Notes under the pieces: model-generated
Database searches by the model: none
What the model was told of the DNA's origin: nothing
The model's input: only the letters and a program-made list of their open reading frames with translations
Shown: one piece after another, positions 1-64,000 of the stretch
How the letters are laid out: each line of letters begins with the position of its first letter
Position numbering within the stretch: position 1 is the first letter of the stretch
Translations under genes and position numbers: made by a program
Assembly: GCF_001190925.1 (NCBI RefSeq)
Contig: NZ_CP011072.1
Coordinates: 4,650,001-4,714,000, forward strand
Length of the DNA stretch: 64,000 nt
Direction: 5' to 3'
Origin: Azoarcus sp. CIB
GTDB taxonomy: Bacteria > Pseudomonadota > Gammaproteobacteria > Burkholderiales > Rhodocyclaceae

Positions 1-170
1 GGGTCGGCGAGGAGCGCCTGAGTGTGGCCGGCGCCACCTTGCAGGGCTTCGCGCGCGAGCTTGCGCATGCCGGCCGCGTCGTCCCAGTCCAGTTTGAGCA
101 CGATGCCGCGCTTGAGGATTTCGCGCTCGAGCTGGCAGGCGTCGCGCTCGAAGTGTTCGAATCCGCTCAT
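1..170 (-). CDS. hypothetical protein, partial (3' end beyond window)
   Basis: An open frame on the minus strand starts with ATG at 170 and runs off the left edge, so only about the first 56 residues are visible. It begins three bases after the stop of rfbD, in the same direction, so it is probably the last gene of the rhamnose operon. The visible part is rich in acidic, basic and Leu residues (starting MSGFEHFERDACQLEREIL) and looks helical and cytosolic; there is no signal peptide. I do not recognise a family and assign no function. Confidence 0.55.
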   Translation of the reverse strand, partial: MSGFEHFERDACQLEREILKRGIVLKLDWDDAAGMRKLAREALQGGAGHTQALLAD

Positions 171-173
171 GGC

Positions 174-1067
174 TCAGCGTGCAATGTCTTCGACGCAGCG
201 GCGCAAGGCGTCCTGCCAGTGTGGCATGGCGATGCCGAAACGCGCCGCGAGCCGGTCGGCGGCGAGGCGCGAGTTGGCCGGGCGGGCGGCCGGCACGGGA
301 TAGGCCGAGGCGGGGATCGGTTCGACGATCGCGACCTTCAGGGCCAGATCCGGTAACGCGGTCCGGGCTGTGGCGAAGATCGCCTCGGCGAAGCCGTGCC
401 AGCTCGTTTCGCCGGCCGAGGTGAGGTTGAAGATGCCCGACGCGAACGTACGCTCGCGCCGTTCGCGCTGCGCCTGGGCGACGATTTGGGCGGTGGCGTC
501 GGCGATGTTGCGTGCCCAGGTCGGCGCGCCGTGCTGGTCGGCAACGACACGCAGCTGTTCGCGTTCGGCGCCGAGGCGCAGCATCGTGCGCACGAAGTTG
601 CCGCCGCGGGAGGCGAACACCCAGGTGGTGCGCAGGATCAGGTGATCGCAGCCGGACTCGCGGATCGCCACTTCGCCGGCGAGCTTGCTGCGGCCGTAGG
701 CGTTGACCGGGGCGACGGGGTCGTCCTCGGTGTAGGGCGCCGTCTTCGTGCCGTCGAACACGTAGTCGGTCGAGTAGTGCACGAGCAGCGCACCGACCGT
801 CTTCGCGGCGCGGGCGAGTTCGCCCGGTGCGATACCGTTGATCGTGGTCGCGAGCGCTTCCTCTGACTCGGCCTTGTCCACGGCCGTGTAGGCGGCAGCA
901 TTGACGATGACGTCGGGGGCGAGGTCGGCAACCAGTGCCGCCAGGGTCTCGGGGCGCGACAGGTCGCAGCGGCTGCGGTCGAGCGCGATGACGTCGCCGA
1001 GCGGCATCAGGCTGCGCGCGAGTTCCCAGCCGACCTGACCGTTGGCGCCGGTGACGAGCAGTCTCAT
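174..1067 (-). CDS. rfbD: dTDP-4-dehydrorhamnose reductase
   Basis: Last step of dTDP-L-rhamnose synthesis: NAD(P)H-dependent reduction of dTDP-6-deoxy-L-lyxo-4-hexulose to dTDP-L-rhamnose in the cytosol. The 297-residue product is of normal length. It has the Rossmann nucleotide motif GANGQVG at residues 7-13, the STDYVFDG segment near 99-106 and the short-chain dehydrogenase pair Y124/K128 (YGRSK). Its start overlaps the rfbC stop by four bases (ATGA), which suggests translational coupling. It is the fourth gene of rfbB-rfbA-rfbC-rfbD; the operon supplies rhamnose for O-antigen or capsule. Confidence 0.95.
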   Translation of the reverse strand: MRLLVTGANGQVGWELARSLMPLGDVIALDRSRCDLSRPETLAALVADLAPDVIVNAAAYTAVDKAESEEALATTINGIAPGELARAAKTVGALLVHYSTDYVFDGTKTAPYTEDDPVAPVNAYGRSKLAGEVAIRESGCDHLILRTTWVFASRGGNFVRTMLRLGAEREQLRVVADQHGAPTWARNIADATAQIVAQAQRERRERTFASGIFNLTSAGETSWHGFAEAIFATARTALPDLALKVAIVEPIPASAYPVPAARPANSRLAADRLAARFGIAMPHWQDALRRCVEDIAR

Positions 1068-1609
1068 TCGAAAACCTCACATTGTGCGAGGGGCTTGCCC
1101 TCGCGGTCTTTTGCCGACAGTTGCGGCTCGCCGGCGAGCGGCCATTCGACGCCGACGGTCGGGTCGTTCCACGCCAGGCAGCGCTCGTGTTCGGGGGCGT
1201 AGTAGTCGGTGGTCTTGTAGAGGAAATCCGCGGACTCGGACAGCACGACGAAGCCGTGTGCGAAGCCGGGCGGGATCCACAGCTGGCGGTGGTTGTCCTC
1301 GCTGAGCTCGACGCCCGTCCAGCGGCCGAAGCTCGGCGAACGGCGGCGCAGGTCGACGACGACGTCGAACACGGAGCCGCGCACGACGCGCACGAGCTTC
1401 CCCTGCGGCTGACGGATCTGGTAATGAAGGCCGCGCAGGACGCCGCGCGCGGAGCGGGAGTGGTTGTCCTGCACGAACTGCTCGTCGAGGCCCGTGGTGT
1501 CGCGGAAGGCGCGTGCGTTGAAGCTTTCGAAGAAGAAGCCGCGTGCGTCGCCGAACACCCTGGGTTCGATGATCAGCACGTCGGGGACCGCGGTGGAAAT
1601 GACCTTCAT
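1064..1609 (-). CDS. rfbC: dTDP-4-dehydrorhamnose 3,5-epimerase
   Basis: Epimerises C3 and C5 of dTDP-4-dehydro-6-deoxy-D-glucose, the third step of dTDP-rhamnose synthesis. The 181-residue length is typical of the RmlC cupin family. The sequence has the family segment GVLRGLHYQ, with the presumed catalytic base H62 and the nearby K71, and the C-terminal cupin strands with the PPGFAHGFVVLSE segment. The start ATG shares its A with the rfbA stop (TGATG), and the end overlaps the rfbD start, so the three genes are probably coupled in translation. Confidence 0.95.
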   Translation of the reverse strand: MKVISTAVPDVLIIEPRVFGDARGFFFESFNARAFRDTTGLDEQFVQDNHSRSARGVLRGLHYQIRQPQGKLVRVVRGSVFDVVVDLRRRSPSFGRWTGVELSEDNHRQLWIPPGFAHGFVVLSESADFLYKTTDYYAPEHERCLAWNDPTVGVEWPLAGEPQLSAKDREGKPLAQCEVFE

Positions 1610-2493
1610 CAGAACACCTTTTCTTCGAGCACGCGCAACAGGTACTGACCATAGCCGTTCTTCGCGAGCGGCTTGGCGAGTTCGGCGAGTTGGGCGGCGT
1701 CGATCCAGCCCGCGCGCCAGGCGATTTCTTCCGGACAGGCGATCTTGAGACCCTGACGCTTTTCGATCGTCTGGATGAAGAGGCCCGCCTCGAGCAGACT
1801 CTCGTGCGTACCGGTGTCGAGCCAGGCGTGGCCGCGGCCCATGACCTGCACGTCGAGCGCGCCAGCTTCGAGGTAGTGGCGATTGACGTCGGTGATCTCG
1901 AGCTCGCCGCGCGGGCTGGGCTTGAGAGCACGCGCGATGTCGACGACGCGCTCGTCGTAGAAGTAGAGACCGGTGACGGCGTAGCGGCTCTTCGGTTTCG
2001 CCGGTTTTTCCTCGATGCTGATCGCGTGACCTGCGGCATCGAACTCGACGACGCCGTAGCGCTCGGGGTCATTCACCGGATAGGCGAAGACGGTCGCGCC
2101 GTGTGCACGCTGGCCGGCCTGCCTGAGGTCGTCCGCGAGTTCGTGGCCATAGAAGAGGTTGTCGCCGAGCACGAGGGCCGACGGCGAGCCGGCGATGAAC
2201 GCCTCGCCGATCAGGAAGGCCTGCGCGAGGCCGTCCGGGCTGGGCTGCACGGCATACTGCAGGCGCAGGCCCCAGCGGCTGCCGTCGCCGAGGAGCTGCT
2301 CGAAGCGTGGGGTGTCCTGCGGGGTGGAGATGATGAGGATGTCGCGGATCCCTGCCAGCATCAGGGTGCTGAGCGGGTAGTAGATCATCGGCTTGTCGTA
2401 CACCGGCAGCAGCTGCTTGGAGACGGCCAGGGTGGCCGGGTGCAGGCGGGTGCCGGAACCACCGGCGAGGATGATGCCCTTGCGTGTGCTCAT
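1609..2493 (-). CDS. rfbA: glucose-1-phosphate thymidylyltransferase
   Basis: Forms dTDP-glucose from glucose 1-phosphate and dTTP, the entry step to dTDP-rhamnose. I chose the ATG at 2493 because the next residues, [12 protein letters not shown], are the usual N-terminus and the start overlaps the rfbB stop by four bases. The product is 294 residues, normal for RmlA. The nucleotide-binding signature GGSGTRL lies at residues 11-17, and the segment '[12 protein letters not shown]' follows as in family members. The open frame continues upstream of this ATG, but that part reads as the opposite-frame shadow of rfbB. Confidence 0.95.
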
Positions 2494-3554
2494 GCCCGTC
2501 GATCTCCATAGTTGCGCGCGACCCATTCGCGATAGGCGCCGCTCTGCACGTCCGCCACCCAGTCCTGGTTCGCGAGGTACCACGCGATGGTCTTGCGGAT
2601 GCCCGTTTCGAAGGTCTCGGCCGGGCGCCAGCCGAGTTCGCGCTCGATCTTGCGCGCGTCGATCGCGTAGCGGCGGTCGTGGCCGGGACGGTCGGCGACA
2701 TAGGTGATCAGGCGCGCGTGCGGGCCGGCGGGATCGGGGCGCAGTTCGTCGAGCAGCGCACACACGGTATGCACGATCTCGAGGTTGGGCTTCTCGTTCC
2801 AGCCGCCGACGTTGTAGGTCTCGCCGAGGCGGCCACGCGCGAGCACTTCGCGGATCGCGGCGCAGTGGTCGCCGACGTAAAGCCAGTCGCGCACGTTGCG
2901 ACCGTCGCCGTAGACCGGCAGGGCCTTGCCGGCGAGCGCGTTGGCTATCATCAGCGGGATGAGCTTTTCGGGGAACTGGTAGGGGCCGTAGTTGTTCGAG
3001 CAGTTGGTCGTGAGCACCGGCAGGCCGTAAGTGTGGTGCCAGGCGCGCACGAGGTGGTCGGACGCGGCCTTGCTCGCGGAGTACGGGCTGTTGGGTTCGT
3101 AGGCCTTGCTCTCGGCGAAGGGCGGGTCGTTCGGGCCGAGCGAGCCGTAGACCTCGTCGGTCGAGACGTGCAGGAAGCGGAAGGCGGCCTGCTCCGCGCC
3201 GTCGAGCGCGGACCAGTAGGCGCGCGCCGCTTCGAGCAGCGTGAACGTGCCTTCGACATTGGTGCGCACGAAGGCCGCGGGGCCGTGGATCGAGCGGTCG
3301 ACGTGGCTTTCGGCGGCGAAATGCACGATCGCGCGCGGGCGGTGTTCGGCGAGCAGTTGGTCGAGGAGCGCGCTGTCGCAGATGTCGCCCTGCACGAAGA
3401 CATGGCGGGCGTCCCCCTGCAGAGCAGCGAGACTCTCGAGGTTGCCCGCGTAGGTCAGCGCGTCGAGATTCAGCACCGGCTCGTCGCTCGCGCGCAGCCA
3501 GTCGAGTACGAAGTTGGCGCCGATGAAGCCTGCACCGCCCGTCACCAGAATCAT
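2490..3554 (-). CDS. rfbB: dTDP-glucose 4,6-dehydratase
   Basis: NAD-dependent dehydratase converting dTDP-glucose to dTDP-4-dehydro-6-deoxyglucose. It is 354 residues, as expected for RmlB. The N-terminal Rossmann motif GGAGFIG is at residues 6-12. The extended-SDR catalytic elements are present: VSTDEVYG (Thr-Asp-Glu) and YSASK (Tyr and Lys). It is the first gene of the operon. The 152 bp upstream separate it from a divergent D-Ala-D-Ala carboxypeptidase gene and carry an AT-rich patch with a TATAAT on its strand. Confidence 0.95.
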
Positions 3555-3631
3555 TGCTCTACCTCGTCAGCCGGAGTGGTCCCGCGGGCTACGGCGTAAA
3601 ATGCCGGTCCGCGGGAAAAGCGGAATTTGTA

Positions 3632-3637
3632 ATTATA
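3632..3637 (-). promoter_or_regulatory. candidate -10 element for the rfb operon
   Basis: The minus strand reads TATAAT, an exact sigma-70 -10 hexamer, in the only AT-rich patch of the 152 bp between rfbB and the divergent carboxypeptidase gene. It lies about 80 bases upstream of the rfbB ATG. I see no good -35 match at the usual distance, so this is a weak, position-based call. Confidence 0.3.
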
Positions 3638-3706
3638 TCGCGCCCGCATACGCGCCGCGCCCTCGCGGGCTTCCCGAGTATGTTGCAGGATATCGACGAC
3701 CACCTC

Positions 3707-5155
3707 ATGACAACGCGACACGTGCTCCGTTTTCTGGCTACCCTGCTTTTTTGCGGAATGTTGGCCTCAGCGCATGCGGTTTCCCTGCCGCCATCGGTGC
3801 GGCAGGCACTCGACGCCGCCCGCATTCCTGCCGGCAACGTGGCGGTGTGGGTGCAGGGCGTCGACGCGCCGGCCCCGCAGCTGGAGACCGGTGGCGATCG
3901 GCCGATGAATCCGGCGTCGGTGATGAAGGTGGTGACCGCCTTTGCAGCGCTCGACCGGCTGGGACCCGCCTTCACCTGGACGACGCGGGTGGCGACCGGC
4001 GGACCGGTGGCCGCGGGCGTTCTGGACGGCAACCTGTACCTGACGGGCGGCGCAGACCCGATGCTGAACTACGAGCGGCTGGCGAGATTGCTGCGCCAGG
4101 TGCGTGCGCTGGGCGTCACGACCGTGCGCGGCGACATCGTGCTCGACGGCTCGTCGCTGGCGCTGCCGCCGCACGACCCGGCAGCCTTCGACGGGCGCGC
4201 GCTGCGGCCGTACAACAGCGGCGCCTACGGGCTGCTGATGCACTTCAACACGCTGCAGCTGCGCCTCGTGCCGGCGGCCGAATCCGGACAACCGGTGGGG
4301 CTTGCGCCCTATCCGGCGCTGACGGGTATCGACATCGACAACCGCATCGCGACGGCTCCCGGCCCGTGCGGCGTGTGGTACGGCAGTCTCGACGCGACGC
4401 TCGAAGCGGGGCCGCAGGGGCCGCGGCTGGTGCTGTCGGGGAGCATGCCGGCGAGCTGCGGGCAGCGCGACTGGGCGACCGCGCCTTTGTCGCCCGAGGC
4501 CTTCGGGCGTGCGCTCATCGCAGCGCTGTGGAGCGAACTGGGCGGCAAGGTCGAGGGCGCGGTGCGCAGCGGCGTGACGCCGGGCGACGCGGCGACGCTG
4601 GTCACGGAGACGTCGCCGCCGCTTTCCGACGTGGTGCGCGAGATGAACAAGTGGTCGAGCAACGTGATCGCGCGCCAGCTGCTTGCGACGCTGGGACGGG
4701 AAAGCGGGGCGAACCTGGACATGGTCGCGGGTGGCGCCGAGGCCGTGCGCGCCCTGCTCGCCGCGGACGGCATCGCGACCGCGGGCCTCGTGATCGAGAA
4801 CGGCTCGGGTCTTTCACGCGTCGAGCGCGTCACGGCGCGCACGCTCGCGGAAGTCCTGCTCGCGGCGTGGCGGCGGCCCTTCATGCCGGAGTACATCGCG
4901 GCGCTGCCGATCGCCGGCGAGGACGGCACGGCGCGCGGGCGGCTGTACGACAGCCCGGCACGCGGCTACGCGCACATCAAGACCGGTTCGATCAACGGCG
5001 TGAAGTCCCTGGCCGGCTACGTGCTGGACCGCAACGGCCGGCGCCACGCGGTCGTGATGATGGTGAACCACGCCGAGGCCGGGTCCAGCCAGGCCGCGCA
5101 GGACGCGTTGCTGGAATGGGTGTGGGCGGGCGGCGACACGGCGCCGGCGCAATAG
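3707..5155 (+). CDS. dacB: D-alanyl-D-alanine carboxypeptidase/endopeptidase (PBP4 type)
   Basis: Periplasmic low-molecular-weight penicillin-binding protein of peptidase family S13, trimming D-Ala from peptidoglycan peptides or cutting cross-links. The ATG at 3707 is preferred because it gives a clean signal peptide (MTTRHVLRFLATLLFCGMLASAHA) and a 482-residue product; the frame stays open upstream, and ATG 3680 is an alternative. No strong ribosome site is seen for either. All three active-site motifs are present: SVMK (S71, K74), SSN (317-319) and KTG (425-427). The long insert between the first two motifs is typical of class C PBPs. Confidence 0.93.
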   Translation: MTTRHVLRFLATLLFCGMLASAHAVSLPPSVRQALDAARIPAGNVAVWVQGVDAPAPQLETGGDRPMNPASVMKVVTAFAALDRLGPAFTWTTRVATGGPVAAGVLDGNLYLTGGADPMLNYERLARLLRQVRALGVTTVRGDIVLDGSSLALPPHDPAAFDGRALRPYNSGAYGLLMHFNTLQLRLVPAAESGQPVGLAPYPALTGIDIDNRIATAPGPCGVWYGSLDATLEAGPQGPRLVLSGSMPASCGQRDWATAPLSPEAFGRALIAALWSELGGKVEGAVRSGVTPGDAATLVTETSPPLSDVVREMNKWSSNVIARQLLATLGRESGANLDMVAGGAEAVRALLAADGIATAGLVIENGSGLSRVERVTARTLAEVLLAAWRRPFMPEYIAALPIAGEDGTARGRLYDSPARGYAHIKTGSINGVKSLAGYVLDRNGRRHAVVMMVNHAEAGSSQAAQDALLEWVWAGGDTAPAQ

Positions 5156-5175
5156 CGGGGCGGCCGCGTGGCGCC

Positions 5176-5592
5176 TCAGGCGTCCGTGGGCATCGGCATG
5201 GTGCTGCGGTCGAGCAGGTTCAGCCAGCCGCGGACGACGCGGTAGACGATCCACAGGCCGGCACCGACCAGCAGCACGAACGCGAACGGGATTCCGATCA
5301 GGGTGACGATCATGGCTGCCGCGACCAGGATCCACAGCAGCGCGAACCAGAAGGTGCGGATCTGCCAGCGGAAGTGGCTTTCCAGCCAGGTGCCGCGCAC
5401 CGCGTCGCGCTTCATGTAGTTGAGCACCACCGCGAGGATGGACGGCAGGCTCGCGACGAAGCTGCCGATGATGGTCGCGGAGCCGACGACGCCGGTGACC
5501 ACCGCGAACGCATGCAGCGCATAGATGATGTGCGCGAGCGTGACGAGTCCGCCTAGGTCGGCGGGGGCGCTTCCGGTCCGGTAGTCGGGCAT
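5176..5592 (-). CDS. DUF4870-like small membrane protein
   Basis: A 138-residue integral membrane protein. Three hydrophobic segments are visible: roughly residues 15-35, 38-57 and 78-115, the last long enough for two passes. The basic loop between them (NYMKRDAVRGTWLESHFRWQ) resembles the DUF4870 family found widely in Gammaproteobacteria and Betaproteobacteria, where function is unknown. It is convergent with dacB, with 20 bp between the stops, and lies downstream of no obvious partner. Confidence 0.75.
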   Translation of the reverse strand: MPDYRTGSAPADLGGLVTLAHIIYALHAFAVVTGVVGSATIIGSFVASLPSILAVVLNYMKRDAVRGTWLESHFRWQIRTFWFALLWILVAAAMIVTLIGIPFAFVLLVGAGLWIVYRVVRGWLNLLDRSTMPMPTDA

Positions 5593-5642
5593 GGCTGGCT
5601 CCGTGGTGATGAGGATTCCGGTGGATTCTTACAGGCCCGCTT

Positions 5643-7133
5643 TTACAGTCCCAACTCGGCCCACATTGCGTCGACGCGCTGCTTGACTGCGGCGTCCATC
5701 ACGATCGGCCGCCCCCATTCGCGGTTCGTCTCGCCCGGCCACTTGTTGGTGGCGTCGATACCCATCTTGCTGCCGAGGCTCGCGACGGGGCTGGCGAAGT
5801 CGAGGTAGTCGATCGGGGTGTTGTCCACCATCACGGTGTCGCGCGACGCATCGACGCGGGTCGTCATCGCCCAGATCACTTCCTTCCAGTCGCGGATATT
5901 CACGTCATCATCGACGACGATGATGAATTTCGTGTACATGAACTGACGCAGGAAGCTCCAGATGCCGAACATCACGCGCTTGGCGTGCCCCGGGTACTGC
6001 TTGCGGATGCTGACGACCGCGAGGCGGTAGGAGCAGCCTTCGGGCGGCAGGTAGAAGTCGGTGATCTCGGGGAATTGCTTCTGCAGCAGCGGCACGAACA
6101 CTTCGTTGAGCGCGACGCCCAGCATCGCCGGCTCGTCGGGCGGCTTGCCGGTGTAGGTCGAGTGGTAGATCGGGTTCTTGCGCATCGTGATGCGCTCGAT
6201 CGTGAATACCGGGAAGTCGGAGACTTCGTTGTAGTAGCCGGTGTGGTCGCCGTAGGGGCCTTCGGGCGCGGTATCGTCGGGGTGGATCACGCCTTCGAGC
6301 ACGATCTCGGCCGAAGCCGGCACCTGCAGGTCGGAGCCGAGGCATTGCACGAGTTCGGTCTTCGCACCGCGCAAGAGGCCCGCGAACTGGTATTCGGACA
6401 GGCTGTCCGGCACCGGCGTGACGGCACCGAGGATGGTCGCGGGGTCGCAGCCGAGGACGACGGCGACCTTGAACGGTTCGCCCGGATGCGCGAGCTGGTG
6501 CTCGCGGAAGTCCAGCGCGCCGCCGCGGTGGGCGAGCCAGCGCATGATGACGCGGTTGGGCCCGAGCACCTGCTGGCGGTAGATGCCGAGGTTCTGGCGC
6601 TTCTTCCCGGGGCCGCGCGTGACGACGAGGCCCCAGGTGATCAGCGGCGCGACGTCGCCGGGCCAGCAGTGCTGGATCGGCAGCTTCGCCAGATCGACGT
6701 CGGCGCCTTCCCACACGACCTCCTGGCAGGGCGCGGAGCGCACTTCCTTGGGCGACATGTTGAGCACCTGGCGGAAGGCCGGGAACTTCTCCCACGCGTC
6801 CTTGAGGCCCTTGGGCGGCTCGGGCTCCTTGAGGAAGGCGAGGAGCTTGCCGACTTCGCGCAATGGGGTCTGCCAGTTGCCGTCGGGCAGTTCCTCGCCC
6901 ATGCCGAGCGCGACACGTTCGGGCGTGCCGAAGAGGTTGGCGAGCACCGGCATCGCCTGCGGCACGCCGCGCGTGACGGGCTTTTCGAACAGCAGCGCCG
7001 GGCCGCCGGCGCGCAGCACGCGGTCGGCGATCTCGGTCATCTCGAGGTGGGTGTCGACGGGAACCGTAATGCGCTTCAGTTCGCCACGCTGTTCGAGCTG
7101 GGCGATGAAGTCGCGAAGATCGTGGTAACGCAT
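5643..7133 (-). CDS. ubiD: 4-hydroxy-3-polyprenylbenzoate decarboxylase
   Basis: Prenylated-FMN-dependent decarboxylase of ubiquinone synthesis, removing the carboxyl group from 3-polyprenyl-4-hydroxybenzoate. The ATG at 7133 gives the usual N-terminus [19 protein letters not shown] and a 496-residue product, close to E. coli UbiD (497). Family segments include [11 protein letters not shown] and the strongly conserved '[15 protein letters not shown]' and TRVDASRD stretches near the C-terminus. pyrF lies 31 bp upstream in the same direction; ubiA and ubiC are within 3 kb. An aromatic-acid UbiD-like decarboxylase is less likely given the length and neighbours. Confidence 0.93.
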
Positions 7134-7164
7134 GAAATCCTTTCGGGTACGACGGTATTGCGGT

Positions 7165-7980
7165 TCAGCGATTGGCGTTGATTGCGTCACGCGTTTCGAG
7201 GGCGGCGCGGCGGGCCGCCTCGGCATAGTCTTCGCCACTGCCGGCGAACAGGATCGCGCGCGAGGAGTTGATCATCAGACCGGTGCCGTCGGCGGTGCCG
7301 CCGGCCTGCATGGTCTCGGCGATGTCGCCGCCCTGCGCGCCGATGCCGGGCACGAGCAGCGGCATGTCGCCGACGATGCTGCGCACGCGCGCGATCTCGT
7401 TGGGGAAGGTCGCGCCGACGACGAGGCCGCAGTTGCCGCTCGCATTCCAGTCGTTCGCGACGAGGCGCGCGACGCGCTCGTACAGCCGCTCGCCACCGCC
7501 GACGTCGAGAAACTGCAGGTCGCTGCCGCCCGGATTCGAGGTGCGGCACAGCAGGATCACGCCCTTGTCGGCGTATTCGAGGTAGGGCTCGACGGAATCA
7601 CGGCCCATGTAGGGATTGACCGTGATCGCGTCGGCGCGGAAGCGCTCGAAGGCTTCGACCGCGTACTGTGCCGCGGTGCTGCCGATGTCGCCGCGCTTGG
7701 CGTCGAGGATCACCGGCGTATCGGGGTGGCGCTCGTGGATGTGGGCGATCAGGTCTTCGAGCTGGTCTTCGGCACGCTGCGCGGCGAAGTAGGCGATCTG
7801 CGGCTTGAAGCAGCACACGAGGTCGGCAGTCGCATCGACGATGCCCTTGCAGAATTCGAGGATGGCGTCCGGACGCCCCTGCAGGTGGGCCGGGAAACGC
7901 GCAGGATAGGGATCGAGGCCGACGCACAGCAGGCTGTTGCGGCTCTGCCAGGCGGCCCGGAGGGCGGTCATGAAGTGCAT
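7165..7980 (-). CDS. pyrF: orotidine 5'-phosphate decarboxylase (type 2)
   Basis: Last step of UMP synthesis. The 271-residue length and the sequence fit the longer type 2 subfamily rather than the E. coli form. The catalytic Asp-Lys-Asp signature is DAKRGDIG, with D93, K95 and D98. Phosphate-binding segments are seen at '[10 protein letters not shown]' and '[10 protein letters not shown]'. The start could be Met1 or Met4 (7971). It is followed closely by ubiD; the upstream gene is separated by a terminator. Confidence 0.95.
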
Positions 7981-8058
7981 GGAGGCGTCCTGATGGGTTC
8001 GGGGCGAATGATAAGCCGGATGATGCCCTTGCGCGCCCTCGGATGCCGCAAAATGAAA

Positions 8059-8078
8059 GGGGCCGCGACGGCGGCCCC
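8059..8078 (-). terminator. intrinsic terminator after the 83-residue exported protein gene
   Basis: A perfect 8-bp stem, GGGGCCGC/GCGGCCCC, with a 4-base loop. On the minus strand it is followed at once by TTTCATTTT. It lies 22 bp past the stop of the gene at 8101-8352 and before pyrF, so it should end that transcript and insulate pyrF. Confidence 0.75.
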
Positions 8079-8100
8079 GGTCTGCTCGGTACGTGTCGGC

Positions 8101-8352
8101 CTACATGCCGATGTTGAGCATCTTCATCGCCTTCGCGAGCGCCGCCTCGGACTCGGGATGCTTGCCGGCCTTGTGCAGCTCTTCGCCTTCCGCGCGCAGT
8201 TTCTTCACTTCCGTCATCTGCTCGGCGGTCAGCGTCGGGTTCTTGGCCATCGCGTCATCGATTTTCTTCATATCCGCGGGGCAATGACGGGCAAAGGCGC
8301 TGGTCGACAGCAGGATCGCACACACGCCCGCGAACAACAGGCTTCTTTTCAT
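8101..8352 (-). CDS. small exported protein of unknown function
   Basis: An 83-residue product starting MKRSLLFAGVCAILLSTSAFA, a clear Sec signal peptide with cleavage expected after residue 21 or 22. The mature part of about 60 residues is Lys-, Ala- and Glu-rich, with predicted helices and a single Cys (HCPADMKK). That suggests a small helical periplasmic protein. It has its own terminator and lies alone between ubiA and pyrF. I recognise no family. Confidence 0.75.
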   Translation of the reverse strand: MKRSLLFAGVCAILLSTSAFARHCPADMKKIDDAMAKNPTLTAEQMTEVKKLRAEGEELHKAGKHPESEAALAKAMKMLNIGM

Positions 8353-8433
8353 TGCAGTCTCCTCTGGGGTTGCGCCGCAAAAAAGTCGGGCGCATGTTTT
8401 CGACCGTCATCGATGCGGTCGGTTCACCCTAGC

Positions 8434-9321
8434 TCAGGCGGCGGGAAACGCAATGTAATCAAGGACGATGCCGGCGAAGATGCTCGCCCCGACCCAGTTG
8501 TTGTGCAGGAAGGCCTTGAAGCACGGCGCGCGTTCGCGGCCGCGGATCAGCGTGTAGTGGTATCCGGCGATGCCGCAGGCGCCGAGCAGGCCGGCGAAGA
8601 AGAACGCACCGCGCCCCGCGGCGACACCGACCGCGGCGAACAGCGCGAAGGCGACTGCGTAGCACAGCATCACCGCGGCAACGTCGAAACGGCCGAAGGT
8701 GATCGCGGAGGTCTTGATGCCGATCCTGAGGTCGTCGGGACGGTCGACCATCGCGTACTCGGTGTCGTAGGCGACGGTCCAGAAGATGTTGCCGAGCAGC
8801 AGCCACCACGCGAGCGCGGGCACTTCGCCCAGCACCGCGGCAAAGCCCATCGGGATGCCGAAGCCGAAGGCGATGCCGAGGTAGGCCTGCGGGATCGCGA
8901 AGAAGCGCTTCATGAACGGATAGCTCGCGGCGAGGAACAGCGCCGGCAGCGACAGCCACAGCACGATGGGCGCGAGCGGCAGGATCAGCACGAAGGCGGC
9001 GAGCGAGAGGCCGGCGGCGAGGAGCAACGCTTCGCGGGTGCCGATCGCACGCGTCGCGAGCGGGCGGTTTTTCGTGCGCTCGACGTGGCCGTCGAAATCG
9101 CGGTCGGCGTAGTCGTTGATGACGCAGCCGGCCGAGCGCATCAGCACCGTGCCCAGCGTGAAGATCGCGATCAGATGCAGCGGCGGCACGCCGTCGGCGG
9201 CAAGCCACAGCGCCCACAGCGTCGGCCACAGCAGCAGCAGGATGCCAATGGGCTTGTCGAGGCGCATCAGCCGCAGGTAGATGGGCAGGCGGGCAGACAG
9301 GGGGAGCGGCGCAGACATCAT
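8434..9321 (-). CDS. ubiA: 4-hydroxybenzoate polyprenyltransferase
   Basis: Inner-membrane prenyltransferase joining 4-hydroxybenzoate to the polyprenyl tail in ubiquinone synthesis. The Asp-rich Mg-diphosphate site NDYADRDFD begins at residue 69, and the second acidic motif (DRPDDLRIG) lies in the middle of the protein. Several hydrophobic helices cover the 295 residues, the usual length. The start is the first ATG of ATGATG at 9321, overlapping the ubiC stop; the second ATG (9318) is equally possible. The frame stays open well upstream, but that part is the shadow of ubiC. Confidence 0.95.
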
Positions 9322-9875
9322 TCGGGCAGGTCCAGGATCGTGGGCAGGAAGGCCTCGCTGACGAGCAACGCGCGACCGTGCAGGCGGAACAGCGAACGCC
9401 GCGCCCACACGCGGGGCGGCATCACCATCGGCGCGACCGCGGCAAGGGCGAGATGATAGCGCGCGTCGCGACGGTCGAGGCAGGCGCAGGTCAGCGCGCG
9501 GCGGCTGATCGCAGGGTCGGCGAACAGCGCAGCGCCCAGCGGCCGGGCGCCCATGCCGTGAAAGAGGTTCCACGCGCCGCGCACGTTGGCGCGCGGCAGC
9601 AGCGAGCGCGCGAACACCACCGGCACGCCGTCGGCGATCAGCAGGACCTCGCGCAGCCACGCGCGTTCGCCGCGACGCAGGCCGAGCAGCGTCGCTTCGT
9701 CGCGGTGCGGCACGGCGAGGCACTGGCGCAGCACGCGCACTGAGAAGCTGCCGCAGCGGGCGCGGATGCGCGCGGTGAGCGAGGCGGGATCGGTGAGCCA
9801 GGGGCGGAGCGTGCGGGAAACGGTCGCGCGCGGCGGGCGCTTCAGCCAGGTTTCTTTGTGGGGACGGGTGCGCAT
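9318..9875 (-). CDS. ubiC: chorismate--pyruvate lyase
   Basis: Makes 4-hydroxybenzoate and pyruvate from chorismate, the first committed step of bacterial ubiquinone synthesis. The 185-residue product has the family features: '[16 protein letters not shown]' near the N-terminus, the [13 protein letters not shown] segment, 'FARSLLP' and a C-terminal '[20 protein letters not shown]'. It overlaps ubiA by a few bases, so the product of UbiC is used by the enzyme encoded next to it. Confidence 0.93.
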
Positions 9876-9947
9876 GGGAAGACGACGTCGGGACGACGCG
9901 CATGATACCGGCCGCGAGCCCCGGCCCCAAACCGGGGCGTCGGCCGC

Positions 9948-11984
<2,037 letters not shown>

Positions 11985-11992
<8 letters not shown>

Positions 11993-12365
11993 GCACCAGG
12001 ATGGCGTCGGCCTCGACCACGCCGCCCTTGGGCAGTTCCTTGACGCCGACGGCGGCGCGCGCCGGGAAGGGTTCGGCGAAGTAGCGCGCCATGATCTCGT
12101 TGACCTTGGCGAAGTTGGCGAGGTCGGTGAGGTAGATCGTCACGCGCACGGCGTCGGCGAGCGAGCCGCCGGCCGCTTCGGCAACTGCCTTGAGGTTCTC
12201 GAACACGCGCACGGTCTGCGCCTCGAAGCCCTCGACCATCTGCATGGTCGCGGGATCGAGACCGATCTGGCCGGAGCAGTAGACGGTATCTCCGACCTTG
12301 ACGGCCTGCGAGTAGGTGCCGATCGCGGCGGGAGCGTTGGGGGTCGAGATGATGCTGCGACTCAT
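11985..12365 (-). CDS. ridA: RidA family enamine/imine deaminase
   Basis: Hydrolyses reactive 2-aminoacrylate and other imines released by PLP enzymes. The ATG at 12365 gives 126 residues beginning [20 protein letters not shown], the classic N-terminus; the upstream part of the open frame has no such character. Family residues are seen at [10 protein letters not shown], the C-terminal '[12 protein letters not shown]' and the Arg in 'DAVRVTIYL'. It sits directly before recG with an eight-base overlap, an arrangement that suggests cotranscription. Confidence 0.92.
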
Positions 12366-12420
12366 GATCAGATTCCTGTATTTATGCGAACGATCCGGAC
12401 CAGGGATCGGATGAAACAAC

Positions 12421-12445
12421 GCCCCGGCGCGTCCGGCGCCGGGGC
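12421..12445 (-). terminator. intrinsic terminator after fliW
   Basis: A perfect 10-bp stem, GCCCCGGCGC/GCGCCGGGGC, with a 5-base loop. It is followed on the minus strand by GTTGTTTCAT. It lies 16 bp past the fliW stop and upstream of ridA, so it separates the two transcripts. Confidence 0.7.
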
Positions 12446-12461
12446 GTGGGGGATACGTCGA

Positions 12462-12905
12462 TCAGCCTTCGGCGCGCAGGGTCACGTCACAGCCCAGACG
12501 CGTGATGACCTTCTGGATGCCGCGGCGCGAGGACACGTTGATCACCAGCGGCGCCATGAAGTTCGCGCGCATCCCGGCCGTTGCCGGGTTGCCCGCCTCG
12601 CCTTCGTCCTTGCGCACGATCACGGCGACGAAGGCATCGGCAGGGTTCGTGAGCTTGAGCTGGTCCGCTTCGTCGTCCGTGAGACCGAACTCGTAATTGA
12701 CGCCCAGCCGGTCGGGGCCGGTGATCGAGAAGACGGCTGCGGGATTGTCCAGACTCTGCAGCAGGAACAGGGACGACGTGGATCCGTCCTCATGCACCAG
12801 GGCGAACTGCTTGCAGTCCTCGAAACCGGGCAGCCCGGCCGGAAATTCGATCACTTTGTCATCGGGAATATCGACGGTACCGAACACCTGACTTTCGATT
12901 TTCAT
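12462..12905 (-). CDS. fliW: flagellar assembly factor FliW
   Basis: FliW binds flagellin and antagonises CsrA in other bacteria, linking flagellin level to translation. The 147-residue product starting MKIESQVFGTVDIPDDKVIEF matches the family in length and in the conserved 'FPAGLPGFEDCKQFAL' region and the C-terminal 'PLVINVSSRRGIQKV' region. The ATG at 12905 has GGAG-like spacing upstream. No other flagellar gene is in the window. A terminator follows the stop. Confidence 0.9.
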   Translation of the reverse strand: MKIESQVFGTVDIPDDKVIEFPAGLPGFEDCKQFALVHEDGSTSSLFLLQSLDNPAAVFSITGPDRLGVNYEFGLTDDEADQLKLTNPADAFVAVIVRKDEGEAGNPATAGMRANFMAPLVINVSSRRGIQKVITRLGCDVTLRAEG

Positions 12906-12990
12906 GGAGCCCTCTCCTCTGATTTGATCCGCCTGCGACACCCTTGCGTGCGAGCACGCCGGGCAGGTCTGTCCTCCCCGACCCGCACTG

Positions 12991-13713
12991 CTACTTGCGC
13001 GGAGCCAAGATCATGCCATCCAGCTTGCGTTCGCGGCGAATTTTTTCCTGCGCCGCAAGCGCGGACTCGCGGTCCGGATAGGGACCGAGCACGACCCTGG
13101 CCTGCAGATACGCCGGATAGCCCTTTCGCTCGAGCTCCCGGCGCATGCCTTCGGCATTGGCCGTATCGAGAAACACGCCCAACTGGATGAGGTATCCGGA
13201 CCCCGGCGGCGGCCCCGCATGCAGGCGCGGCGCATCGGCCGGTTGCGCAGCGGCAGCCGGCGCCGGGGGCGCAACCACCGGCGCCTCGGCCTCCCGGGAG
13301 GCCTCGACGGAGGCCGCGGGCGGTGCCGGGACGACTGCAGCGGTCCATGCCGGCGGCGACGCCTCCGGAGCGGCCATCGCGCTGTCGGGCACGGCCGGCA
13401 TCGGCGCGGATGGAGTCTCTGCACTCCCGGCTTGCACGGCTTCGGCAGGAGAACCCTGCTCCGCCACGACTGCAGCCGCCTCCTCCGCAGACGCGACCGG
13501 GGCTGCAGGCGCGGCGCTATCCGCGGCGGGGCCAGCCGGTTCGGCGGGCGCGGGAACGGCGGGCGCAACCGGCGGCGCAGCCGCTTCGCGGCCCTCCACC
13601 AACCACAGCGATGCCGTCAGCGCCATGAGGGCGACGATCGCCATCAGCGCCCGCTTCAGGCTGGCCTTGCGCGGATTTTCCACATCCGCGCCCGCGGTGA
13701 GCGATCGGCTCAT
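12991..13713 (-). CDS. SPOR domain inner-membrane protein
   Basis: A 240-residue protein with one transmembrane segment near residues 22-40 and a long Ala/Pro-rich periplasmic linker. The C-terminal SPOR domain (about 168-240) starts at GSGYLIQLGVFLDTANAEGM and contains the 'VVLGPYPDRESA' stretch. SPOR domains bind denuded glycan strands at the septum, so a role in cell division or envelope is likely but not proven. Its start overlaps the end of the DUF2802 gene by four bases (ATGA), so the two are probably cotranscribed. Confidence 0.88.
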   Translation of the reverse strand: MSRSLTAGADVENPRKASLKRALMAIVALMALTASLWLVEGREAAAPPVAPAVPAPAEPAGPAADSAAPAAPVASAEEAAAVVAEQGSPAEAVQAGSAETPSAPMPAVPDSAMAAPEASPPAWTAAVVPAPPAASVEASREAEAPVVAPPAPAAAAQPADAPRLHAGPPPGSGYLIQLGVFLDTANAEGMRRELERKGYPAYLQARVVLGPYPDRESALAAQEKIRRERKLDGMILAPRK

Positions 13714-14276
13714 GGCTCCTTCCCGGACTCGCCGGCCTGGCTGCGCGCCAGCGATTGCACGAGTTCGGCCTCGGCGACGGTGATGCCGCAGCGCTCGGCG
13801 ATCGTTTCGGCATCCAGCCCGCGGCGCGCGAACACCAGCGCCTCGTTGTATTCGGGCGACGCACCGTGGGTCACGACGCCCGCATCGGCCTGTTCAGTGC
13901 GCGCACGCAGCTGCTCGCGGATTTCGTCGAGTTCGCGCCGCAGTTCGGCCAGCGCGCTACCTTGCTGCTCGAGCTCGCGCCGCAGCTGACGGACCTCCAG
14001 CTCGTGCTGGAATGCGTCCGGGGCAGCATCTGCGCCGGCGGACGCGGGACGGCCGACGCTGTAGAGCGGGCCGGGCTCGTCATCGTCGTCGCTTTCGGCG
14101 ACAACGACATCAACGCTTTCGGGCGCCTCAGTGGGCGCCTCAGCGGGCACTAAGGCCAGCGGCTCGTCCGGCACGGGCGCCGAAGCCTGCGGCGCACGCG
14201 ATGCGCGGTAGAGCTGGTAGCCGACATAGACCGCAAGGAGCGCGATTGCGGCCAGAATGAGTTCACGCAGTCCCAT
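13710..14276 (-). CDS. DUF2802 domain membrane protein
   Basis: A 188-residue protein with one N-terminal transmembrane helix (residues 5-25), an acidic Pro/Ala linker, a coiled coil rich in Leu, Glu and Arg (about 95-130) and a C-terminal helix-turn-helix-like DUF2802 segment. That segment contains 'EALVFARRGLDAETIAERCG' and the following Glu-Leu repeats. DUF2802 proteins are common in Betaproteobacteria and have no settled function. It lies upstream of and overlaps the SPOR gene. Confidence 0.8.
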   Translation of the reverse strand: MGLRELILAAIALLAVYVGYQLYRASRAPQASAPVPDEPLALVPAEAPTEAPESVDVVVAESDDDDEPGPLYSVGRPASAGADAAPDAFQHELEVRQLRRELEQQGSALAELRRELDEIREQLRARTEQADAGVVTHGASPEYNEALVFARRGLDAETIAERCGITVAEAELVQSLARSQAGESGKEP

Positions 14277-14388
14277 TCGACCTCACACAGGAGACAGGAC
14301 AAGAAGGATCGTGCATCGGGAAGGCAAGCCGGAGCAGGCGCGACGACGGATAAGTCGGGGATAATACTGGCGCCCCACTATCCCGACA

Positions 14389-15168
14389 ATGCAGATGGCC
14401 TTCGATTCCGCGCTCGCCCTGTTCTGGCTCAAGAAGACCGTCTCGATCATGGTGCAGCCGCCGGTCGCGCCGCTGCTGCTGATCGCCGTCGGACTGCTGC
14501 TCGCGGCACGCTGGCGGCGGGGCGGCTTCGCGCTCGCGTGGGCGGGCGTCGTGGCCACCTTGCTGCTGTCGACACCGGCGAGCGTAGGCTGGCTGCTGAA
14601 CGGCCTCGAGACGGCGCCGGTGGTCGATGCGGCGGCGATGCGCGAGGCGCAGGCCATCGTCGTGCTCGGAGCCGGCAAGCGGCGCCATGCGCCCGAATAC
14701 GGCGGCGAGACGGTCAACCGCCTTGCTCTGGAGCGGCTGCGCTACGCCGCCCGGCTGGCGCGCAGGACGGGGCTGCCGGTGCTGGTCAGCGGCGGCGCGC
14801 CGACGGGCGACGTGCCGGAGGCCGTGCTCATGCAGGCAACGCTCGAAGAAGATTTCCGCGTTCCGGTGCGCTGGGTCGAGAGGGCCTCGCTCGATACGCA
14901 ACAGAACGCGCTGTTCTCGGCGGTGCCACTGCGCGCCGCGGGCGTGCGCCGCATCCTGCTCGTGACCCACGCCGCCCACATGCCGCGCGCGCAGGCAGCC
15001 TTCGAGGACGCCGGGCTGCAGGTCATCCCGGCACCGACTGCGTGGCTCGGCGGCACCGGGGCGGGCGACCAAGTGCTCGGGGAGCTTCCCGGGCCGACCA
15101 GCGCCTATGCCGGCTGGTATGCCGTGCACGAGTGGCTGGGGCTGCTGGCATACCGCCTGACGCGCTGA
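14389..15168 (+). CDS. YdcF/ElyC-like DUF218 membrane protein
   Basis: A 259-residue protein with two N-terminal hydrophobic segments (about 22-40 and 45-65) and a C-terminal DUF218 domain. Conserved DUF218 pieces are IVVLGAGKRRHAPEYGG, 'VSGGAPTG', 'EAVLM' and 'RILLVTHAAHMPRA'. Relatives include ElyC, SanA and YdcF, linked to envelope integrity and peptidoglycan or enterobacterial common antigen synthesis; the exact reaction is unknown. Start could be Met1 or Met3 (14395). It is divergent from the DUF2802 gene. Confidence 0.85.
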   Translation: MQMAFDSALALFWLKKTVSIMVQPPVAPLLLIAVGLLLAARWRRGGFALAWAGVVATLLLSTPASVGWLLNGLETAPVVDAAAMREAQAIVVLGAGKRRHAPEYGGETVNRLALERLRYAARLARRTGLPVLVSGGAPTGDVPEAVLMQATLEEDFRVPVRWVERASLDTQQNALFSAVPLRAAGVRRILLVTHAAHMPRAQAAFEDAGLQVIPAPTAWLGGTGAGDQVLGELPGPTSAYAGWYAVHEWLGLLAYRLTR

Positions 15169-15387
15169 GAGGGCGCGACTAGACCGCCCTGAATAGGGTC
15201 GCAGCCCTGCCGCGTGACATGTATCCGTGTTTGCGTTTCGCCGACCGCTTGCCTATAGAAACTTAGGCGCCATAAAAAGCTGTCGCGGCGATTCGCTTGC
15301 GGCACTTCGCCGGACCAGCACTGCATATGCGCCTCGGGCATTGCCTCGTCATCGGGGCGGCGGCCCGGAACCCAACAGGAGCGGACC

Positions 15388-18006
15388 ATGAAAGTGCTCG
15401 TCACCGCCGGCGTAGCCGTCGGCGCTCTGCTCGCCATGGTGTTCGTTTCGGCCGATCGCGATGCGGGCATCTCCCCCTCCCTCTCCCCCTCCCTCTCCCC
15501 CTCCCCGCTGGTCTCCGCTGCCACCGCCCAGCAACCCGCGCCCCTGCCGCCCGTGGTGGCGCCGGACAAGCCGATACCCGAGAGCACGTCCGTCGACCAG
15601 GACGCGCCCTATTTCGAGGCCTGTGCACGCGAGGGCCTGTCGGAATCGGCCTGCGTGGGACGGCTGATCTGGTTCAAGGCGACCGCGGGCAACGAGCGCT
15701 TCCACACCTATGTGTTCCAGCAGCGCATCGGCGTGCTGCCGGACTGGTATCGCGTGCTGCGAGCCGACCAGCGCGACGACCGCTTCCGCGCGTGGGGCCT
15801 GATCAACGACCCGTCGTGCTGCGTGCCGGGCGAGGCGAACTGCCCGGCGAAGAGCCGCGACGAGACCTACGGCTTCGACTGGTGTCCGGGCGACGATGTG
15901 TTGCTGAAGCACGTCGGCAAGCCGGGCTACATCGATCCCGCCTGCGGCCTGAAGGACGCGGCGCTCGACCCGGCCGACCCGCACGCGAAGGACGGCCGCG
16001 ACCAGCGTCATTCGGCCTGCGACCTGCGCTTCGGCACCTCGACCGGGGCGCTGGGCTTCCGCAAGTTCCCGAACCCGCGCTTCGACGCGGAGCAGTGGAA
16101 GAAGCTGAACGGCGGCCTCGGCACCTGGGAAGGATTCGGCAAGCGCATGATCGAGCAGACGAAGGTCCCGTCGGACGAGCGTTTCAGCCGCCTCGCGGAC
16201 GCGTCGGTGGAACCGCCCTTCCTGATCGGCACGAGCTGCGGCGCCTGCCACATCGCCTTCGACCCGCTCAACCCGCCCGCCGACCCGGCGCACCCGCGCT
16301 GGGAGAACATCAAGGGCCTGGTCGGCAACCAGTACATCCGCAAGTCGGAGATCCTCGGCTCGGGCATACCGAAGTCCAGCCTGGAATGGCAGATGTTCGC
16401 GCACGCGCGGCCCGGGGTGACCGACACGTCGGCGATCCCGCATGACGGCGTGAACAACCCGGGCACGATCAACGCGCTGATCAATGTCGCGCAGCGCCCG
16501 ATCTTCCCCGGCGAATCGATTGCGAAATGGCGCAAGGCTGCCACTTGCGGCGCGGAGAAGGACGAGACGAAGTGCTGGTGCGAGCCGGGGCGCGAGACGA
16601 AGTGCTGGGAGAAGAGCACGCGCAGCGACGACACGACGCTCGGCAAGCCCGGCGTGCATCACATCCTGAAGGGCGGCGAGGACTCGATCGGCGCGCTCGA
16701 GGCGATCCAGCGCGTGTATTTCAACATCGGCTCGTGCTCCGAGCAGTGCTGGCTGAACCACCTCACGGACCTGCGCCAGGTCGACCCGCAGGCGCGCTAC
16801 TTCGGCCAGACGCCGTTCAACATCGGCCAGTGCCGGCGCGACTGCCCGAACTTCCGCGCGATCGAGGACCGGCTGGCGGACATCCTGGCGTTCTTCCTGT
16901 CGCCCGAATCGAATGCGACCGATCTCGCCGTCGCGCGCAATGCGGTGCGCAAGGCGGCCGACGCGGCGGCACCCGAATACAGCCGCGACAGCCTCGTCGC
17001 CGACCTGGAGATGGAGCACGGGGCGGGGGCCGTCGGACGCGGCGGGGCGGTGTTCGCGGCGAACTGCGCGCGCTGCCACTCGAGCATTCCGGAAAGCGTC
17101 GGCGGTCCGTTCGCGAACCGCGACTTCTACGCGCTCGCCGACAACGGCCTGCGCGCCGACTGGCTGGGCAACGACGTCGCCACGCCCGCGACCGAGGTCG
17201 GCACGAACCGCTGCCGCGCGCTCCATTCCAATCACATGGCCGGCCACGTATGGCAGGAATACGGCTCGGAGACGCTGCGCACGCGCGCGGCGGACATCAA
17301 CGTCAAGGAACCGAACGACGGCGGGCGCGGCTACTACCGCAACGTGTCGCTGCTGAACCTGTGGGCGCACGCGCCCTTCATGCACAACAACGCGATCGGG
17401 CCGGAACTGTGCGGCAAGCCGGCGAACGCGGCGAACGATTTCTTCCGCGCGCGCGAACTCGACGCCGACGGTAAGCTCGCGGCGACGCAGGGCGAGTGCT
17501 TCCAGACCGATCCGGGCGTGGAGGGACGCTACCGGCTGTACCTCGCGTCGATGCACGAACTGCTCTATCCGGACGCGCGCAAGCCCAAGGCGACGCTGAC
17601 CGACCAGGACGTGGTCCTCGACCTGGGCCCGCGCGTGTGGGACGGCACGAGCGAGAAGCCGCTCGTCGGCAGCGGGCAGGTTCGCATCCCGGCAGGCATT
17701 CCGGCCAACTCGATGACCAGCCTGCGGCACAAGGACCTGGTGGTGGATCTGTTCCTCGCCAAGCGCGACCCCGCGAAGCTAGAGGCGCGCGTGGGCAAGG
17801 AAACGACCGGGCAGATGCAGAAGCTCGCGGACGACATCCTCGCTGCACCGGAGCAGTTCGCCGGACTGCTGCGCGGCCAGCGCGAGCTGCTGCGCCAGCA
17901 CTACAGCAACTGCACCGACGAGATCGAGAACGGCGGCCACCGCTTCGGCGAGGACCTGTCGGACGCGGACAAGAAGGCGCTGATCGCCTTCCTCGCGACC
18001 CTGTGA
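15388..18006 (+). CDS. large Cys-rich diheme c-type cytochrome, RoxA/MauG-superfamily like
   Basis: An exported 872-residue protein. An N-terminal signal or anchor (residues 1-22) is followed by a low-complexity SPSL repeat. There are two heme c sites: C284-G-A-C-H288 and C560-A-R-C-H564. After the second heme comes LWAHAPFMHNNAIGP, which resembles the APYLHNGS segment of RoxA-like oxygenases and diheme peroxidases. Extra cysteines lie between residues about 140 and 495, including CWCEPGRETKCW, CSEQC and CRRDC, so several disulfides or metal sites are possible. It is first in a run of six genes; the next starts 18 bp after its stop. The substrate is unknown. Confidence 0.8.
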   Translation: MKVLVTAGVAVGALLAMVFVSADRDAGISPSLSPSLSPSPLVSAATAQQPAPLPPVVAPDKPIPESTSVDQDAPYFEACAREGLSESACVGRLIWFKATAGNERFHTYVFQQRIGVLPDWYRVLRADQRDDRFRAWGLINDPSCCVPGEANCPAKSRDETYGFDWCPGDDVLLKHVGKPGYIDPACGLKDAALDPADPHAKDGRDQRHSACDLRFGTSTGALGFRKFPNPRFDAEQWKKLNGGLGTWEGFGKRMIEQTKVPSDERFSRLADASVEPPFLIGTSCGACHIAFDPLNPPADPAHPRWENIKGLVGNQYIRKSEILGSGIPKSSLEWQMFAHARPGVTDTSAIPHDGVNNPGTINALINVAQRPIFPGESIAKWRKAATCGAEKDETKCWCEPGRETKCWEKSTRSDDTTLGKPGVHHILKGGEDSIGALEAIQRVYFNIGSCSEQCWLNHLTDLRQVDPQARYFGQTPFNIGQCRRDCPNFRAIEDRLADILAFFLSPESNATDLAVARNAVRKAADAAAPEYSRDSLVADLEMEHGAGAVGRGGAVFAANCARCHSSIPESVGGPFANRDFYALADNGLRADWLGNDVATPATEVGTNRCRALHSNHMAGHVWQEYGSETLRTRAADINVKEPNDGGRGYYRNVSLLNLWAHAPFMHNNAIGPELCGKPANAANDFFRARELDADGKLAATQGECFQTDPGVEGRYRLYLASMHELLYPDARKPKATLTDQDVVLDLGPRVWDGTSEKPLVGSGQVRIPAGIPANSMTSLRHKDLVVDLFLAKRDPAKLEARVGKETTGQMQKLADDILAAPEQFAGLLRGQRELLRQHYSNCTDEIENGGHRFGEDLSDADKKALIAFLATL
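15471..15506. repeat. 12-bp tandem repeat, three copies
   Basis: Three copies of CTCCCCCTCCCT (the last ends in C) in tandem inside the start of the large cytochrome gene. They encode Ser-Pro-Ser-Leu units just after the signal segment. As the unit is a multiple of three, slippage would change linker length without breaking the frame. Confidence 0.9.
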
Positions 18007-18024
18007 GCGAAAGGAGACCGTGCC

Positions 18025-18918
18025 ATGACCCGCCACACCTTTCGCTCCCTGCGCTCCCTTCGCACCCTGGGCCTCCTAGGCGCCGCGCTGGCGCTGCTTG
18101 CCGCCTGCGGCAAGACCGAGCCGCCGGCCATCCCCTTCGCGCCGTACGCGACGGATTACGCGAGCAAACCCGACTTCGCCCAGCTCGAGCACCAGTTCCC
18201 GCTGACGCCGGCCGAGCTCGCGAAGATCACGCCGGAGAACCTCGCGGTGCTGAACCAGGAGCAGCTCGACCAGATCTATGCGCGCCTCGCAACGGGGCCG
18301 ATCCCGGACGGCCCCTTCGACGGCAGCATCGTCCTGCCCGAGGGCGAGAGCGGCAAGCTGCGCGCGGGCGAGATCGTCGGCGGACTCGCCGGCTTCGCGC
18401 TGCACCTGAAGGGCATCGCTGTCGACAAGATCGGCGAGACGTTGTGGAAGGGCAAGGTGTTCTACCGCAATGAGCGCGTGCTGCGGAACCGCATCGAGGA
18501 TCTGGAGATCTTCCGCAAGGCCGGTCTCGTCGAAGGCGAACCGAAGAAGATCACCGTCGGACGCAAGGACGCGTGGCTGCTGTTCCCCGCCAAGCTGTAC
18601 TGCGGCCAGAGCCTCGTCGATTCGCGGCGCGAGTCGGTGATCATCGACTACGCCTTCACCGACGAGCTGCCGGGCTATCAGGAGAAACCGGACTTCCTCG
18701 CCGGCCGGCGCGGACTCAAGGTGCGCGACGAGATCCGCATGGTGCGCCCCGGCCTGTACCTCGGACGCGCCTACATGGACCGCGTGTTCGTGCTGAACTT
18801 CGTCCTCTACAACAAGGAAATCGCCGAGCGCGACGGTCCGGCCTTCCAGAAGACGGGCAGCGTGCAGGAAGACTGCTGGGGCGGCACGCAGAAGCGGGTC
18901 GTCGTCGCAACGAACTAG
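18025..18918 (+). CDS. lipoprotein of unknown function in cytochrome cluster
   Basis: A 297-residue protein with a lipoprotein signal: a basic N-terminus, a hydrophobic stretch and the lipobox LLAAC with the acylated Cys at residue 28. No Asp follows the Cys (CGKTEPP), so outer-membrane sorting is expected by the usual Lol rule. The mature part contains two more Cys (in KLYCGQSL and QEDCWGG) and no CxxCH, so it is not a cytochrome. I recognise no family. It lies between two cytochrome genes with gaps of 18 and 31 bp, so it probably works in the same envelope complex or pathway. Confidence 0.75.
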   Translation: MTRHTFRSLRSLRTLGLLGAALALLAACGKTEPPAIPFAPYATDYASKPDFAQLEHQFPLTPAELAKITPENLAVLNQEQLDQIYARLATGPIPDGPFDGSIVLPEGESGKLRAGEIVGGLAGFALHLKGIAVDKIGETLWKGKVFYRNERVLRNRIEDLEIFRKAGLVEGEPKKITVGRKDAWLLFPAKLYCGQSLVDSRRESVIIDYAFTDELPGYQEKPDFLAGRRGLKVRDEIRMVRPGLYLGRAYMDRVFVLNFVLYNKEIAERDGPAFQKTGSVQEDCWGGTQKRVVVATN

Positions 18919-18949
18919 GCCGGCCACGGGCGGCGAGGAGAATCCGGCG

Positions 18950-20725
18950 ATGCGCGCCGCGAACCGGGCCAGTGTGGCGATGCTCGCGGCGGCGCTCGCG
19001 GTCGCGCTGTGGGACTACGGCCGCCGGGCCCCGCCCAGCGCGGCCGAGCCCACCGCGGCGGCGCGCGGCGAAGCCCGCACGACGTCGGCACCGCCTGCCC
19101 GCCTGGTGCTTGCGCCGGACGCCTACGGCGAGGACCTGCCACCGGCCGGCGCGTCGCTGTTCGACCAGCGCGTCGCGGCGCTCGGCGGCGCGGCGGCCCT
19201 GCCCTATCCGTTCGAGAAACTGCTGCAAGGCCTGGAAGGCGGCGGACAGTGCGCGGACCTGCCCGACGGGCGCTGCCTCGTGCGCGTGCTGATCCCGATC
19301 GGCCGTTCGCTGCAACGCCTCGCGGCGGCGCCGGAGTTCTTCCGCCACCCACGCGTCGTCGCCGCCATGGCCGGCGAACCGGCCGCCCACGGCCCGGGTC
19401 CGCTGCAGCGCGACCGTCTGTATCTCGGCCACGTCGGCGACAGCGAGGTCATCGAGGTCATCAGCTACAACGAGGCAGCCGCCCGCTTCGAATTCCAGCT
19501 CGTGCTCGACTACCGCAGCGGCGCACGGCCACGCGTCGTGTACGCGTCGCGCGCGCTGTGTCTCGCGTGCCACCAGAACCATGCGCCGATCTTCTCGCGC
19601 CCGCTGTGGCAGGAGACCAATGCGAATCCGGCGATCGCGGAGAGGCTCGCGGCGCGGCAGGCGAGCGTCGAGGGGGTGCCGGTGCGGCGCGGCATCGACC
19701 TCCCCGGCGCGATCGACGCCGCTGCCCAGCGCGCCAACCGCTTCGCGCTGTGGCAGACGCTGTGGCGCACGGGTTGCGGCGACGGCGAGCGCGGCGCACG
19801 CTGCCGCGCCGCGCTGTTCGAGGCCGCGCTGCGCTACCGCGCGACGGGACGCCACGAGCACGTCGCGCTGCATGACGCGATCCTGCCCGCCTTCGCCGCC
19901 GCTTGGCAGGCCCACTGGCCGGGCGGGCTCGCGCTGCCCGACGCCAACATCCCCAACCGCGATCCGCTGCCGGAAGGACTGGCCCGCGCGGACGGCGTGA
20001 TGCTCGCGAACATTCCCGCGCCGTTCGAGCCGCTCGCACCGCGGCCGCCGCTCGAAGTCTGGCAGCTGCCGGACACCCGGCGCCTCAACGAAACCGTCGC
20101 GGGGCTGGCCGACCTGCTGGGCGAACACGATCTCGCCCGCCTGCGTGCCGCCCTGCGCGGCCATGCGTCGCAGGCGGCCGACTTCGCCCGCGTCGGCGGC
20201 GCGATCGCCGCCCTCGCCGCTGCGCCGGGCGGCGGACCGTTCGCCGCGGGGCCGTTCCGGCGCGAAGCGCTGATGGCGGCGCTCCTCACCCGGCTCGGCA
20301 GTCCGGAACGCGAATCCGTCCCCCTCGCGACAGCGGCACCGGTGCGCGACAGCCCGCACTTTCCGCCCGCGACGTCCGCCGGCCTGTTCCAGCGCTACTG
20401 CACCCCCTGTCACCAGACGCCATCGGGCACCCCGCCGAATTTCCTGCACGGCGACGAGGCGACCGTGCGTGCCCGCCTGACGCACTGCGCCGCGCGCATC
20501 CGCTATCGCCTCGCGATGTGGCAGCAGGCGCCGGAGACACGCGCGAAGACGCCGATGCCCCCGCTGCAGGCGCTGCGCCCGCTCGGCGCCGACCCGTCGA
20601 GCTGGGCGGCGAGCGCCGAGCTCGCGACGCTCGCCGCCTACGCCACCGAACTCGCGGGCGGCGCACCGATGCCGCAGCCGGACAACTACGAGGCCCTGCC
20701 TCCCTGCCTGCCCGCCTCGGGCTAA
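18950..20725 (+). CDS. diheme c-type cytochrome of unknown function
   Basis: A 591-residue exported protein with an N-terminal hydrophobic segment (residues 8-21) serving as signal or anchor. There are two heme c sites, C204-L-A-C-H208 and C484-T-P-C-H488. The first is in a domain with 'ASRALCLACHQNHAPIFSRP'; the second is near the C-terminus, after a Pro-rich 'PHFPPATSAGLFQRYC' stretch. It differs from the two following cytochromes and I cannot assign a family. The gene ends 11 bp before the next start, and a good ribosome site (AAGGAG) lies between them. It is the third gene of the cluster. Confidence 0.78.
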   Translation: MRAANRASVAMLAAALAVALWDYGRRAPPSAAEPTAAARGEARTTSAPPARLVLAPDAYGEDLPPAGASLFDQRVAALGGAAALPYPFEKLLQGLEGGGQCADLPDGRCLVRVLIPIGRSLQRLAAAPEFFRHPRVVAAMAGEPAAHGPGPLQRDRLYLGHVGDSEVIEVISYNEAAARFEFQLVLDYRSGARPRVVYASRALCLACHQNHAPIFSRPLWQETNANPAIAERLAARQASVEGVPVRRGIDLPGAIDAAAQRANRFALWQTLWRTGCGDGERGARCRAALFEAALRYRATGRHEHVALHDAILPAFAAAWQAHWPGGLALPDANIPNRDPLPEGLARADGVMLANIPAPFEPLAPRPPLEVWQLPDTRRLNETVAGLADLLGEHDLARLRAALRGHASQAADFARVGGAIAALAAAPGGGPFAAGPFRREALMAALLTRLGSPERESVPLATAAPVRDSPHFPPATSAGLFQRYCTPCHQTPSGTPPNFLHGDEATVRARLTHCAARIRYRLAMWQQAPETRAKTPMPPLQALRPLGADPSSWAASAELATLAAYATELAGGAPMPQPDNYEALPPCLPASG

Positions 20726-20736
20726 GGAGCGCGACG

Positions 20737-22269
20737 ATGCCGATCCTGCGCCGATCCTCCCCCAAACCGCCCCCGCCCGCGCCACCCGCAAGACGCTGGT
20801 GCTGCGGCGTCTTGCTCGTCCTCGCCGCGCTGATGCTGGTCCCGGCGACGCTCGCCGTTGGGCTGTACGTGCGCTTTTCCGCCGACGAGCCGGTGGGCTA
20901 CCCGGACATCGAGCGCCACTTCAAGTACGGCTCGACCGGCGGCGAACGCGCATCGGGCTTCCCGTACTGGATCTGGCAGGTGCTGCCCAAGGTGTGCGCG
21001 AAGTACCTGCCCGGCGACGGCTACGCCTCGCTCGGCATGATCTTCGAGGAAGGCCGCACGCTGCCGGTTGGCGTGTCGATGCGCCGCAACCTCGGCCTCG
21101 ACCGCGTCTTCCTCAACTGCGCGGCCTGCCATGCCGGCACTGTGCGCGACACCCCCGAGGCCGCGCCGCGCGTGTATCTGGGGATGCCGGCCCACCAGCT
21201 GAACCTGATGGGCTTCGAGAACTTCTTCTTCAACTGCGCCGCCGACGCGCGCTTCAGCCCCGACACCATCATCCCCGAGATCGACGCGCGCGCCGGCAAG
21301 CTCAGCCCCTTCGACCGCTACGTCGTGTATCCGGTCGCGATCGCGCTGATGCGCGAGCGCCTGCTGATGCTGCGCGAGCGCTTCGCGTGGTCGCTGTCGC
21401 AGGCGCCCTGGGGCCCGGGGCGCGTCGACACCTTCAATCCGTCGAAGGCGCTGTTCAACTTCCCGTCCGAACGCCTCGCGCCCGAGGAGCGCATCGGCAC
21501 CACCGACTTCCCGTCGATCTGGGAGCAGCGGAAGCGCAAGACGCGCGACGACGGCCAGCCGATGCAGCTGCACTGGGACGGCAACAACACCAAGGCCGAG
21601 GAGCGCAACAAGAACGCCGCCTTCGGCACCGGCACGACGCCGCCGACGATAGACCTGGTCGCGATCGGGCGCCTCGAGGAATGGCTGCTCGACGCCGCAC
21701 CGCCGAAGTACCCCTATGCCATCGACGCGGCGCTCGCCGCACGCGGCGCGCCGCTCTACGCCGAATACTGCGCCGGCTGCCACGGCGCCAGCGGGCAGGA
21801 CTTCCGCGGCCCGCTGGTCGGCCACGTCACGCCGCTCGCGGGGATCGGCACCGACCGCCACCGCCTCGACTCCTTCACCCCTGAGCTCGCGCAGAACCTC
21901 GGCTCGGTCTATGCCGGCTACCCGTGGCGCTTCACCGGTTTCCGCAAGACCTTCGGCTACGCCAACATGCCGCTCGACGGCCTGTGGCTGCGCGGCCCCT
22001 ACCTGCACAACGGCTCGGTACCGACCGTGCGCGACCTCCTCGAACCGGCCGCGCAGCGCCCGGCGAGCTTCTGCCGCGGCTACGACGTCATCGACCGAGA
22101 CAAGCTCGGCTTCGTCAGCGACGTGTGCGAGGAAGGCGCGCGCACGTACTTCCGCTTCGACACGGCGATCCCCGGCAACGGCAACGGCGGCCACGAGGGC
22201 GGGCCCTACGGCACCGAGCTGCCCGCCGACGACAAGGCCGCGCTGGTCGAATACCTCAAGACCTTCTGA
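20737..22269 (+). CDS. membrane-anchored RoxA-like diheme cytochrome c (paralogue 1)
   Basis: A 510-residue protein with an N-terminal transmembrane anchor (about residues 20-46) and a periplasmic part with two heme sites, C128-A-A-C-H132 and C345-A-G-C-H349. The segment GPYLHNGSVPTVRDLLEP after the second heme is typical of RoxA-like cytochromes, a group related to rubber oxygenases and MauG-type diheme enzymes. The ATG at 20737 was chosen because AAGGAGC precedes it and the anchor follows; the longer open frame overlaps the upstream gene. The last residues (LVEYLKTF) match the next paralogue. Oxygenase or peroxidase activity is possible, but the substrate is unknown. Confidence 0.82.
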   Translation: MPILRRSSPKPPPPAPPARRWCCGVLLVLAALMLVPATLAVGLYVRFSADEPVGYPDIERHFKYGSTGGERASGFPYWIWQVLPKVCAKYLPGDGYASLGMIFEEGRTLPVGVSMRRNLGLDRVFLNCAACHAGTVRDTPEAAPRVYLGMPAHQLNLMGFENFFFNCAADARFSPDTIIPEIDARAGKLSPFDRYVVYPVAIALMRERLLMLRERFAWSLSQAPWGPGRVDTFNPSKALFNFPSERLAPEERIGTTDFPSIWEQRKRKTRDDGQPMQLHWDGNNTKAEERNKNAAFGTGTTPPTIDLVAIGRLEEWLLDAAPPKYPYAIDAALAARGAPLYAEYCAGCHGASGQDFRGPLVGHVTPLAGIGTDRHRLDSFTPELAQNLGSVYAGYPWRFTGFRKTFGYANMPLDGLWLRGPYLHNGSVPTVRDLLEPAAQRPASFCRGYDVIDRDKLGFVSDVCEEGARTYFRFDTAIPGNGNGGHEGGPYGTELPADDKAALVEYLKTF

Positions 22270-22285
22270 TGCCGGAGGCGGCGTG

Positions 22286-23794
22286 ATGCAAGCCACGAAC
22301 GAGAACGACACGGGCAGCCCGGGCAACGATCCCCTCGCGCCCCCGCCCAGGCACCGCTGGCTGTGGATCGCGCTGACCGTGCTGCTCGCCGCCGGCGCCG
22401 CGCTCGCCTACCTCGGCTGGTACCGTTTCCTGCGCGAGGAGGCACAACCGGCGTGGGTCACCGCCACCCCCGAGATGCGCTGGAAGTACGGCTCGATCGG
22501 CGCGGAGAACGACGCGGGCATCCCGTACTGGATCTTCTACGTGCTGCCGCGCATCTTCCCCGAGAAGCTCCCCGGCGCGGGCGGCTACGCGTCGCTCGGC
22601 GTCGCCTGGGAACAGGGCATGGAGCTGCCGATCGGCTTCACCAAGAAGACCATCGGCTTCCCGCGCGTCGCCAATACCTGCGCCGCCTGCCACACCGCCA
22701 GCTACCGCAGCCGCCACGACGAGAACCCGACCTATGTCGCCGCCGGGCCCGGCCACACGCTCAACCTCGAAGCCTTCTTCCGCTACCTCATCGACTGCGC
22801 CAAGGACCCGCGCTTCACCCCCGACGTGCTGATGCGCGAGATCGCGCTGGTCACCGAACTCGACTGGCTCGACCGCCTCGCGTACCGCTTCCTCATCATC
22901 CCGATCACGAAGAAGCGCCTCCTCGAACGCGAGGCGCAGTTCGCGTGGATCTACCGCAAGGACTTCCCCGACTGGGGGCGCGGGCGCGACGACGCGATGA
23001 ACCTGACGAAGTACTTCATGATCGAGGCGCCGATGGACGACAGCTTCGGCCCCACCGACATGCCCGCGCTGTGGAACCTCGACAAGTACAAGCCGGAGAA
23101 AGGGCATTTCATGAACCTCGCCGGCGACAGCCACGACGCGCGCTCGGTGATCATCGATTCCGCGCTCGGCGTCCTCGGCGCGCCGCCCAAGGACCGCCAG
23201 GCCTTCCTCGGCCACGTCGACTGGCTGCACGCCTTCCTCGGCAAGCTGCCGGCGCCGAAATACCCGTTCGCGCTCGACGCCGAGCGCGCCGCCGCCGGCA
23301 AGGCCGTGTTCGATGCGCACTGCGCCGCCTGCCACGCCTCCGACCGCACCGGCACGCGCCTGCCGATCGCCGAGCTCGGCACCGACCGCGGGCGGCTGGA
23401 CAGCTGGAACAAGGAAGCCGCGATCGAGGCCAACCGCGTCGTGCGAGCGATGGGCATCACGCGCAAGGGCCTCGTCGAGGAAACCCTCGACGGCTACGTC
23501 ATCCCCTTCCTCGACGGCATCTGGCTGCGCGCGCCCTACCTGCACAACGGCTCGGTGCCGACGCTGCGCGACCTGCTCGAACCGCCGTCACGGCGCCCGG
23601 TCGAATTCCTGCGCGGCTATGACGTCTATGATCAGGTGAAGGGCGGCTTCGTCACCGCCGGCAGCGATGCCGAACGCGTCGGCACCCTGCACGACACCCG
23701 CCTGCGCGGCAACGGCAACGACGGCCACCTCTACGGCACGGAGTTGCCCGACGCCGACAAGGATGCGCTGGTCGAATACCTCAAGACCCTCTGA
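22286..23794 (+). CDS. membrane-anchored RoxA-like diheme cytochrome c (paralogue 2)
   Basis: A 502-residue paralogue of the preceding gene with the same plan: cytosolic Pro-rich head, one transmembrane helix (about 24-44), and heme sites C132-A-A-C-H136 and C346-A-A-C-H350. It shares 'WKYGSIG/FKYGSTG', PYWI, 'GYASLG', 'YLHNGSVPTLRDLLEP' and the ending LVEYLKTL. The heme-to-heme distance (214 residues) is almost that of paralogue 1 (217). ATG 22286 follows GGAGG with good spacing. Tandem duplication and divergence, perhaps to form a heterodimer, is the simplest reading. It ends 33 bp before the TIR-LCCL gene. Confidence 0.82.
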   Translation: MQATNENDTGSPGNDPLAPPPRHRWLWIALTVLLAAGAALAYLGWYRFLREEAQPAWVTATPEMRWKYGSIGAENDAGIPYWIFYVLPRIFPEKLPGAGGYASLGVAWEQGMELPIGFTKKTIGFPRVANTCAACHTASYRSRHDENPTYVAAGPGHTLNLEAFFRYLIDCAKDPRFTPDVLMREIALVTELDWLDRLAYRFLIIPITKKRLLEREAQFAWIYRKDFPDWGRGRDDAMNLTKYFMIEAPMDDSFGPTDMPALWNLDKYKPEKGHFMNLAGDSHDARSVIIDSALGVLGAPPKDRQAFLGHVDWLHAFLGKLPAPKYPFALDAERAAAGKAVFDAHCAACHASDRTGTRLPIAELGTDRGRLDSWNKEAAIEANRVVRAMGITRKGLVEETLDGYVIPFLDGIWLRAPYLHNGSVPTLRDLLEPPSRRPVEFLRGYDVYDQVKGGFVTAGSDAERVGTLHDTRLRGNGNDGHLYGTELPDADKDALVEYLKTL

Positions 23795-23827
23795 CCCTTC
23801 CTCCCTCGCGGACACGGCATCCGACGC

Positions 23828-25450
23828 ATGACTCCCGCACCGACCGCCTTCATCAGCCACGCCGCCGACGACGCCACGACCGCCGCCGAGCTGTGCCGCC
23901 ACCTCGAATCGCGCGGCATCCGCTGCTGGATCGCCCCGCGCGACGTCACGCCGGGCCGCGAATACGCCGCCGAGATCCTCTCGGGAATCGAATCCTGCAA
24001 CGCCTTCGTGCTGCTGCTTTCCGGCCACAGCAATGAATCGCTGTTCGTGCACCGCGAAGTCGAACGCGCGACGAGCAAGGGCAAGGCGATCTTCCCGGTG
24101 CGCATCGAGAACGTGCTGCCCGACCGCGAGCTCGAACTCTTCATCTCCTCGGCGCACTGGATCGATGCCTGGGAGCAGCCGCAGAGCGACCAATGGGAGC
24201 GGCTTGCACAGGCAATCCGGGGCGTTCGCCCGACCTCCACGCCCGCCGGGCTCCGGCACCACACCCCGCCCGCAGGCGCGAGTCGCGCGCGTCACCTGCG
24301 CCTCGCCGCCGGCATAGGCATCGTCGTCGTGGCAATCCTCGCCGGCAGCTGGATCATGCGCGGTGAACGCGCACCCGACGCGCCGCCTGCCGATTCCGGA
24401 CCTCGGCCCGCAGCCCCCGCCGGGCCGTCAGAGGGCCGCGTCACGCCCGACCGCGTCGCTCCGGTCGTCCCCGACGAAGCGCTACGGACGGACTCCCCGC
24501 AGCCGGCGCCCGAACAGCCTGCTGCTCGGTCCGCAGGAGCCCCCGAGGCCGTCGCCCCCTGCCCGCAGACCATCGCGTCCGGACCCAAGCGCCCGACGCC
24601 GGTCACCTGTGACTGCAGCGCCGACAACATCGGCGCCGGCACGGTCTGGGGCTCGGACCTGTACACCACCGATTCGAATCTCTGCGATGCTGCCGTACAT
24701 GCGGGAGCGATCACCCGCAGTGGCGGCACCGTCACCGTCGAACGTCGTCCGGGACGCCTGCTGTACGTCGGTTCGTCCCGCAACGGTGTCGTCTCGCACG
24801 ACTACGGCGCCTTCGGCACCAGCATGCACTTCGCCGGAACCCCCTTGCCGGCGGAACCCGGCCCCTGCCCCGCGCGCCTGTCCGTGAACCTCAACCTCCC
24901 CACCCCGTTCACCTGCACCTGCAGCGCCGACCGCGTCGACGACGGCACCGTCTGGGGCTCGAACCTCTACACCACGGATTCCAGTCTGTGCCAGGCGGTC
25001 GTACATGCGGGAGCGATCGCCCGCAGTGGCGGCACCGTCACCGTCGAACGTCGGCCGGGACGCCTGCTGTACGTGGGTACACCACGCAATGGCGTCGTCT
25101 CGCACGACTACGGCACCTTCGGCACCAGCATGCGCTTCGCCGGCACGCCCGACCCTGCGGAGCCCGGCCCATGCCCCGGCCGGCTGTCGATCAATGCCAA
25201 CCTCCCCACCCCCTTCACCTGCGTTTGCAGCGCCGACCGCGTCACCGACGGCACCGTCTGGGGCACGGACCTTTACACCGCCGACTCGAGCCTCTGCCGG
25301 GCCGCGCTGCACGCGGGGGCGATCGCCCGCAGCGGCGGCACCGTCACCGTCGACTACCAGCCCGGTCTCGAGGCCTACGCCGGTACGCGTCGCAATGGCG
25401 TGGCGAGCCACGACTACGGCACCTACCCTTCAAGTATCCGCTTCCGGTGA
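23828..25450 (+). CDS. TIR domain - transmembrane - triple LCCL protein
   Basis: A 540-residue protein. Residues 5-115 form a TIR domain, with AFISHAADD, the BB-loop-like [11 protein letters not shown] and a Glu (E77 in FVHREVE) where TIR NADases have their catalytic Glu. A transmembrane helix lies at about 159-179, then a Pro/Ala-rich linker, then three LCCL domains of 102 residues each from 245 to the end. Each LCCL copy has four Cys and the family phrases VWG..LYT.DS.LC, 'VHAGAI', 'RNGV.SHDYG'. With TIR inside and LCCL outside, the layout is that of a receptor. It closes the cytochrome run; a pirin gene follows after 37 bp. TIR and LCCL are confident; function is unknown. Confidence 0.85.
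24560..25450 (+). repeat. three 306-bp coding repeats (LCCL units)
   Basis: Units at 24560-24865, 24866-25171 and 25172-25450 have the same 306-bp period (the last is slightly short) and are very similar in DNA as well as protein, notably around 'GCCCGCAGTGGCGGCACCGT'. Near-identity between copies suggests recent duplication or gene conversion. Confidence 0.88.
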
Positions 25451-25487
25451 ATTCAGGCGCCGGACCCATCAGATCGAGGATCGCCCC

Positions 25488-26381
25488 ATGACGACCGACC
25501 GCACGACCGCAACGCCGCCCCTCGTCGAAACGATCGTCGTGCCGCGCGCGAGCGACCTCGGCGGCGGCTTCAAGGTGCTGCGCGTGCTGCCCTCCGCGCA
25601 GCGGCGCATGGTCGGCCCCTTCGTGTTCCTCGACCAGATGGGCCCCGTGCAGCTCGACGCCGGCACCGGCCTCGACGTGCGCCCGCACCCGCACATCGGA
25701 CTCGCGACGGTGACCTACCTGTTCGACGGCGAGATCCTGCACCGCGACAGCCTCGGCAGCGTGCAGCCGATCCGCCCCGGCGAACTGAACTGGATGACCG
25801 CCGGCCGCGGCATCGTCCATTCCGAGCGCACGCCACCCGAGCTGCGCCCTGCCGGACCGCGGCTCTCGGGCCTGCAGGCGTGGGTCGGACTGCCGACACG
25901 CGACGAGGAGATGGCGCCCGCGTTCGCGCACCACGGGGCGGACGAATTGCCCGTCATCGCAGAACCCGGCCTGCGCATCCGCGTGATTGCCGGCGAAGTG
26001 TTCGGCGTGCGCTCGCCCGCCGAGACGCGCTCGCCGCTGTTCTACGCCGACGTTACGCTCGTACCGCAGCAGCGCCTGCAGATTCCGCCCGAGCACGAGG
26101 AACGTGCGGCCTACATCGTTGAAGGCGCCGTGCGCATCGACGGCCAGGCCTATCCGCCCGGCCAGCTGCTGGTATTCGGCCGCGGCGCCGACGTGACGCT
26201 CGCCGCGCTGGGGCCGACGCGCCTGATGCTGCTCGGCGGCGAGCCGCTCGACGGCCCGCGCTTCGTATGGTGGAACTTCGTCGCCAGCACGCGCGAACGC
26301 ATCGAACAGGCCAAGGAGGACTGGCGCGCCGACCGCTTCACGCCGGTGCCCGGGGAAACGGAACGCATTCCGCTGCCCTGA
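25488..26381 (+). CDS. pirin family protein
   Basis: A 297-residue bicupin. The N-terminal cupin carries the pirin metal and substrate segment [19 protein letters not shown] and the '[28 protein letters not shown]' region (shown in part: GRGIVHSER). Metal ligands are expected at the two His of HPHIG and the later His and Glu. Some bacterial pirins have quercetinase activity; others bind redox or regulatory partners, so the substrate here is open. ATG 25488 is used because the upstream part of the frame is the LCCL shadow; GAGGA precedes it. It follows the TIR-LCCL gene by 37 bp. Confidence 0.9.
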
Positions 26382-26410
26382 CGCGCACCACCCACCACCA
26401 GGAGGACCCG

Positions 26411-27046
26411 ATGAGCTCGACCCTGAACGAGGAAGGACGCAACCTGCTGTTCCGTGAAGCACGCACGCACAACGAATGGCTGGACCAACCGGTCGGCGAC
26501 GACACGCTGCGCGAGTTGTACGAACTGATGAAGTGGGGCCCGACGAGCGTCAATTGCTGCCCCGCGCGCATCCTGTTCCTGCGCACGCCCGAAGCGAAGG
26601 CGAGGCTGCTGCCGGCGCTCGCGCCCGGCAACGTGGAGAAGACGCGCAGCGCACCGGTCACCGCCATCATCGGCTACGACGGCCGTTTCTACGACCTTCT
26701 GCCGAAGCTCTTCCCGCACGCCGACGCCCGCGCGTGGTTCGTCGATACGCCCGAGCTCGCCGAGGCCACCGCGCGGCGCAACAGCTCGCTGCAGGGCGCC
26801 TACTTCATCATGGCTGCGCGCGCGGTCGGACTGGATTGCGGACCGATGTCGGGCTTCGACCAGGCCAAGGTCGACCATGAATTCTTCCCCGCCTCAGGGC
26901 GCACGGACAGCGAATTCAGCCAGGAATACTTCCCCGACAGCCACGTGAAGACCAACTTCCTGTGCAATCTCGGCTATGGCGACCGGGCGAAGCTCTTCCC
27001 GCGCAGCCCGCGGCTCGATTTCGACGAGGCCTGCAAGCTGCTCTGA
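26411..27046 (+). CDS. malonic semialdehyde reductase RutE-like nitroreductase
   Basis: A 211-residue FMN-dependent nitroreductase-fold protein of the RutE/HadB group, which reduces malonic semialdehyde to 3-hydroxypropionate in pyrimidine degradation and also acts on other aldehydes or quinones. Evidence: the start [20 protein letters not shown], the '[15 protein letters not shown]' segment and the 'CNLGYGD' C-terminal region, plus the length. AGGAGGA lies just before the ATG at 26411. No other rut gene is nearby, so a general reductase role is at least as likely. It is 29 bp past the pirin gene and convergent with the enoyl-CoA hydratase. Confidence 0.85.
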
Positions 27047-27094
27047 CCGCGGCGAGCCCCGCGCCGGGCACAACGGGCATGCGGCACCCGCTTG

Positions 27095-27895
27095 TCAGGC
27101 GCCGCGGAACCCGGGCTTGCGCTTTTCGAGGAAGGCATTGATGCCTTCGACGAAATCACCGGTCGCACTGCAGCGCGCGAAGGCCTCGGCCTCGCTCTGC
27201 AGCTGGATCTCGATCTTCGCGTCCGCCGACGATGCCAGCAGGCGCTTGATTTCGCCGTAGGCGTGACGTGCCCCGTTCTGCAGGCGGGCGACCAGCGCCG
27301 CGGTTTCGGCGTCGAGTTCCGCGGCCGGGACGACGCGATTGACGAGGCTCAGGCGGAACGCCTCGGCGGCATCGAAACGGTCGCCCAGCAACAGCAGTTC
27401 CGCCGCCTTGCGCCGACCCACGATGCGCGGCAGGAACCACGACATGCCGCCGTCGGCGGACAGGCCGATCGACGAATAGGCGGTCGTGAATTTCGCGCTG
27501 TCGGCGCACAGTGCGAGGTCGCAGCCCAGCATCAGCGACAGGCCGAAGCCCGCGCAGGCGCCGCGCACCTTGGCGATCACCGGCTGCTGCAGGTTCTGCA
27601 GGATCTCGACCGCCGGGTTGATGTGCTTCTCGATGATCGCGCGGAAGGCGACCATGCGCGCCTGGGGACCCAGATGGAACTGCGTCGCGAAATCCTTGAG
27701 ATCGCCTCCGGCCATGAAGTGATCGCCGGCCCCGGCGATCACCACGACGTCGATATCCTTCAGGTCGCGCAACCTGCGTGCAGCGACCAGCAGGTCTTCC
27801 ATCATCTCGATGGATAAGGCGTTGAGCTGCGCCGGACGGTTCAGCGTGAGAGTCGCTACGCGGTTTTCGACGTCGAGCAGTACGGTGTTGGCCAT
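27095..27895 (-). CDS. enoyl-CoA hydratase/isomerase family protein
   Basis: A 266-residue crotonase-fold enzyme. Family elements are LTLNRPAQLNAL, the oxyanion-hole segment AGAGDHFMAGGDLKDF, 'RGACAGFGLSLMLGCDLALC' (shown in part: GACAGFGLSLML) and the C-terminal 'FLEKRKPGF'. The usual second catalytic Glu position reads Ala-Asp-Gly (GLSADGG), where many isomerases carry Asp or Glu, so it may be an isomerase rather than a hydratase. It lies downstream of the thiolase gene across a 408-bp gap and probably belongs to the same degradation function. Confidence 0.88.
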   Translation of the reverse strand: MANTVLLDVENRVATLTLNRPAQLNALSIEMMEDLLVAARRLRDLKDIDVVVIAGAGDHFMAGGDLKDFATQFHLGPQARMVAFRAIIEKHINPAVEILQNLQQPVIAKVRGACAGFGLSLMLGCDLALCADSAKFTTAYSSIGLSADGGMSWFLPRIVGRRKAAELLLLGDRFDAAEAFRLSLVNRVVPAAELDAETAALVARLQNGARHAYGEIKRLLASSADAKIEIQLQSEAEAFARCSATGDFVEGINAFLEKRKPGFRGA

Positions 27896-28303
27896 GAACT
27901 TCCTTCCTTGCGATTATGTCTGCCGCGTCGCGGCGTTGGATCCTGATCCTCGTAGTATGCCGCGAGACTGCGTGGGTTGTAATCCGGCCGGAGCGGGGGC
28001 GGGGCAATCGCATGAATGCGCTTGTCGTCAGGTCGCTCGCGGAATTGTTCGTCAAGGCACGGACGTAGGGTGGGAGGAGCGCAGCGCATCCCACCACACG
28101 GCTTTCGGGGCCATTCCGACGGCCGAAATGGCGGGATACGCTTCGCTTCTCCCGCCCTACACGGGGTCGTACGAGTGCCCTGGCAGCGAGGCGGGGCGGC
28201 GGCCTCGCTCTTGTGATCCCGATAAGGGCGTCAAAGGTGTCTGCCGCGAGCCTGACGCCCCCAGCGCACCCGGACCATGAAGATATGGCAATCAACCGCG
28301 GGA
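27896..28303. other. 408-bp intergenic gap between enoyl-CoA hydratase and thiolase
   Basis: No convincing gene is seen. The only structured part is an interspersed inverted-repeat element at 28065-28160 (separate entry). Short open frames here lack coding character and ribosome sites. The 28200-28300 end forms the 3' region of the thiolase gene; I see no clear T-tailed hairpin there. Confidence 0.6.
28065..28160. repeat. REP-like inverted-repeat element (GTAGGGTGGG family)
   Basis: A 96-bp element bounded by 28-base imperfect inverted arms, GTAGGGTGGGAGGAGCGCAG... on the left and the complement of GTAGGGCGGGAGAAGCGAAG... on the right, with four mismatches in 28. Each arm ends in ATCCC, so it can fold by itself. 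Elements of this GTAGGGTGGG type are scattered between genes in many proteobacteria. It carries no gene. Confidence 0.75.
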
Positions 28304-29503
28304 TCACACCCGCTCGAACACCCCCGCCGCCCCCATCCCGGTCCCGATGCACATCGAGATCATGCCGTAGCGCAAGGACGCATCCCGCTGCATCGCGCTC
28401 ATCAGCGTCGCCGTGCGGATCGCGCCGGTCGCGCCGAGCGGATGTCCCAGCGCGATCGCCCCGCCGAGCGGATTGACCTTCGCCGGATCGAGCGACAACT
28501 GCCGCATCACCGCCAGCGCCTGCGCCGCGAAGGCCTCGTTGAGTTCGATCCAGCCGACCTCCCCGAGCGCGACGCCGCCCGCCTTCAGCGCGCGCGGGAT
28601 CGCCTCCACGGGGCCGATCCCCATGATCTGCGGCGGCACGCCCGCGACGGAATAACTGACGAAACGCGCGATCGGCGTCACCCCATAGCGCTTCACCGCC
28701 GCCTCGCTCATCAGCAGCACCGCCCCGGCGCCATCGGACATCTGCGAGCTGTTGCCCGCCGTGACCGAGCCGCGTGCCGCGAACACCGGCTTCAGCTTGC
28801 CCAGCGATTCGAGCGATGCATCCGCGCGCGGCCCCTCGTCGGTATCGACCACGCTCTCGACGACGCGTGCCGCGCCGCCCTCGCCGGGCACATGCGCACG
28901 CACCGTGTAGGGGCTGATCTCGTTGCGGAAGAGGCCCGCCGCGATCGCCGCGCACGCGCGCTGGTTCGAATGCAGCGCGAAGGTGTCCTGGTCCTCGCGG
29001 TTCACCTTCCACTGCTGCGCGACTTTCTCGGCCGTGAGGCCCATGCCGAAGGCGATGCCGACATTCTCCTGCTTCGCGAAGATCGCCGGGTTGAGGCTCA
29101 CCTTGTTGCCCATGATCTGCGGCATCGCGCTCATCGACTCGGTGCCCGCGGCGATCATCACCTCCGCCTCGCCCAGCCGGATGCGCGCCGCGGCATCCGC
29201 GACCGCCTGCAACCCGGACGAGCAGAAGCGGTTGATCGTGATGCCCGGCACGGTGTCGGGCAGGCCCGCCAGCAGCAGGCCGATGCGTGCGACGTTCATG
29301 CCCTGCTCGGCCTCCGGCATCGCGCAACCGACGATCACGTCGCCGATCTCCTGCGCGTCCAGCCCCGGCACCTTCGCGACCACCGACGACAGCACGTGCG
29401 CGAGCATGTCGTCGGGGCGCACGCTGCGGAACAGGCCGTTGCGCTTGGCGACCGGCGTGCGCGTCGCGGCGACGATGTAGGCTTCCTGAATCTGTCTGCT
29501 CAT
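28304..29503 (-). CDS. acetyl-CoA acyltransferase (thiolase)
   Basis: Thiolytic cleavage of 3-ketoacyl-CoA, the last beta-oxidation step. The 399-residue product has the acyl-accepting Cys in RFCSSGLQA, the His in GHPLGATG and the C-terminal Cys in CIGTGMG. ATG 29503 (MSRQIQEAYIVAATRTPV) is the natural start; a further 14 codons upstream are open but unsupported. It is 13 bp downstream of the FadN-like dehydrogenase/hydratase gene and in the same direction, so the pair acts as one beta-oxidation unit. Confidence 0.93.
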   Translation of the reverse strand: MSRQIQEAYIVAATRTPVAKRNGLFRSVRPDDMLAHVLSSVVAKVPGLDAQEIGDVIVGCAMPEAEQGMNVARIGLLLAGLPDTVPGITINRFCSSGLQAVADAAARIRLGEAEVMIAAGTESMSAMPQIMGNKVSLNPAIFAKQENVGIAFGMGLTAEKVAQQWKVNREDQDTFALHSNQRACAAIAAGLFRNEISPYTVRAHVPGEGGAARVVESVVDTDEGPRADASLESLGKLKPVFAARGSVTAGNSSQMSDGAGAVLLMSEAAVKRYGVTPIARFVSYSVAGVPPQIMGIGPVEAIPRALKAGGVALGEVGWIELNEAFAAQALAVMRQLSLDPAKVNPLGGAIALGHPLGATGAIRTATLMSAMQRDASLRYGMISMCIGTGMGAAGVFERV

Positions 29504-29516
29504 GTCGTTTTCCCCT

Positions 29517-31898
29517 TCAGTTCCTGAGCGGCTTGCCGGTTTCAAGCGTGTGCGCGATGCGCTGCTGCGTCTTCTCCTGCTTCAGCAGATCGACGAACAG
29601 GGCGCGCTCGACGTCGAGGATCCACTGCTCCGTCACGTGCGAATTCGTCTCCACCTCGCCACCGCACAAGGCCGTGGCCGCGGCCTTCGCCACCTTGTAG
29701 TCGTAGGGCGAGATGAAGCCGCCCTCGGCCATGTTCACCAGCATCAGCTCGCAGGTCGCGATGCCGTTGCGGCCCGCGACCGTCACCGCGCGCTGCACCA
29801 GCGGCGGCCGGTAGCCCGATTCCGCGAGCGCCCGCGCGCGGCGGATCGCGACGTACAACAGTTCCTGCGGATGGAACACGACATCGTCGGTGGGCTTGGC
29901 GAAGCCCAGCTGCACCGCCTCCAGCGCGCTCTTCGCGACGGTCGCCATCGCGATCGTCTGGAAACTCTGCTGGATGTAGGGAAACACGTCGCCGCCCGCG
30001 GCCTTCTGCGCGAGGGTGTGCGCCTGCAGCGCGAACTCCTTGCTGCCGCCACCGGCCGGGATCAGGCCGACGCCCGCCTCGACGAGGCCGACGTAGCTCT
30101 CCAGCGCCAGCACGCGGTGCGCCGAATGCATCGCGAACTCGCAACCGCCGCCCAGCGCCATGCCCTGGATCGCTGCGACGACCGGCACCTGCGCGTGCTT
30201 GAGCGTCATCGACGCGCGCTGGAACTTCGCGACCGTGCGCTCCAGCATGTCGAACTGCCCCGCCTTGCACGCCTCGGCGACCTGCTGCAGGTTCGCGCCG
30301 ACCGCGAACGGCGCCGGATGCCACAGCACGATGCCGTCGAGGTCCGTCTCGGCACGCGCGACCGCTTCCAGCAGCCCGTCCAGCACCTCGTCGCCGATCG
30401 CATGCTGCTTCGACTTGAAGGACAGGATGCCGATGCGCGCGTCCTGGTCGGGGCGCGTCCACAACCTGACCCCTTCATTTTCCCACAGCGTCTCGCCACG
30501 GTCCGACGGTGCCTCGCCCAGCACCTGCTCCGGATAGAGCTGGCGCCTATAGACCGGCAGCGTCGAGCGCGGCTTCAGCGCGGCCGTTGCCGCGGAATAC
30601 GAACCCCCCGCCTCATGCACGCCCTTGCGCTCGAACACCCACGCCGGCAGCGGCACCTTGGCCATCGCGCGACCGTGGTCGATGTCGAGCTGGATCGCCT
30701 TGGCGATCTCGCTCCAGTCCGCCGCCTGCCAGGTCTCGAACGGACCCTGCGACCAGCCGAAGCCCCAGCGCATCGCCAGGTCGATGTCGCGCGCGTTGTC
30801 CGCGATGTCGCCCAGATGCACGGCGCAGTAGTGGAACACGTCGCGGAAGATTGACCACAGGAACTGCGCCTCCAGCAACTCGCTCGCGGCCAGCAGCGAG
30901 AAGCGCTCGACCGGGTCCTTGATCCTGAGCATCGTCTCGACCGCCGGGATCACGTCGCCCGCGCTCGGGCGGTAGTCGCCGGTCTTGAGGTCCAGCACCT
31001 GGATCTGCTTGCCTTCCTTGCGGTAGATGCCCGCGCGCGTCTTCTGCCCCAGCGCCCCTCTTGCGATCAGCGCCTGCAGCCATTCGGGCGTCTTGAAGTG
31101 CGCGTGCCACGGGTCGTCCGGGAGCGTCGCCTGCATCGTGCCGACGACGTGCGCGAGGGTGTCGAGGCCGACGACGTCGGCGGTGCGGTAGGTGGCGCTC
31201 TTCGGGCGGCCGATCAGCGGACCGGTGAGGCCGTCGACCTCGTCGAAACCCAGCCCGAGGCGCGCGGTGTGGTGCATCACCGCGAGGATCGAGAACACGC
31301 CGACGCGGTTGGCGACGAAGTTCGGCGTGTCCTTCGCGCGCACGATGGACTTCCCGAGCCGCGTCGTGAGCCAGCTCTCGAGCTGATCGAGCATCGCCGC
31401 CTCGGTGTCACGCGTCGCGATCAGCTCGACGAGCGACATGTAGCGCGGCGGATTGAAGAAGTGGATACCGCAGAAGCGCCCGCGCAGCGCCGCCGGCATG
31501 CCCTCGGCGAGGCCGTTGATCGACAGCCCCGAGGTGTTCGACGCGAAGATCGCGTCCGGGCGGATGAAGGGGGCGACCTTGGCGTACAGGTCCAGCTTCC
31601 ACTCCATTTTCTCGGCGATCGCCTCGATGATCAGGTCGCACTCGCGCAGCTTTTCCAGGTCGCTGCCGTAGTTCGCCGCGTCGATGAACGTTGCCCGGTC
31701 CTTCGCCGCCAAAGGCGCGGGGTCGAGCTTCTTCAGGCCGGCGAGCGCCTTGTCGACGATCGCGTTGGGCTTGCCGTCCTTCGCCGGCAGGTCGAATAGC
31801 AGCACCGGCACGTCGGCGTTCGCGCAGTGGGCGGCGATCTGCGCCCCCATCACGCCCGCACCGAGCACTGCGACCTTGCGGATGATGAAATTGCTCAT
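29517..31898 (-). CDS. 3-hydroxyacyl-CoA dehydrogenase/enoyl-CoA hydratase (FadN-type order)
   Basis: A bifunctional beta-oxidation enzyme of 793 residues. The dehydrogenase comes first: NAD motif GAGVMGAQIA near residue 12, the catalytic-His region GIHFFNPPRYM, and the C-terminal dehydrogenase domain with 'FVANRVGVFSILAVMHHT' (in part). The crotonase domain is at the C-terminus (GMALGGGCEFAMH, 'GVGLIPAGGGSKE'). This order is that of Bacillus FadN, opposite to E. coli FadB/FadJ and to the other enzyme in this window. ATG 31898 has GGAGAG upstream. It is cotranscribed with the downstream thiolase. Confidence 0.93.
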   Translation of the reverse strand: MSNFIIRKVAVLGAGVMGAQIAAHCANADVPVLLFDLPAKDGKPNAIVDKALAGLKKLDPAPLAAKDRATFIDAANYGSDLEKLRECDLIIEAIAEKMEWKLDLYAKVAPFIRPDAIFASNTSGLSINGLAEGMPAALRGRFCGIHFFNPPRYMSLVELIATRDTEAAMLDQLESWLTTRLGKSIVRAKDTPNFVANRVGVFSILAVMHHTARLGLGFDEVDGLTGPLIGRPKSATYRTADVVGLDTLAHVVGTMQATLPDDPWHAHFKTPEWLQALIARGALGQKTRAGIYRKEGKQIQVLDLKTGDYRPSAGDVIPAVETMLRIKDPVERFSLLAASELLEAQFLWSIFRDVFHYCAVHLGDIADNARDIDLAMRWGFGWSQGPFETWQAADWSEIAKAIQLDIDHGRAMAKVPLPAWVFERKGVHEAGGSYSAATAALKPRSTLPVYRRQLYPEQVLGEAPSDRGETLWENEGVRLWTRPDQDARIGILSFKSKQHAIGDEVLDGLLEAVARAETDLDGIVLWHPAPFAVGANLQQVAEACKAGQFDMLERTVAKFQRASMTLKHAQVPVVAAIQGMALGGGCEFAMHSAHRVLALESYVGLVEAGVGLIPAGGGSKEFALQAHTLAQKAAGGDVFPYIQQSFQTIAMATVAKSALEAVQLGFAKPTDDVVFHPQELLYVAIRRARALAESGYRPPLVQRAVTVAGRNGIATCELMLVNMAEGGFISPYDYKVAKAAATALCGGEVETNSHVTEQWILDVERALFVDLLKQEKTQQRIAHTLETGKPLRN

Positions 31899-32007
31899 GC
31901 CAACTCTCCGGTCAATGCACATGGCATGCATTCGGCGCAGCCGCTGCCCGCGGCGAATGCTGCTCTCTTCTTTTTAGCGGATGATTGCGGCGGATGCCGC
32001 GGAAAGG

Positions 32008-32033
32008 GACGGCGACCGGATGCGGCCGCCGTC
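32008..32033 (-). terminator. possible terminator hairpin after fadL
   Basis: A 7-bp stem GACGGCG/CGCCGTC with a 12-base loop, 15 bp past the fadL stop. The T-tract after it is poor (CCTTTCC), so this may only be a transcript-end stabiliser. Confidence 0.3.
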
Positions 32034-32047
32034 CACCTGTCGGGCGA

Positions 32048-33364
32048 TCAGAACGCCATCGAATACTGCGCGCCGAGGATCCACACACTGGACGTGTATT
32101 CGCCGGTCACGCGGCCGCGACCGAGCGCGGTCTGGTCGTTGTCGATCTTGGTGTCCGGCACGTATAGATACGCCGCGCCGAGGTCGAGCGTGTTCGTCTT
32201 GCTCACCCTCCACTGCGCGCCGGCGCTGAACCAGGTGCGGTCGTTGTCCGGCAGCGAGGTCAGGCGGCGCTCCTTGTCCTTCACCGGCGTCTGGTCGTAA
32301 GCGACGCCGAACTTCAACTTCCACGCATCGTTGAGCAGGTAGTTCGCGCCGAGCGCGACGCGCCAGGTGTCCTTGAAATCCGCTTCCAGCTTCTGCGCGA
32401 CGGAGCCGGCAAGCGGTCCGGACGTCCGCACGATGTCGACCTCATCGACGCTGCTCCAGCCGGTCCAGGACAGGTCGCCGAGCATTTCCCAGCGGTCGTT
32501 GAGCTTCTGCGTGACGCTGACGATGAACGTGTCGGGCAGCTCGACGTCGGCTTCGGCCTTGACCGACCGCAGTGACGGCACGACACCGGCGAACGCCGTC
32601 GCCGGCCCTTCGACCTTGAGATCGCCCTCGAGCGTGTGATCGACCGTCGAACGGTACGACACGCCGACCTTCATCGACGGCGACAGCGTGAACAGCGCGC
32701 CGACGTTCCAGCCCCAGGCGTCCGAGTCGGCGTCCAGTGTCGCCAAGGTCGAGCTCAGCCCCGGCACCGGGGCGATGCCGTTGGGCAGCACCGACACGGT
32801 GCGCTCGTATTCGGCTTCGAGACGCTGCCAGCTGACACCGCCGCCGATCGACACCTTGTCGTTCACGCGGAACGCGATGGAGGGATTGATGTTGTAGGTC
32901 TTGAGGTCGAATTTGATCGATTGCGCGCGCCCGACCCAGTCGTCGTCGTACTCGGTGATCAGGCCGAACGGCGCGCCGAGACCGACACCGACGTAGAGAT
33001 CCTTGTTAAGCGCCCAGGAGAGGTAACCGTTCGGCAGGGCCGCCCACGAGCCGGCGTCGCCCCCTCTACCACTTGTCGGGAGGGCCGGCGCGTTCAGGAT
33101 CACGCTGCCCTTGTTCTTGAAATCGAAGCTCGGCCGCACCGCCGAGATCCCCATCGACACCTCGCGCGCCTGCAGCTGCGTCATGCCGGCGGGGTTGAAA
33201 AAGATCGTGCTCGCGTTCTCGGCGACCGCGGCGGAACCCGCGTAAGAGTTGCCGATGCCGCTCGCGTTCTGTTCCAGCAACTGGAAGCCGGCAGCGGACG
33301 CGGCCCCCGAACCGAGTGCGAACAGGGCGGCAGGCAGCAGGCGGGCAATCGTGGTTTTCTTCAT
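32048..33364 (-). CDS. fadL: FadL/OmpP1 family long-chain fatty acid outer-membrane transporter
   Basis: An outer-membrane beta-barrel for uptake of hydrophobic substrates. The 438-residue product has a signal peptide (MKKTTIARLLPAALFALGSG...) cleaved near ASA-AGF. The mature N-terminus AGFQLLEQNASGIGNSYAG and the NPAGM segment are FadL hallmarks (hatch region). It ends in the aromatic residue Phe (QYSMAF), as barrel proteins do. It lies between the two beta-oxidation gene groups. Aromatic hydrocarbons are alternative substrates for this family. Confidence 0.92.
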   Translation of the reverse strand: MKKTTIARLLPAALFALGSGAASAAGFQLLEQNASGIGNSYAGSAAVAENASTIFFNPAGMTQLQAREVSMGISAVRPSFDFKNKGSVILNAPALPTSGRGGDAGSWAALPNGYLSWALNKDLYVGVGLGAPFGLITEYDDDWVGRAQSIKFDLKTYNINPSIAFRVNDKVSIGGGVSWQRLEAEYERTVSVLPNGIAPVPGLSSTLATLDADSDAWGWNVGALFTLSPSMKVGVSYRSTVDHTLEGDLKVEGPATAFAGVVPSLRSVKAEADVELPDTFIVSVTQKLNDRWEMLGDLSWTGWSSVDEVDIVRTSGPLAGSVAQKLEADFKDTWRVALGANYLLNDAWKLKFGVAYDQTPVKDKERRLTSLPDNDRTWFSAGAQWRVSKTNTLDLGAAYLYVPDTKIDNDQTALGRGRVTGEYTSSVWILGAQYSMAF

Positions 33365-33492
33365 GTGTCACATCTCCTCGTGAATTGTCTGTGCAATTTC
33401 GGCGCGGCAAGTCGGGACCTGCGGCGCGGTCTCCTCAAAAGATCCACGCGAATCCCGGCGCCCCGGGGTCGCGCGAAACTCATCGATGCAAC

Positions 33493-33900
33493 TCAGGCAG
33501 GCGGAACGGGCCGCTTGCGCCCCTTGTCGTCGAGCGCGACGTAGGTCAGCGTCGCCTCGGTGACCTTCACGACCACCGGATTCTCGGGATCGCGCTCGGC
33601 ATACACCTCGACGTCTACAGTGATGGAAGTGCGCCCGACGGCGACGACTTCGGCATAAAAACTTACAAGGTCGCCGACCGAGACCGGCTGCTTGAACACG
33701 AAAGAGTTCACCGCGACCGTCGCGGTGCGGCAGCGCGCACGCCGATGCGCGGGAATCGCGCCGGCGATGTCGACCATTGCCATGATCCAGCCGCCGAACA
33801 CATCGCCCGCCGGATTCACGTCGGCCGGCATCGGCATCATGCGCAAGGCCGGCTGCTTGTTCTCGGGCAGTTTCACCGGCTCGACTGCGTCGTCGCTCAT
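33493..33900 (-). CDS. acyl-CoA thioesterase (YciA-like hotdog)
   Basis: A 135-residue hotdog-fold thioesterase. Signature residues are MPADVNPAGDVFGGWIM, with the catalytic Asp and the Gly-Gly turn, then 'VAVNSFVFKQPVSVGDLVSFYA' (in part). It hydrolyses short to long acyl-CoAs and may relieve CoA trapping during beta-oxidation. ATG 33900 follows GAGGGG. It is 16 bp downstream of the hydratase/dehydrogenase gene and closes the TetR-FadE operon. Confidence 0.92.
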   Translation of the reverse strand: MSDDAVEPVKLPENKQPALRMMPMPADVNPAGDVFGGWIMAMVDIAGAIPAHRRARCRTATVAVNSFVFKQPVSVGDLVSFYAEVVAVGRTSITVDVEVYAERDPENPVVVKVTEATLTYVALDDKGRKRPVPPA

Positions 33901-33916
33901 AAGAATCCCCTCACGC

Positions 33917-35923
33917 TCATCCAGCATGCACGATAGCACCAACCCGGCCGCTGGAATCCGCGCCGGGAATAGTTTCACCCGATTCAGGGGAATAAGTCAG
34001 CGGCCCGCCCGTGAAGGGGGCAAAGCCGGTCCCGAATATCACACCGGCATCGGCGAGGTCAGCATCGGCGACCACGCCGTGGTCGACACAGCGCCGTGCC
34101 GCCGCGACGAGCGGCGCGACGATGCGCTCCGCCAGCCCGGCCGGAATCGCCCCGACGGCGCCCTTCTGTGCCTTGCCAGCGGCCCAGCGGTAGTAGCCCT
34201 GCCCGCTCTTGCGGCCGAGCTGCCCGGCCGCGACGAGCTCCATCAGCCTGCGCGGCGCCTCGGCAGCGTCGCCCGCGAGCGCCTTGCCGGCCGCGACCGC
34301 GATATCCAGCCCGACGGTGTCGACCAGCTCGACCGGCCCCATCGGCATGCCGAAGGCGAGCAGCGCGGCGTCGACCGTCTCCGGCGACAAGCCCTCGTCG
34401 ACGCAGCGCAGCGCCTCCAGCATGTAGGGGCCCAGCACCGCGTTCACGAGGAAGCCCGGCGCGCTCTTCACCGGCAGCGGCAGCTTGTCGATGCGCCGCA
34501 CGAAGGCCGCCGCGCGGCGCAGCGCCTCGTCGTCGGACGCCTCGCCGCGCACGACTTCGACGAGCGGCATCAGCGCGACCGGGTTGAAGAAGTGGATGCC
34601 GACGAGGCGGCGCGGATCCGCGAGCGCCGATGCAATGTCCTCGATGCGCAGGCTGGAGGTGTTGGTCGCGAGCACCGCGTCAGGCTTCGCGCGCCGCTCG
34701 AGCTCGCCGAACAGCGCACGCTTCGCCTCCAGGTTCTCGAAGATCGCCTCGATCACGAGGTCCGCGCGCGCGGCGCCATGCCCCTGCGGGTCGGGGATCA
34801 GGCGGTCGAGCGCGAAGCGCACCTGCCGCCGGTCGCCGCGGAACTTGCGCTCGAAGAACTTCGCGGCGCGCGCGACCGCCGGCGCGATATGCTCGACGGA
34901 CTGATCCTGCAGCGTCACCGTCATGCCCGCGAACGCGCACAGCGCGGCGATGTCGCCACCCATCACGCCGGCGCCGACGACATGCACGTGGCGCGGCGAG
35001 AAGTCGCCGCTCTTGCCATCACTCTTGCCGAAACCCTTCAGCCGCTCCTGCAGGAAGAACACGCGCACGAGGTTCTTCGCGGTCGGCGAGCGGAAGATCG
35101 CCTCCAGCGAAGCCGGATCGTCCGCCGGCACCGCGAGCGCGTTGCCGCCATATTTGCGCCAGATGTCGAGGATCGCGTAGGGCGCCGGGTAGTGCTCGCG
35201 CCGCGCCTTCGTGGCGACCTGCTGGCGCGCCTTGTTCGCGACGATCGCCTTCAGCGGGCCGTTGAGCAGCTTGTGCGCAAAGGGCAGGGCACGCCGCGGC
35301 TGGCCGGAGCGCACCAGCATGCGCGCGGCGTTTTCCATCACGCGTGGCGGCACGCATTCGTCGGCAAGGCCCAGCTTGCGCGCGCGACGCGCGTCCACGC
35401 TCTTGCCGGTGAGCATCATGTCGAGTGCCGCCGCCGGGCCGATCAGCTCGGGCAGGCGCTGCATGCCGCCCCAGCCGGGGACGATACCCAGCATCACCTC
35501 GGGCAGCGCGAGCTTGGTGCCAGGCTCGTCGACGACGATACGGTAGCGGCACGCGAGTGCGAGCTCCAGCCCGCCGCCGAGACAATGGCCGCGGATCAGC
35601 GCGAGCGTCGGGAACTTCAGGCGCGCGAGCCAGTTGAAGAGCTCCCAGCCGCGCTGCACCAGATCGCGCGCACCCTGCGCCGAGTCGATGCGCGTGAATT
35701 CTTCGATGTCGGCACCGGCGACGAATCCGGCCGGCTTCGCCGACGCGATGATCAGCCCCTTGGGCGGATCGGCTTCGAGCTGCGCGAAGGCCGCGGCCAG
35801 CTCGTCGAGCAGCTCGCGCGACAGCGTGTTCGTGCTCGCGCCCGCGCGGTCGAGATACAGCCACGCGAGGCCATTTTCATCGCCCTTGCGCGCAAGCACC
35901 AGATGCTTGAAATCGCTTATCAC
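33917..35923 (-). CDS. enoyl-CoA hydratase/3-hydroxyacyl-CoA dehydrogenase (FadJ-type order)
   Basis: A 668-residue bifunctional enzyme. The crotonase domain is first (about residues 1-190, with AGADIEEFTRI and GHCLGGGLELALACRYR) and the dehydrogenase follows (NAD motif VGAGVMGGDIAAL near 310, catalytic segment GIHFFNPVALMP). I chose the GTG at 35923, which overlaps the thiolase stop by four bases (GTGA). Length and order match FadJ/FadB alpha subunits. It pairs with the thiolase just upstream as a trifunctional-like complex. Confidence 0.93.
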   Translation of the reverse strand: MISDFKHLVLARKGDENGLAWLYLDRAGASTNTLSRELLDELAAAFAQLEADPPKGLIIASAKPAGFVAGADIEEFTRIDSAQGARDLVQRGWELFNWLARLKFPTLALIRGHCLGGGLELALACRYRIVVDEPGTKLALPEVMLGIVPGWGGMQRLPELIGPAAALDMMLTGKSVDARRARKLGLADECVPPRVMENAARMLVRSGQPRRALPFAHKLLNGPLKAIVANKARQQVATKARREHYPAPYAILDIWRKYGGNALAVPADDPASLEAIFRSPTAKNLVRVFFLQERLKGFGKSDGKSGDFSPRHVHVVGAGVMGGDIAALCAFAGMTVTLQDQSVEHIAPAVARAAKFFERKFRGDRRQVRFALDRLIPDPQGHGAARADLVIEAIFENLEAKRALFGELERRAKPDAVLATNTSSLRIEDIASALADPRRLVGIHFFNPVALMPLVEVVRGEASDDEALRRAAAFVRRIDKLPLPVKSAPGFLVNAVLGPYMLEALRCVDEGLSPETVDAALLAFGMPMGPVELVDTVGLDIAVAAGKALAGDAAEAPRRLMELVAAGQLGRKSGQGYYRWAAGKAQKGAVGAIPAGLAERIVAPLVAAARRCVDHGVVADADLADAGVIFGTGFAPFTGGPLTYSPESGETIPGADSSGRVGAIVHAG

Positions 35924-37200
35924 AGCGCCTCCACCAGCATCGCGCCGCCCTGCCCGCCGCCGATGCAGATGCTCGCGACGCCGCGTTTCAAGCCCTGCCG
36001 CCGCAGCACGTTCAGGAGATGCAGCACGATGCGCGCACCGCTCGCGCCGACCGGGTGGCCCTGCGCAATCGCGCCGCCGTCGAGGTTGAGCTTCGCTTCG
36101 TCGAGGCGCCCGAAGGCGTCGGCCAGTCCCAACTCGTCGCGGCAGTAGTCCGCGTCGTCCCATGCGCGCAGACAGGCGATGACCTGCGCGGCGAAGGCCT
36201 CGTTGACCTCCCACGCGTCGATGTCGGCGAGCCCCAGTCCGTGGCGCTGCAGCATCGGCGTCGCCGCATGCACCGGCCCGAGGCCCATCTGCGCGGGGTC
36301 GAGGCCCGCCCACTGGCTGTCGGCGATGCGCCCCAGCGGCGTCAGGCCGTGGCGCTCGACCGCCGCTGCGGACGCGAGGACCAGCCACGCGGCGCCGTCG
36401 GTGATCTGCGAGCTGTTGCCGGCGGTCACGCGGCCGTACTTGCGGTCGAAGAAGGGTTTCAGCTTCGCGAGGTTCTCGGGCGTCGAGTCCGCGCGCACGC
36501 CATCGTCGTCCGCATACACGGTGCCGTGGCGATTTATCAGCGGCACAATCTCGCTGAAGTGCCCAGCCTCACGCGCGGCGAGCACGCGGGCGTGGCTGCG
36601 CGCCGCGAAGGCGTCCATGTCGGCACGCGAGATGCCGAAACGGTGCGCGAGGTTCTCCGCGGTCTGGCCCATCAGCTGGCCGACGATCGGGTCGGTGAGG
36701 CCCTTCATGATGCCGATCACCGGCGCGAGGTAGCCCGGCCTGAAGCGGCGCAGCGCGGCGAACTTCTCGCCGACGCTCTTCGTTGCGTACCAGCCCGACA
36801 GCCAGCGCACCATCGCATCGGAGAACAGCAGCGGCGCGCGCGACAGCGCATCGACGCCGCCCGCGAGCACCAGTTGCGAACGTCCCGCCTGGATGTTGGC
36901 GATCGCCGAGTCGAGCGCCTGCATGCCCGAGGCGCAGTTCCGCATCACCGTCCAGCCCGGCACCTTCTGCCCGCAGCCCATGCGCAGCGCGACGACGCGG
37001 CCGATGTTGACCTCGTCCGGCGAGGGGCTCGCGCAGCCCAGGATCACCTCGTCCAACTGATCGGGAGCGAAGCGCTGGCGCGCGAGCAGGGCTGCGCCAG
37101 CGGCGGTCGCGAGGTCGGAGGCCGCGAACGGCCCCGGCGTGTTGCGCGACTTGAGGAAAGGCGTGCGCGCGCCGTCGACGATGAAGATGTCCCGGCTCAT
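35920..37200 (-). CDS. acetyl-CoA acyltransferase (FadI/FadA-like thiolase)
   Basis: A 426-residue thiolase, longer than the other thiolase here and of the FadI-like type. Active residues are the Cys in RNCASGMQA, the His in GHPVGASG and the Cys in CIGGGQGG. The ATG at 37200 (MSRDIFIVDGARTPF) overlaps the fadE stop by four bases. The end overlaps the GTG of the hydratase/dehydrogenase. The insertion around 'AMVRWLSGWYATKSVGEKF' is a FadI-like loop. Confidence 0.93.
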   Translation of the reverse strand: MSRDIFIVDGARTPFLKSRNTPGPFAASDLATAAGAALLARQRFAPDQLDEVILGCASPSPDEVNIGRVVALRMGCGQKVPGWTVMRNCASGMQALDSAIANIQAGRSQLVLAGGVDALSRAPLLFSDAMVRWLSGWYATKSVGEKFAALRRFRPGYLAPVIGIMKGLTDPIVGQLMGQTAENLAHRFGISRADMDAFAARSHARVLAAREAGHFSEIVPLINRHGTVYADDDGVRADSTPENLAKLKPFFDRKYGRVTAGNSSQITDGAAWLVLASAAAVERHGLTPLGRIADSQWAGLDPAQMGLGPVHAATPMLQRHGLGLADIDAWEVNEAFAAQVIACLRAWDDADYCRDELGLADAFGRLDEAKLNLDGGAIAQGHPVGASGARIVLHLLNVLRRQGLKRGVASICIGGGQGGAMLVEAL

Positions 37201-39686
37201 GCAGCGGCCTTGACTGACGTGGACGCCTGCGGCTCGATCTCGCCGAGCGCGGCGCGCAGGCCGAAGTCGTAGGGGAAGTCGTCGACGCGGATCACCTTGT
37301 CGCGCAACTCGCCGCGGCGCTTCAGCACTGCGAACTCGTCGGCGGTGATCACACCGGCCTCCAGCGCCCGCTGCCACACCGCGTCGACGCCGCCGCCGAT
37401 CATCAGGCCCGGCTCGAAGCGCCCCGCCTTCTGCGCCTGCCGCACCTTGGCCTCGACCGGCTCGGCGGCGATGGTCGCAGCGAGCGCGGCTTCCAGCGCA
37501 CCGATCGGCTCCTCGACATCCGTCGTCAGGTACACGTCGGAGGTCAGCCGGTCGCGCGTCGCCGAGGGTTCGATCAGCAGTTTCGCGACTTCATGCCCGA
37601 GTTGGTCGGAGGGCACGACATAGGGCCGCCCGAGCGGGAACACGACGATGCGGCGCAGCAGCGTTGCGAAGACGCGGTTCGGAAAGTTCGCGATCACGCC
37701 CTCGAAGGCGTTCTGCGCCTTGAACATGCAGTCCCAGATCGCCCAGTGCATCAGCGGCGCATCCGCGGCCTGCCGCCCTTCGGCCTCGTAGCGGCGCAGC
37801 ACTGCCGAGGCGAGGTACATCAGCGACAGGATGTCGCCGAGACGCGCCGAGAGCTTCTCCTTGCGCTTCAGCGCGCCACCCATCGTGCCCATCGAGATGT
37901 CCGAGAGGAAGGCGAAGGCGGCCGAGAAACGCGTGAGCTGCTGGTAGTAGCGCCGCGTCTCGGGAGCGACGCTCTCCGGTACCGCGACGAAGTGCGAGCC
38001 GGTGAGCCCCATCACCAGCGCACGCGCGGCGTTCGACACCGTGTAGCCGACGTGACCCCACAGGGCCTCGTCGAAGGCGGCGAGGTCCTTCGCCTGCGCT
38101 GCGTGCATCTCGTCGAGCACATAGGGATGGCAGCGGATCGCGCCCTGGCCGAACAGGATCAGGCTGCGCGTGAGGATGTTCGCACCCTCGACGGTGATGC
38201 CCACCGGGATCTGCTGGTAGGCGCGCCCCAGCATGTTCTGCGGCCCGAGGCAGATGCCCTTGCCGCCGATCACATCCATGCCGTCATTGACGGTCTGGCG
38301 CGCGCGCTCGGTGACGTGGTACTTGACGATCGCGGACACCACCGAGGGCTTCTCGCCGAGGTCGATCGCGCCGGCCGTCATCACGCGCGCCGCGTCGCTG
38401 AGATAGGTGTTCGCGCCGATGCGCGTCAGCGCCTCCTCGACGCCCTCGAAGCGGCCGATCGCGGTCTTGAACTGGTAGCGCACCCGCGCATAGGCGCCGA
38501 CCGCGCGCGCGGTCATCTTCTGCATGCCGGTGTTGGAGCCCGGCAGCGAGATCGAACGGCCCGCCGCGAGGCACTCCATCAACATGCGCCAGCCCTGCCC
38601 GGCCATCTTCGGCCCGCCGATGATGAAGTCGAGCGGCATGAAGACGTCGCGACCGCGCACCGGCCCGTTCATCCAGATGCCGTTGAGCGGGAAGTGGCGG
38701 CGACCGGTATCGACGCCCGGGTGCTCGGCCGGCACCAGCGCACAAGTGATGCCCAGGTCCGGCTCCTTGCCGAGCAGGCCGTCCGGGTCGTACAGGCGGA
38801 ACGCCAGCCCGAACACCGTGCACACCGGCGCGAGCGTGATGTAGCGCTTGTCGAAGGACACCCGCATGCCCAGCACCTCGCGCCCCTGCCACGTCCCCTT
38901 GCACACGACGCCCGCGTCGGGAATCGACGCGGCGTCCGACCCCGCCCACGGGCTTGTCAGCGCGAAAGCCGGGATCTCCAGCCCCTTCGCCAGCCGCGGC
39001 AGGTAGTGGGATTTCTGCTCCGGCGTGCCGTAGTGCAACAGCAGCTCCGCCGGCCCGAGCGAGTTCGGCACCATCACCGTGATCGCGGGCGCCGAGGCAC
39101 GCGTCGACAGCTTGGTCACGACCTGCGAGTGCGCATAGGCCGAGAAACCCTTCCCGCCATACTCCTTCGGGATGATCATGCCGAGGAAGCCCTTGTCCTT
39201 GATGTACTGCCACACCTCGGGCGACAGATCCTGGCGCAGGTTGTCCTGCCAGTCATTGGTGAGCCGGCACAGCTCGCCGGTCTCGTTGTCGAGGAAGGCG
39301 CGCTCCTCGGCGCTGAGCTTGGGCCACGGATAGGCGAGCAGCTTCGACCACGCCGGCGCGCCGCGGAAGAGCTCGCCCTCCCACCACACCGTGCCGGCCT
39401 CCAGCGCGTCGCGCTCGGTCTGCGACATCGACGGCAGCGCCGCGCGGAAGGCGCGGAACACCGGCGCCGTGACGAGCGCGCGGCGCACGGGCCGCAGCAG
39501 GAAGATCGCCATCACGGCCGCAAAGACCACCAGCGCCGCGACGATCGCCGCCGGCGCCCAGCCTCCGGCCCAGCCGGCCGCCGCCAGCCAGACCAGCCCG
39601 ACACCCACCCAGGCAAAAAGGGGCGCTCGCCCGTAGGCGAGCGCGATTGCCAAGGGAGGGAGCAAAGCGATGAACCACCAGATCAT
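37197..39686 (-). CDS. fadE: acyl-CoA dehydrogenase FadE
   Basis: First oxidation step of beta-oxidation, at the inner membrane. The 829-residue length and layout match E. coli FadE: two hydrophobic segments at the N-terminus (about 2-20 and 27-65), then the acyl-CoA dehydrogenase core with 'GMIIPKEYGGKGFSAYAHSQ', 'ALTSPWAGSDAAS' and QNMLGRAYQQIP, and the C-terminal DUF1974 region. It lies 90 bp downstream of the TetR regulator gene and overlaps the thiolase start, so the run appears to be one operon. Confidence 0.95.
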   Translation of the reverse strand: MIWWFIALLPPLAIALAYGRAPLFAWVGVGLVWLAAAGWAGGWAPAAIVAALVVFAAVMAIFLLRPVRRALVTAPVFRAFRAALPSMSQTERDALEAGTVWWEGELFRGAPAWSKLLAYPWPKLSAEERAFLDNETGELCRLTNDWQDNLRQDLSPEVWQYIKDKGFLGMIIPKEYGGKGFSAYAHSQVVTKLSTRASAPAITVMVPNSLGPAELLLHYGTPEQKSHYLPRLAKGLEIPAFALTSPWAGSDAASIPDAGVVCKGTWQGREVLGMRVSFDKRYITLAPVCTVFGLAFRLYDPDGLLGKEPDLGITCALVPAEHPGVDTGRRHFPLNGIWMNGPVRGRDVFMPLDFIIGGPKMAGQGWRMLMECLAAGRSISLPGSNTGMQKMTARAVGAYARVRYQFKTAIGRFEGVEEALTRIGANTYLSDAARVMTAGAIDLGEKPSVVSAIVKYHVTERARQTVNDGMDVIGGKGICLGPQNMLGRAYQQIPVGITVEGANILTRSLILFGQGAIRCHPYVLDEMHAAQAKDLAAFDEALWGHVGYTVSNAARALVMGLTGSHFVAVPESVAPETRRYYQQLTRFSAAFAFLSDISMGTMGGALKRKEKLSARLGDILSLMYLASAVLRRYEAEGRQAADAPLMHWAIWDCMFKAQNAFEGVIANFPNRVFATLLRRIVVFPLGRPYVVPSDQLGHEVAKLLIEPSATRDRLTSDVYLTTDVEEPIGALEAALAATIAAEPVEAKVRQAQKAGRFEPGLMIGGGVDAVWQRALEAGVITADEFAVLKRRGELRDKVIRVDDFPYDFGLRAALGEIEPQASTSVKAAA

Positions 39687-39776
39687 TGTCGTCTCCTGAA
39701 CGTTTTCGATCCGCCTGCGCCCGGTCGGCCGCGGTCTGTGCCGCGCTGTGCCGCCCCGGACGGGCCTGCATTCAAA

Positions 39777-40478
39777 TCATTGGCGCGTCGGCGCGCCCCT
39801 GCCGATTTCCCCCGGCACACCCTGCCCCGGCAGCGGCGCGCGCAGGCCGCCGAGCAGGAAGGACATCAGCCGCGGCAACAGCCGCTCGGGGGCGGCGTCG
39901 TCGAACTTGCCGGCGAAGAGCTGCAGCGCGTCAGTGCCGGCAATCGCATAGGACATCGCCCCCATCATGAAATGGAAGCGCCACAGGATTTCCTCGCGCG
40001 GCACGTCGGGCAGCGCGCGGTACAGCGCAGCGAGGAAGCGCTCGACCGCCTCGGCGTACTCCTCGGCGAGGAACTGGCGCACGAAACCGTTGGGCTCCGT
40101 GTAGGTTCGACCGAGCAGGCGCATGAAAGTGTGGCCGCCGTGCGCGGTATCCGCCGCCATCTCCAGCGCGGTGCCGAAGAAGGCCTCGACGATGCGGCTG
40201 GGCTTCAACGGCGCCCCGCCGGCCTCGGCCTCCAGCCGGTCGAGCGCCGCGAGGCGCCGCCGGTTCAGCTCCGTGAGCCGGCGCTTGAACACTTCCTGGA
40301 TCAGCGCGTCCTTGCTGCCGAAGTGGTAGTTCACCGCAGCGATGTTCGCACCGGCCTGCCCCGTGATCATGCGCATCGAAGTCGCCTCGAAGCCATGCTC
40401 GACGAATAGCGCCTCGGCCGCATCAAGGATGCGGTCGCGGGTTTCGGGAGCGGACTGGCGTTCGGTGGGTGCGCGCAT
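39777..40478 (-). CDS. TetR/AcrR family regulator of the fadE operon
   Basis: A 233-residue repressor with an N-terminal helix-turn-helix: RDRILDAAEALFVEHGF, then TSMRMITGQAGANIAAVNYHFGS (in part: AVNYHFGSKDALI). The C-terminal part holds the ligand pocket ('MRLLGRTYTEPNGFVRQFL'), similar to TetR regulators of fatty-acid genes. It is first in the fadE operon, so an acyl-CoA-responsive repressor is inferred. A 31-bp palindromic region starts 13 bp upstream of its ATG. Confidence 0.9.
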   Translation of the reverse strand: MRAPTERQSAPETRDRILDAAEALFVEHGFEATSMRMITGQAGANIAAVNYHFGSKDALIQEVFKRRLTELNRRRLAALDRLEAEAGGAPLKPSRIVEAFFGTALEMAADTAHGGHTFMRLLGRTYTEPNGFVRQFLAEEYAEAVERFLAALYRALPDVPREEILWRFHFMMGAMSYAIAGTDALQLFAGKFDDAAPERLLPRLMSFLLGGLRAPLPGQGVPGEIGRGAPTRQ

Positions 40479-40490
40479 GACTGACCATAA

Positions 40491-40521
40491 ATCAAACGAT
40501 TGTTTTAATCATACGTTTCAT
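40491..40521. promoter_or_regulatory. palindromic operator candidate upstream of the TetR gene
   Basis: Arms AAACGATTG (40494-40502) and CATACGTTT (40510-40518) flank a 7-base AT spacer; seven of nine arm positions pair and the flanks ATC/CAT extend the symmetry. AT content is far above the surroundings. Position 13 bp before the regulator's ATG fits autoregulation of the TetR-fadE operon. Confidence 0.55.
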
Positions 40522-40665
40522 TGATTGGAAGTCAAGAAATACTGATGAGCAGGACGGCATAGCGTGGAATGTTGAGCAACATCAAACTTCATGCGGCGCG
40601 ATGGTGCCGTCAGGTGAATCGCATGCTAGAAACAACAAGGCTCCAGACCATGCGCAGGTGAATCG

Positions 40666-42501
40666 ATGAGCACATGCCCTCTCTCCCTGCGGCGTATCGC
40701 GACGCTATATGTCCCTGCGCTGCTGTGCGCGATTCTCCCGGCTTATGCCGCAGCGGACGCGACGCTCGCATGGCTGCAGCAGACCCGAGGCGTCTCGGTC
40801 GCGCTGGATGCGAATGACTCCGTGTATACGGTGGACTACGAGCAGGCGCTCGGCGCGGAGATGACGCTGACGAAGCGCCATTCCAACGGCACCCATGCCT
40901 GGGTCGCCTCTTACGACCAGACCGACGCAACCAAGTGGGAACGCGCAAGCTGGGTCGTCGCCGACAGCGTCGGCAATGCCATCGTCTGCGGCACCCTCAT
41001 GTCCGGCTACTCCAATCCCGTGGAAGCCGCCAGCATCGTCATCAAGTTCGACGCCAACGGGGCACTGGTCTGGCGGCGCGTGTTCGAGAGCGGGTTCGAC
41101 GGCTCGTCCGTGAAGAAGTGCCTCGTTGACCGCTCCGACAATGTTTACGTGTTCGGCATGGGCAACGGCCCCAACGGGCGGGTGACCAAGGTCAAGAAAT
41201 TCGACCCGGATGGTACGGCGCTATGGTCGTACTTCGATTCCGCCGGCATCGGCGCAGCGGTGAACTTCAAGCTCACCCCGGAATACCACCTCCTGCTCAC
41301 GGGGCGCTCCATCACCGGGAGCTTCAACGGCTACGCGAAGATCGACCTGAACGGCAACGCCGTGTGGAATCTGCCGGCGGTTCCCAGCCTCACTGTTGGC
41401 GATTCCGCTGGCGACGCGTTCGGCAACACCTACGTCGTCCACGGCCAGTACGGGGTGGCCAATCCCGGGACTGTCGTCAAGAAACTCGACCCCGCGGGCG
41501 ATCTCCTTTGGGAAAACGTCTACCCGCTCGCGGGCTTCCGGATCGAAGCTGGCAGCGACAATGGTGCGGTGGTGAGCGGATTCCCGAACAGCGGAACCCC
41601 CGGCGCAGCCTTCGTGAAACTGAACGATAAAGACGGCGCCTTGATCTGGTCGAACCTCGATGCGGACGGACCGCTCGCGCTGCTCGCCCACGCCCACATG
41701 TTGCTGGACGTGGACAACAACGCCTACCTGGCCGCCGGGACCCTGTCCGAGATGGCGGTGACCCGCGTCAACGCCGATGGCACATCGGGCTGGACACGCA
41801 CCATCCCATACGGCTACGCCCAGGCCATCGCACTCGGCAACACGGACAGGAGCGTCTACGTGGTCGGGGGCACGACGGCCCGCCTCAACCAGAGCGACCC
41901 GACGCTCGTCCCCACCCAGCCGACGCCGCTGAGCTACTTCGATCTCAAGCCGAACAGCATCTACCTTGGCTGGAGCGACAATTCGACGAACGAGACCGGA
42001 TTCACGGTCGAACGCTGCCAGGGCGCAGCGGCCGAGTGCGACGCGAACCCGGGCAACTGGACAGTGATCGCCACCTTGGCCGAAAACGTATCGACTTACG
42101 TGGACGGCGCACTGTCCAGCGACGTGACCTACAGCTGGCGCGTCCGGGCCTTCAACGGCGCAGGCGCCTCGCCCTACTCCAACACCCTCTCGGTCACCAC
42201 CCCGCCGCTGCCGCCCCTTGCTCCCTCCAACCTCAAGGCCCAGGCCAAGCGGGTCGGGCCGGCAGTCGAGGTGCGCCTGAGCTGGCTCGACCGCGCCGGC
42301 AACGAGACAGGCTTCACGGTGGAACGTTGCACCGGAATCGGCTGCACCAACTTCGCCGCCATCGCATCCCTGCCCGCCAATATCCAGAAATACACCGACC
42401 CCGCAGTCGCGCGCGCGACGCGCTACCAGTATCGCGTAATGGCGTCCGGCAAGGGCGGCAACTCCGGGTATTCGAATATCGCACCGATAAAGACGCCCTG
42501 A
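40666..42501 (+). CDS. exported beta-propeller and fibronectin type III protein
   Basis: A 611-residue exported protein. The signal peptide MSTCPLSLRRIATLYVPALL... ends near AYA-AADA. Residues about 30-420 contain at least six blade-like repeats of the form [K/R]-x-[D/N]-x-x-G-x-x-x-W (KFDANGALVW, KFDPDGTALW, KIDLNGNAVW, KLDPAGDLLW, KLNDKDGALIW, RVNADGTSGW), typical of PQQ-like or SBBP propellers. Two fibronectin type III domains follow (about 425-515 and 520-611), each with the 'NETGFTVERC' strand. A role in adhesion or polysaccharide binding is possible; no catalytic motif is seen. It is divergent from the TetR gene. Confidence 0.8.
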   Translation: MSTCPLSLRRIATLYVPALLCAILPAYAAADATLAWLQQTRGVSVALDANDSVYTVDYEQALGAEMTLTKRHSNGTHAWVASYDQTDATKWERASWVVADSVGNAIVCGTLMSGYSNPVEAASIVIKFDANGALVWRRVFESGFDGSSVKKCLVDRSDNVYVFGMGNGPNGRVTKVKKFDPDGTALWSYFDSAGIGAAVNFKLTPEYHLLLTGRSITGSFNGYAKIDLNGNAVWNLPAVPSLTVGDSAGDAFGNTYVVHGQYGVANPGTVVKKLDPAGDLLWENVYPLAGFRIEAGSDNGAVVSGFPNSGTPGAAFVKLNDKDGALIWSNLDADGPLALLAHAHMLLDVDNNAYLAAGTLSEMAVTRVNADGTSGWTRTIPYGYAQAIALGNTDRSVYVVGGTTARLNQSDPTLVPTQPTPLSYFDLKPNSIYLGWSDNSTNETGFTVERCQGAAAECDANPGNWTVIATLAENVSTYVDGALSSDVTYSWRVRAFNGAGASPYSNTLSVTTPPLPPLAPSNLKAQAKRVGPAVEVRLSWLDRAGNETGFTVERCTGIGCTNFAAIASLPANIQKYTDPAVARATRYQYRVMASGKGGNSGYSNIAPIKTP

Positions 42502-42626
42502 CGGCCTGCCGCCGCCCGTTCGTCGCCTTCCGTGGTCCAGTTGCCGCGGGTCATGTCACCTGCGAGCGGCGCCTGCACCGATCGCGACGCCGCGGCGATT
42601 CCGAATGCCCTCCGTGCGCTTTTCAT
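42423..42626 (-). CDS. possible small ORF after the LysR gene
   Basis: A 67-codon frame with ATG at 42626 preceded by a strong ribosome site (AAGGAGCGGAGC). It starts MKSARRAFGIAAASRS, like a signal peptide that has lost its hydrophobic core; another frame reads VAIGAGAA just there, so it may be a decayed exported-protein gene. Its end overlaps the 3' end of the propeller gene on the other strand. It follows the LysR stop by 39 bp. Weak call. Confidence 0.3.
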   Translation of the reverse strand: MKSARRAFGIAAASRSVQAPLAGDMTRGNWTTEGDERAAAGRQGVFIGAIFEYPELPPLPDAITRYW

Positions 42627-42665
42627 GCTCCGCTCCTTCTTTGTGTGATCGGAGTGCATCAGAGA

Positions 42666-43604
42666 TCAAGACTGCGCATTCGGCTCGCCGGCCTTGCCCC
42701 GGTCGCGCCGCTCGCTCCATTCGCGCGCGGTGCGTTCGAGGTGCCCGAGAAAGACGGCCGCGACCGGGGATAGCCGCTTGCCGCGCGGATGCAACGTGAA
42801 CCAGCTGGACTGCAGCGGGAAGCCCACAACGTCGAGGATCGCCAGCTGGTCGTCCGCGGGCCGCGCAGCCAGGGCGTGACGCGAAATCACCGCGAGGCCG
42901 AGGCCGCCCGCGACGGCCTGCTTGATCGCCTCGTTGCTGCCGAGTTCGAGGCGAACTTCCGGCACGAAGGCGTTGCGCGCGAAATGCGCGTCGCACGCGA
43001 GGCGCGTACCGGAGCCGCGCTCGCGCAGGATGAAGCGCTCGGCGGCAAGGTCGGCGAGTTCGAGCCCGTGCCCCGCCAGTCGGTGCCCTTCGGGGGCGAT
43101 CACGACGAGCGGGTTGGGCAGGAAGGCGTGCCGTTCGAGGTCCAGGTTCTCGGGCGGCATCGACATGATGTAGAGGTCGTCGCGGTTCTCGCGCAGGCGG
43201 GCAACGACGCCATCGCGGTTGAGCACTTCGAGCGCGATCTCGATGTTGGGGTGCTCGGCACAGAAACTGCCCAGCAGGCGCGGCACGAAGTACTTCGCGG
43301 TGCTCACCAGCGCGACGCGCAACCGCCCGCGCTCCAGCCCCTTCATCGCGTCGATCGCCTGTTCGAACGCAAGCCACTCGTCGAGCATCGCGCGCGCGGT
43401 CGCCGCCAGCGCCTCGCCTGCCGCGGTGAGATAGAGGCGCTTGCCGATCTGCTCGTACAGCGGCAGGCCGACGGCCTCCGCGAGCTCGCGCAGCTGCATC
43501 GACACGGTGGGCTGGGTGACGTGGCAGGCCTCGGCGGCGGCGGTGATGCTGCCGTGGTCGGCAAGGGCGAGGAAGAGGCGCAACTGGCGGAAGGTGGCGT
43601 TCAT
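42666..43604 (-). CDS. CbbR-like LysR family regulator
   Basis: A 312-residue LysR regulator. The winged helix at the N-terminus reads LRLFLALADHGSITAAAEACHVTQPTVSMQLR (in part: HVTQPTVSMQLRELAE) and is followed by the substrate-binding domain. The CbbR-like character is seen in 'LRVALVSTAKYFVPRLLGSFC'. CbbR proteins govern carbon fixation genes; here the divergent neighbour is a carbonic anhydrase, so control of inorganic carbon handling is inferred. No rubisco genes are in the window. Confidence 0.88.
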   Translation of the reverse strand: MNATFRQLRLFLALADHGSITAAAEACHVTQPTVSMQLRELAEAVGLPLYEQIGKRLYLTAAGEALAATARAMLDEWLAFEQAIDAMKGLERGRLRVALVSTAKYFVPRLLGSFCAEHPNIEIALEVLNRDGVVARLRENRDDLYIMSMPPENLDLERHAFLPNPLVVIAPEGHRLAGHGLELADLAAERFILRERGSGTRLACDAHFARNAFVPEVRLELGSNEAIKQAVAGGLGLAVISRHALAARPADDQLAILDVVGFPLQSSWFTLHPRGKRLSPVAAVFLGHLERTAREWSERRDRGKAGEPNAQS

Positions 43605-43612
43605 AGAGTTTT

Positions 43613-43640
43613 ATCGATACATATCATCATTAATATCGAT
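43613..43640. promoter_or_regulatory. operator candidate between LysR and carbonic anhydrase genes
   Basis: A perfect 7-base inverted repeat, ATCGATA (43613-43619) and TATCGAT (43634-43640), in a strongly AT-rich stretch of an otherwise GC-rich region. Just downstream is the near-palindrome TAATATCGATTATTA. LysR regulators bind such T-n-A palindromes in divergent promoters, so this is the likely binding region for the adjacent regulator. Confidence 0.55.
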
Positions 43641-43711
43641 TATTAATTATTTTCACCCGTCGGTAACATCGCGGCCAACGTCAATTGTGTGAAGGTGAGG
43701 TCCGCCCCTCG

Positions 43712-44386
43712 ATGAAAACTCATACGTCCGAAACTCAGGCCAGCGTCACCCCCGCGCTTGCGCTGCAGTTCCTCAGGGAGGGCAACGCCCGCTTCGTCAA
43801 CAACCTGCGCATGAGCCGCGATCTGTTGCAGCAAGCCAACGCGACGCGCGACGGCCAGTGGCCGTTCGCCACCATCGTCAGCTGCATCGACAGCCGCACG
43901 TCGGCCGAACTCATCTTCGACCAGGGCCTCGGCGACATCTTCTCCGTGCGCATCGCCGGCAACGTGATCAACACCGACATCATCGGCAGCCTCGAATTCG
44001 CGTGCCACGTGGCCGGATCGAAGCTCATCGTGGTGCTCGGGCACACCTCGTGCGGCGCAATCAAGGGCGCATGCGACCACGTGGAGTTGGGCAACCTGAC
44101 CGAGCTGCTGTCGAAGATCCAGCCGGCCGTGTACGAAGAGAGCCAGACCCCGGATCCGGCGAAGCGCAACTCGAAGAACGCCACGTTCGTCGAGAACGTG
44201 GCCGACCTGAACGTGCGCCGCTCGGTGCGGTCGATCGTGAACCGCAGCACCATCCTCGAGCACCTGATCGCCGCCGGCAAGGTGGGCATCATCGGCGGCA
44301 AACACGACCTGGCCAGCGGCGAGGTGACGTTCTTCGACGACACCTGGCTGCACGACGCCGCGTCGCTGCAGATCAGCGCCGGCTAG
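43712..44386 (+). CDS. beta-class carbonic anhydrase
   Basis: Interconverts CO2 and bicarbonate. The 224-residue product has the zinc ligands C58, H111 and C114 in CIDSRT and HTSCGAIKGA and the Asp60-Arg62 pair, all standard for the beta class. ATG 43712 follows GGTGAGG by eight bases. It is divergent from the CbbR-like gene and its stop codon overlaps the convergent endonuclease-family gene by four bases. Confidence 0.94.
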   Translation: MKTHTSETQASVTPALALQFLREGNARFVNNLRMSRDLLQQANATRDGQWPFATIVSCIDSRTSAELIFDQGLGDIFSVRIAGNVINTDIIGSLEFACHVAGSKLIVVLGHTSCGAIKGACDHVELGNLTELLSKIQPAVYEESQTPDPAKRNSKNATFVENVADLNVRRSVRSIVNRSTILEHLIAAGKVGIIGGKHDLASGEVTFFDDTWLHDAASLQISAG

Positions 44387-45174
44387 CTCCGCTCCCGGGT
44401 GGGGTTGAGCGCGAGCCGCGCCGTGACCGGGAAGTGGTCGGACGGATAGCGCCGGCCCGCGTGCCAGGTGTCGGCGCCGGCCGCCTCGGTGCGCAAGTGC
44501 GGCGAAGCGAGGATCCAGTCGATCGCCTCGCGCACCGGCGCGCGGCCGTAGTCGTGGTAGGTGCCGACTGCCGCACCCGCTTCCTGCAGCACCTCGCGCA
44601 GCGCGCCTCCAGCGGTGAGCTCGCGGAAAGTCTCCGAGTCGCGCTCGGCATTGAAATCGCCCGTGACGACGACGCCCTCGTCCCCCGGAACCCCCTGCAC
44701 CCAGCGTCGCAGCAGGCGCGCCGACGCTTCGCGCGCTGTGCCCTGGTAGTCGAAATGGGTGTTCAGGAAGACGACCGGCGGCGCACCGGATTCTCCCGGC
44801 TGCAGCTTCACCCAGCTCGCGGTGCGCGGGTAGGCCGCCCCCCAGGACTGGCGCCCGGGCGTGTCCGGTTCGTCGGCGAGCCAGAAATGGCCGCGCGCGG
44901 TCTCCGCGAAAGCGGCGCGCCGGTATAGCAGCGGCGCCATCTCGATCGCCGAATCGCCTTCGCCGAGACGATGCACGCCGACGAATTCGTAATCCGGCAG
45001 GGCCGCACGGACGAACGCGGCCTGCTCGTCGTCGCGGCATTCCTGCAGGCCCAACAGGTCGGGATCGAAGGCGCGGATGCGCTCGAGCACGAGCCCCTTG
45101 CGGTACGCCCACGCGTGCTCCCCGTCCGGCGCCGATGCACAGCGGATATTGAAGGACATCACCCTGAGCTGCAT
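44383..45174 (-). CDS. endonuclease/exonuclease/phosphatase family protein
   Basis: A 263-residue metal-dependent EEP-fold hydrolase. Motifs: MSFNIRCAS at the N-terminus, LLGLQE (metal Glu), 'NTHFDYQG', GDFNAE and the C-terminal SDHFPV His. Such proteins cleave phosphodiesters in nucleic acids, lipids or sugars; the substrate is not evident. ATG 45174 gives the canonical MQLRVMSFNIR start. No signal peptide is seen, so it is probably cytosolic. Confidence 0.88.
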   Translation of the reverse strand: MQLRVMSFNIRCASAPDGEHAWAYRKGLVLERIRAFDPDLLGLQECRDDEQAAFVRAALPDYEFVGVHRLGEGDSAIEMAPLLYRRAAFAETARGHFWLADEPDTPGRQSWGAAYPRTASWVKLQPGESGAPPVVFLNTHFDYQGTAREASARLLRRWVQGVPGDEGVVVTGDFNAERDSETFRELTAGGALREVLQEAGAAVGTYHDYGRAPVREAIDWILASPHLRTEAAGADTWHAGRRYPSDHFPVTARLALNPTRERS

Positions 45175-45450
45175 GTTCTCCTCCGCCTCGATCCTGTGAG
45201 GTGACACCCCGAGCACCAGCGCTCCGCGGGCCTGCTACTTAGATCACGGTTGTATTGAGCCCGATTGCGATAGTCTAAGCATTGCAACAATACTTTCACG
45301 GGACAGGGACGGCCAGATGATCGTTGCAGCGATGCTTGCCAACGGAGGGGTGGCAGGGCGGCGCCCGTGCGCGGCGGCCTGCTCGCGCCTCGACGGCAAG
45401 TTCGCAGTCGCGCGAACGTCCGGCTCGCCACGACCGGCGGGAGACGGCTG

Positions 45451-47259
45451 ATGGTCACCGCCGCACTGCCGCCGGAATCCCGACCCGCCGCCCCCGGCCA
45501 TGCGGTGCGGCGCTTCGCCCGTCTGGCGCTGCCCTACTGGAAATCGGAGCGACGCTGGCGCATCGCCGGCGCGACCCTGTTGTTCCTGCTGCTGACGATC
45601 GGCCAGGTCACGCTCGTGATGTGGACGAGCTACTGGAATCGCGCCTTCTTCGATGCCCTCGAGGCGCGCTCGCTCGACGCGCTGCTGCAGCAGATCCTCG
45701 TCTTTGCGCTGATCCTCGTGCTGACGATGGCCGTCACGGCGCTGCACATGCACGTCAAGCGCTGGCTGCAGCTCGACTGGCGGCGCTGGCTCACCGCGAA
45801 CCTGGTCGAGAAGTGGATGACGCGATCGCGCCACTACCGTCTGCAGTTCCTGAAGGGCGAGCACGACAACCCGGACCAGCGCATCGCCGAGGACATCCGC
45901 ATCTCCACCGAGGCGGCCATCAGCCTGGCGCATTCGCTGACCTATTCGATGCTGATCGGCTGGGGCTTCATCGCGATCCTTTCGGAAATCTCGGGCAGCG
46001 CAACGTTTCCGGGCAGCGAATTCGAAGTGCCCGGCTATATGGTGCTGCTCGCCTTCGCATACGCGGGCGGGGGGGCGACAATCGGCTACCTGCTCGGCCG
46101 ACCGCTGGTGCGCGCGACGAACCGGCTGCAGAGCGTCGAGGCCAACCTGCGCTTCAGCCTCGCGCGCGCCCGCGAGAACGCCGAAGCGATCGCGCTGACG
46201 CACGGCGAGCGCATGGAGCGGCACAGCGCGGCGCGACTCTTCGGCGATATCGCGCGCGTCTGGAACCGCCAGACGCTGGCCTACCTGGGCATCGTGTCGT
46301 TCTCGACCGCCTACGGCAACCTGATGCCGGTCTTCCCCATCCTCGTGGCTGCGCCGCAATTCATCGCCGGCGCGCTGACACTCGGCGGCCTGATGCAGGC
46401 CGCGCAGGCGTTCGAGCGGCTGGCGTCGGCACTGTCGTGGCCGATCGACAAGCTGGGCGAAATCGCGATGTGGCGGACGTCCGCCGGGCGCGTCGTGAAC
46501 CTGCACGACGACATGCTGCGGCTCGACGTCATCGACGGCCAGGGCGAGCCGGCACGCATCAGGATCGGGCAATCGACGAACGCCGAACTGCACCTGCGCG
46601 GGTTGTCGCTGGACACCCCGGCCGGAGATCCGCTGATCCGCGGCCTGGACCTGCACGTGCGGCGCGGCGAACGGATCCTGATCGTCGGCAATTCGCAGGT
46701 AAAGCTCGCGCTGTTCAAGGCCGTGGCAGGGCTGTGGCCGTGGGGCAGCGGCGAGATCTGCCTGCCCGAAGGCCCGGAGATCGTGTTCGTGCCGCAGCAT
46801 CCTTTCCTGCCCACCGGCAGCCTGCGCGCGGTGCTGTGTTATCCGCTGCGGGTGGATCACTACGACACTGCCGAGTTGCACCGTGCGCTGGAATGTGCCG
46901 GCGTCGCGTGGCTGGCGCCGCGGCTCGACGAGACCGACGACTGGAACCACGTGCTGCCGCTGCGCGCCCAGCAACGGCTGAGCACTGCGCGGCTATTCCT
47001 GCAGCAACCGGCGTGGGTGTTTCTCGAGGACACCACCGACGCCTTCGATGCCAAGGGCGAGGCGGAGATCATGGAAATGCTGCGTCACGAACTACCCAAC
47101 ACCGCGCTGTTGTGCGTCAGCCGGCACAGCAGCCTCGAGCACTTTTTCGAACGCCGACTGGAACTGCACCGCATCGACGCGCCCGGTGCGAAGCCCCCTG
47201 TCGAGGAGCCGGCCGCCAGCCCAGCCCCCCTCACCGGATCAGCGGAAGTGGGACGGTAA
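45451..47259 (+). CDS. SbmA/BacA-like ABC transporter with degenerate ATPase domain
   Basis: A 602-residue fusion of an ABC_membrane_2-type domain (about residues 20-330, with several transmembrane segments) and a nucleotide-binding domain. The NBD is recognisable by 'AGLWPWGSGEI' and 'VPQHPFLPTGSLRAVLCYPL', yet every catalytic motif is altered: Walker A is GNSQVKLA (from G413) instead of GxSGxGKS; the signature is LPLRAQQR (from L502) instead of LSxGEQQR; Walker B ends ED (E526-D527) instead of DE; the switch region has SRH for GHR. It is unlikely to hydrolyse ATP normally. ATG 45451 overlaps the stop of a 44-codon upstream frame (TGATG). Confidence 0.85.
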   Translation: MVTAALPPESRPAAPGHAVRRFARLALPYWKSERRWRIAGATLLFLLLTIGQVTLVMWTSYWNRAFFDALEARSLDALLQQILVFALILVLTMAVTALHMHVKRWLQLDWRRWLTANLVEKWMTRSRHYRLQFLKGEHDNPDQRIAEDIRISTEAAISLAHSLTYSMLIGWGFIAILSEISGSATFPGSEFEVPGYMVLLAFAYAGGGATIGYLLGRPLVRATNRLQSVEANLRFSLARARENAEAIALTHGERMERHSAARLFGDIARVWNRQTLAYLGIVSFSTAYGNLMPVFPILVAAPQFIAGALTLGGLMQAAQAFERLASALSWPIDKLGEIAMWRTSAGRVVNLHDDMLRLDVIDGQGEPARIRIGQSTNAELHLRGLSLDTPAGDPLIRGLDLHVRRGERILIVGNSQVKLALFKAVAGLWPWGSGEICLPEGPEIVFVPQHPFLPTGSLRAVLCYPLRVDHYDTAELHRALECAGVAWLAPRLDETDDWNHVLPLRAQQRLSTARLFLQQPAWVFLEDTTDAFDAKGEAEIMEMLRHELPNTALLCVSRHSSLEHFFERRLELHRIDAPGAKPPVEEPAASPAPLTGSAEVGR

Positions 47260-48345
47260 CCAGCCGCGTGTGACGCAGTCGCGGAAGCTCCAGGCGGGCG
47301 TCGTCTCGGTCTTGTAGCTCCAGAAGAACCAGCCCAGGTATTTCTCGAAGGCCAGCAGTTGCGAAGCGCCGTACCCGCGATTCGCGACGTGTTGCTGGAA
47401 CTCGTCCATGTGCTCGAGCGCGTGGTTGAACGGCCCCTCGGCCCACAGCGACACGACGCGCAGGTCCAGACCCAGGCTCCATTCGCCACACACCGCAGGC
47501 AGACGCAGCTCGGCGTTGATCGCGTCAGCCTCGTCGCGCCATTCGCCGCCCGCCTTGGCCTTGTGGCCGAAGATGTCGAGGTCGATGTCCCTGCGGTCGA
47601 AACACTGGTAGCGGTGCAGGTCGAAGATCACGTTGCGGTACTCGGGCGCCTGCATGAAGCCGACGTATTCGCGGAAGGAGCGGAAACCATCGTGGAAGAC
47701 CACCGCGACACGCTCGGCGGGACAATGCTTGCGGATACGCTCGTAGGCCGCAAGATAGAAGTCCTTGAGATAGTCCGTCGGCACATCCCAGTGCGGCTCA
47801 TTGAGGCATTCGATCGCATGCAGCGCCGGATGCGCGCGATAGCGCTCGGCAATGCGCTCGAGCACCGACAGCGCATGCTCCAGATACTCCGGCTGCGTGT
47901 GCCACTCGCACACTCCCATGATCCCGCCGTTATCGAAGCCGTTCTGGCAACCCGGCGCGGCGTGCAGGTCGAGCATTACGCGCAGGCCGAATTCCTGCGC
48001 CCAGTCCATTGCGCGATCGAGAACCTCGATGCCGCCTTCGACGAAGGGATGGTCCTTGTCGCCGTAAGTGCGGTGATACGGGTAGTCCGGGCCGAAGATC
48101 CAGTGGCCGTAGGGAATGCGCACCGCGTTGAGACCGCGCTCGGCGATCCACGCGAAATCCTCGCGCGTGATCCAGCGCTGCCAGTGGCCGCGCAGGCGCT
48201 TCGCGGCCGCGGGGCCGAGTTCGGCGCAGAAGGAGGTCTCGTCGGCCGCGGCAAGTCCCTCGAACAGGCTGGGGACCATCCACCTTTCCAGCAGCAGCCA
48301 GCTCCCGAGGTTCACCCCCCGCAGTTTCGGACTGTTCGCATGCAT
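47239..48345 (-). CDS. GH5 family exo-beta-1,3-glucanase-like hydrolase
   Basis: A 368-residue glycoside hydrolase of clan A, similar to the exo-1,3-beta-glucanases of GH5. The acid/base is E183 in CLNEPHWD and the nucleophile E288 in VCGEWSLG; H244 (FDLHRYQ) and the N-terminal GVNLGSWLLLERWM also fit. No signal peptide, so cytosolic or released otherwise. ATG 48345 follows AGGGAGGT. It is head-to-head with the alpha-glucosidase gene and its last 21 bases overlap the convergent ABC gene. Confidence 0.9.
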   Translation of the reverse strand: MHANSPKLRGVNLGSWLLLERWMVPSLFEGLAAADETSFCAELGPAAAKRLRGHWQRWITREDFAWIAERGLNAVRIPYGHWIFGPDYPYHRTYGDKDHPFVEGGIEVLDRAMDWAQEFGLRVMLDLHAAPGCQNGFDNGGIMGVCEWHTQPEYLEHALSVLERIAERYRAHPALHAIECLNEPHWDVPTDYLKDFYLAAYERIRKHCPAERVAVVFHDGFRSFREYVGFMQAPEYRNVIFDLHRYQCFDRRDIDLDIFGHKAKAGGEWRDEADAINAELRLPAVCGEWSLGLDLRVVSLWAEGPFNHALEHMDEFQQHVANRGYGASQLLAFEKYLGWFFWSYKTETTPAWSFRDCVTRGWLPSHFR

Positions 48346-48567
48346 GATTTGACCTCCCTTGGTCAGCGCCCGCCGGCACTGCCGCCGGCAATCCTGATCA
48401 CACTGTAATCCCCGATGTGCATGCAGTCTTTGCGATATTGCACGGAGCGCGGCGTGCCAGACGGACTTTGCACCGCATCCCATCCCCCTGGCGCCTCGCG
48501 ACCATCGTCCAAGTGCGGCACACTCCTGAAATGCGATGCCGCGCGAGTGGCGCACGGGAGTCCGGCA

Positions 48568-50241
48568 ATGGAAAGCAGATGGTGGCAGCAGGCGGTGGTC
48601 TACCAGATCTATCCGCGCAGCTTCATGGACACGGACGGCGACGGCATCGGCGACATCCCGGGCATCCTGTCGCGGCTCGACTACCTGCAGTGGCTCGGCG
48701 TGGACGTGCTGTGGCTGTGCCCGATCTACCGCTCGCCCAACGACGACAACGGCTACGACATCTCGGACTACTGCGCGATCATGAACGAGTTCGGCAGCAT
48801 GGCCGACTTCGATCGCCTGCTCGCCGCAGCGCACCGCCGCGGCATGCGCGTGATCCTCGACCTCGTCATCAACCACACCAGCGACGAGCACCCGTGGTTC
48901 GCCGAGTCGCGCAGGTCGCGCGACAACCCGAGGCGCGACTGGTACATCTGGCGCGACGGCCGCAACGGCGGCCCGCCCAACAACTGGGAGAGCATCTTCC
49001 GCGGGTCGGCCTGGGAACACGACGCGGCGACGGACCAGTGGTACCTGCATCTCTTCACGCGCCGCCAGCCCGACCTGAATTGGGAGAACCCGGCCGTGCG
49101 CGCGGCGATCCACGCGATGATGCGCTGGTGGCTGGACAAGGGCGTCGACGGCTTCCGCATCGACGCGATCACGCATATCAGGAAGGCGCCGGGGCTGCCC
49201 GACATGCCCAATCCGCAGGGCCTCGCGCAGGTCGCCGCCTACCCGTGCCACATGAACGTCGCCGGCATCCTCGACGACATCGACGAGCTCGCCCGCGAGA
49301 CGCTCGCCGGCCGAGACGCGATGACCGTCGGCGAGGCCAACGGCATCGGCCCCCACGCCGCGGAGGAATGGGTCGGGACGACGCGCGATCGCCTGTCGAT
49401 GATCCTGCAGTTCGAGCACTGGCACTTGTGGTCGAACGCCCCGCAGGCAGCGCTCGACGTTGTGGCGCTCAGGCGCATCCTCGGCCGCTGGCAGCGCTCG
49501 CTGCACGGGCACGGCTGGAACGCGCTGTATCTCGAAAACCACGACCTGCCGCGCGTCGTCTCGCGCTGGGGCGACCCGCAGCGCCACCCGCGCGAGAGCG
49601 CCACCGCGCTCGCGACGATGTACTTCCTGATGGAGGGCACGCCCTTCATCTACCAGGGACAGGAACTCGGCCTCGCCAACGCCGAGTTCGCGAGCCTCGC
49701 CGAGTTCCGCGACAGCTTCGCCCACAACCGTATCGCCGAGATGCGCGCGTCGGGGATGGGCGAGGACGCGATCCTCGACGAGATGCGCCGCACCGGCCGC
49801 GACACCTCGCGCACGCCCATGCCCTGGGACGACGGCCCGCAGGGCGGTTTCACGACCGGCACGCCGTGGCTCGCCGCGCACCAGGATTACCGGCAACTCA
49901 ACGTCGCGCGCCAGCAGGCCGAACCGGACTCGGTGCTCAAGCACTACCGCGCGCTGATCGCGCTGCGCCGGCGCGAGCCGGTGCTGATCCACGGCCGCTA
50001 CTGCGCACTCGCCGGACGGAGCACGCGCATCTACGCCTACACCCGCGGCGAGGGCAGCGAGCGCATCGCCGTGATCTGCAACCTGAGCGCCCGTCCCGCG
50101 ACCTTCCGCCACGCCGGCTTCGCGCTCGACTCGGGCGACCTGCTGCTCACGAACCGCCCGGTCGCACCGCACGGCCCGCGCCACACGCTGAACCTCGCGC
50201 CGTGGGAGGCGCGCGTCTACCGCGCCGCGACCGCGTCCTGA
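48568..50241 (+). CDS. GH13 alpha-glucosidase (oligo-1,6-glucosidase type)
   Basis: A 557-residue alpha-amylase-family enzyme acting on alpha-1,4 or alpha-1,6 glucosides. Catalytic triad: nucleophile D199 (GFRIDAI), acid E256 (VGEANG) and D326 (ENHDLPR). The start MESRWWQQAVVYQIYPRSFMD and 'QPDLNWENPAVR' are typical of the GH13 subfamily 31/oligo-1,6-glucosidase group. ATG 48568 has CGGGAG upstream. No signal peptide, so it acts on imported or stored sugars. It is divergent from the GH5 gene; the 25 last bases overlap rmuC. Confidence 0.92.
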   Translation: MESRWWQQAVVYQIYPRSFMDTDGDGIGDIPGILSRLDYLQWLGVDVLWLCPIYRSPNDDNGYDISDYCAIMNEFGSMADFDRLLAAAHRRGMRVILDLVINHTSDEHPWFAESRRSRDNPRRDWYIWRDGRNGGPPNNWESIFRGSAWEHDAATDQWYLHLFTRRQPDLNWENPAVRAAIHAMMRWWLDKGVDGFRIDAITHIRKAPGLPDMPNPQGLAQVAAYPCHMNVAGILDDIDELARETLAGRDAMTVGEANGIGPHAAEEWVGTTRDRLSMILQFEHWHLWSNAPQAALDVVALRRILGRWQRSLHGHGWNALYLENHDLPRVVSRWGDPQRHPRESATALATMYFLMEGTPFIYQGQELGLANAEFASLAEFRDSFAHNRIAEMRASGMGEDAILDEMRRTGRDTSRTPMPWDDGPQGGFTTGTPWLAAHQDYRQLNVARQQAEPDSVLKHYRALIALRRREPVLIHGRYCALAGRSTRIYAYTRGEGSERIAVICNLSARPATFRHAGFALDSGDLLLTNRPVAPHGPRHTLNLAPWEARVYRAATAS

Positions 50242-51611
50242 GCCGCGGCGGCCAGCGCGGCGACCTCGTCGCCATCCATCGCCGCCTCCACCATCCCCAC
50301 CGGCAACGCCTTTGCCGGCTTCACTCCCAGCTGCTTCAGCATCTCCGCCTGCCGGATCACGTTGCCGCGCCCGCTCGCGAGCTTGTTGTGCGCGGCGTGA
50401 TAGGCCTTCTGCGCCTGCTCGATGCGGTTGCCGACCGTTTCCAGATCCTCGACGAAGCCGACCAGCTTGTCGTAGAGCTCCGCGCCGCGCTTCGCGATGT
50501 CCTGTGCGTTGCGGCTCTGCGCTTCCTGGCGCCACAGGTGGGCGACCGTGCGCACGACGAAGAGCAGCGTCGACGGGCTCACGAGCAGCACGTTCTTCTG
50601 CCACGCATCCATGAAGAGCTCGCGGTCGTGCGTCACCGCGAGCATGAAGGCGGGCTCGACCGGCACGAACATCAGCACGAAGTCGAGCGACTTCAAGCCG
50701 TACAGGTCCTGGTAGTTGCGCTCCGACAGGCCCTTGATGTGGCCGCGCACCGAATCGAGGTGGCGCTTGGTCCACGTTTGGCGCTCGCCCTCGTCCTCCG
50801 CGGTCACGTACTCCTCGTAAGCGGTCAGCGACACCTTCGCGTCGACGACGAGATGGCGGTCCTCGGGCAGATGGATCACGACGTCGGGCTGCGCGCGCGA
50901 GCCGTCGTCGCGCGTGTGGCTCTCCTGCACGTCGTACTCCTCACCCTTCCTCAGGCCCGAAGCCTCCAGCACGCGTTCGAGGATCAACTCGCCCCAGTTG
51001 CCCTGCGTCTTGCTGGATCCCTTCAATGCACGCGTGAGATTCTTCGCGTCCTGGCTGAGCGACTGGTTCAGCTCCATCAGCTGGCGCACCTGCTCGGCGA
51101 GCGCGCTGCGGTCCTTGCCTTCCTGCACATAGACCTGCTCGACCTTGCCCTGGAATTCCTGCAGCTTCAGGCGCAGCGGGTCGAGGAGCTGGCCGAGGTT
51201 GGTCCGGTTCTGCTCGGTGAAGCGTTTGGCCTTCTCCTCGAGGATGTCGTTGGCGAGGCTCTTGAACTGGTCGGCGAGGCTCTCGCGCGCCGCGATCAGC
51301 ATCGCGAGCTTGTCGTCAGCCGCGCGGCGTTCGGCGTCGAGACGGGCATCGAGTTCGGCAAGCCGGCTGCGCGCCGCGCTCAGCTGTGCGGCCGTCGCCG
51401 CCAGCTGCTGTTCCAGCCCCGCGACGCGGGAGGCCCGCTCGGTCGCCGCCGCCAGCTCGACGCGCACCTCCGCGCGCCCCTGCTCGAGCGCCACCGCTGC
51501 CGCCTCGGCCGCCCGCCCGCGCAGCAGCAGCCACACCAGCAGGGCGCCCGCAAGCACGCCGCCCAGCACCGCGACCAGCCAAACCACCACCCCCGCCGAA
51601 CCGCTCACCAT
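50217..51611 (-). CDS. rmuC: DNA recombination protein RmuC
   Basis: A 464-residue protein of the RmuC family, which limits recombination at inverted repeats in E. coli. It has an N-terminal transmembrane helix (about residues 7-30), a long coiled coil (about 35-190) and the C-terminal nuclease-like domain with GNWGELILERVLEASGL, 'DVVIHLPEDRHLVVDAKVS' (in part) and 'FVPVEPAFMLA'. ATG 51611 gives a clean anchor; the longer upstream frame overlaps the start of the divergent ABC exporter and is less likely. Confidence 0.92.
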   Translation of the reverse strand: MVSGSAGVVVWLVAVLGGVLAGALLVWLLLRGRAAEAAAVALEQGRAEVRVELAAATERASRVAGLEQQLAATAAQLSAARSRLAELDARLDAERRAADDKLAMLIAARESLADQFKSLANDILEEKAKRFTEQNRTNLGQLLDPLRLKLQEFQGKVEQVYVQEGKDRSALAEQVRQLMELNQSLSQDAKNLTRALKGSSKTQGNWGELILERVLEASGLRKGEEYDVQESHTRDDGSRAQPDVVIHLPEDRHLVVDAKVSLTAYEEYVTAEDEGERQTWTKRHLDSVRGHIKGLSERNYQDLYGLKSLDFVLMFVPVEPAFMLAVTHDRELFMDAWQKNVLLVSPSTLLFVVRTVAHLWRQEAQSRNAQDIAKRGAELYDKLVGFVEDLETVGNRIEQAQKAYHAAHNKLASGRGNVIRQAEMLKQLGVKPAKALPVGMVEAAMDGDEVAALAAAAQDAVAAR

Positions 51612-51697
51612 CGTTCCGCCATCCCGATTCGTCTGCCGCGCCCCGGACGGGGCGGGCGAAAGGCGAAATGGTAGCGCCCGCACGTTAGAATTGCCCG

Positions 51698-53521
51698 ATG
51701 AGACGCGCACCCGCCACCGCCCTGCCCGGCCCCGAGCCGACCGACCGCCACGACTGGCAGACGATCAAGAGCCTGTTCCCCTACATCTGGGCCTACAAGG
51801 TCCGCGTCCTGTTCGCGCTGTCCTGCCTCGTTGCCGCCAAGGGCGCGAACGTCACGGTGCCCCTGATCTTCAAGCAGCTCATCGACCGGCTCGCACTCAC
51901 CACCGAGCAGGCCTTCATCGTCGTCCCCGCGGCGCTGCTGCTCGCCTACGGCGTGCTGCGCTTCTCCACCTCGCTGTTCACCGAGCTGCGCGAGATCGTG
52001 TTCGCGCGCGTCACGCAGCAGGCCGTGCGCGAGATCGCGCTGCGCGTGTTCCGCCACCTGCACGCGTTGTCGCTGCGCTTCCACCTCGAACGCCAGACCG
52101 GGGGGCTGACGCGCGACATCGAACGCGGCACGCGCTCCATCGGCTCGCTGATCAGCTACACGCTGTACTCCATCCTGCCGACGCTGATCGAGATCGGGCT
52201 GGTCGTCGGCATCCTGCTCGTGCAGTACGACGCCGTGTTCGCGCTGATCACGCTCGGCACGCTCGCGCTCTACATCTTCTTCACGGTCCACGTCACCAAC
52301 TGGCGCACCGCGCTGCGCCGCACCGCCAACGAGCTCGACTCGGCCGCGAACGCGCGCGCGATCGACAGCCTGATCAACTTCGAGACGGTCAAGTACTTCA
52401 ACAACGAGGACTTCGAGGCGCGCCGCTACGACGAGCAGATGCAGAAGTGGACCAACGCCCAGGTCACCAACCAGATGTCGCTGTCGGCGCTCAACATCGG
52501 CCAGGCCGCGATCATCGCCGTCGGCGTCACGGCGATGATGTGGCAGGCCGCCAGCCGCGTCGCAAGCGGTGCGATGACGATCGGCGACATCGTGCTGGTC
52601 AACGCCTTCCTGATCCAGCTCTACATCCCGCTCAACTTCCTCGGCGTGCTGTACCGCGAGCTGCGCCAGTCGCTCACCGACATCGAGCGCATGTTCGGCC
52701 TGATGCACCAGCACCGCGAGGTCGCCGACGCGCCCGACGCGCTCGCGTTGCTGCCCGGCCCCGCGAGCGTGTACTTCGAGCACGTCGGCTTCGCCTACGA
52801 TCCCAAGCGCACAATCCTGCACGACGTCGACTTCGCGATTCCGGCCGGGCGCACCGTCGCCGTCGTCGGCCATTCGGGCTCGGGCAAGTCGACGCTCGCC
52901 CGCCTGCTGTACCGCTTCTACGACGTCCAGCAGGGCGCGATCCGCGTGAACGGCCACGACCTGCGCGCGCTCACGCAGACGAGCCTGCGCCAGGCGATCG
53001 GCATCGTCCCGCAGGACACGGTGCTGTTCAACGACACGCTGTTCTACAACATCCAGTACGGCCGCCCCGACGCGAGCCGCGCCGAAGTCGAGGCCGCCGC
53101 GCGCGCCGCGCAGCTCATCGACTTCATCGCGCGCCTGCCCGACGGCTGGGAGACGCGCGTCGGCGAGCGCGGGCTAAAGCTCTCCGGCGGCGAGAAGCAG
53201 CGCGTCGCCATCGCCCGCGCGCTGCTGAAGAACCCGGCCATCCTGATCTTCGACGAGGCCACCTCGGCGCTCGATTCCAAGACCGAGAAGGCGATCCAGG
53301 CCCAGCTCGACCTCGCCGCCGAAGGGCGCACCGCGCTCGTGATCGCGCATCGGCTCTCCACCATCATGAACGCCGACGAGATCATCGTGCTCGACCAAGG
53401 CCGCATCGTCGAGCGCGGCACGCATGCCGAACTGCTCGCGCGCGGCGCCGACTATGCCCGCATGTGGGCCCTGCAGCAGCAGGAACGCGAGGAGGCGCAA
53501 CTGGCGGACTCCAGTCCGTAA
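51698..53521 (+). CDS. Atm1/ABCB7-type ABC exporter
   Basis: A 607-residue half transporter of the heavy-metal or glutathione-conjugate Atm1 group. The transmembrane domain (about 30-330) carries the Atm1-like 'TGGLTRDIERGTRSI' and 'ETVKYFNNEDFE' segments. The NBD is intact: Walker A GHSGSGKST from G391, signature LSGGEKQR, Walker B ILIFDEATSALD, and switch His in VIAHRLST. It acts as a homodimer exporting glutathione-bound metal or sulfur species. It is divergent from rmuC. Confidence 0.92.
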   Translation: MRRAPATALPGPEPTDRHDWQTIKSLFPYIWAYKVRVLFALSCLVAAKGANVTVPLIFKQLIDRLALTTEQAFIVVPAALLLAYGVLRFSTSLFTELREIVFARVTQQAVREIALRVFRHLHALSLRFHLERQTGGLTRDIERGTRSIGSLISYTLYSILPTLIEIGLVVGILLVQYDAVFALITLGTLALYIFFTVHVTNWRTALRRTANELDSAANARAIDSLINFETVKYFNNEDFEARRYDEQMQKWTNAQVTNQMSLSALNIGQAAIIAVGVTAMMWQAASRVASGAMTIGDIVLVNAFLIQLYIPLNFLGVLYRELRQSLTDIERMFGLMHQHREVADAPDALALLPGPASVYFEHVGFAYDPKRTILHDVDFAIPAGRTVAVVGHSGSGKSTLARLLYRFYDVQQGAIRVNGHDLRALTQTSLRQAIGIVPQDTVLFNDTLFYNIQYGRPDASRAEVEAAARAAQLIDFIARLPDGWETRVGERGLKLSGGEKQRVAIARALLKNPAILIFDEATSALDSKTEKAIQAQLDLAAEGRTALVIAHRLSTIMNADEIIVLDQGRIVERGTHAELLARGADYARMWALQQQEREEAQLADSSP

Positions 53522-53620
53522 GCCCGGCGCTGCGCGCACCCCGCAGGCAGTGTTGTCCGCAGGTTCTGGGGGCGCACCGATCCGATACACTTACGGCATA
53601 CGACAAGACAAGATCCGTTA

Positions 53621-55360
53621 ATGGACGCGCACGACGCACCCGCCTTCCTTCACGAAGTCATCCTCTTCCTCGCGCTCGCCGGCGTGCTGATCCCGCTGCT
53701 GCAGCGGCGCAGCATCAATCCGGTGCTCGGTTTCCTCACGGTCGGGATGATCGTCGGCCCCTTCGGCCTCGGCCAGCACACGGATGCCTCGCCGTGGCTG
53801 CGCTACCTGACCTTCTCGCGCCAGGAAGACGTCGCTGTGTTCGCCGAATTCGGCGTGATCTTCCTGATGTTCATGATCGGGCTGGAGATGTCCATCGACC
53901 GCCTGTGGGCGATGCGCCGCCTCGTGTTCGGCCTGGGGCACCTGCAGGTCGGCCTGTCGGCACTCACGATCGGCGGCATCGCCTACGCGTTCGGCAACAG
54001 CATCGAATCGTCCGTCGTGCTCGGCGTGGTGCTGTCCTTCTCCTCGACCGCCGTCGTCATGCAGCTGCTCACGCAGCGCCGCGAGCTCGGCACCCCGCTC
54101 GGCCAGGCGACCTTCTCGGTGCTGCTGTTCCAGGATCTCGCGGTCGTGCCGTTGCTGGTCCTGGTCACGGTGCTGGGCCAGAAATCGGGGGACAGCGTCG
54201 CGGCGCTGATGGCCATCGCCGCCCTCAAGGGCGTCATCACCGTCGGCCTGATCTACTTCATCGGCAGCCGCGTCGTGCGCCCGCTCTTCCACCAGATCGC
54301 CGCGAGCCGCCAGTCCGAGTCCTTCATGGCGGTGACGCTGCTGACGACCCTCGGCGTCGCCGTGCTCACGCGCGCGGCCGGCCTGTCGATGGAGATGGGA
54401 GCGCTCCTCGCCGGCCTGCTGATCGCCGAGACGGAGTTCCGCCACGAGGTCGAGGTCACGATCGAGCCCTTCAAGGGCCTGCTGATGGGCGTGTTCTTCA
54501 TGTCCGTCGGCATGGGCATCGACATCAGCGCAATCCTCGCCCAGCCGCTGCTGCTGCCGCTGTCGGTGATCGGCGTGCTCGCGATCAAGGCGCTGATCCT
54601 GATCGTGCTGTTCCGCCTCTTCGGCCTGTCCTGGGGCCGCGCGACCGAGGGCGGCATCATGCTCGGCCAGGGCGGCGAGTTCGCCTTCATCGTCATCGGC
54701 ATGGCGCTCGGCCTCGAGCTGCTCGATCCGCAGGTCGGCCACTTCATGCTGCTGGTCGTCGGCCTGTCGATGCTCATCACGCCCTCGCTCACCCTGCTCG
54801 GGCGCAAGCTCGGCAACAGCATCGACGCGCGCGTCGGCAAACCCGTCTTCGAGGAAGAGCGGCAGCTCGAACAGCTCAGCGGCCACGTGATCATCGCCGG
54901 CTACGGGCGCGTCGGCCGGCTCATCGGCGAATTGCTGTCCGAACAGGGCATCCCCTACCTCGCGCTGGAATCCGATGCGAAGCTCGTCAAGCAGATGCGG
55001 GCGGAGAACGCCCCGGTGTATTTCGGCGACGCCAGCCGCCCGGAGCTGCTGCGCCGCCTGCACCTCGAACGCGCAGTCGCGGTCGTGCTGACGATGGACC
55101 GCACCGCCGCCGCGCTGCATGCCGTCAAGGGCATCCGCGCCACCTCGCCCAACATCCGCATCGCCGCCCGCGCGCGCGACGAGGCCCACGCGCAGGCCCT
55201 GCGCGACGCCGGCGCGACGGTCGTGATTCCCGAGACGCTGGAATCGGGCCTGCAACTCGCCGGCTCGGTGTTCGAGACGCTGGGCGTCCCCGGCGACGTC
55301 GCAACCCGCCTGCTCGATCAGGAACGCGCGCGCCGCATCGCCGTGTTCCGCACCAGCTGA
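53621..55360 (+). CDS. Kef-type monovalent cation:proton antiporter with TrkA-N domain
   Basis: A 579-residue CPA2 transporter: about 12 transmembrane segments over residues 10-400 and a cytosolic TrkA-N (RCK) domain after 415 with the Rossmann motif IIAGYGRVGRLIGELL. Conserved sites: MFMIGLEM, 'SFSSTAVVMQLL' and GQGGEFAFIVI. KefB/KefC-like potassium efflux linked to glutathione adducts is likely, though other CPA2 antiporters share the plan. No KefF/KefG ancillary gene is adjacent. It lies 99 bp past the ABC exporter, an intriguing glutathione-related neighbour. Confidence 0.9.
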   Translation: MDAHDAPAFLHEVILFLALAGVLIPLLQRRSINPVLGFLTVGMIVGPFGLGQHTDASPWLRYLTFSRQEDVAVFAEFGVIFLMFMIGLEMSIDRLWAMRRLVFGLGHLQVGLSALTIGGIAYAFGNSIESSVVLGVVLSFSSTAVVMQLLTQRRELGTPLGQATFSVLLFQDLAVVPLLVLVTVLGQKSGDSVAALMAIAALKGVITVGLIYFIGSRVVRPLFHQIAASRQSESFMAVTLLTTLGVAVLTRAAGLSMEMGALLAGLLIAETEFRHEVEVTIEPFKGLLMGVFFMSVGMGIDISAILAQPLLLPLSVIGVLAIKALILIVLFRLFGLSWGRATEGGIMLGQGGEFAFIVIGMALGLELLDPQVGHFMLLVVGLSMLITPSLTLLGRKLGNSIDARVGKPVFEEERQLEQLSGHVIIAGYGRVGRLIGELLSEQGIPYLALESDAKLVKQMRAENAPVYFGDASRPELLRRLHLERAVAVVLTMDRTAAALHAVKGIRATSPNIRIAARARDEAHAQALRDAGATVVIPETLESGLQLAGSVFETLGVPGDVATRLLDQERARRIAVFRTS

Positions 55361-55383
55361 TCGCCCGGCCGGAGGAAGCCGCC

Positions 55384-56364
55384 ATGCCCACCCTCGCCCT
55401 CATCGCCACCGGCGGCACCATCGCCGGCGCCGCCGCATCCGCGACCGACACCACCGGCTACACCGCCGGCGCGCTCGGCGCGGACGCGCTGCTTGCCGCC
55501 GTGCCGCAACTCGCAGGGATTGCAGGGATCCGCGCGGAGCAGCTGTTCAGCCTCGACAGCAAAAACATGGCGCCCGCGCACTGGCTGGTCCTCGGCCGGC
55601 GCGTGCAGACCCTGCTCGACGACGACGCCATCGACGGCGTCGTCATCACGCACGGCACCGACACACTGGAAGAGACCGCTGCCTTCCTGGCCCTGACGCA
55701 CGCCAGCGCCAAACCCGTGGTCCTCACCGCCGCGATGCGCCCCGCGACCGCGCTGTCGGCGGACGGCCCGATGAACCTCTACAGCGCCGCCTGCGTCGCC
55801 GCCCACGCGGACAGCGCCGGCCGGGGTGTGCTCGTCAGTTTCGGCGACGCGATCTATCCCGCCCTCGGCGTGCGCAAACGCGAAACCCACCGCCTGGATG
55901 CCTTCGGCGGCGCCAGCGCCGGTGCGATCGGCCGCACCGACCCGCTGCGCTACTTCGCGCCTCCTGCGGCCGCGCCCCGACCGCTCATCGCACTCGCGCC
56001 GGATCTCGCCGAACTGCCCCGAGTCGACGTCCTCTACATCGGCGCCGGCACGCCGCCCGGACTCCCCGACCTGTTGATCGCGGACGGCGCACGCGGCCTC
56101 GTGCTCGCGCTGCCCGGTAACGGCAGCCTGCCCTCGGCATGGGAGCCCCCCGTCGCCGCTGCCGTCGCACGCGGCATCCCGGTGATCCGCGCCTCCCGCG
56201 TAGGCATGGGGCCGATCGGCCGCAAGGCCATGGATGATCGCCTCGGCACGCATCCCGCCGGCGAACTGCCCGCGTCGCAGGCCCGCGTCGCGCTGATGCT
56301 GGCGCTCGCGGGCGGCGACGCGACAGCGCTCGACCGCCTGCTGGCGGACGACTACATTCCGTAG
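55384..56364 (+). CDS. asparaginase
   Basis: Hydrolyses asparagine to aspartate and ammonia. The 326-residue product has both catalytic Thr sites, TGGTIAG (T12) and HGTDTLEET, with Lys in 'SAKPVVLTAAMRP'. No signal peptide is seen, so it is presumably cytosolic. ATG 55384 follows GGAGGAAG with good spacing and lies 23 bp past the antiporter stop. The open frame extends upstream for kilobases, but that is a shadow. The last 13 bases overlap the end of the cysB-like gene. Confidence 0.92.
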   Translation: MPTLALIATGGTIAGAAASATDTTGYTAGALGADALLAAVPQLAGIAGIRAEQLFSLDSKNMAPAHWLVLGRRVQTLLDDDAIDGVVITHGTDTLEETAAFLALTHASAKPVVLTAAMRPATALSADGPMNLYSAACVAAHADSAGRGVLVSFGDAIYPALGVRKRETHRLDAFGGASAGAIGRTDPLRYFAPPAAAPRPLIALAPDLAELPRVDVLYIGAGTPPGLPDLLIADGARGLVLALPGNGSLPSAWEPPVAAAVARGIPVIRASRVGMGPIGRKAMDDRLGTHPAGELPASQARVALMLALAGGDATALDRLLADDYIP

Positions 56365-57299
56365 TCCTCGCCCCCGCCCGCCAGCGCCACATCCACCATG
56401 CGTCGCGTCAGGTGCGGCGCGAAGAGCTCGATGAACGCATACACATAGCCGCGCAGGTAGGCATTGCGCCGCAGCCCCACGCGCGTCGTGCTCGACTCGA
56501 AGAGATGCGACGCGTCCGCCATCCCCAGCGCCTTGTCGGCCGAAGCGTCATAGGCCATGCGCGCGACGATGCCGATGCCGAGGTCCATCGCGACGTAGGT
56601 CTTGATCACGTCGGAGTCCAGCGCCGTCAGCACCACGTTCGGCCGCAAGCCGCGCCCGAGGAAGGCCTTGTTGATCAGGCTGCGTCCGGTGAAGGCGTCG
56701 TCGTAGGTGATCACCGGGTAGCGCGAGATCGCCTCCAGCGTCAGCGGATGCTCCTTCAGGATCGGGTGGCGCGGCGTCGCGACGATGCAGCGGTTCCACT
56801 GGTAACACGGCAGCATCACCAGTTCGTCGTATTCGGCGATCGCCTCGGTCGCGATCGCGATATCCGCCTCGCCCGACATCACCATGTCGCACACCTGGCG
56901 CGGGCTGCCCTGATGCAGCGACAGCTTCACCTGAGGAAAACGCTGCATGAAGTCGCGGATCACCCGCGGTAGCACGTAGCGCGCCTGCGTGTGGGTGGTC
57001 GCGATGGAGAGATCCCCCGCGACCTCGTTGGTGAACTCGTCCCCGACCTGGCGCAGGTTGTCGGCGTCGCGCAGCATCCGCTCGGCGATCGCCAGCACCT
57101 GCCGCCCCGGCGCCGTCACGTCCACCAGGCGCTTGCCGTGACGCACGAAGATATCGACCCCCAGCTCCGCCTCGAACTGCCGGATCTGCTTCGACACCCC
57201 CGGCTGCGACGTGAACAGCGCCTCCGCGGCCTCGGAAACATTCAGCCCGCGACGCGCGACTTCATGGATGTAACGCAGCTGCTGGAGGTTCATCGCCAT
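56352..57299 (-). CDS. cysB: CysB-type LysR regulator of sulfur metabolism
   Basis: A 315-residue LysR protein whose N-terminus MNLQQLRYIHEVARRGLNVSEAAEALFTSQ... (in part) is almost the CysB consensus, and whose effector domain keeps TTHTQARYVLP and ALDSDVIKTYVAMDLGIGI. CysB activates cysteine regulon genes with O-acetylserine or N-acetylserine as inducer. It is divergent from a TauE/SafE exporter gene followed by the cys operon, which it presumably controls. Start at Met1 (57299) or Met3 (57293). Confidence 0.92.
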   Translation of the reverse strand: MAMNLQQLRYIHEVARRGLNVSEAAEALFTSQPGVSKQIRQFEAELGVDIFVRHGKRLVDVTAPGRQVLAIAERMLRDADNLRQVGDEFTNEVAGDLSIATTHTQARYVLPRVIRDFMQRFPQVKLSLHQGSPRQVCDMVMSGEADIAIATEAIAEYDELVMLPCYQWNRCIVATPRHPILKEHPLTLEAISRYPVITYDDAFTGRSLINKAFLGRGLRPNVVLTALDSDVIKTYVAMDLGIGIVARMAYDASADKALGMADASHLFESSTTRVGLRRNAYLRGYVYAFIELFAPHLTRRMVDVALAGGGEDYGM

Positions 57300-57312
57300 C
57301 CCTTTATAACCA

Positions 57313-57328
57313 AAACTTCTTAAAGTTT
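57313..57328. promoter_or_regulatory. operator/promoter region between cysB and tauE-cys genes
   Basis: In the 100-bp divergent gap an AT-rich stretch contains the perfect palindrome AAACTT-CTTA-AAGTTT, followed by TAACG. CysB sites in other bacteria are AT-rich and often palindromic in such divergent promoters. A TTGATC/TACGAT pair lies nearer the tauE start but its 14-base spacer is too short to call confidently. Confidence 0.5.
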
Positions 57329-57399
57329 AACGCAAACCATCTTTTTGATCCTGTACCACCCACATACGATGCACCGCACCATACAAGGGGAACGTTTTC

Positions 57400-58179
57400 A
57401 TGGACTTTGCCTACACAGTCGCCGGGTTCGCGGTCGGCGCCATCGTCGGATTGACCGGCGTCGGCGGCGGATCGTTGATGACGCCGCTGCTCGTGCTGCT
57501 GTTCGGCATCCATCCCTCGGTCGCGGTCGGCACCGACCTGCTCTACGCCGCGATCACCAAGACGGGCGGCACCCTCGCCCACGGCCTGAAAGGCACGGTC
57601 GACTGGGCGGTGACAAAGCGCCTCGCCGCCGGTAGCATCCCGGCCGCAATACTCACGCTGGTGCTGGTCGGCAATTTTGCACCGGGCGGCATCGACGGCG
57701 CAGCCGCACTGATCAAGGTCGCGCTGGGTGTCGCGCTCCTGCTGACGGCGGTGGCGCTGGTCTTCCGCAAGCAGATCCAGGCCTATGCCCTCAGGCACGT
57801 TGGCGCCGAACCCGATCCCGCGCGCACGGCGCGGCTGACCGTGCTGACCGGCGCGGTGCTCGGGGTGCTGGTCTCGATCTCTTCGGTGGGTGCCGGCGCG
57901 CTCGGCGTGACTGCGCTGTTTTTTCTTTACCCGGCGATGCCCGCGCTGCGCATCGTGGGCTCGGACATCGCCCACGCGGTGCCGCTGACCCTGGTCGCGG
58001 GCATCGGCCACTGGATGCTCGGCAGTGTTGACTGGTTCCTGCTCGGCAGCCTGATCGTCGGCTCGCTCCCCGGCATCTGGCTCGGCAGCCATATTTCGAC
58101 CAAAGTGCCGGACCGGATCCTGCGCCCGATCCTGGCAACCATGTTGGTCCTGGTGGGTGCCAAGCTGGTCAGCCACTAA
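57400..58179 (+). CDS. TauE/SafE sulfite exporter family membrane protein
   Basis: A 259-residue membrane protein with about eight hydrophobic segments. Family marks: GAIVGLTGVGGGSLMTPLL and its second-half echo VLVSISSVGAGALGVTAL, showing the internal duplication of this family. TauE/SafE proteins export sulfite, sulfoacetate or related anions; next to cysI and cysB, sulfite detoxification is the likely role. ATG 57400 follows AAGGGGAACG. The cysI gene begins 38 bp after its stop. Confidence 0.9.
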   Translation: MDFAYTVAGFAVGAIVGLTGVGGGSLMTPLLVLLFGIHPSVAVGTDLLYAAITKTGGTLAHGLKGTVDWAVTKRLAAGSIPAAILTLVLVGNFAPGGIDGAAALIKVALGVALLLTAVALVFRKQIQAYALRHVGAEPDPARTARLTVLTGAVLGVLVSISSVGAGALGVTALFFLYPAMPALRIVGSDIAHAVPLTLVAGIGHWMLGSVDWFLLGSLIVGSLPGIWLGSHISTKVPDRILRPILATMLVLVGAKLVSH

Positions 58180-58217
58180 GCCACGACAAAACAGACGGAT
58201 TCAACGAGAGAGACGCG

Positions 58218-59900
58218 ATGTACCGATACGACGCCTATGACCAGAAACTCGTGGATGAGCGCGTCGCGCAATTCCGCGACCAGATGCGCCGCCACCTTGC
58301 GGGCGAGCTCAGCGACGACGAGTTCCGTCCCGTGCGCCTGCAGAACGGCCTATACATCCAGCGCCATGCGCCGATGTTCCGGGTCTCGATCCCCTACGGC
58401 CACCTCGCCAGCCGCCAGCTGCGCAAGCTCGCCGAACTCGCGCGCACCTACGACAAGGGCTACGTGCACTTCACCACGCGCCAGAACGTGCAGTTCAACT
58501 GGTCGCCGCTGGAAGTGATCCCCGAGATGTGCGCGGAGCTGGCCAAGGTCGAGATGCACTCGATCCAGACCTCTGGCAACTGCATCCGCAACTTCACCTC
58601 CGACCCCTTCGCGGGCGTCGCCGGCGACGAACTCATCGACCCGCGCCCGTGGGCGGAGATCCTGCGCCAGTGGGCCACCTTCCATCCCGAGTTCGCCTAC
58701 CTGCCGCGCAAGTTCAAGATCGCCGTGAACGGCGCGAAGGAAGACCGCGCGGTGATCCAGGTGCACGACATCGGCCTCGACCTGAAGAAGAACGACGCGG
58801 GCGAGATCGGCTTTCGCATCCTCGTCGGCGGCGGCCTCGGCCGCACCCCGATCATCGGCCGCGAGATCGAATCCTTCATCCCGTGGCAGCACATCATCAC
58901 CTACTGCGAAGCCATCCTGCGCGTGTATAACCGCTATGGCCGCCGCGACAACAGCTTCAAGGCGCGCATCAAGATCCTCGTCAGCGCGCTCGGCATCGAC
59001 GAGTTCCGCTGGCAGGTGCGCGAGGAGTGGGCGCACGTCAAGGACGGCCCCAACACCCTCACGGTCGAGGAAGTGCACCGCGTCGCCGACTTCTTCGAGG
59101 ATCCCGCCTACGAGGCCCTGCCGGCCGACGACGTCGGCTATCACCACCACATCGCCGAGGACCTCGCGTTCGCGTCGTGGGTGAAGCGCAACGTGCGCGC
59201 ACACAAGAAGCCCGGCTACGCGTCGGTCGTGCTGTCGCTGAAGAAACCGGGCGTGCCCCCGGGCGACATCACCTCCGAGCAGCTCGAACTGGTCGCCGAC
59301 TGGGCCGACCGCTTCAGCTTCGGCGAAGCGCGCGTCACGCACGAACAGAACCTCGTGTTCGCCGACGTGAAGAAGTCCGAGCTCCACACGCTGTGGCAGC
59401 TCGCCCGCAAGGCCGGCCTCGCGACGCCCAACATCGGTCTCCTCACCGACATCATCTGCTGTCCGGGCGGCGACTTCTGCTCGCTCGCGAACGCCAAGTC
59501 CATCCCGATCGCGGCTGCGATCCAGGAACGCTTCGACGACCTCGACTACCTGCACGACGTCGGCGACATCGAGATCAACATCTCCGGCTGCATGAACGCC
59601 TGCGGCCACCACCACGTCGGCCACATCGGCATCCTCGGCGTCGATAAGAACGGCGAGGAGTGGTACCAGGTCACGATCGGCGGCAGCCAGGGCAACAACG
59701 CCGCGATCGGCAAGGTCATCGGCCCGTCGTTCGCGCGCGCCGAGATGCCCGACGTGATCTCGGAACTGATCGAAACCTACATCCAAGAACGCCACGAAGA
59801 CGAACTCTTCATCGACACCGTGCGCCGCATCGGCCTCGATCCGTTCAAGACGCGCGTGTATGCCGATCGTCAGCCCCACAGGAAGGTCGCCAATGTCTAA
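58218..59900 (+). CDS. cysI: sulfite reductase hemoprotein (siroheme, 4Fe-4S)
   Basis: Six-electron reduction of sulfite to sulfide. The 560-residue protein has two copies of the nitrite/sulfite reductase half-repeat and the cluster/siroheme cysteines C415-x5-C421 (CCPGGDFC) and C458-x3-C462 (CMNACGH). The N-terminal 'VHFTTRQNVQFNW' and 'TSGNCIRNFT' segments bind substrate and siroheme. No cysJ flavoprotein gene is in the window, so ferredoxin or another donor is likely. The stop overlaps the DUF934 gene by eight bases. An assimilatory nitrite reductase reading is excluded by the cys neighbours. Confidence 0.93.
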   Translation: MYRYDAYDQKLVDERVAQFRDQMRRHLAGELSDDEFRPVRLQNGLYIQRHAPMFRVSIPYGHLASRQLRKLAELARTYDKGYVHFTTRQNVQFNWSPLEVIPEMCAELAKVEMHSIQTSGNCIRNFTSDPFAGVAGDELIDPRPWAEILRQWATFHPEFAYLPRKFKIAVNGAKEDRAVIQVHDIGLDLKKNDAGEIGFRILVGGGLGRTPIIGREIESFIPWQHIITYCEAILRVYNRYGRRDNSFKARIKILVSALGIDEFRWQVREEWAHVKDGPNTLTVEEVHRVADFFEDPAYEALPADDVGYHHHIAEDLAFASWVKRNVRAHKKPGYASVVLSLKKPGVPPGDITSEQLELVADWADRFSFGEARVTHEQNLVFADVKKSELHTLWQLARKAGLATPNIGLLTDIICCPGGDFCSLANAKSIPIAAAIQERFDDLDYLHDVGDIEINISGCMNACGHHHVGHIGILGVDKNGEEWYQVTIGGSQGNNAAIGKVIGPSFARAEMPDVISELIETYIQERHEDELFIDTVRRIGLDPFKTRVYADRQPHRKVANV

Positions 59901-60426
59901 AGTCATCAAGAACGGCCGCATCGTCAACGACGACTGGCAGATCCTCACCGTCGCCGAAGGCGAAGAGGCCGCAGCCCTCGACGTGCCCGCCGGCCGCGTG
60001 ATCGTGCCGCTCGCGACCTGGCTTGCCCGCCGCGACGAACTCGCCGCACGCGGCGACGTCGGCGTGTGGTTCGCCGGCAACGAAGGCCCCGAGGCGCTCG
60101 CCGACGACATCGGCCACGTCGCCGTGATCGCCGTGAGCTTCCCGAAATTCGTCGACGGCCGCGGCTACTCGACCGCCGCACTGCTGCGCACGCGTTACGG
60201 CTACACCGGCCAGCTCATCGCCTTCGGCGAAGTCCTGCGCGACCAGTTCAACTACCTCACGCGCTGCGGCTTCGACACGCTGCAGCCGCGCGAAGGCCGC
60301 TACACCGACGCCCAGCTCGACGCCGCCGTCGCGAGCCTTGCTGACTTCACCGAGCCCTACCAGGCCTCGGTCCTCCACCCGCAGCCGCTGTTCCGCCGCG
60401 TCGCGCGCGTCGGAGTGAAGGCATGA
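59893..60426 (+). CDS. DUF934 protein of sulfite reduction
   Basis: A 177-residue protein of the DUF934 family, described as an oxidoreductase probably involved in sulfite reduction because it always sits between cysI and cysH in Betaproteobacteria and relatives. Segments such as 'VSFPKFVDGRGYSTAALLRTRYGY' (in part: FPKFVDGRGYS) and the C-terminal FRRVA are family-like. No cofactor motif is obvious. The start at 59893 overlaps the cysI stop and its stop overlaps the cysH start (ATGA), pointing to one operon. Confidence 0.88.
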   Translation: MSKVIKNGRIVNDDWQILTVAEGEEAAALDVPAGRVIVPLATWLARRDELAARGDVGVWFAGNEGPEALADDIGHVAVIAVSFPKFVDGRGYSTAALLRTRYGYTGQLIAFGEVLRDQFNYLTRCGFDTLQPREGRYTDAQLDAAVASLADFTEPYQASVLHPQPLFRRVARVGVKA

Positions 60427-61193
60427 GCGGGGCAGTCAGCCTGCTGCGCCCGGCGGCGAAGAATCCGGCCATCCATCCGGCACTCACCGAGCCGCTGGTC
60501 GAGGCCGTCAGCAGCAAGACCGACGACGCCCTCGCGCTGCTGCGCGCGGCGGTTGCCGAGTTCGGCACGGCGGGCGAAATCACCTTCGCGAACAGCTTCG
60601 GCGCCGAGGACATGGTGCTCACCGACCTGATCCTGCGCGAAAAGCTGCCGATCGAGGTCTTCTCGCTCGACACCGGCCGCCTCCCCGCCGAGACCTACAC
60701 GCTGATGAGCGAGGTCGAGCAGCACTACGGCACGCGCCTGAAGGTCTTCTTCCCGAAGTCCGACGCCGTCGAGACCTACGTCCGCACCCACGGCATCAAC
60801 GCCTTCTACGAGTCGGTCGAAATGCGCAAGGCCTGCTGTCACATGCGCAAGGTCGAGCCGCTGCAGCGCGCGCTGGCCGGCAAGCAGGCCTGGATCACCG
60901 GCCTGCGCGCCGCGCAATCGGCAACCCGCACCGGCCTGCCGACGCGCGAGTTCGACGAGGGCAACGGACTGGTGAAGTTCAACCCGCTGTCGGATTGGTC
61001 CGAGACCGAGGTGTGGGCCTACATCCGCATGCACGAAGTGCCGCACAACGCCCTGCACGAACAGTTCTACCCCAGCATCGGCTGCGCTCCCTGCACCCGC
61101 GCCATCGCGGTCGGCGAGGACATCCGCGCCGGCCGCTGGTGGTGGGAAGATCCGACATCCAAGGAATGCGGCCTTCACGTCAAGAAGGGCTGA
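60423..61193 (+). CDS. cysH: adenylylsulfate (APS) reductase
   Basis: Thioredoxin-dependent reduction of APS to sulfite. The 256-residue protein carries the iron-sulfur cysteines C138-C139 (KACCHMRK) and C221-A-P-C224, which mark the assimilatory APS type rather than the cluster-free PAPS form, and the C-terminal catalytic Cys in ECGLHVKKG. The nucleotide loop is ANSFGAEDMVL. It overlaps the DUF934 gene by four bases; a small gene follows after four bases. Confidence 0.92.
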   Translation: MSGAVSLLRPAAKNPAIHPALTEPLVEAVSSKTDDALALLRAAVAEFGTAGEITFANSFGAEDMVLTDLILREKLPIEVFSLDTGRLPAETYTLMSEVEQHYGTRLKVFFPKSDAVETYVRTHGINAFYESVEMRKACCHMRKVEPLQRALAGKQAWITGLRAAQSATRTGLPTREFDEGNGLVKFNPLSDWSETEVWAYIRMHEVPHNALHEQFYPSIGCAPCTRAIAVGEDIRAGRWWWEDPTSKECGLHVKKG

Positions 61194-61197
61194 CACC

Positions 61198-61359
61198 ATG
61201 AAACACCGACCGGAAACCGAGCAGGCAGGCACTACCGCATACCGTCACTCGCCGGCGGGCCCCTATTCGCACCCCGGCCTGCGCCGACGCCTGGCGGCGC
61301 TGCGTGCCGGAATGAAAGCGGCAGTGCGTGCGCTGCGCGCCAAGAACACCAGTAACTGA
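61198..61359 (+). CDS. small basic hypothetical protein between cysH and cysD
   Basis: A 53-codon frame, ATG at 61198 four bases past the cysH stop, stop TGA at 61357-61359, eight bases before the cysD ATG. The product MKHRPETEQAGTTAYRHSPA... is Arg/Ala/Lys-rich with a helical C-terminus (RRRLAALRAGMKAAVRALRAK) and no signal peptide. Tight packing within the operon and the same strand support expression; I recognise no family. The product could be a nucleic-acid-binding or subunit-adapter peptide, but this is only inference. Confidence 0.55.
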   Translation: MKHRPETEQAGTTAYRHSPAGPYSHPGLRRRLAALRAGMKAAVRALRAKNTSN

Positions 61360-61367
61360 GAACGAAG

Positions 61368-62303
61368 ATGTCCACGCTGACCCGTCAAACCCTGTCCCAC
61401 CTCGACTGGCTCGAAGCCGAGGCGATCCACATCATGCGCGAGGTCGCCGGCCAGTGCTCGAACCCCGTGCTGCTGTTCTCCGGCGGCAAAGACTCGATCT
61501 GCATGCTGCGCATCGCCGAGAAGGCATTCCGCCCGGGCAAGTTCCCCTTCCCGCTGATGCACATCGATACCGGCCACAACTACAAGGAAGTGGTCGAGTT
61601 CCGCGACAAGCGTGCAGCCGAATTGGGCGAGCGGCTGATCGTCCGCTCGGTGGAAGACTCCATGAAGCGCGGCACCGTCGTGCTGAAGCACGAGAACGAG
61701 TCACGCAACAAGCACCAGTCGGTGACCCTCCTTGAGGCGATCGAGGAATTCGGCTTCGACGCGTGCATCGGCGGCGCCCGCCGCGACGAGGAGAAGGCGC
61801 GCGCGAAGGAGCGGATCATGAGCTTCCGCGACGAGTTCGGTCAGTGGGATCCGAAGAACCAGCGCCCGGAGCTGTGGAACCTGTACAACGCCCGCAGCCA
61901 TAAGGGCGAGAACATCCGCGCCTTCCCGATCAGCAACTGGACGGAAATGGACGTCTGGCAGTACATCGAACGCGAGAAGCTCGAACTGCCGTCGATCTAC
62001 TTCGCCCACCAGCGCCCGGTGGTCATCCGCCAAGGCGCCATCGTGCCGGTCAACGTGCCGCTGATGACTGGCGAACTGACCAACCTGCCGAAGGCCGGCG
62101 AGGAAATCGTCGAACTGCAGGTACGTTTCCGTACCGTCGGCGACATCTCCTGCACGGCACCGGTGGAGTCGGCCGCCGACACCGTGGAGAAGATCGTGAT
62201 TGAAACTGCCACCACCACAATCACCGAGCGCGGCGCCACCCGTCTGGACGACCAGACCTCCGAGGCGTCGATGGAGCAGCGGAAGAAGGAAGGGTATTTC
62301 TGA
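61368..62303 (+). CDS. cysD: sulfate adenylyltransferase small subunit
   Basis: ATP sulfurylase small subunit; with CysN it makes APS from sulfate and ATP. The 311-residue length is normal. The PP-loop SGGKDS binds ATP, and the family segments 'HIDTGHNYKEVVEFRD', 'GGARRDEEKARAKERI' and 'GRFRTVGDISCTA' (as RFRTVGDISCTAPVES) are present. The C-terminal Lys-rich end (EQRKKEGYF) is standard. cysN lies downstream across a 458-bp gap containing an inverted repeat pair. Confidence 0.95.
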   Translation: MSTLTRQTLSHLDWLEAEAIHIMREVAGQCSNPVLLFSGGKDSICMLRIAEKAFRPGKFPFPLMHIDTGHNYKEVVEFRDKRAAELGERLIVRSVEDSMKRGTVVLKHENESRNKHQSVTLLEAIEEFGFDACIGGARRDEEKARAKERIMSFRDEFGQWDPKNQRPELWNLYNARSHKGENIRAFPISNWTEMDVWQYIEREKLELPSIYFAHQRPVVIRQGAIVPVNVPLMTGELTNLPKAGEEIVELQVRFRTVGDISCTAPVESAADTVEKIVIETATTTITERGATRLDDQTSEASMEQRKKEGYF

Positions 62304-62337
62304 GGGTTTCGGATGACGAAGTGCGGGGTGCTAATCG

Positions 62338-62438
62338 AGCGCGGCGGGGAATTTGCTCCGTCGGCTGCGGAACTCGCAGTACAGCGCGCGTCCGCGCTGT
62401 CTGCTCAGACAGTCCTCGCCGCTCCGCAAACACCCCGC
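62338..62438 (+). repeat. interspersed element, copy 1 of an inverted pair
   Basis: Reads GCGCGGCGGGGAATTTGCTC, then CTGCGGAACTCGC, and ends TCAGACAGTCCTCGCCGCTC, ACACCCCGC. It matches the complement of copy 2 over nearly its full length with scattered differences. This type of GC-rich intergenic repeat appears to be a non-coding, mobile-like element of this genome. Confidence 0.75.
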
Positions 62439-62580
62439 CCCGCTCTTACTGAGTGCAGGTTGAACGAAAAGCAAAGACGTTCTGAACCGTTCTTAACAGT
62501 ACAGGTGCAATGGGAATGACGGCGATGCGAAACAGCATTGAACTGCCCTCCAATAAAGCCCCGAACGTAGCCGGGGACGT

Positions 62581-62676
62581 GCGGGGTGTTCGCGGCGCGG
62601 CGAGGACTGTCTGAGCGCAGGCGCGGAAGCGCGCCGCTGCGCGAGTTCCGCAGCCGCAGAGCGAATACCCCGCGCG
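62581..62676 (-). repeat. interspersed element, copy 2 of an inverted pair
   Basis: Reads GCGGGGTGTTCGCGGCGCGG, then GAGGACTGTCTGAGCGCAG, GCGAGTTCCGCAGCCGCAGA and ends near ACCCCGCG. It is the reverse-complement counterpart of copy 1, 143 bp away. In a cysD-cysN transcript the two would pair into a long hairpin. Confidence 0.75.
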
Positions 62677-62761
62677 GCCCCGGCGGATTAGCAGCACCCA
62701 CGCCCCAACGGCAACCCAACACGCAGCACCGAATTCTAGAAAGCTTGAAGGAAACAAAACC

Positions 62762-64000
62762 ATGTCCGCCCTCGAAAACCTGCCCGACACCGACCACGGC
62801 CTCCTGCGCTTCCTCACCTGCGGCAGCGTCGACGACGGCAAGAGCACGCTGATCGGCCGCCTGCTGTTCGACACCAAGACCATCCTCGCCGACACCCTCA
62901 ACGCCATCGAGAAGACCTCCGCCAAGCGTGGCATGAGCGCCGTCGACCTCTCACTGCTCACCGACGGCCTGCAGGCCGAGCGCGAGCAAGGCATCACCAT
63001 CGACGTCGCCTATCGCTACTTCTCCACCGGCACGCGCAAGTACATCATCGCCGACGCCCCGGGCCACGAACAGTACACCCGCAACATGGTCACGGCCGCC
63101 TCCACCGCCAACCTCGCGATCATCCTCGTCGATGCACGCAAGGGCGTGCTCACGCAGACCCGCCGCCACTCCTACCTTGCCAGCCTCGTCGGCATCCCGC
63201 ACCTCCTCGTCGCCGTGAACAAGATGGACCTCGTCGACTACGACCAGACCACCTACGAACGCATCAAGGCCGACTACCTCGCCTTCGCCGAAAAACTCGG
63301 CATCAAGGACGTGCGCTTCATCCCGCTATCCGCGCTCAACGGCGACATGATCGTCGACCGCGGCGAACGCCTCGGCTGGTACGACGGCCCCACGTTGCTC
63401 GAAATCCTCGAGACCGTGCCCGCCGCCCACACCGAACAGGCCGAAAACTTCCGCTTCCCCGTCCAGTTCGTGTGCCGCCCGCAGGATTCCGCGAACCCCG
63501 AATTGCACGACTTCCGCGGCTTCATGGGCCGCGTCGAATCCGGCGAGATCGCCGTCGGCGACGCCGTGACCGTCCTGCCCTCGGGCCGCAGCAGCACCGT
63601 CAAGGACATCCAGATCGGCGGCGTCGGTATCGAGCGCGCAATCCACGAACAATCGGTCACGCTCCTGCTCGCCGACGAGATCGACATCTCGCGCGGCGAC
63701 ATGATCGTCAAGAGCGCCGAGCAACCCGAGCAATTGAAACAGATCGATGCAACCCTGTGCTGGCTGTCCGAGACGCCGCTGTCACCGGCGCGCACCTACC
63801 TGCTGCGCAACACCACGCGCGAAGTGAAGGCCAAGGTCGCCAAGATCGACTACCGGCTCGACGTGAACACGCTCGAACAGGAACCCGCGACGGCACTGGC
63901 GATGAACGATATCGCGCGCCTGACGCTCAAACTCGCGCAGCCAATCTTCGCCGATGCGTACGCCGAGAACCGCGCCACCGGCGCCTTCATCATCATCGAC
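62762..64000 (+). CDS. cysN: sulfate adenylyltransferase large subunit, partial (3' end beyond window)
   Basis: GTPase subunit of ATP sulfurylase; GTP hydrolysis drives APS formation by CysD. The first 413 codons are seen, starting at ATG 62762 after AAGGAA. GTPase motifs: P-loop GSVDDGKST (21-29), DAPGHEQY and NKMD; then the EF-Tu-like beta-barrel domains ('FRFPVQFVCRPQ', 'FRGFMGRVESGEI'). The frame is still open at the window end. A CysN-CysC fusion cannot be excluded as the C-terminus is missing. Confidence 0.95.
   Translation, partial: MSALENLPDTDHGLLRFLTCGSVDDGKSTLIGRLLFDTKTILADTLNAIEKTSAKRGMSAVDLSLLTDGLQAEREQGITIDVAYRYFSTGTRKYIIADAPGHEQYTRNMVTAASTANLAIILVDARKGVLTQTRRHSYLASLVGIPHLLVAVNKMDLVDYDQTTYERIKADYLAFAEKLGIKDVRFIPLSALNGDMIVDRGERLGWYDGPTLLEILETVPAAHTEQAENFRFPVQFVCRPQDSANPELHDFRGFMGRVESGEIAVGDAVTVLPSGRSSTVKDIQIGGVGIERAIHEQSVTLLLADEIDISRGDMIVKSAEQPEQLKQIDATLCWLSETPLSPARTYLLRNTTREVKAKVAKIDYRLDVNTLEQEPATALAMNDIARLTLKLAQPIFADAYAENRATGAFIIID

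Follow-up and report, generated by a model that had tools for sequence, protein, structure and literature searches.

Five genes of the window (the whole stretch of 64,000 nucleotides from Azoarcus sp. CIB that was analysed) form a conserved module of four diheme proteins and a lipoprotein. TIR genes have been recruited repeatedly to this core, and most of the core-linked TIR proteins are membrane-anchored. An earlier note on this DNA had proposed that these five genes and the TIR-LCCL gene that follows them make up one system. This was right in part: the cytochromes and the lipoprotein are a conserved unit that TIR genes have joined in other genera far above chance, but the TIR-LCCL gene is not a fixed part of it. 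Our tentative best explanation is that the core is related to RoxA, is exported and oxygenates lipids, and that exchangeable effectors read it out from the other side of the membrane. The features discussed are as follows.

Gene 1 (P0001, 872 aa), 15388..18006, plus strand: exported diheme cytochrome with the RoxA-type order of four histidines
Gene 2 (P0002, 297 aa), 18025..18918, plus strand: lipoprotein, predicted to fold as a calycin-like beta barrel; marker of the core
Gene 3 (P0003, 591 aa), 18950..20725, plus strand: diheme protein with no family above cut-off and no MauG motif
Gene 4 (P0004, 510 aa), 20737..22269, plus strand: diheme enzyme with a membrane anchor; belongs to the RoxA / CytoC_perox superfamily and carries PYLHNGSVP
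Gene 5 (P0005, 502 aa), 22286..23794, plus strand: membrane-anchored diheme enzyme, relative of gene 4
Junction of core and exchangeable slot, 23795..23827, no strand: in other genomes followed by TIR-CHASE2, other TIRs, patatin, ordinary genes or nothing
Gene 6 (P0006, 540 aa), 23828..25450, plus strand: TIR (8-126), transmembrane segment (159-177) and three LCCL repeats; fills the variable slot
Pirin gene, 25488..26381, plus strand: not proposed as a member of the system

The coordinates of the open reading frames confirm the six-gene, plus-strand cluster of the earlier note, with gaps of 18, 31, 11, 16 and 33 bp. Scanning the plus strand from 15000 to 26500 for terminator-like sites returned none in the five intergenic gaps and a sole site inside gene 1; the absence from the gaps is weak evidence that the six genes may share one transcript. 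There were no Rfam matches at gathering scores within 13000-28000. A sigma-70 scan, which is uninformative for a high-GC organism, found no promoters. Start positions are approximate; our in-house gene caller chose 18980 over 18950 for gene 3.

Genes 1, 3, 4 and 5 each encode exactly two CxxCH motifs, compared with 0.001-0.018 expected when the same protein is shuffled. Both motifs are kept in all 83 aligned rows (gene 1, 22/22; gene 3, 19/19; gene 4, 20/20; gene 5, 22/22; the window's own row is included in each count), as expected for the four diheme proteins of the earlier note. All four have a hydrophobic N-terminal stretch. That of gene 3 is weak (1.48, compared with 2.03-2.62 for the others), so the previous count of three anchors was fair. 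Genes 4 and 5 contain the MauG motif PYLHNGSVP and pass the NCBIfam cut-off of 150 bits for NF040606 CytoC_perox (162.3 and 161.3 bits, respectively), for which gene 1 reaches only 25.9 bits and gene 3 is unlisted. Of the core proteins, gene 5 shows the highest conservation (mean column identity 75%), and its best solved relative is RoxA (4b2n; profile E-value 1.5e-13). Alignments to the 4b2n sequence place the equivalents of RoxA F317 and W302, which mark an oxygenase-type pocket near the N-terminal heme, only ambiguously. In gene 1, the histidines are laid out as CGACH288, CARCH564, PFMH666 and GGH851, and PFMHNNAIG is a variant of the MauG-type motif; comparison with PDB sequences gave only weak cytochrome c similarity (E-value 0.02 or worse). 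Gene 3 likewise has weak cytochrome c similarity only, and its predicted structure, a model of fair confidence (pLDDT 78, pTM 0.80), had no match in the PDB (best E-value 1.7). The label "RoxA-like", which had been given to the whole set, is a good fit for genes 4 and 5, applies to gene 1 by motif layout only, and does not hold for gene 3.

The lipoprotein assignment for gene 2 is supported by a lipobox-type cysteine, Cys28, that is invariant in 11/11 aligned rows. Searches of Pfam and NCBIfam with gene 2 returned nothing near a cut-off. Its predicted structure matches 4mve (Z 10.7, structure comparison of the model) and matches fatty-acid/retinol-binding proteins at Z near 6, which is below the tool's safe level.

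To describe the distribution of the core, we reduced 145 sources to 119 distinct loci and excluded four (L066, L075, L076 and L078); the scan of genome contigs contributed 80 of 199 confirmed relatives. Among the matches listed, 91 of the 115 remaining loci have the complete core. Identity to the window proteins in the aligned rows is 56-94% for genes 1, 2, 4 and 5, and 37-84% for gene 3. The chromosomal setting of the core is shared within Aromatoleum, and within Zoogloea. A search of 72,556 plasmid records with gene 2 found nothing, and we therefore rejected a plasmid-borne core.

The domain order that the earlier note had read for gene 6, TIR-transmembrane-LCCL, is borne out by scores well above the Pfam cut-offs (TIR_2, 81.9 bits, cut-off 28; LCCL, 190.5 bits over three stretches, cut-off 22.6), with a match to the LCCL domain of cochlin (1jbi, E-value 1e-7) and a single stretch of strong hydrophobicity at 159-177. 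The TIR-LCCL gene lies 3' of the core in three Aromatoleum genomes. The system claim was to fail if homologues of this gene never lay beside the cytochromes elsewhere; they do so in A. toluolicum and in A. tolulyticum, whose locus L082 has the gene order of the window. The pirin gene comes after the TIR-LCCL gene in both the window and A. tolulyticum; in G009 it is located immediately 3' of the core. The core occurs without TIR-LCCL in two genomes of the same genus, G009 and G014, and A. diolicum (G013) has a TIR-CHASE2 gene in the same slot. The one other close TIR-LCCL relative among 101 genomes, in G042, is ~1.5 Mb from the cytochrome cluster of that genome. These four genomes rule out TIR-LCCL as a fixed partner of the core. 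No clear junction was found when the slot of the window was compared with that of G009, and gene 6 had four weak plasmid matches, none covering 80% of the gene.

It could be argued that TIR-LCCL is an independent receptor that came to lie after gene 5 in the three Aromatoleum genomes by a single chance insertion. G009 and G014, the distant copy in G042, and the rarity of LCCL domains, present in just 4/349 genomes of the order with the window's genome counted, are consistent with such an event. We consider it improbable, since TIR-CHASE2 takes this position in a sister species and other TIR architectures lie 3' of gene 5 in other genera.

The slot 3' of gene 5 is repeatedly occupied by a different TIR protein, usually membrane-anchored and with a differing outer part. 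Same-strand TIR genes lie within 3 kb downstream of the core in 10/55 core-bearing genomes, compared with 0.114 expected from the 353 TIR_2 matches in those genomes. Among accessory genes chained to the core (gaps ≤200 bp), 12/176 are TIRs, compared with 7/837 other flanking genes (Fisher p-value 8.8e-6); the chained TIRs are ~45-fold over-represented (12 versus 0.26 expected). TIRs are likewise enriched among flanking genes that lie beyond the chain (7/837, versus ~1.2 expected at the genome rate), so the surroundings of the core may be a general TIR hot spot. Mapping of the TIR label onto a tree built from 87 loci requires 10 changes, with at least nine of them forced by supported branches. 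On the downstream counts, the chain counts and the tree together, we rejected chance adjacency of TIR and core. The patatin label requires three changes, and its linkage is mostly confined to one clade.

For 28 of the 115 loci, the chain (here with gaps ≤300 bp) includes a TIR, caspase, patatin, papain or NB-ARC gene; the other 87, some of which are cut by contig ends, have none. We assigned the TIR, caspase and patatin labels with in-house HMMs and checked representatives against Pfam; the Pfam scan covered part of the chain genes. The tree and this count differ in coding: L095 and L157 entered the tree as "no effector" and are counted here with TIR plus caspase and with papain plus an NB-ARC gene, respectively, while L149, coded as patatin, also has a caspase. 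Since L095 is the sister of the TIR-bearing L125, recoding could slightly lower the number of TIR changes. L067 and L080 are outside the tree, with gene 1 absent from the stretch covered; L080 and L081 lie on separate contigs of the same genome. The patatin call in L160 concerns a 159-aa fragment and was made by BLAST clustering with other patatins, not by HMM.

A glutamate column is invariant in 13/13 core-linked TIRs, and this residue may be the catalytic one, judging from the position of the SARM1-type motif. A clear transmembrane segment is present in 12/13 core-linked TIRs, compared with 6/24 comparison TIRs, a non-random set of the best P0006 matches from 24 of 30 loci (without L001, L002, L003, L008, L023 and L028) that includes the TIR-LCCL relative of G042 (L004). 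It should be noted that the automatic scan missed segment 159-177 of the window's own TIR, which is evident on inspection of hydrophobicity.

The slot is not reserved for TIRs. Ordinary genes found 3' of the core encode a redoxin (in Zoogloea-type loci), fumarase, EAL/GGDEF proteins, a histidine kinase, an antiporter and a radical SAM protein. The main patatin-like type, a membrane protein, scores 26.7-27.4 bits, just below the Pfam cut-off of 27.7. LCAT-like hydrolases are neighbours in L094 (above cut-off) and L226 (below), and GMC oxidoreductases adjoin two distant gene 1 homologues. The ordinary genes in the slot are consistent with another explanation, in which the core has a housekeeping role in the periplasm, in respiration or peroxide scavenging, and the operon end is a tolerant landing site that expresses incoming genes. 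The 87 loci without such effectors, the family name of P0004 and P0005 (di-heme-cytochrome C peroxidase), the redoxin of Zoogloea-type loci, and the lower GC3 of TIR-LCCL (0.835-0.850, compared with 0.895-0.940 for the core) all fit this idea. Landing genes should reflect the genome, however, and TIRs exceed that expectation ~45-fold; random landing also leaves the transmembrane anchor of most TIRs unexplained. In addition, a caspase gene and a TIR gene lie within the core itself (L067 and L150). We regard the landing site as a possible but rather doubtful account.

TIR, caspase, patatin and NB-ARC proteins are effector types of known conflict systems, in which recurrent swapping is typical, so the core could also serve in defence: attack on the envelope by phage or predators would alter lipid oxidation, and a TIR or caspase would kill or arrest the cell. 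One caspase is similar to the EACC1-associated type, with a score of 38.6 bits that falls short of the cut-off of 140. Against this explanation, genes 1-5 had no PADLOC match at E-values up to 1, and the core, unlike many defence systems, has shared chromosomal settings within Aromatoleum and within Zoogloea and a marker, gene 2, that had no match in the plasmid records. We consider a defence role unlikely.

We return to the lipid-oxygenation module, for which we infer the lipid substrate, topology, sensing, direction of signal and biological purpose, as well as signalling across the membrane by the slot proteins. Homology (the RoxA match of gene 5 and the structural matches of gene 2) and neighbouring genes (patatin-like, LCAT-like and GMC oxidoreductase genes) indicate that the chemistry is probably that of lipids. 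Genes 1-5 would encode an exported, envelope-anchored lipid-oxidising module. Its diheme oxygenases or peroxidases, resembling RoxA and oleate-diol synthase, would be the products of genes 4 and 5 and probably also of gene 1, which is larger. The barrel of the gene 2 lipoprotein may hold lipid or pass it on, gene 3 is perhaps an electron partner, and the membrane patatin could provide fatty-acid substrate. The gene after the module would be an exchangeable output unit. In the window, this unit is predicted to cross the membrane once, with three LCCL domains outside and the TIR domain, with its conserved glutamate, inside. It might sense oxidised lipid, or envelope damage mirrored by oxidised lipid, and respond in the cytoplasm by NAD+ cleavage or TIR signalling; in other lineages, this role may fall to TIRs with other outer domains or to a caspase. 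We lean towards a lipid product over bare redox state as the sensed cue. Overall, the data suggest an undescribed bacterial signalling or defence unit.

A more specific and speculative version, which we hold to be unlikely, is an oxylipin-like alarm circuit: lipid released by a patatin- or LCAT-like phospholipase would be oxidised by the diheme enzymes and displayed by the lipoprotein, leading to NAD+ loss or cell death through a membrane TIR receptor or a caspase. If true, this would be a bacterial counterpart of the phospholipase-lipoxygenase signalling used in plant and animal immunity, its receptor domain being swapped from one lineage to another. If the link between module and effectors holds, exported redox enzymes would do the sensing for TIR and caspase effectors, an input that we did not find in searches of open-licence articles. 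It would also give the scattered RoxA-like diheme enzyme family a role in signalling, and raise the question of whether oxidised lipid is the switch for a transmembrane TIR.

Several known systems resemble parts of this locus. The Thoeris TIR proteins ThsB and ThcB4 show TIR similarity (ThcB4: 19.2 bits for P0006 and 38-47 bits for L105, L083 and L074), but all scores are below the ThcB4 cut-off of 220, and P0006 reaches 17.3 bits for Pfam ThsB_TIR compared with 21.2 required, which rules out membership. Gene 6 has weak PADLOC matches to TIR-bearing or other models (best E-value 5.6e-9). The rubber oxygenases RoxA and RoxB (4b2n) share the diheme c-type organisation, the MauG motif PY(F/L)HNGSVP and, close to the C-terminus, a distal histidine. 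Unlike them, the enzymes described here are a membrane-anchored pair within a five-gene module, with no pointer to rubber use. The window proteins score at most 83.1 bits (gene 4 to RoxC) against NCBIfam cut-offs of 900-1000 for RoxA, RoxB and RoxC; because these are missed by an order of magnitude, we rejected rubber degradation.

The module is perhaps related to oleate-diol synthase. To our knowledge, the PA2077/PA2078 system of P. aeruginosa has no counterpart of the lipoprotein, gene 1 or gene 3. As far as the consulted parts of the articles describe them, PA2077/PA2078 (FadCcp) are tandem exported periplasmic diheme enzymes with a MauG motif (PMC4496055) whose products act as signals through a receptor in oxylipin quorum sensing (PMC6377657). 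The resemblance to the exported pair described here is drawn from this published description, and the receptor there is a LysR regulator, not a TIR. The conflict systems of Kaur et al. likewise place exchangeable effector and sensor domains of TIR and caspase systems beside a constant component (PMC7159879, PMC8195603), with CHASE2 named as a variable receptor domain (PMC8195603), and thus resemble the slot downstream of gene 5. They differ in that an exported diheme cytochrome is not among the components named in the consulted parts of these articles, and in that a STAND-type (NB-ARC) gene was found here in one locus only, L157, of the genes scanned. The parts of the locus are of known kinds; what appears to be new is the module of five genes and the repeated association of effectors with it.

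All six open reading frames lie on the plus strand, and their positions and gaps (18, 31, 11, 16 and 33 bp) agree with the earlier note, which had read them as a single cluster and a possible undescribed system. Its claim of two heme sites per cytochrome also holds: genes 1, 3, 4 and 5 each encode exactly two CxxCH motifs, compared to an expectation of 0.001–0.018 from shuffles of each protein. Gene 2 encodes a lipoprotein with a cysteine conserved throughout all 11 aligned rows. The features of the locus are as follows.

15388–23794, plus strand: genes 1–5, the core (cytochromes 1, 3, 4 and 5 and the gene 2 lipoprotein)
15470–15506, near the start of gene 1: 12-bp unit in three perfect copies; a change in copy number keeps the frame
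23828–25450, plus strand: gene 6, TIR_2 domain, transmembrane segment and three LCCL domains
24584–25353: LCCL part of gene 6, a 306-bp tandem repeat, 83% matching
27095–31898, minus strand, adjoining the locus: enoyl-CoA hydratase, thiolase and 3-hydroxyacyl-CoA dehydrogenase genes

Two Aromatoleum toluolicum contigs (L080, L023) end inside the LCCL repeats, so the number of repeats may vary. The acyl-CoA genes, which may be connected with the lipid reading given below, have homologues at the corresponding position elsewhere in Aromatoleum (L061, L064).

Genes 4 and 5 score above the Pfam cut-off for RoxA-like_Cyt-c, and at 162.3 and 161.3 bits, respectively, they also exceed the 150 bits required by the NCBIfam model for di-heme-cytochrome C peroxidase. 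Gene 5 has its best match among solved structures in RoxA (4b2n; E 1.7e-8 as a single sequence, 1.5e-13 as a profile). Sequence and profile comparison with the PDB gave no RoxA-type match to solved structures for gene 1. The histidine order of gene 1 is like that of genes 5 and 4, with two heme sites, a variant MauG-type motif and a histidine near the end; all four histidines are invariant in 22 aligned rows, as are the corresponding four in the gene 5 and gene 4 alignments. Gene 3 matched no family over cut-off, and its structure model had no PDB match. The gene 2 model is strand-rich (mean pLDDT 69) and resembles Tcur_1030 (4mve; Z 10.7) as well as many fatty-acid/retinol binding proteins at Z about 6, although Z under 8 may reflect a common arrangement only.

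The gene 2 profile matched 43 of 249 genomes at the family level (one of them weakly only), 19 of 399 at the order level, and 3 of 299 at the phylum level, namely the window's own genome and two weak matches. The best 80 of 199 confirmed relatives, examined by genome name, are mostly Betaproteobacteria, with several labelled Proteobacteria only; genera include Aromatoleum, Azoarcus, Thauera, Zoogloea, Dechloromonas, Accumulibacter, Propionivibrio, Thiobacillus and others. Three loci (L105, L112, L141) bear the labels Moraxellaceae, Planctomycetaceae and Muproteobacteria, which clash with their betaproteobacterial-type core; these assemblies are possibly mis-binned or mis-named. After duplicate removal the core is present in 115 loci, with all five genes in 91, and the order 1-2-3-4-5 recurs with mostly short gaps. 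The core is a real conserved unit. In two loci (L068, L154) genes 4 and 5 are absent from the visible stretch; their expected place downstream of gene 3 is taken by a three-gene set, one member of which is DyP-peroxidase-like (72.6 bits against a cut-off of 100.5). The same set is found at L227:11020–15029, and in those copies that were scanned its other two proteins matched nothing in Pfam.

The TIR-LCCL gene follows gene 5 by 33 bp in the window, A. tolulyticum and A. toluolicum, and the same slot holds a TIR-CHASE2 gene and a FecR-domain gene in A. diolicum. A pirin gene directly follows gene 5 in one genome (G009), and in another (G014) the two are separated by a small gene that matches nothing in Pfam. 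Other core-linked TIRs are of several kinds: one with a DUF3108-like end, below the DUF3108 cut-off (G070); a 291-aa TIR accompanied by a protein from one shared family, whose L136 copy carries an OmpA end (L125, L136); four with a C-terminal TIR behind a long N-terminal part (L065, L074, L143, L173); a 425-aa TIR (L105); and one with a Sad1/UNC-like end, placed between genes 2 and 3 (L150). A TIR-LCCL relative in G042 lies far from the cytochrome cluster (L066:8722–9993), and its matched stretch contains a single in-frame stop.

One glutamate column, which we take to be the catalytic one after SARM1-type TIRs, is invariant in 13 of 13 core-linked TIRs. Because 12 of these 13 have a clear transmembrane segment (compared to 6 of 24 comparison TIRs), most look receptor-like, with the TIR and the differing parts on opposite sides of the membrane and the TIR side assumed to be cytoplasmic. 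The exception (L143) has two borderline segments; a further TIR, counted later (L095), has none.

We asked how far chance accounts for these neighbours. From the 353 TIR_2 matches in the 55 core-bearing genomes searched, 0.114 same-strand TIRs would be predicted in the 3 kb downstream of gene 5; 10 genomes have one there (G000, G001, G013, G016, G040, G042, G070, G736, G770, G904). Within transcription chains (neighbouring genes with gaps up to 200 bp), 12 of 176 genes are TIRs, whereas the remaining flanking genes include 7 in 837 (Fisher p 8.8e-6); the genome rate, taking 4300 genes per genome, predicts 0.26. TIR genes have been recruited to the module. Alternatively, the slot after gene 5 could act as a landing site for genes that are not partners of the core: ordinary genes use it too, and the 7 flanking TIRs make such genes somewhat frequent outside the chain as well. 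GC3 is also lower in TIR-LCCL (0.835–0.850) than in the core (0.895–0.940), which fits a later arrival.

The loci are not independent of each other, so the labels were also mapped onto a gene 1 tree covering 87 of them. TIR takes 10 changes there, of which supported branches force at least 9, and it is barely more clustered than in label shuffles, 54 of 500 of which come out as low; patatin takes 3, chiefly in one clade. The TIR gene at this site has therefore turned over repeatedly, through gain, loss or replacement, whereas patatin seems to have been inherited within a single branch.

With chain gaps up to 300 bp, an effector-type gene is present in 28 of the 115 loci: TIR in 14, caspase in 4, patatin in 11, papain in 3 and NB-ARC in 1, some loci having more than one. 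The remaining 87 have none, so the core must be useful alone. Caspase-domain genes were called by Pfam in L149 and L067 (in the latter between genes 3 and 4) and by an in-house HMM in L094 and L095. A membrane patatin-like protein, just below the Pfam patatin cut-off in the two scanned, occurs in 11 loci, of which 9 have it immediately upstream of gene 1 and 2 downstream; one of the 11 is a 159-aa fragment where the contig stops (L160). Further genes include a papain-like protease and an additional patatin, which passes the cut-off, in L144, an NB-ARC protein in L157, an LCAT-like hydrolase in L094 and a DUF6603 protein in L159. Downstream of the core at L157:8425–12763, an NB-ARC/TPR protein and then a relative of the L144 protease form an NLR-like pair. 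Five Thiobacillus/Hydrogenophilales-type loci (L149, L145, L159, L151, L203) carry some or all of Amidase_2/SH3, astacin/matrixin-like protease and membrane patatin-like genes before gene 1, and some loci of this type have a beta-propeller, FecR protein or alpha-amylase-like gene within the core. In other Pseudomonadota, distant homologues of gene 1 adjoin GMC oxidoreductases (G634, G495) or a DyP-like gene (G677); G495 additionally has a patatin and a lipase-like hydrolase in divergent orientation.

Several neighbours of the core and its distant forms are lipid or alcohol enzymes (patatin-like, LCAT-like, GMC). Members of the core enzymes' superfamily are described as oxidising polyisoprene (RoxA) and oleate (PA2077/PA2078) (PMC4496055, PMC6311187, PMC6377657). 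The simplest joint reading is that the core would be an envelope lipid-oxygenation module, its product a signal or damage report, and TIR or caspase its exchangeable outputs. Homology and gene company support a probable lipid substrate; we infer the sensing step and its purpose.

Searches of open-licence literature yielded no report of LCCL with a TIR domain in bacteria, of a di-heme peroxidase gene cluster in Rhodocyclaceae, of a TIR/periplasmic/CHASE2 combination, or of any two of transmembrane TIR, anti-phage and periplasmic sensor combined. Further papers, by their titles and abstract openings, concern other subjects or P. aeruginosa oxylipins. By word search, LCCL has no mention in Kaur et al. 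2020 and 2021 (PMC7159879, PMC8195603), and 'cytochrome' appears there in apoptosome or reference text.
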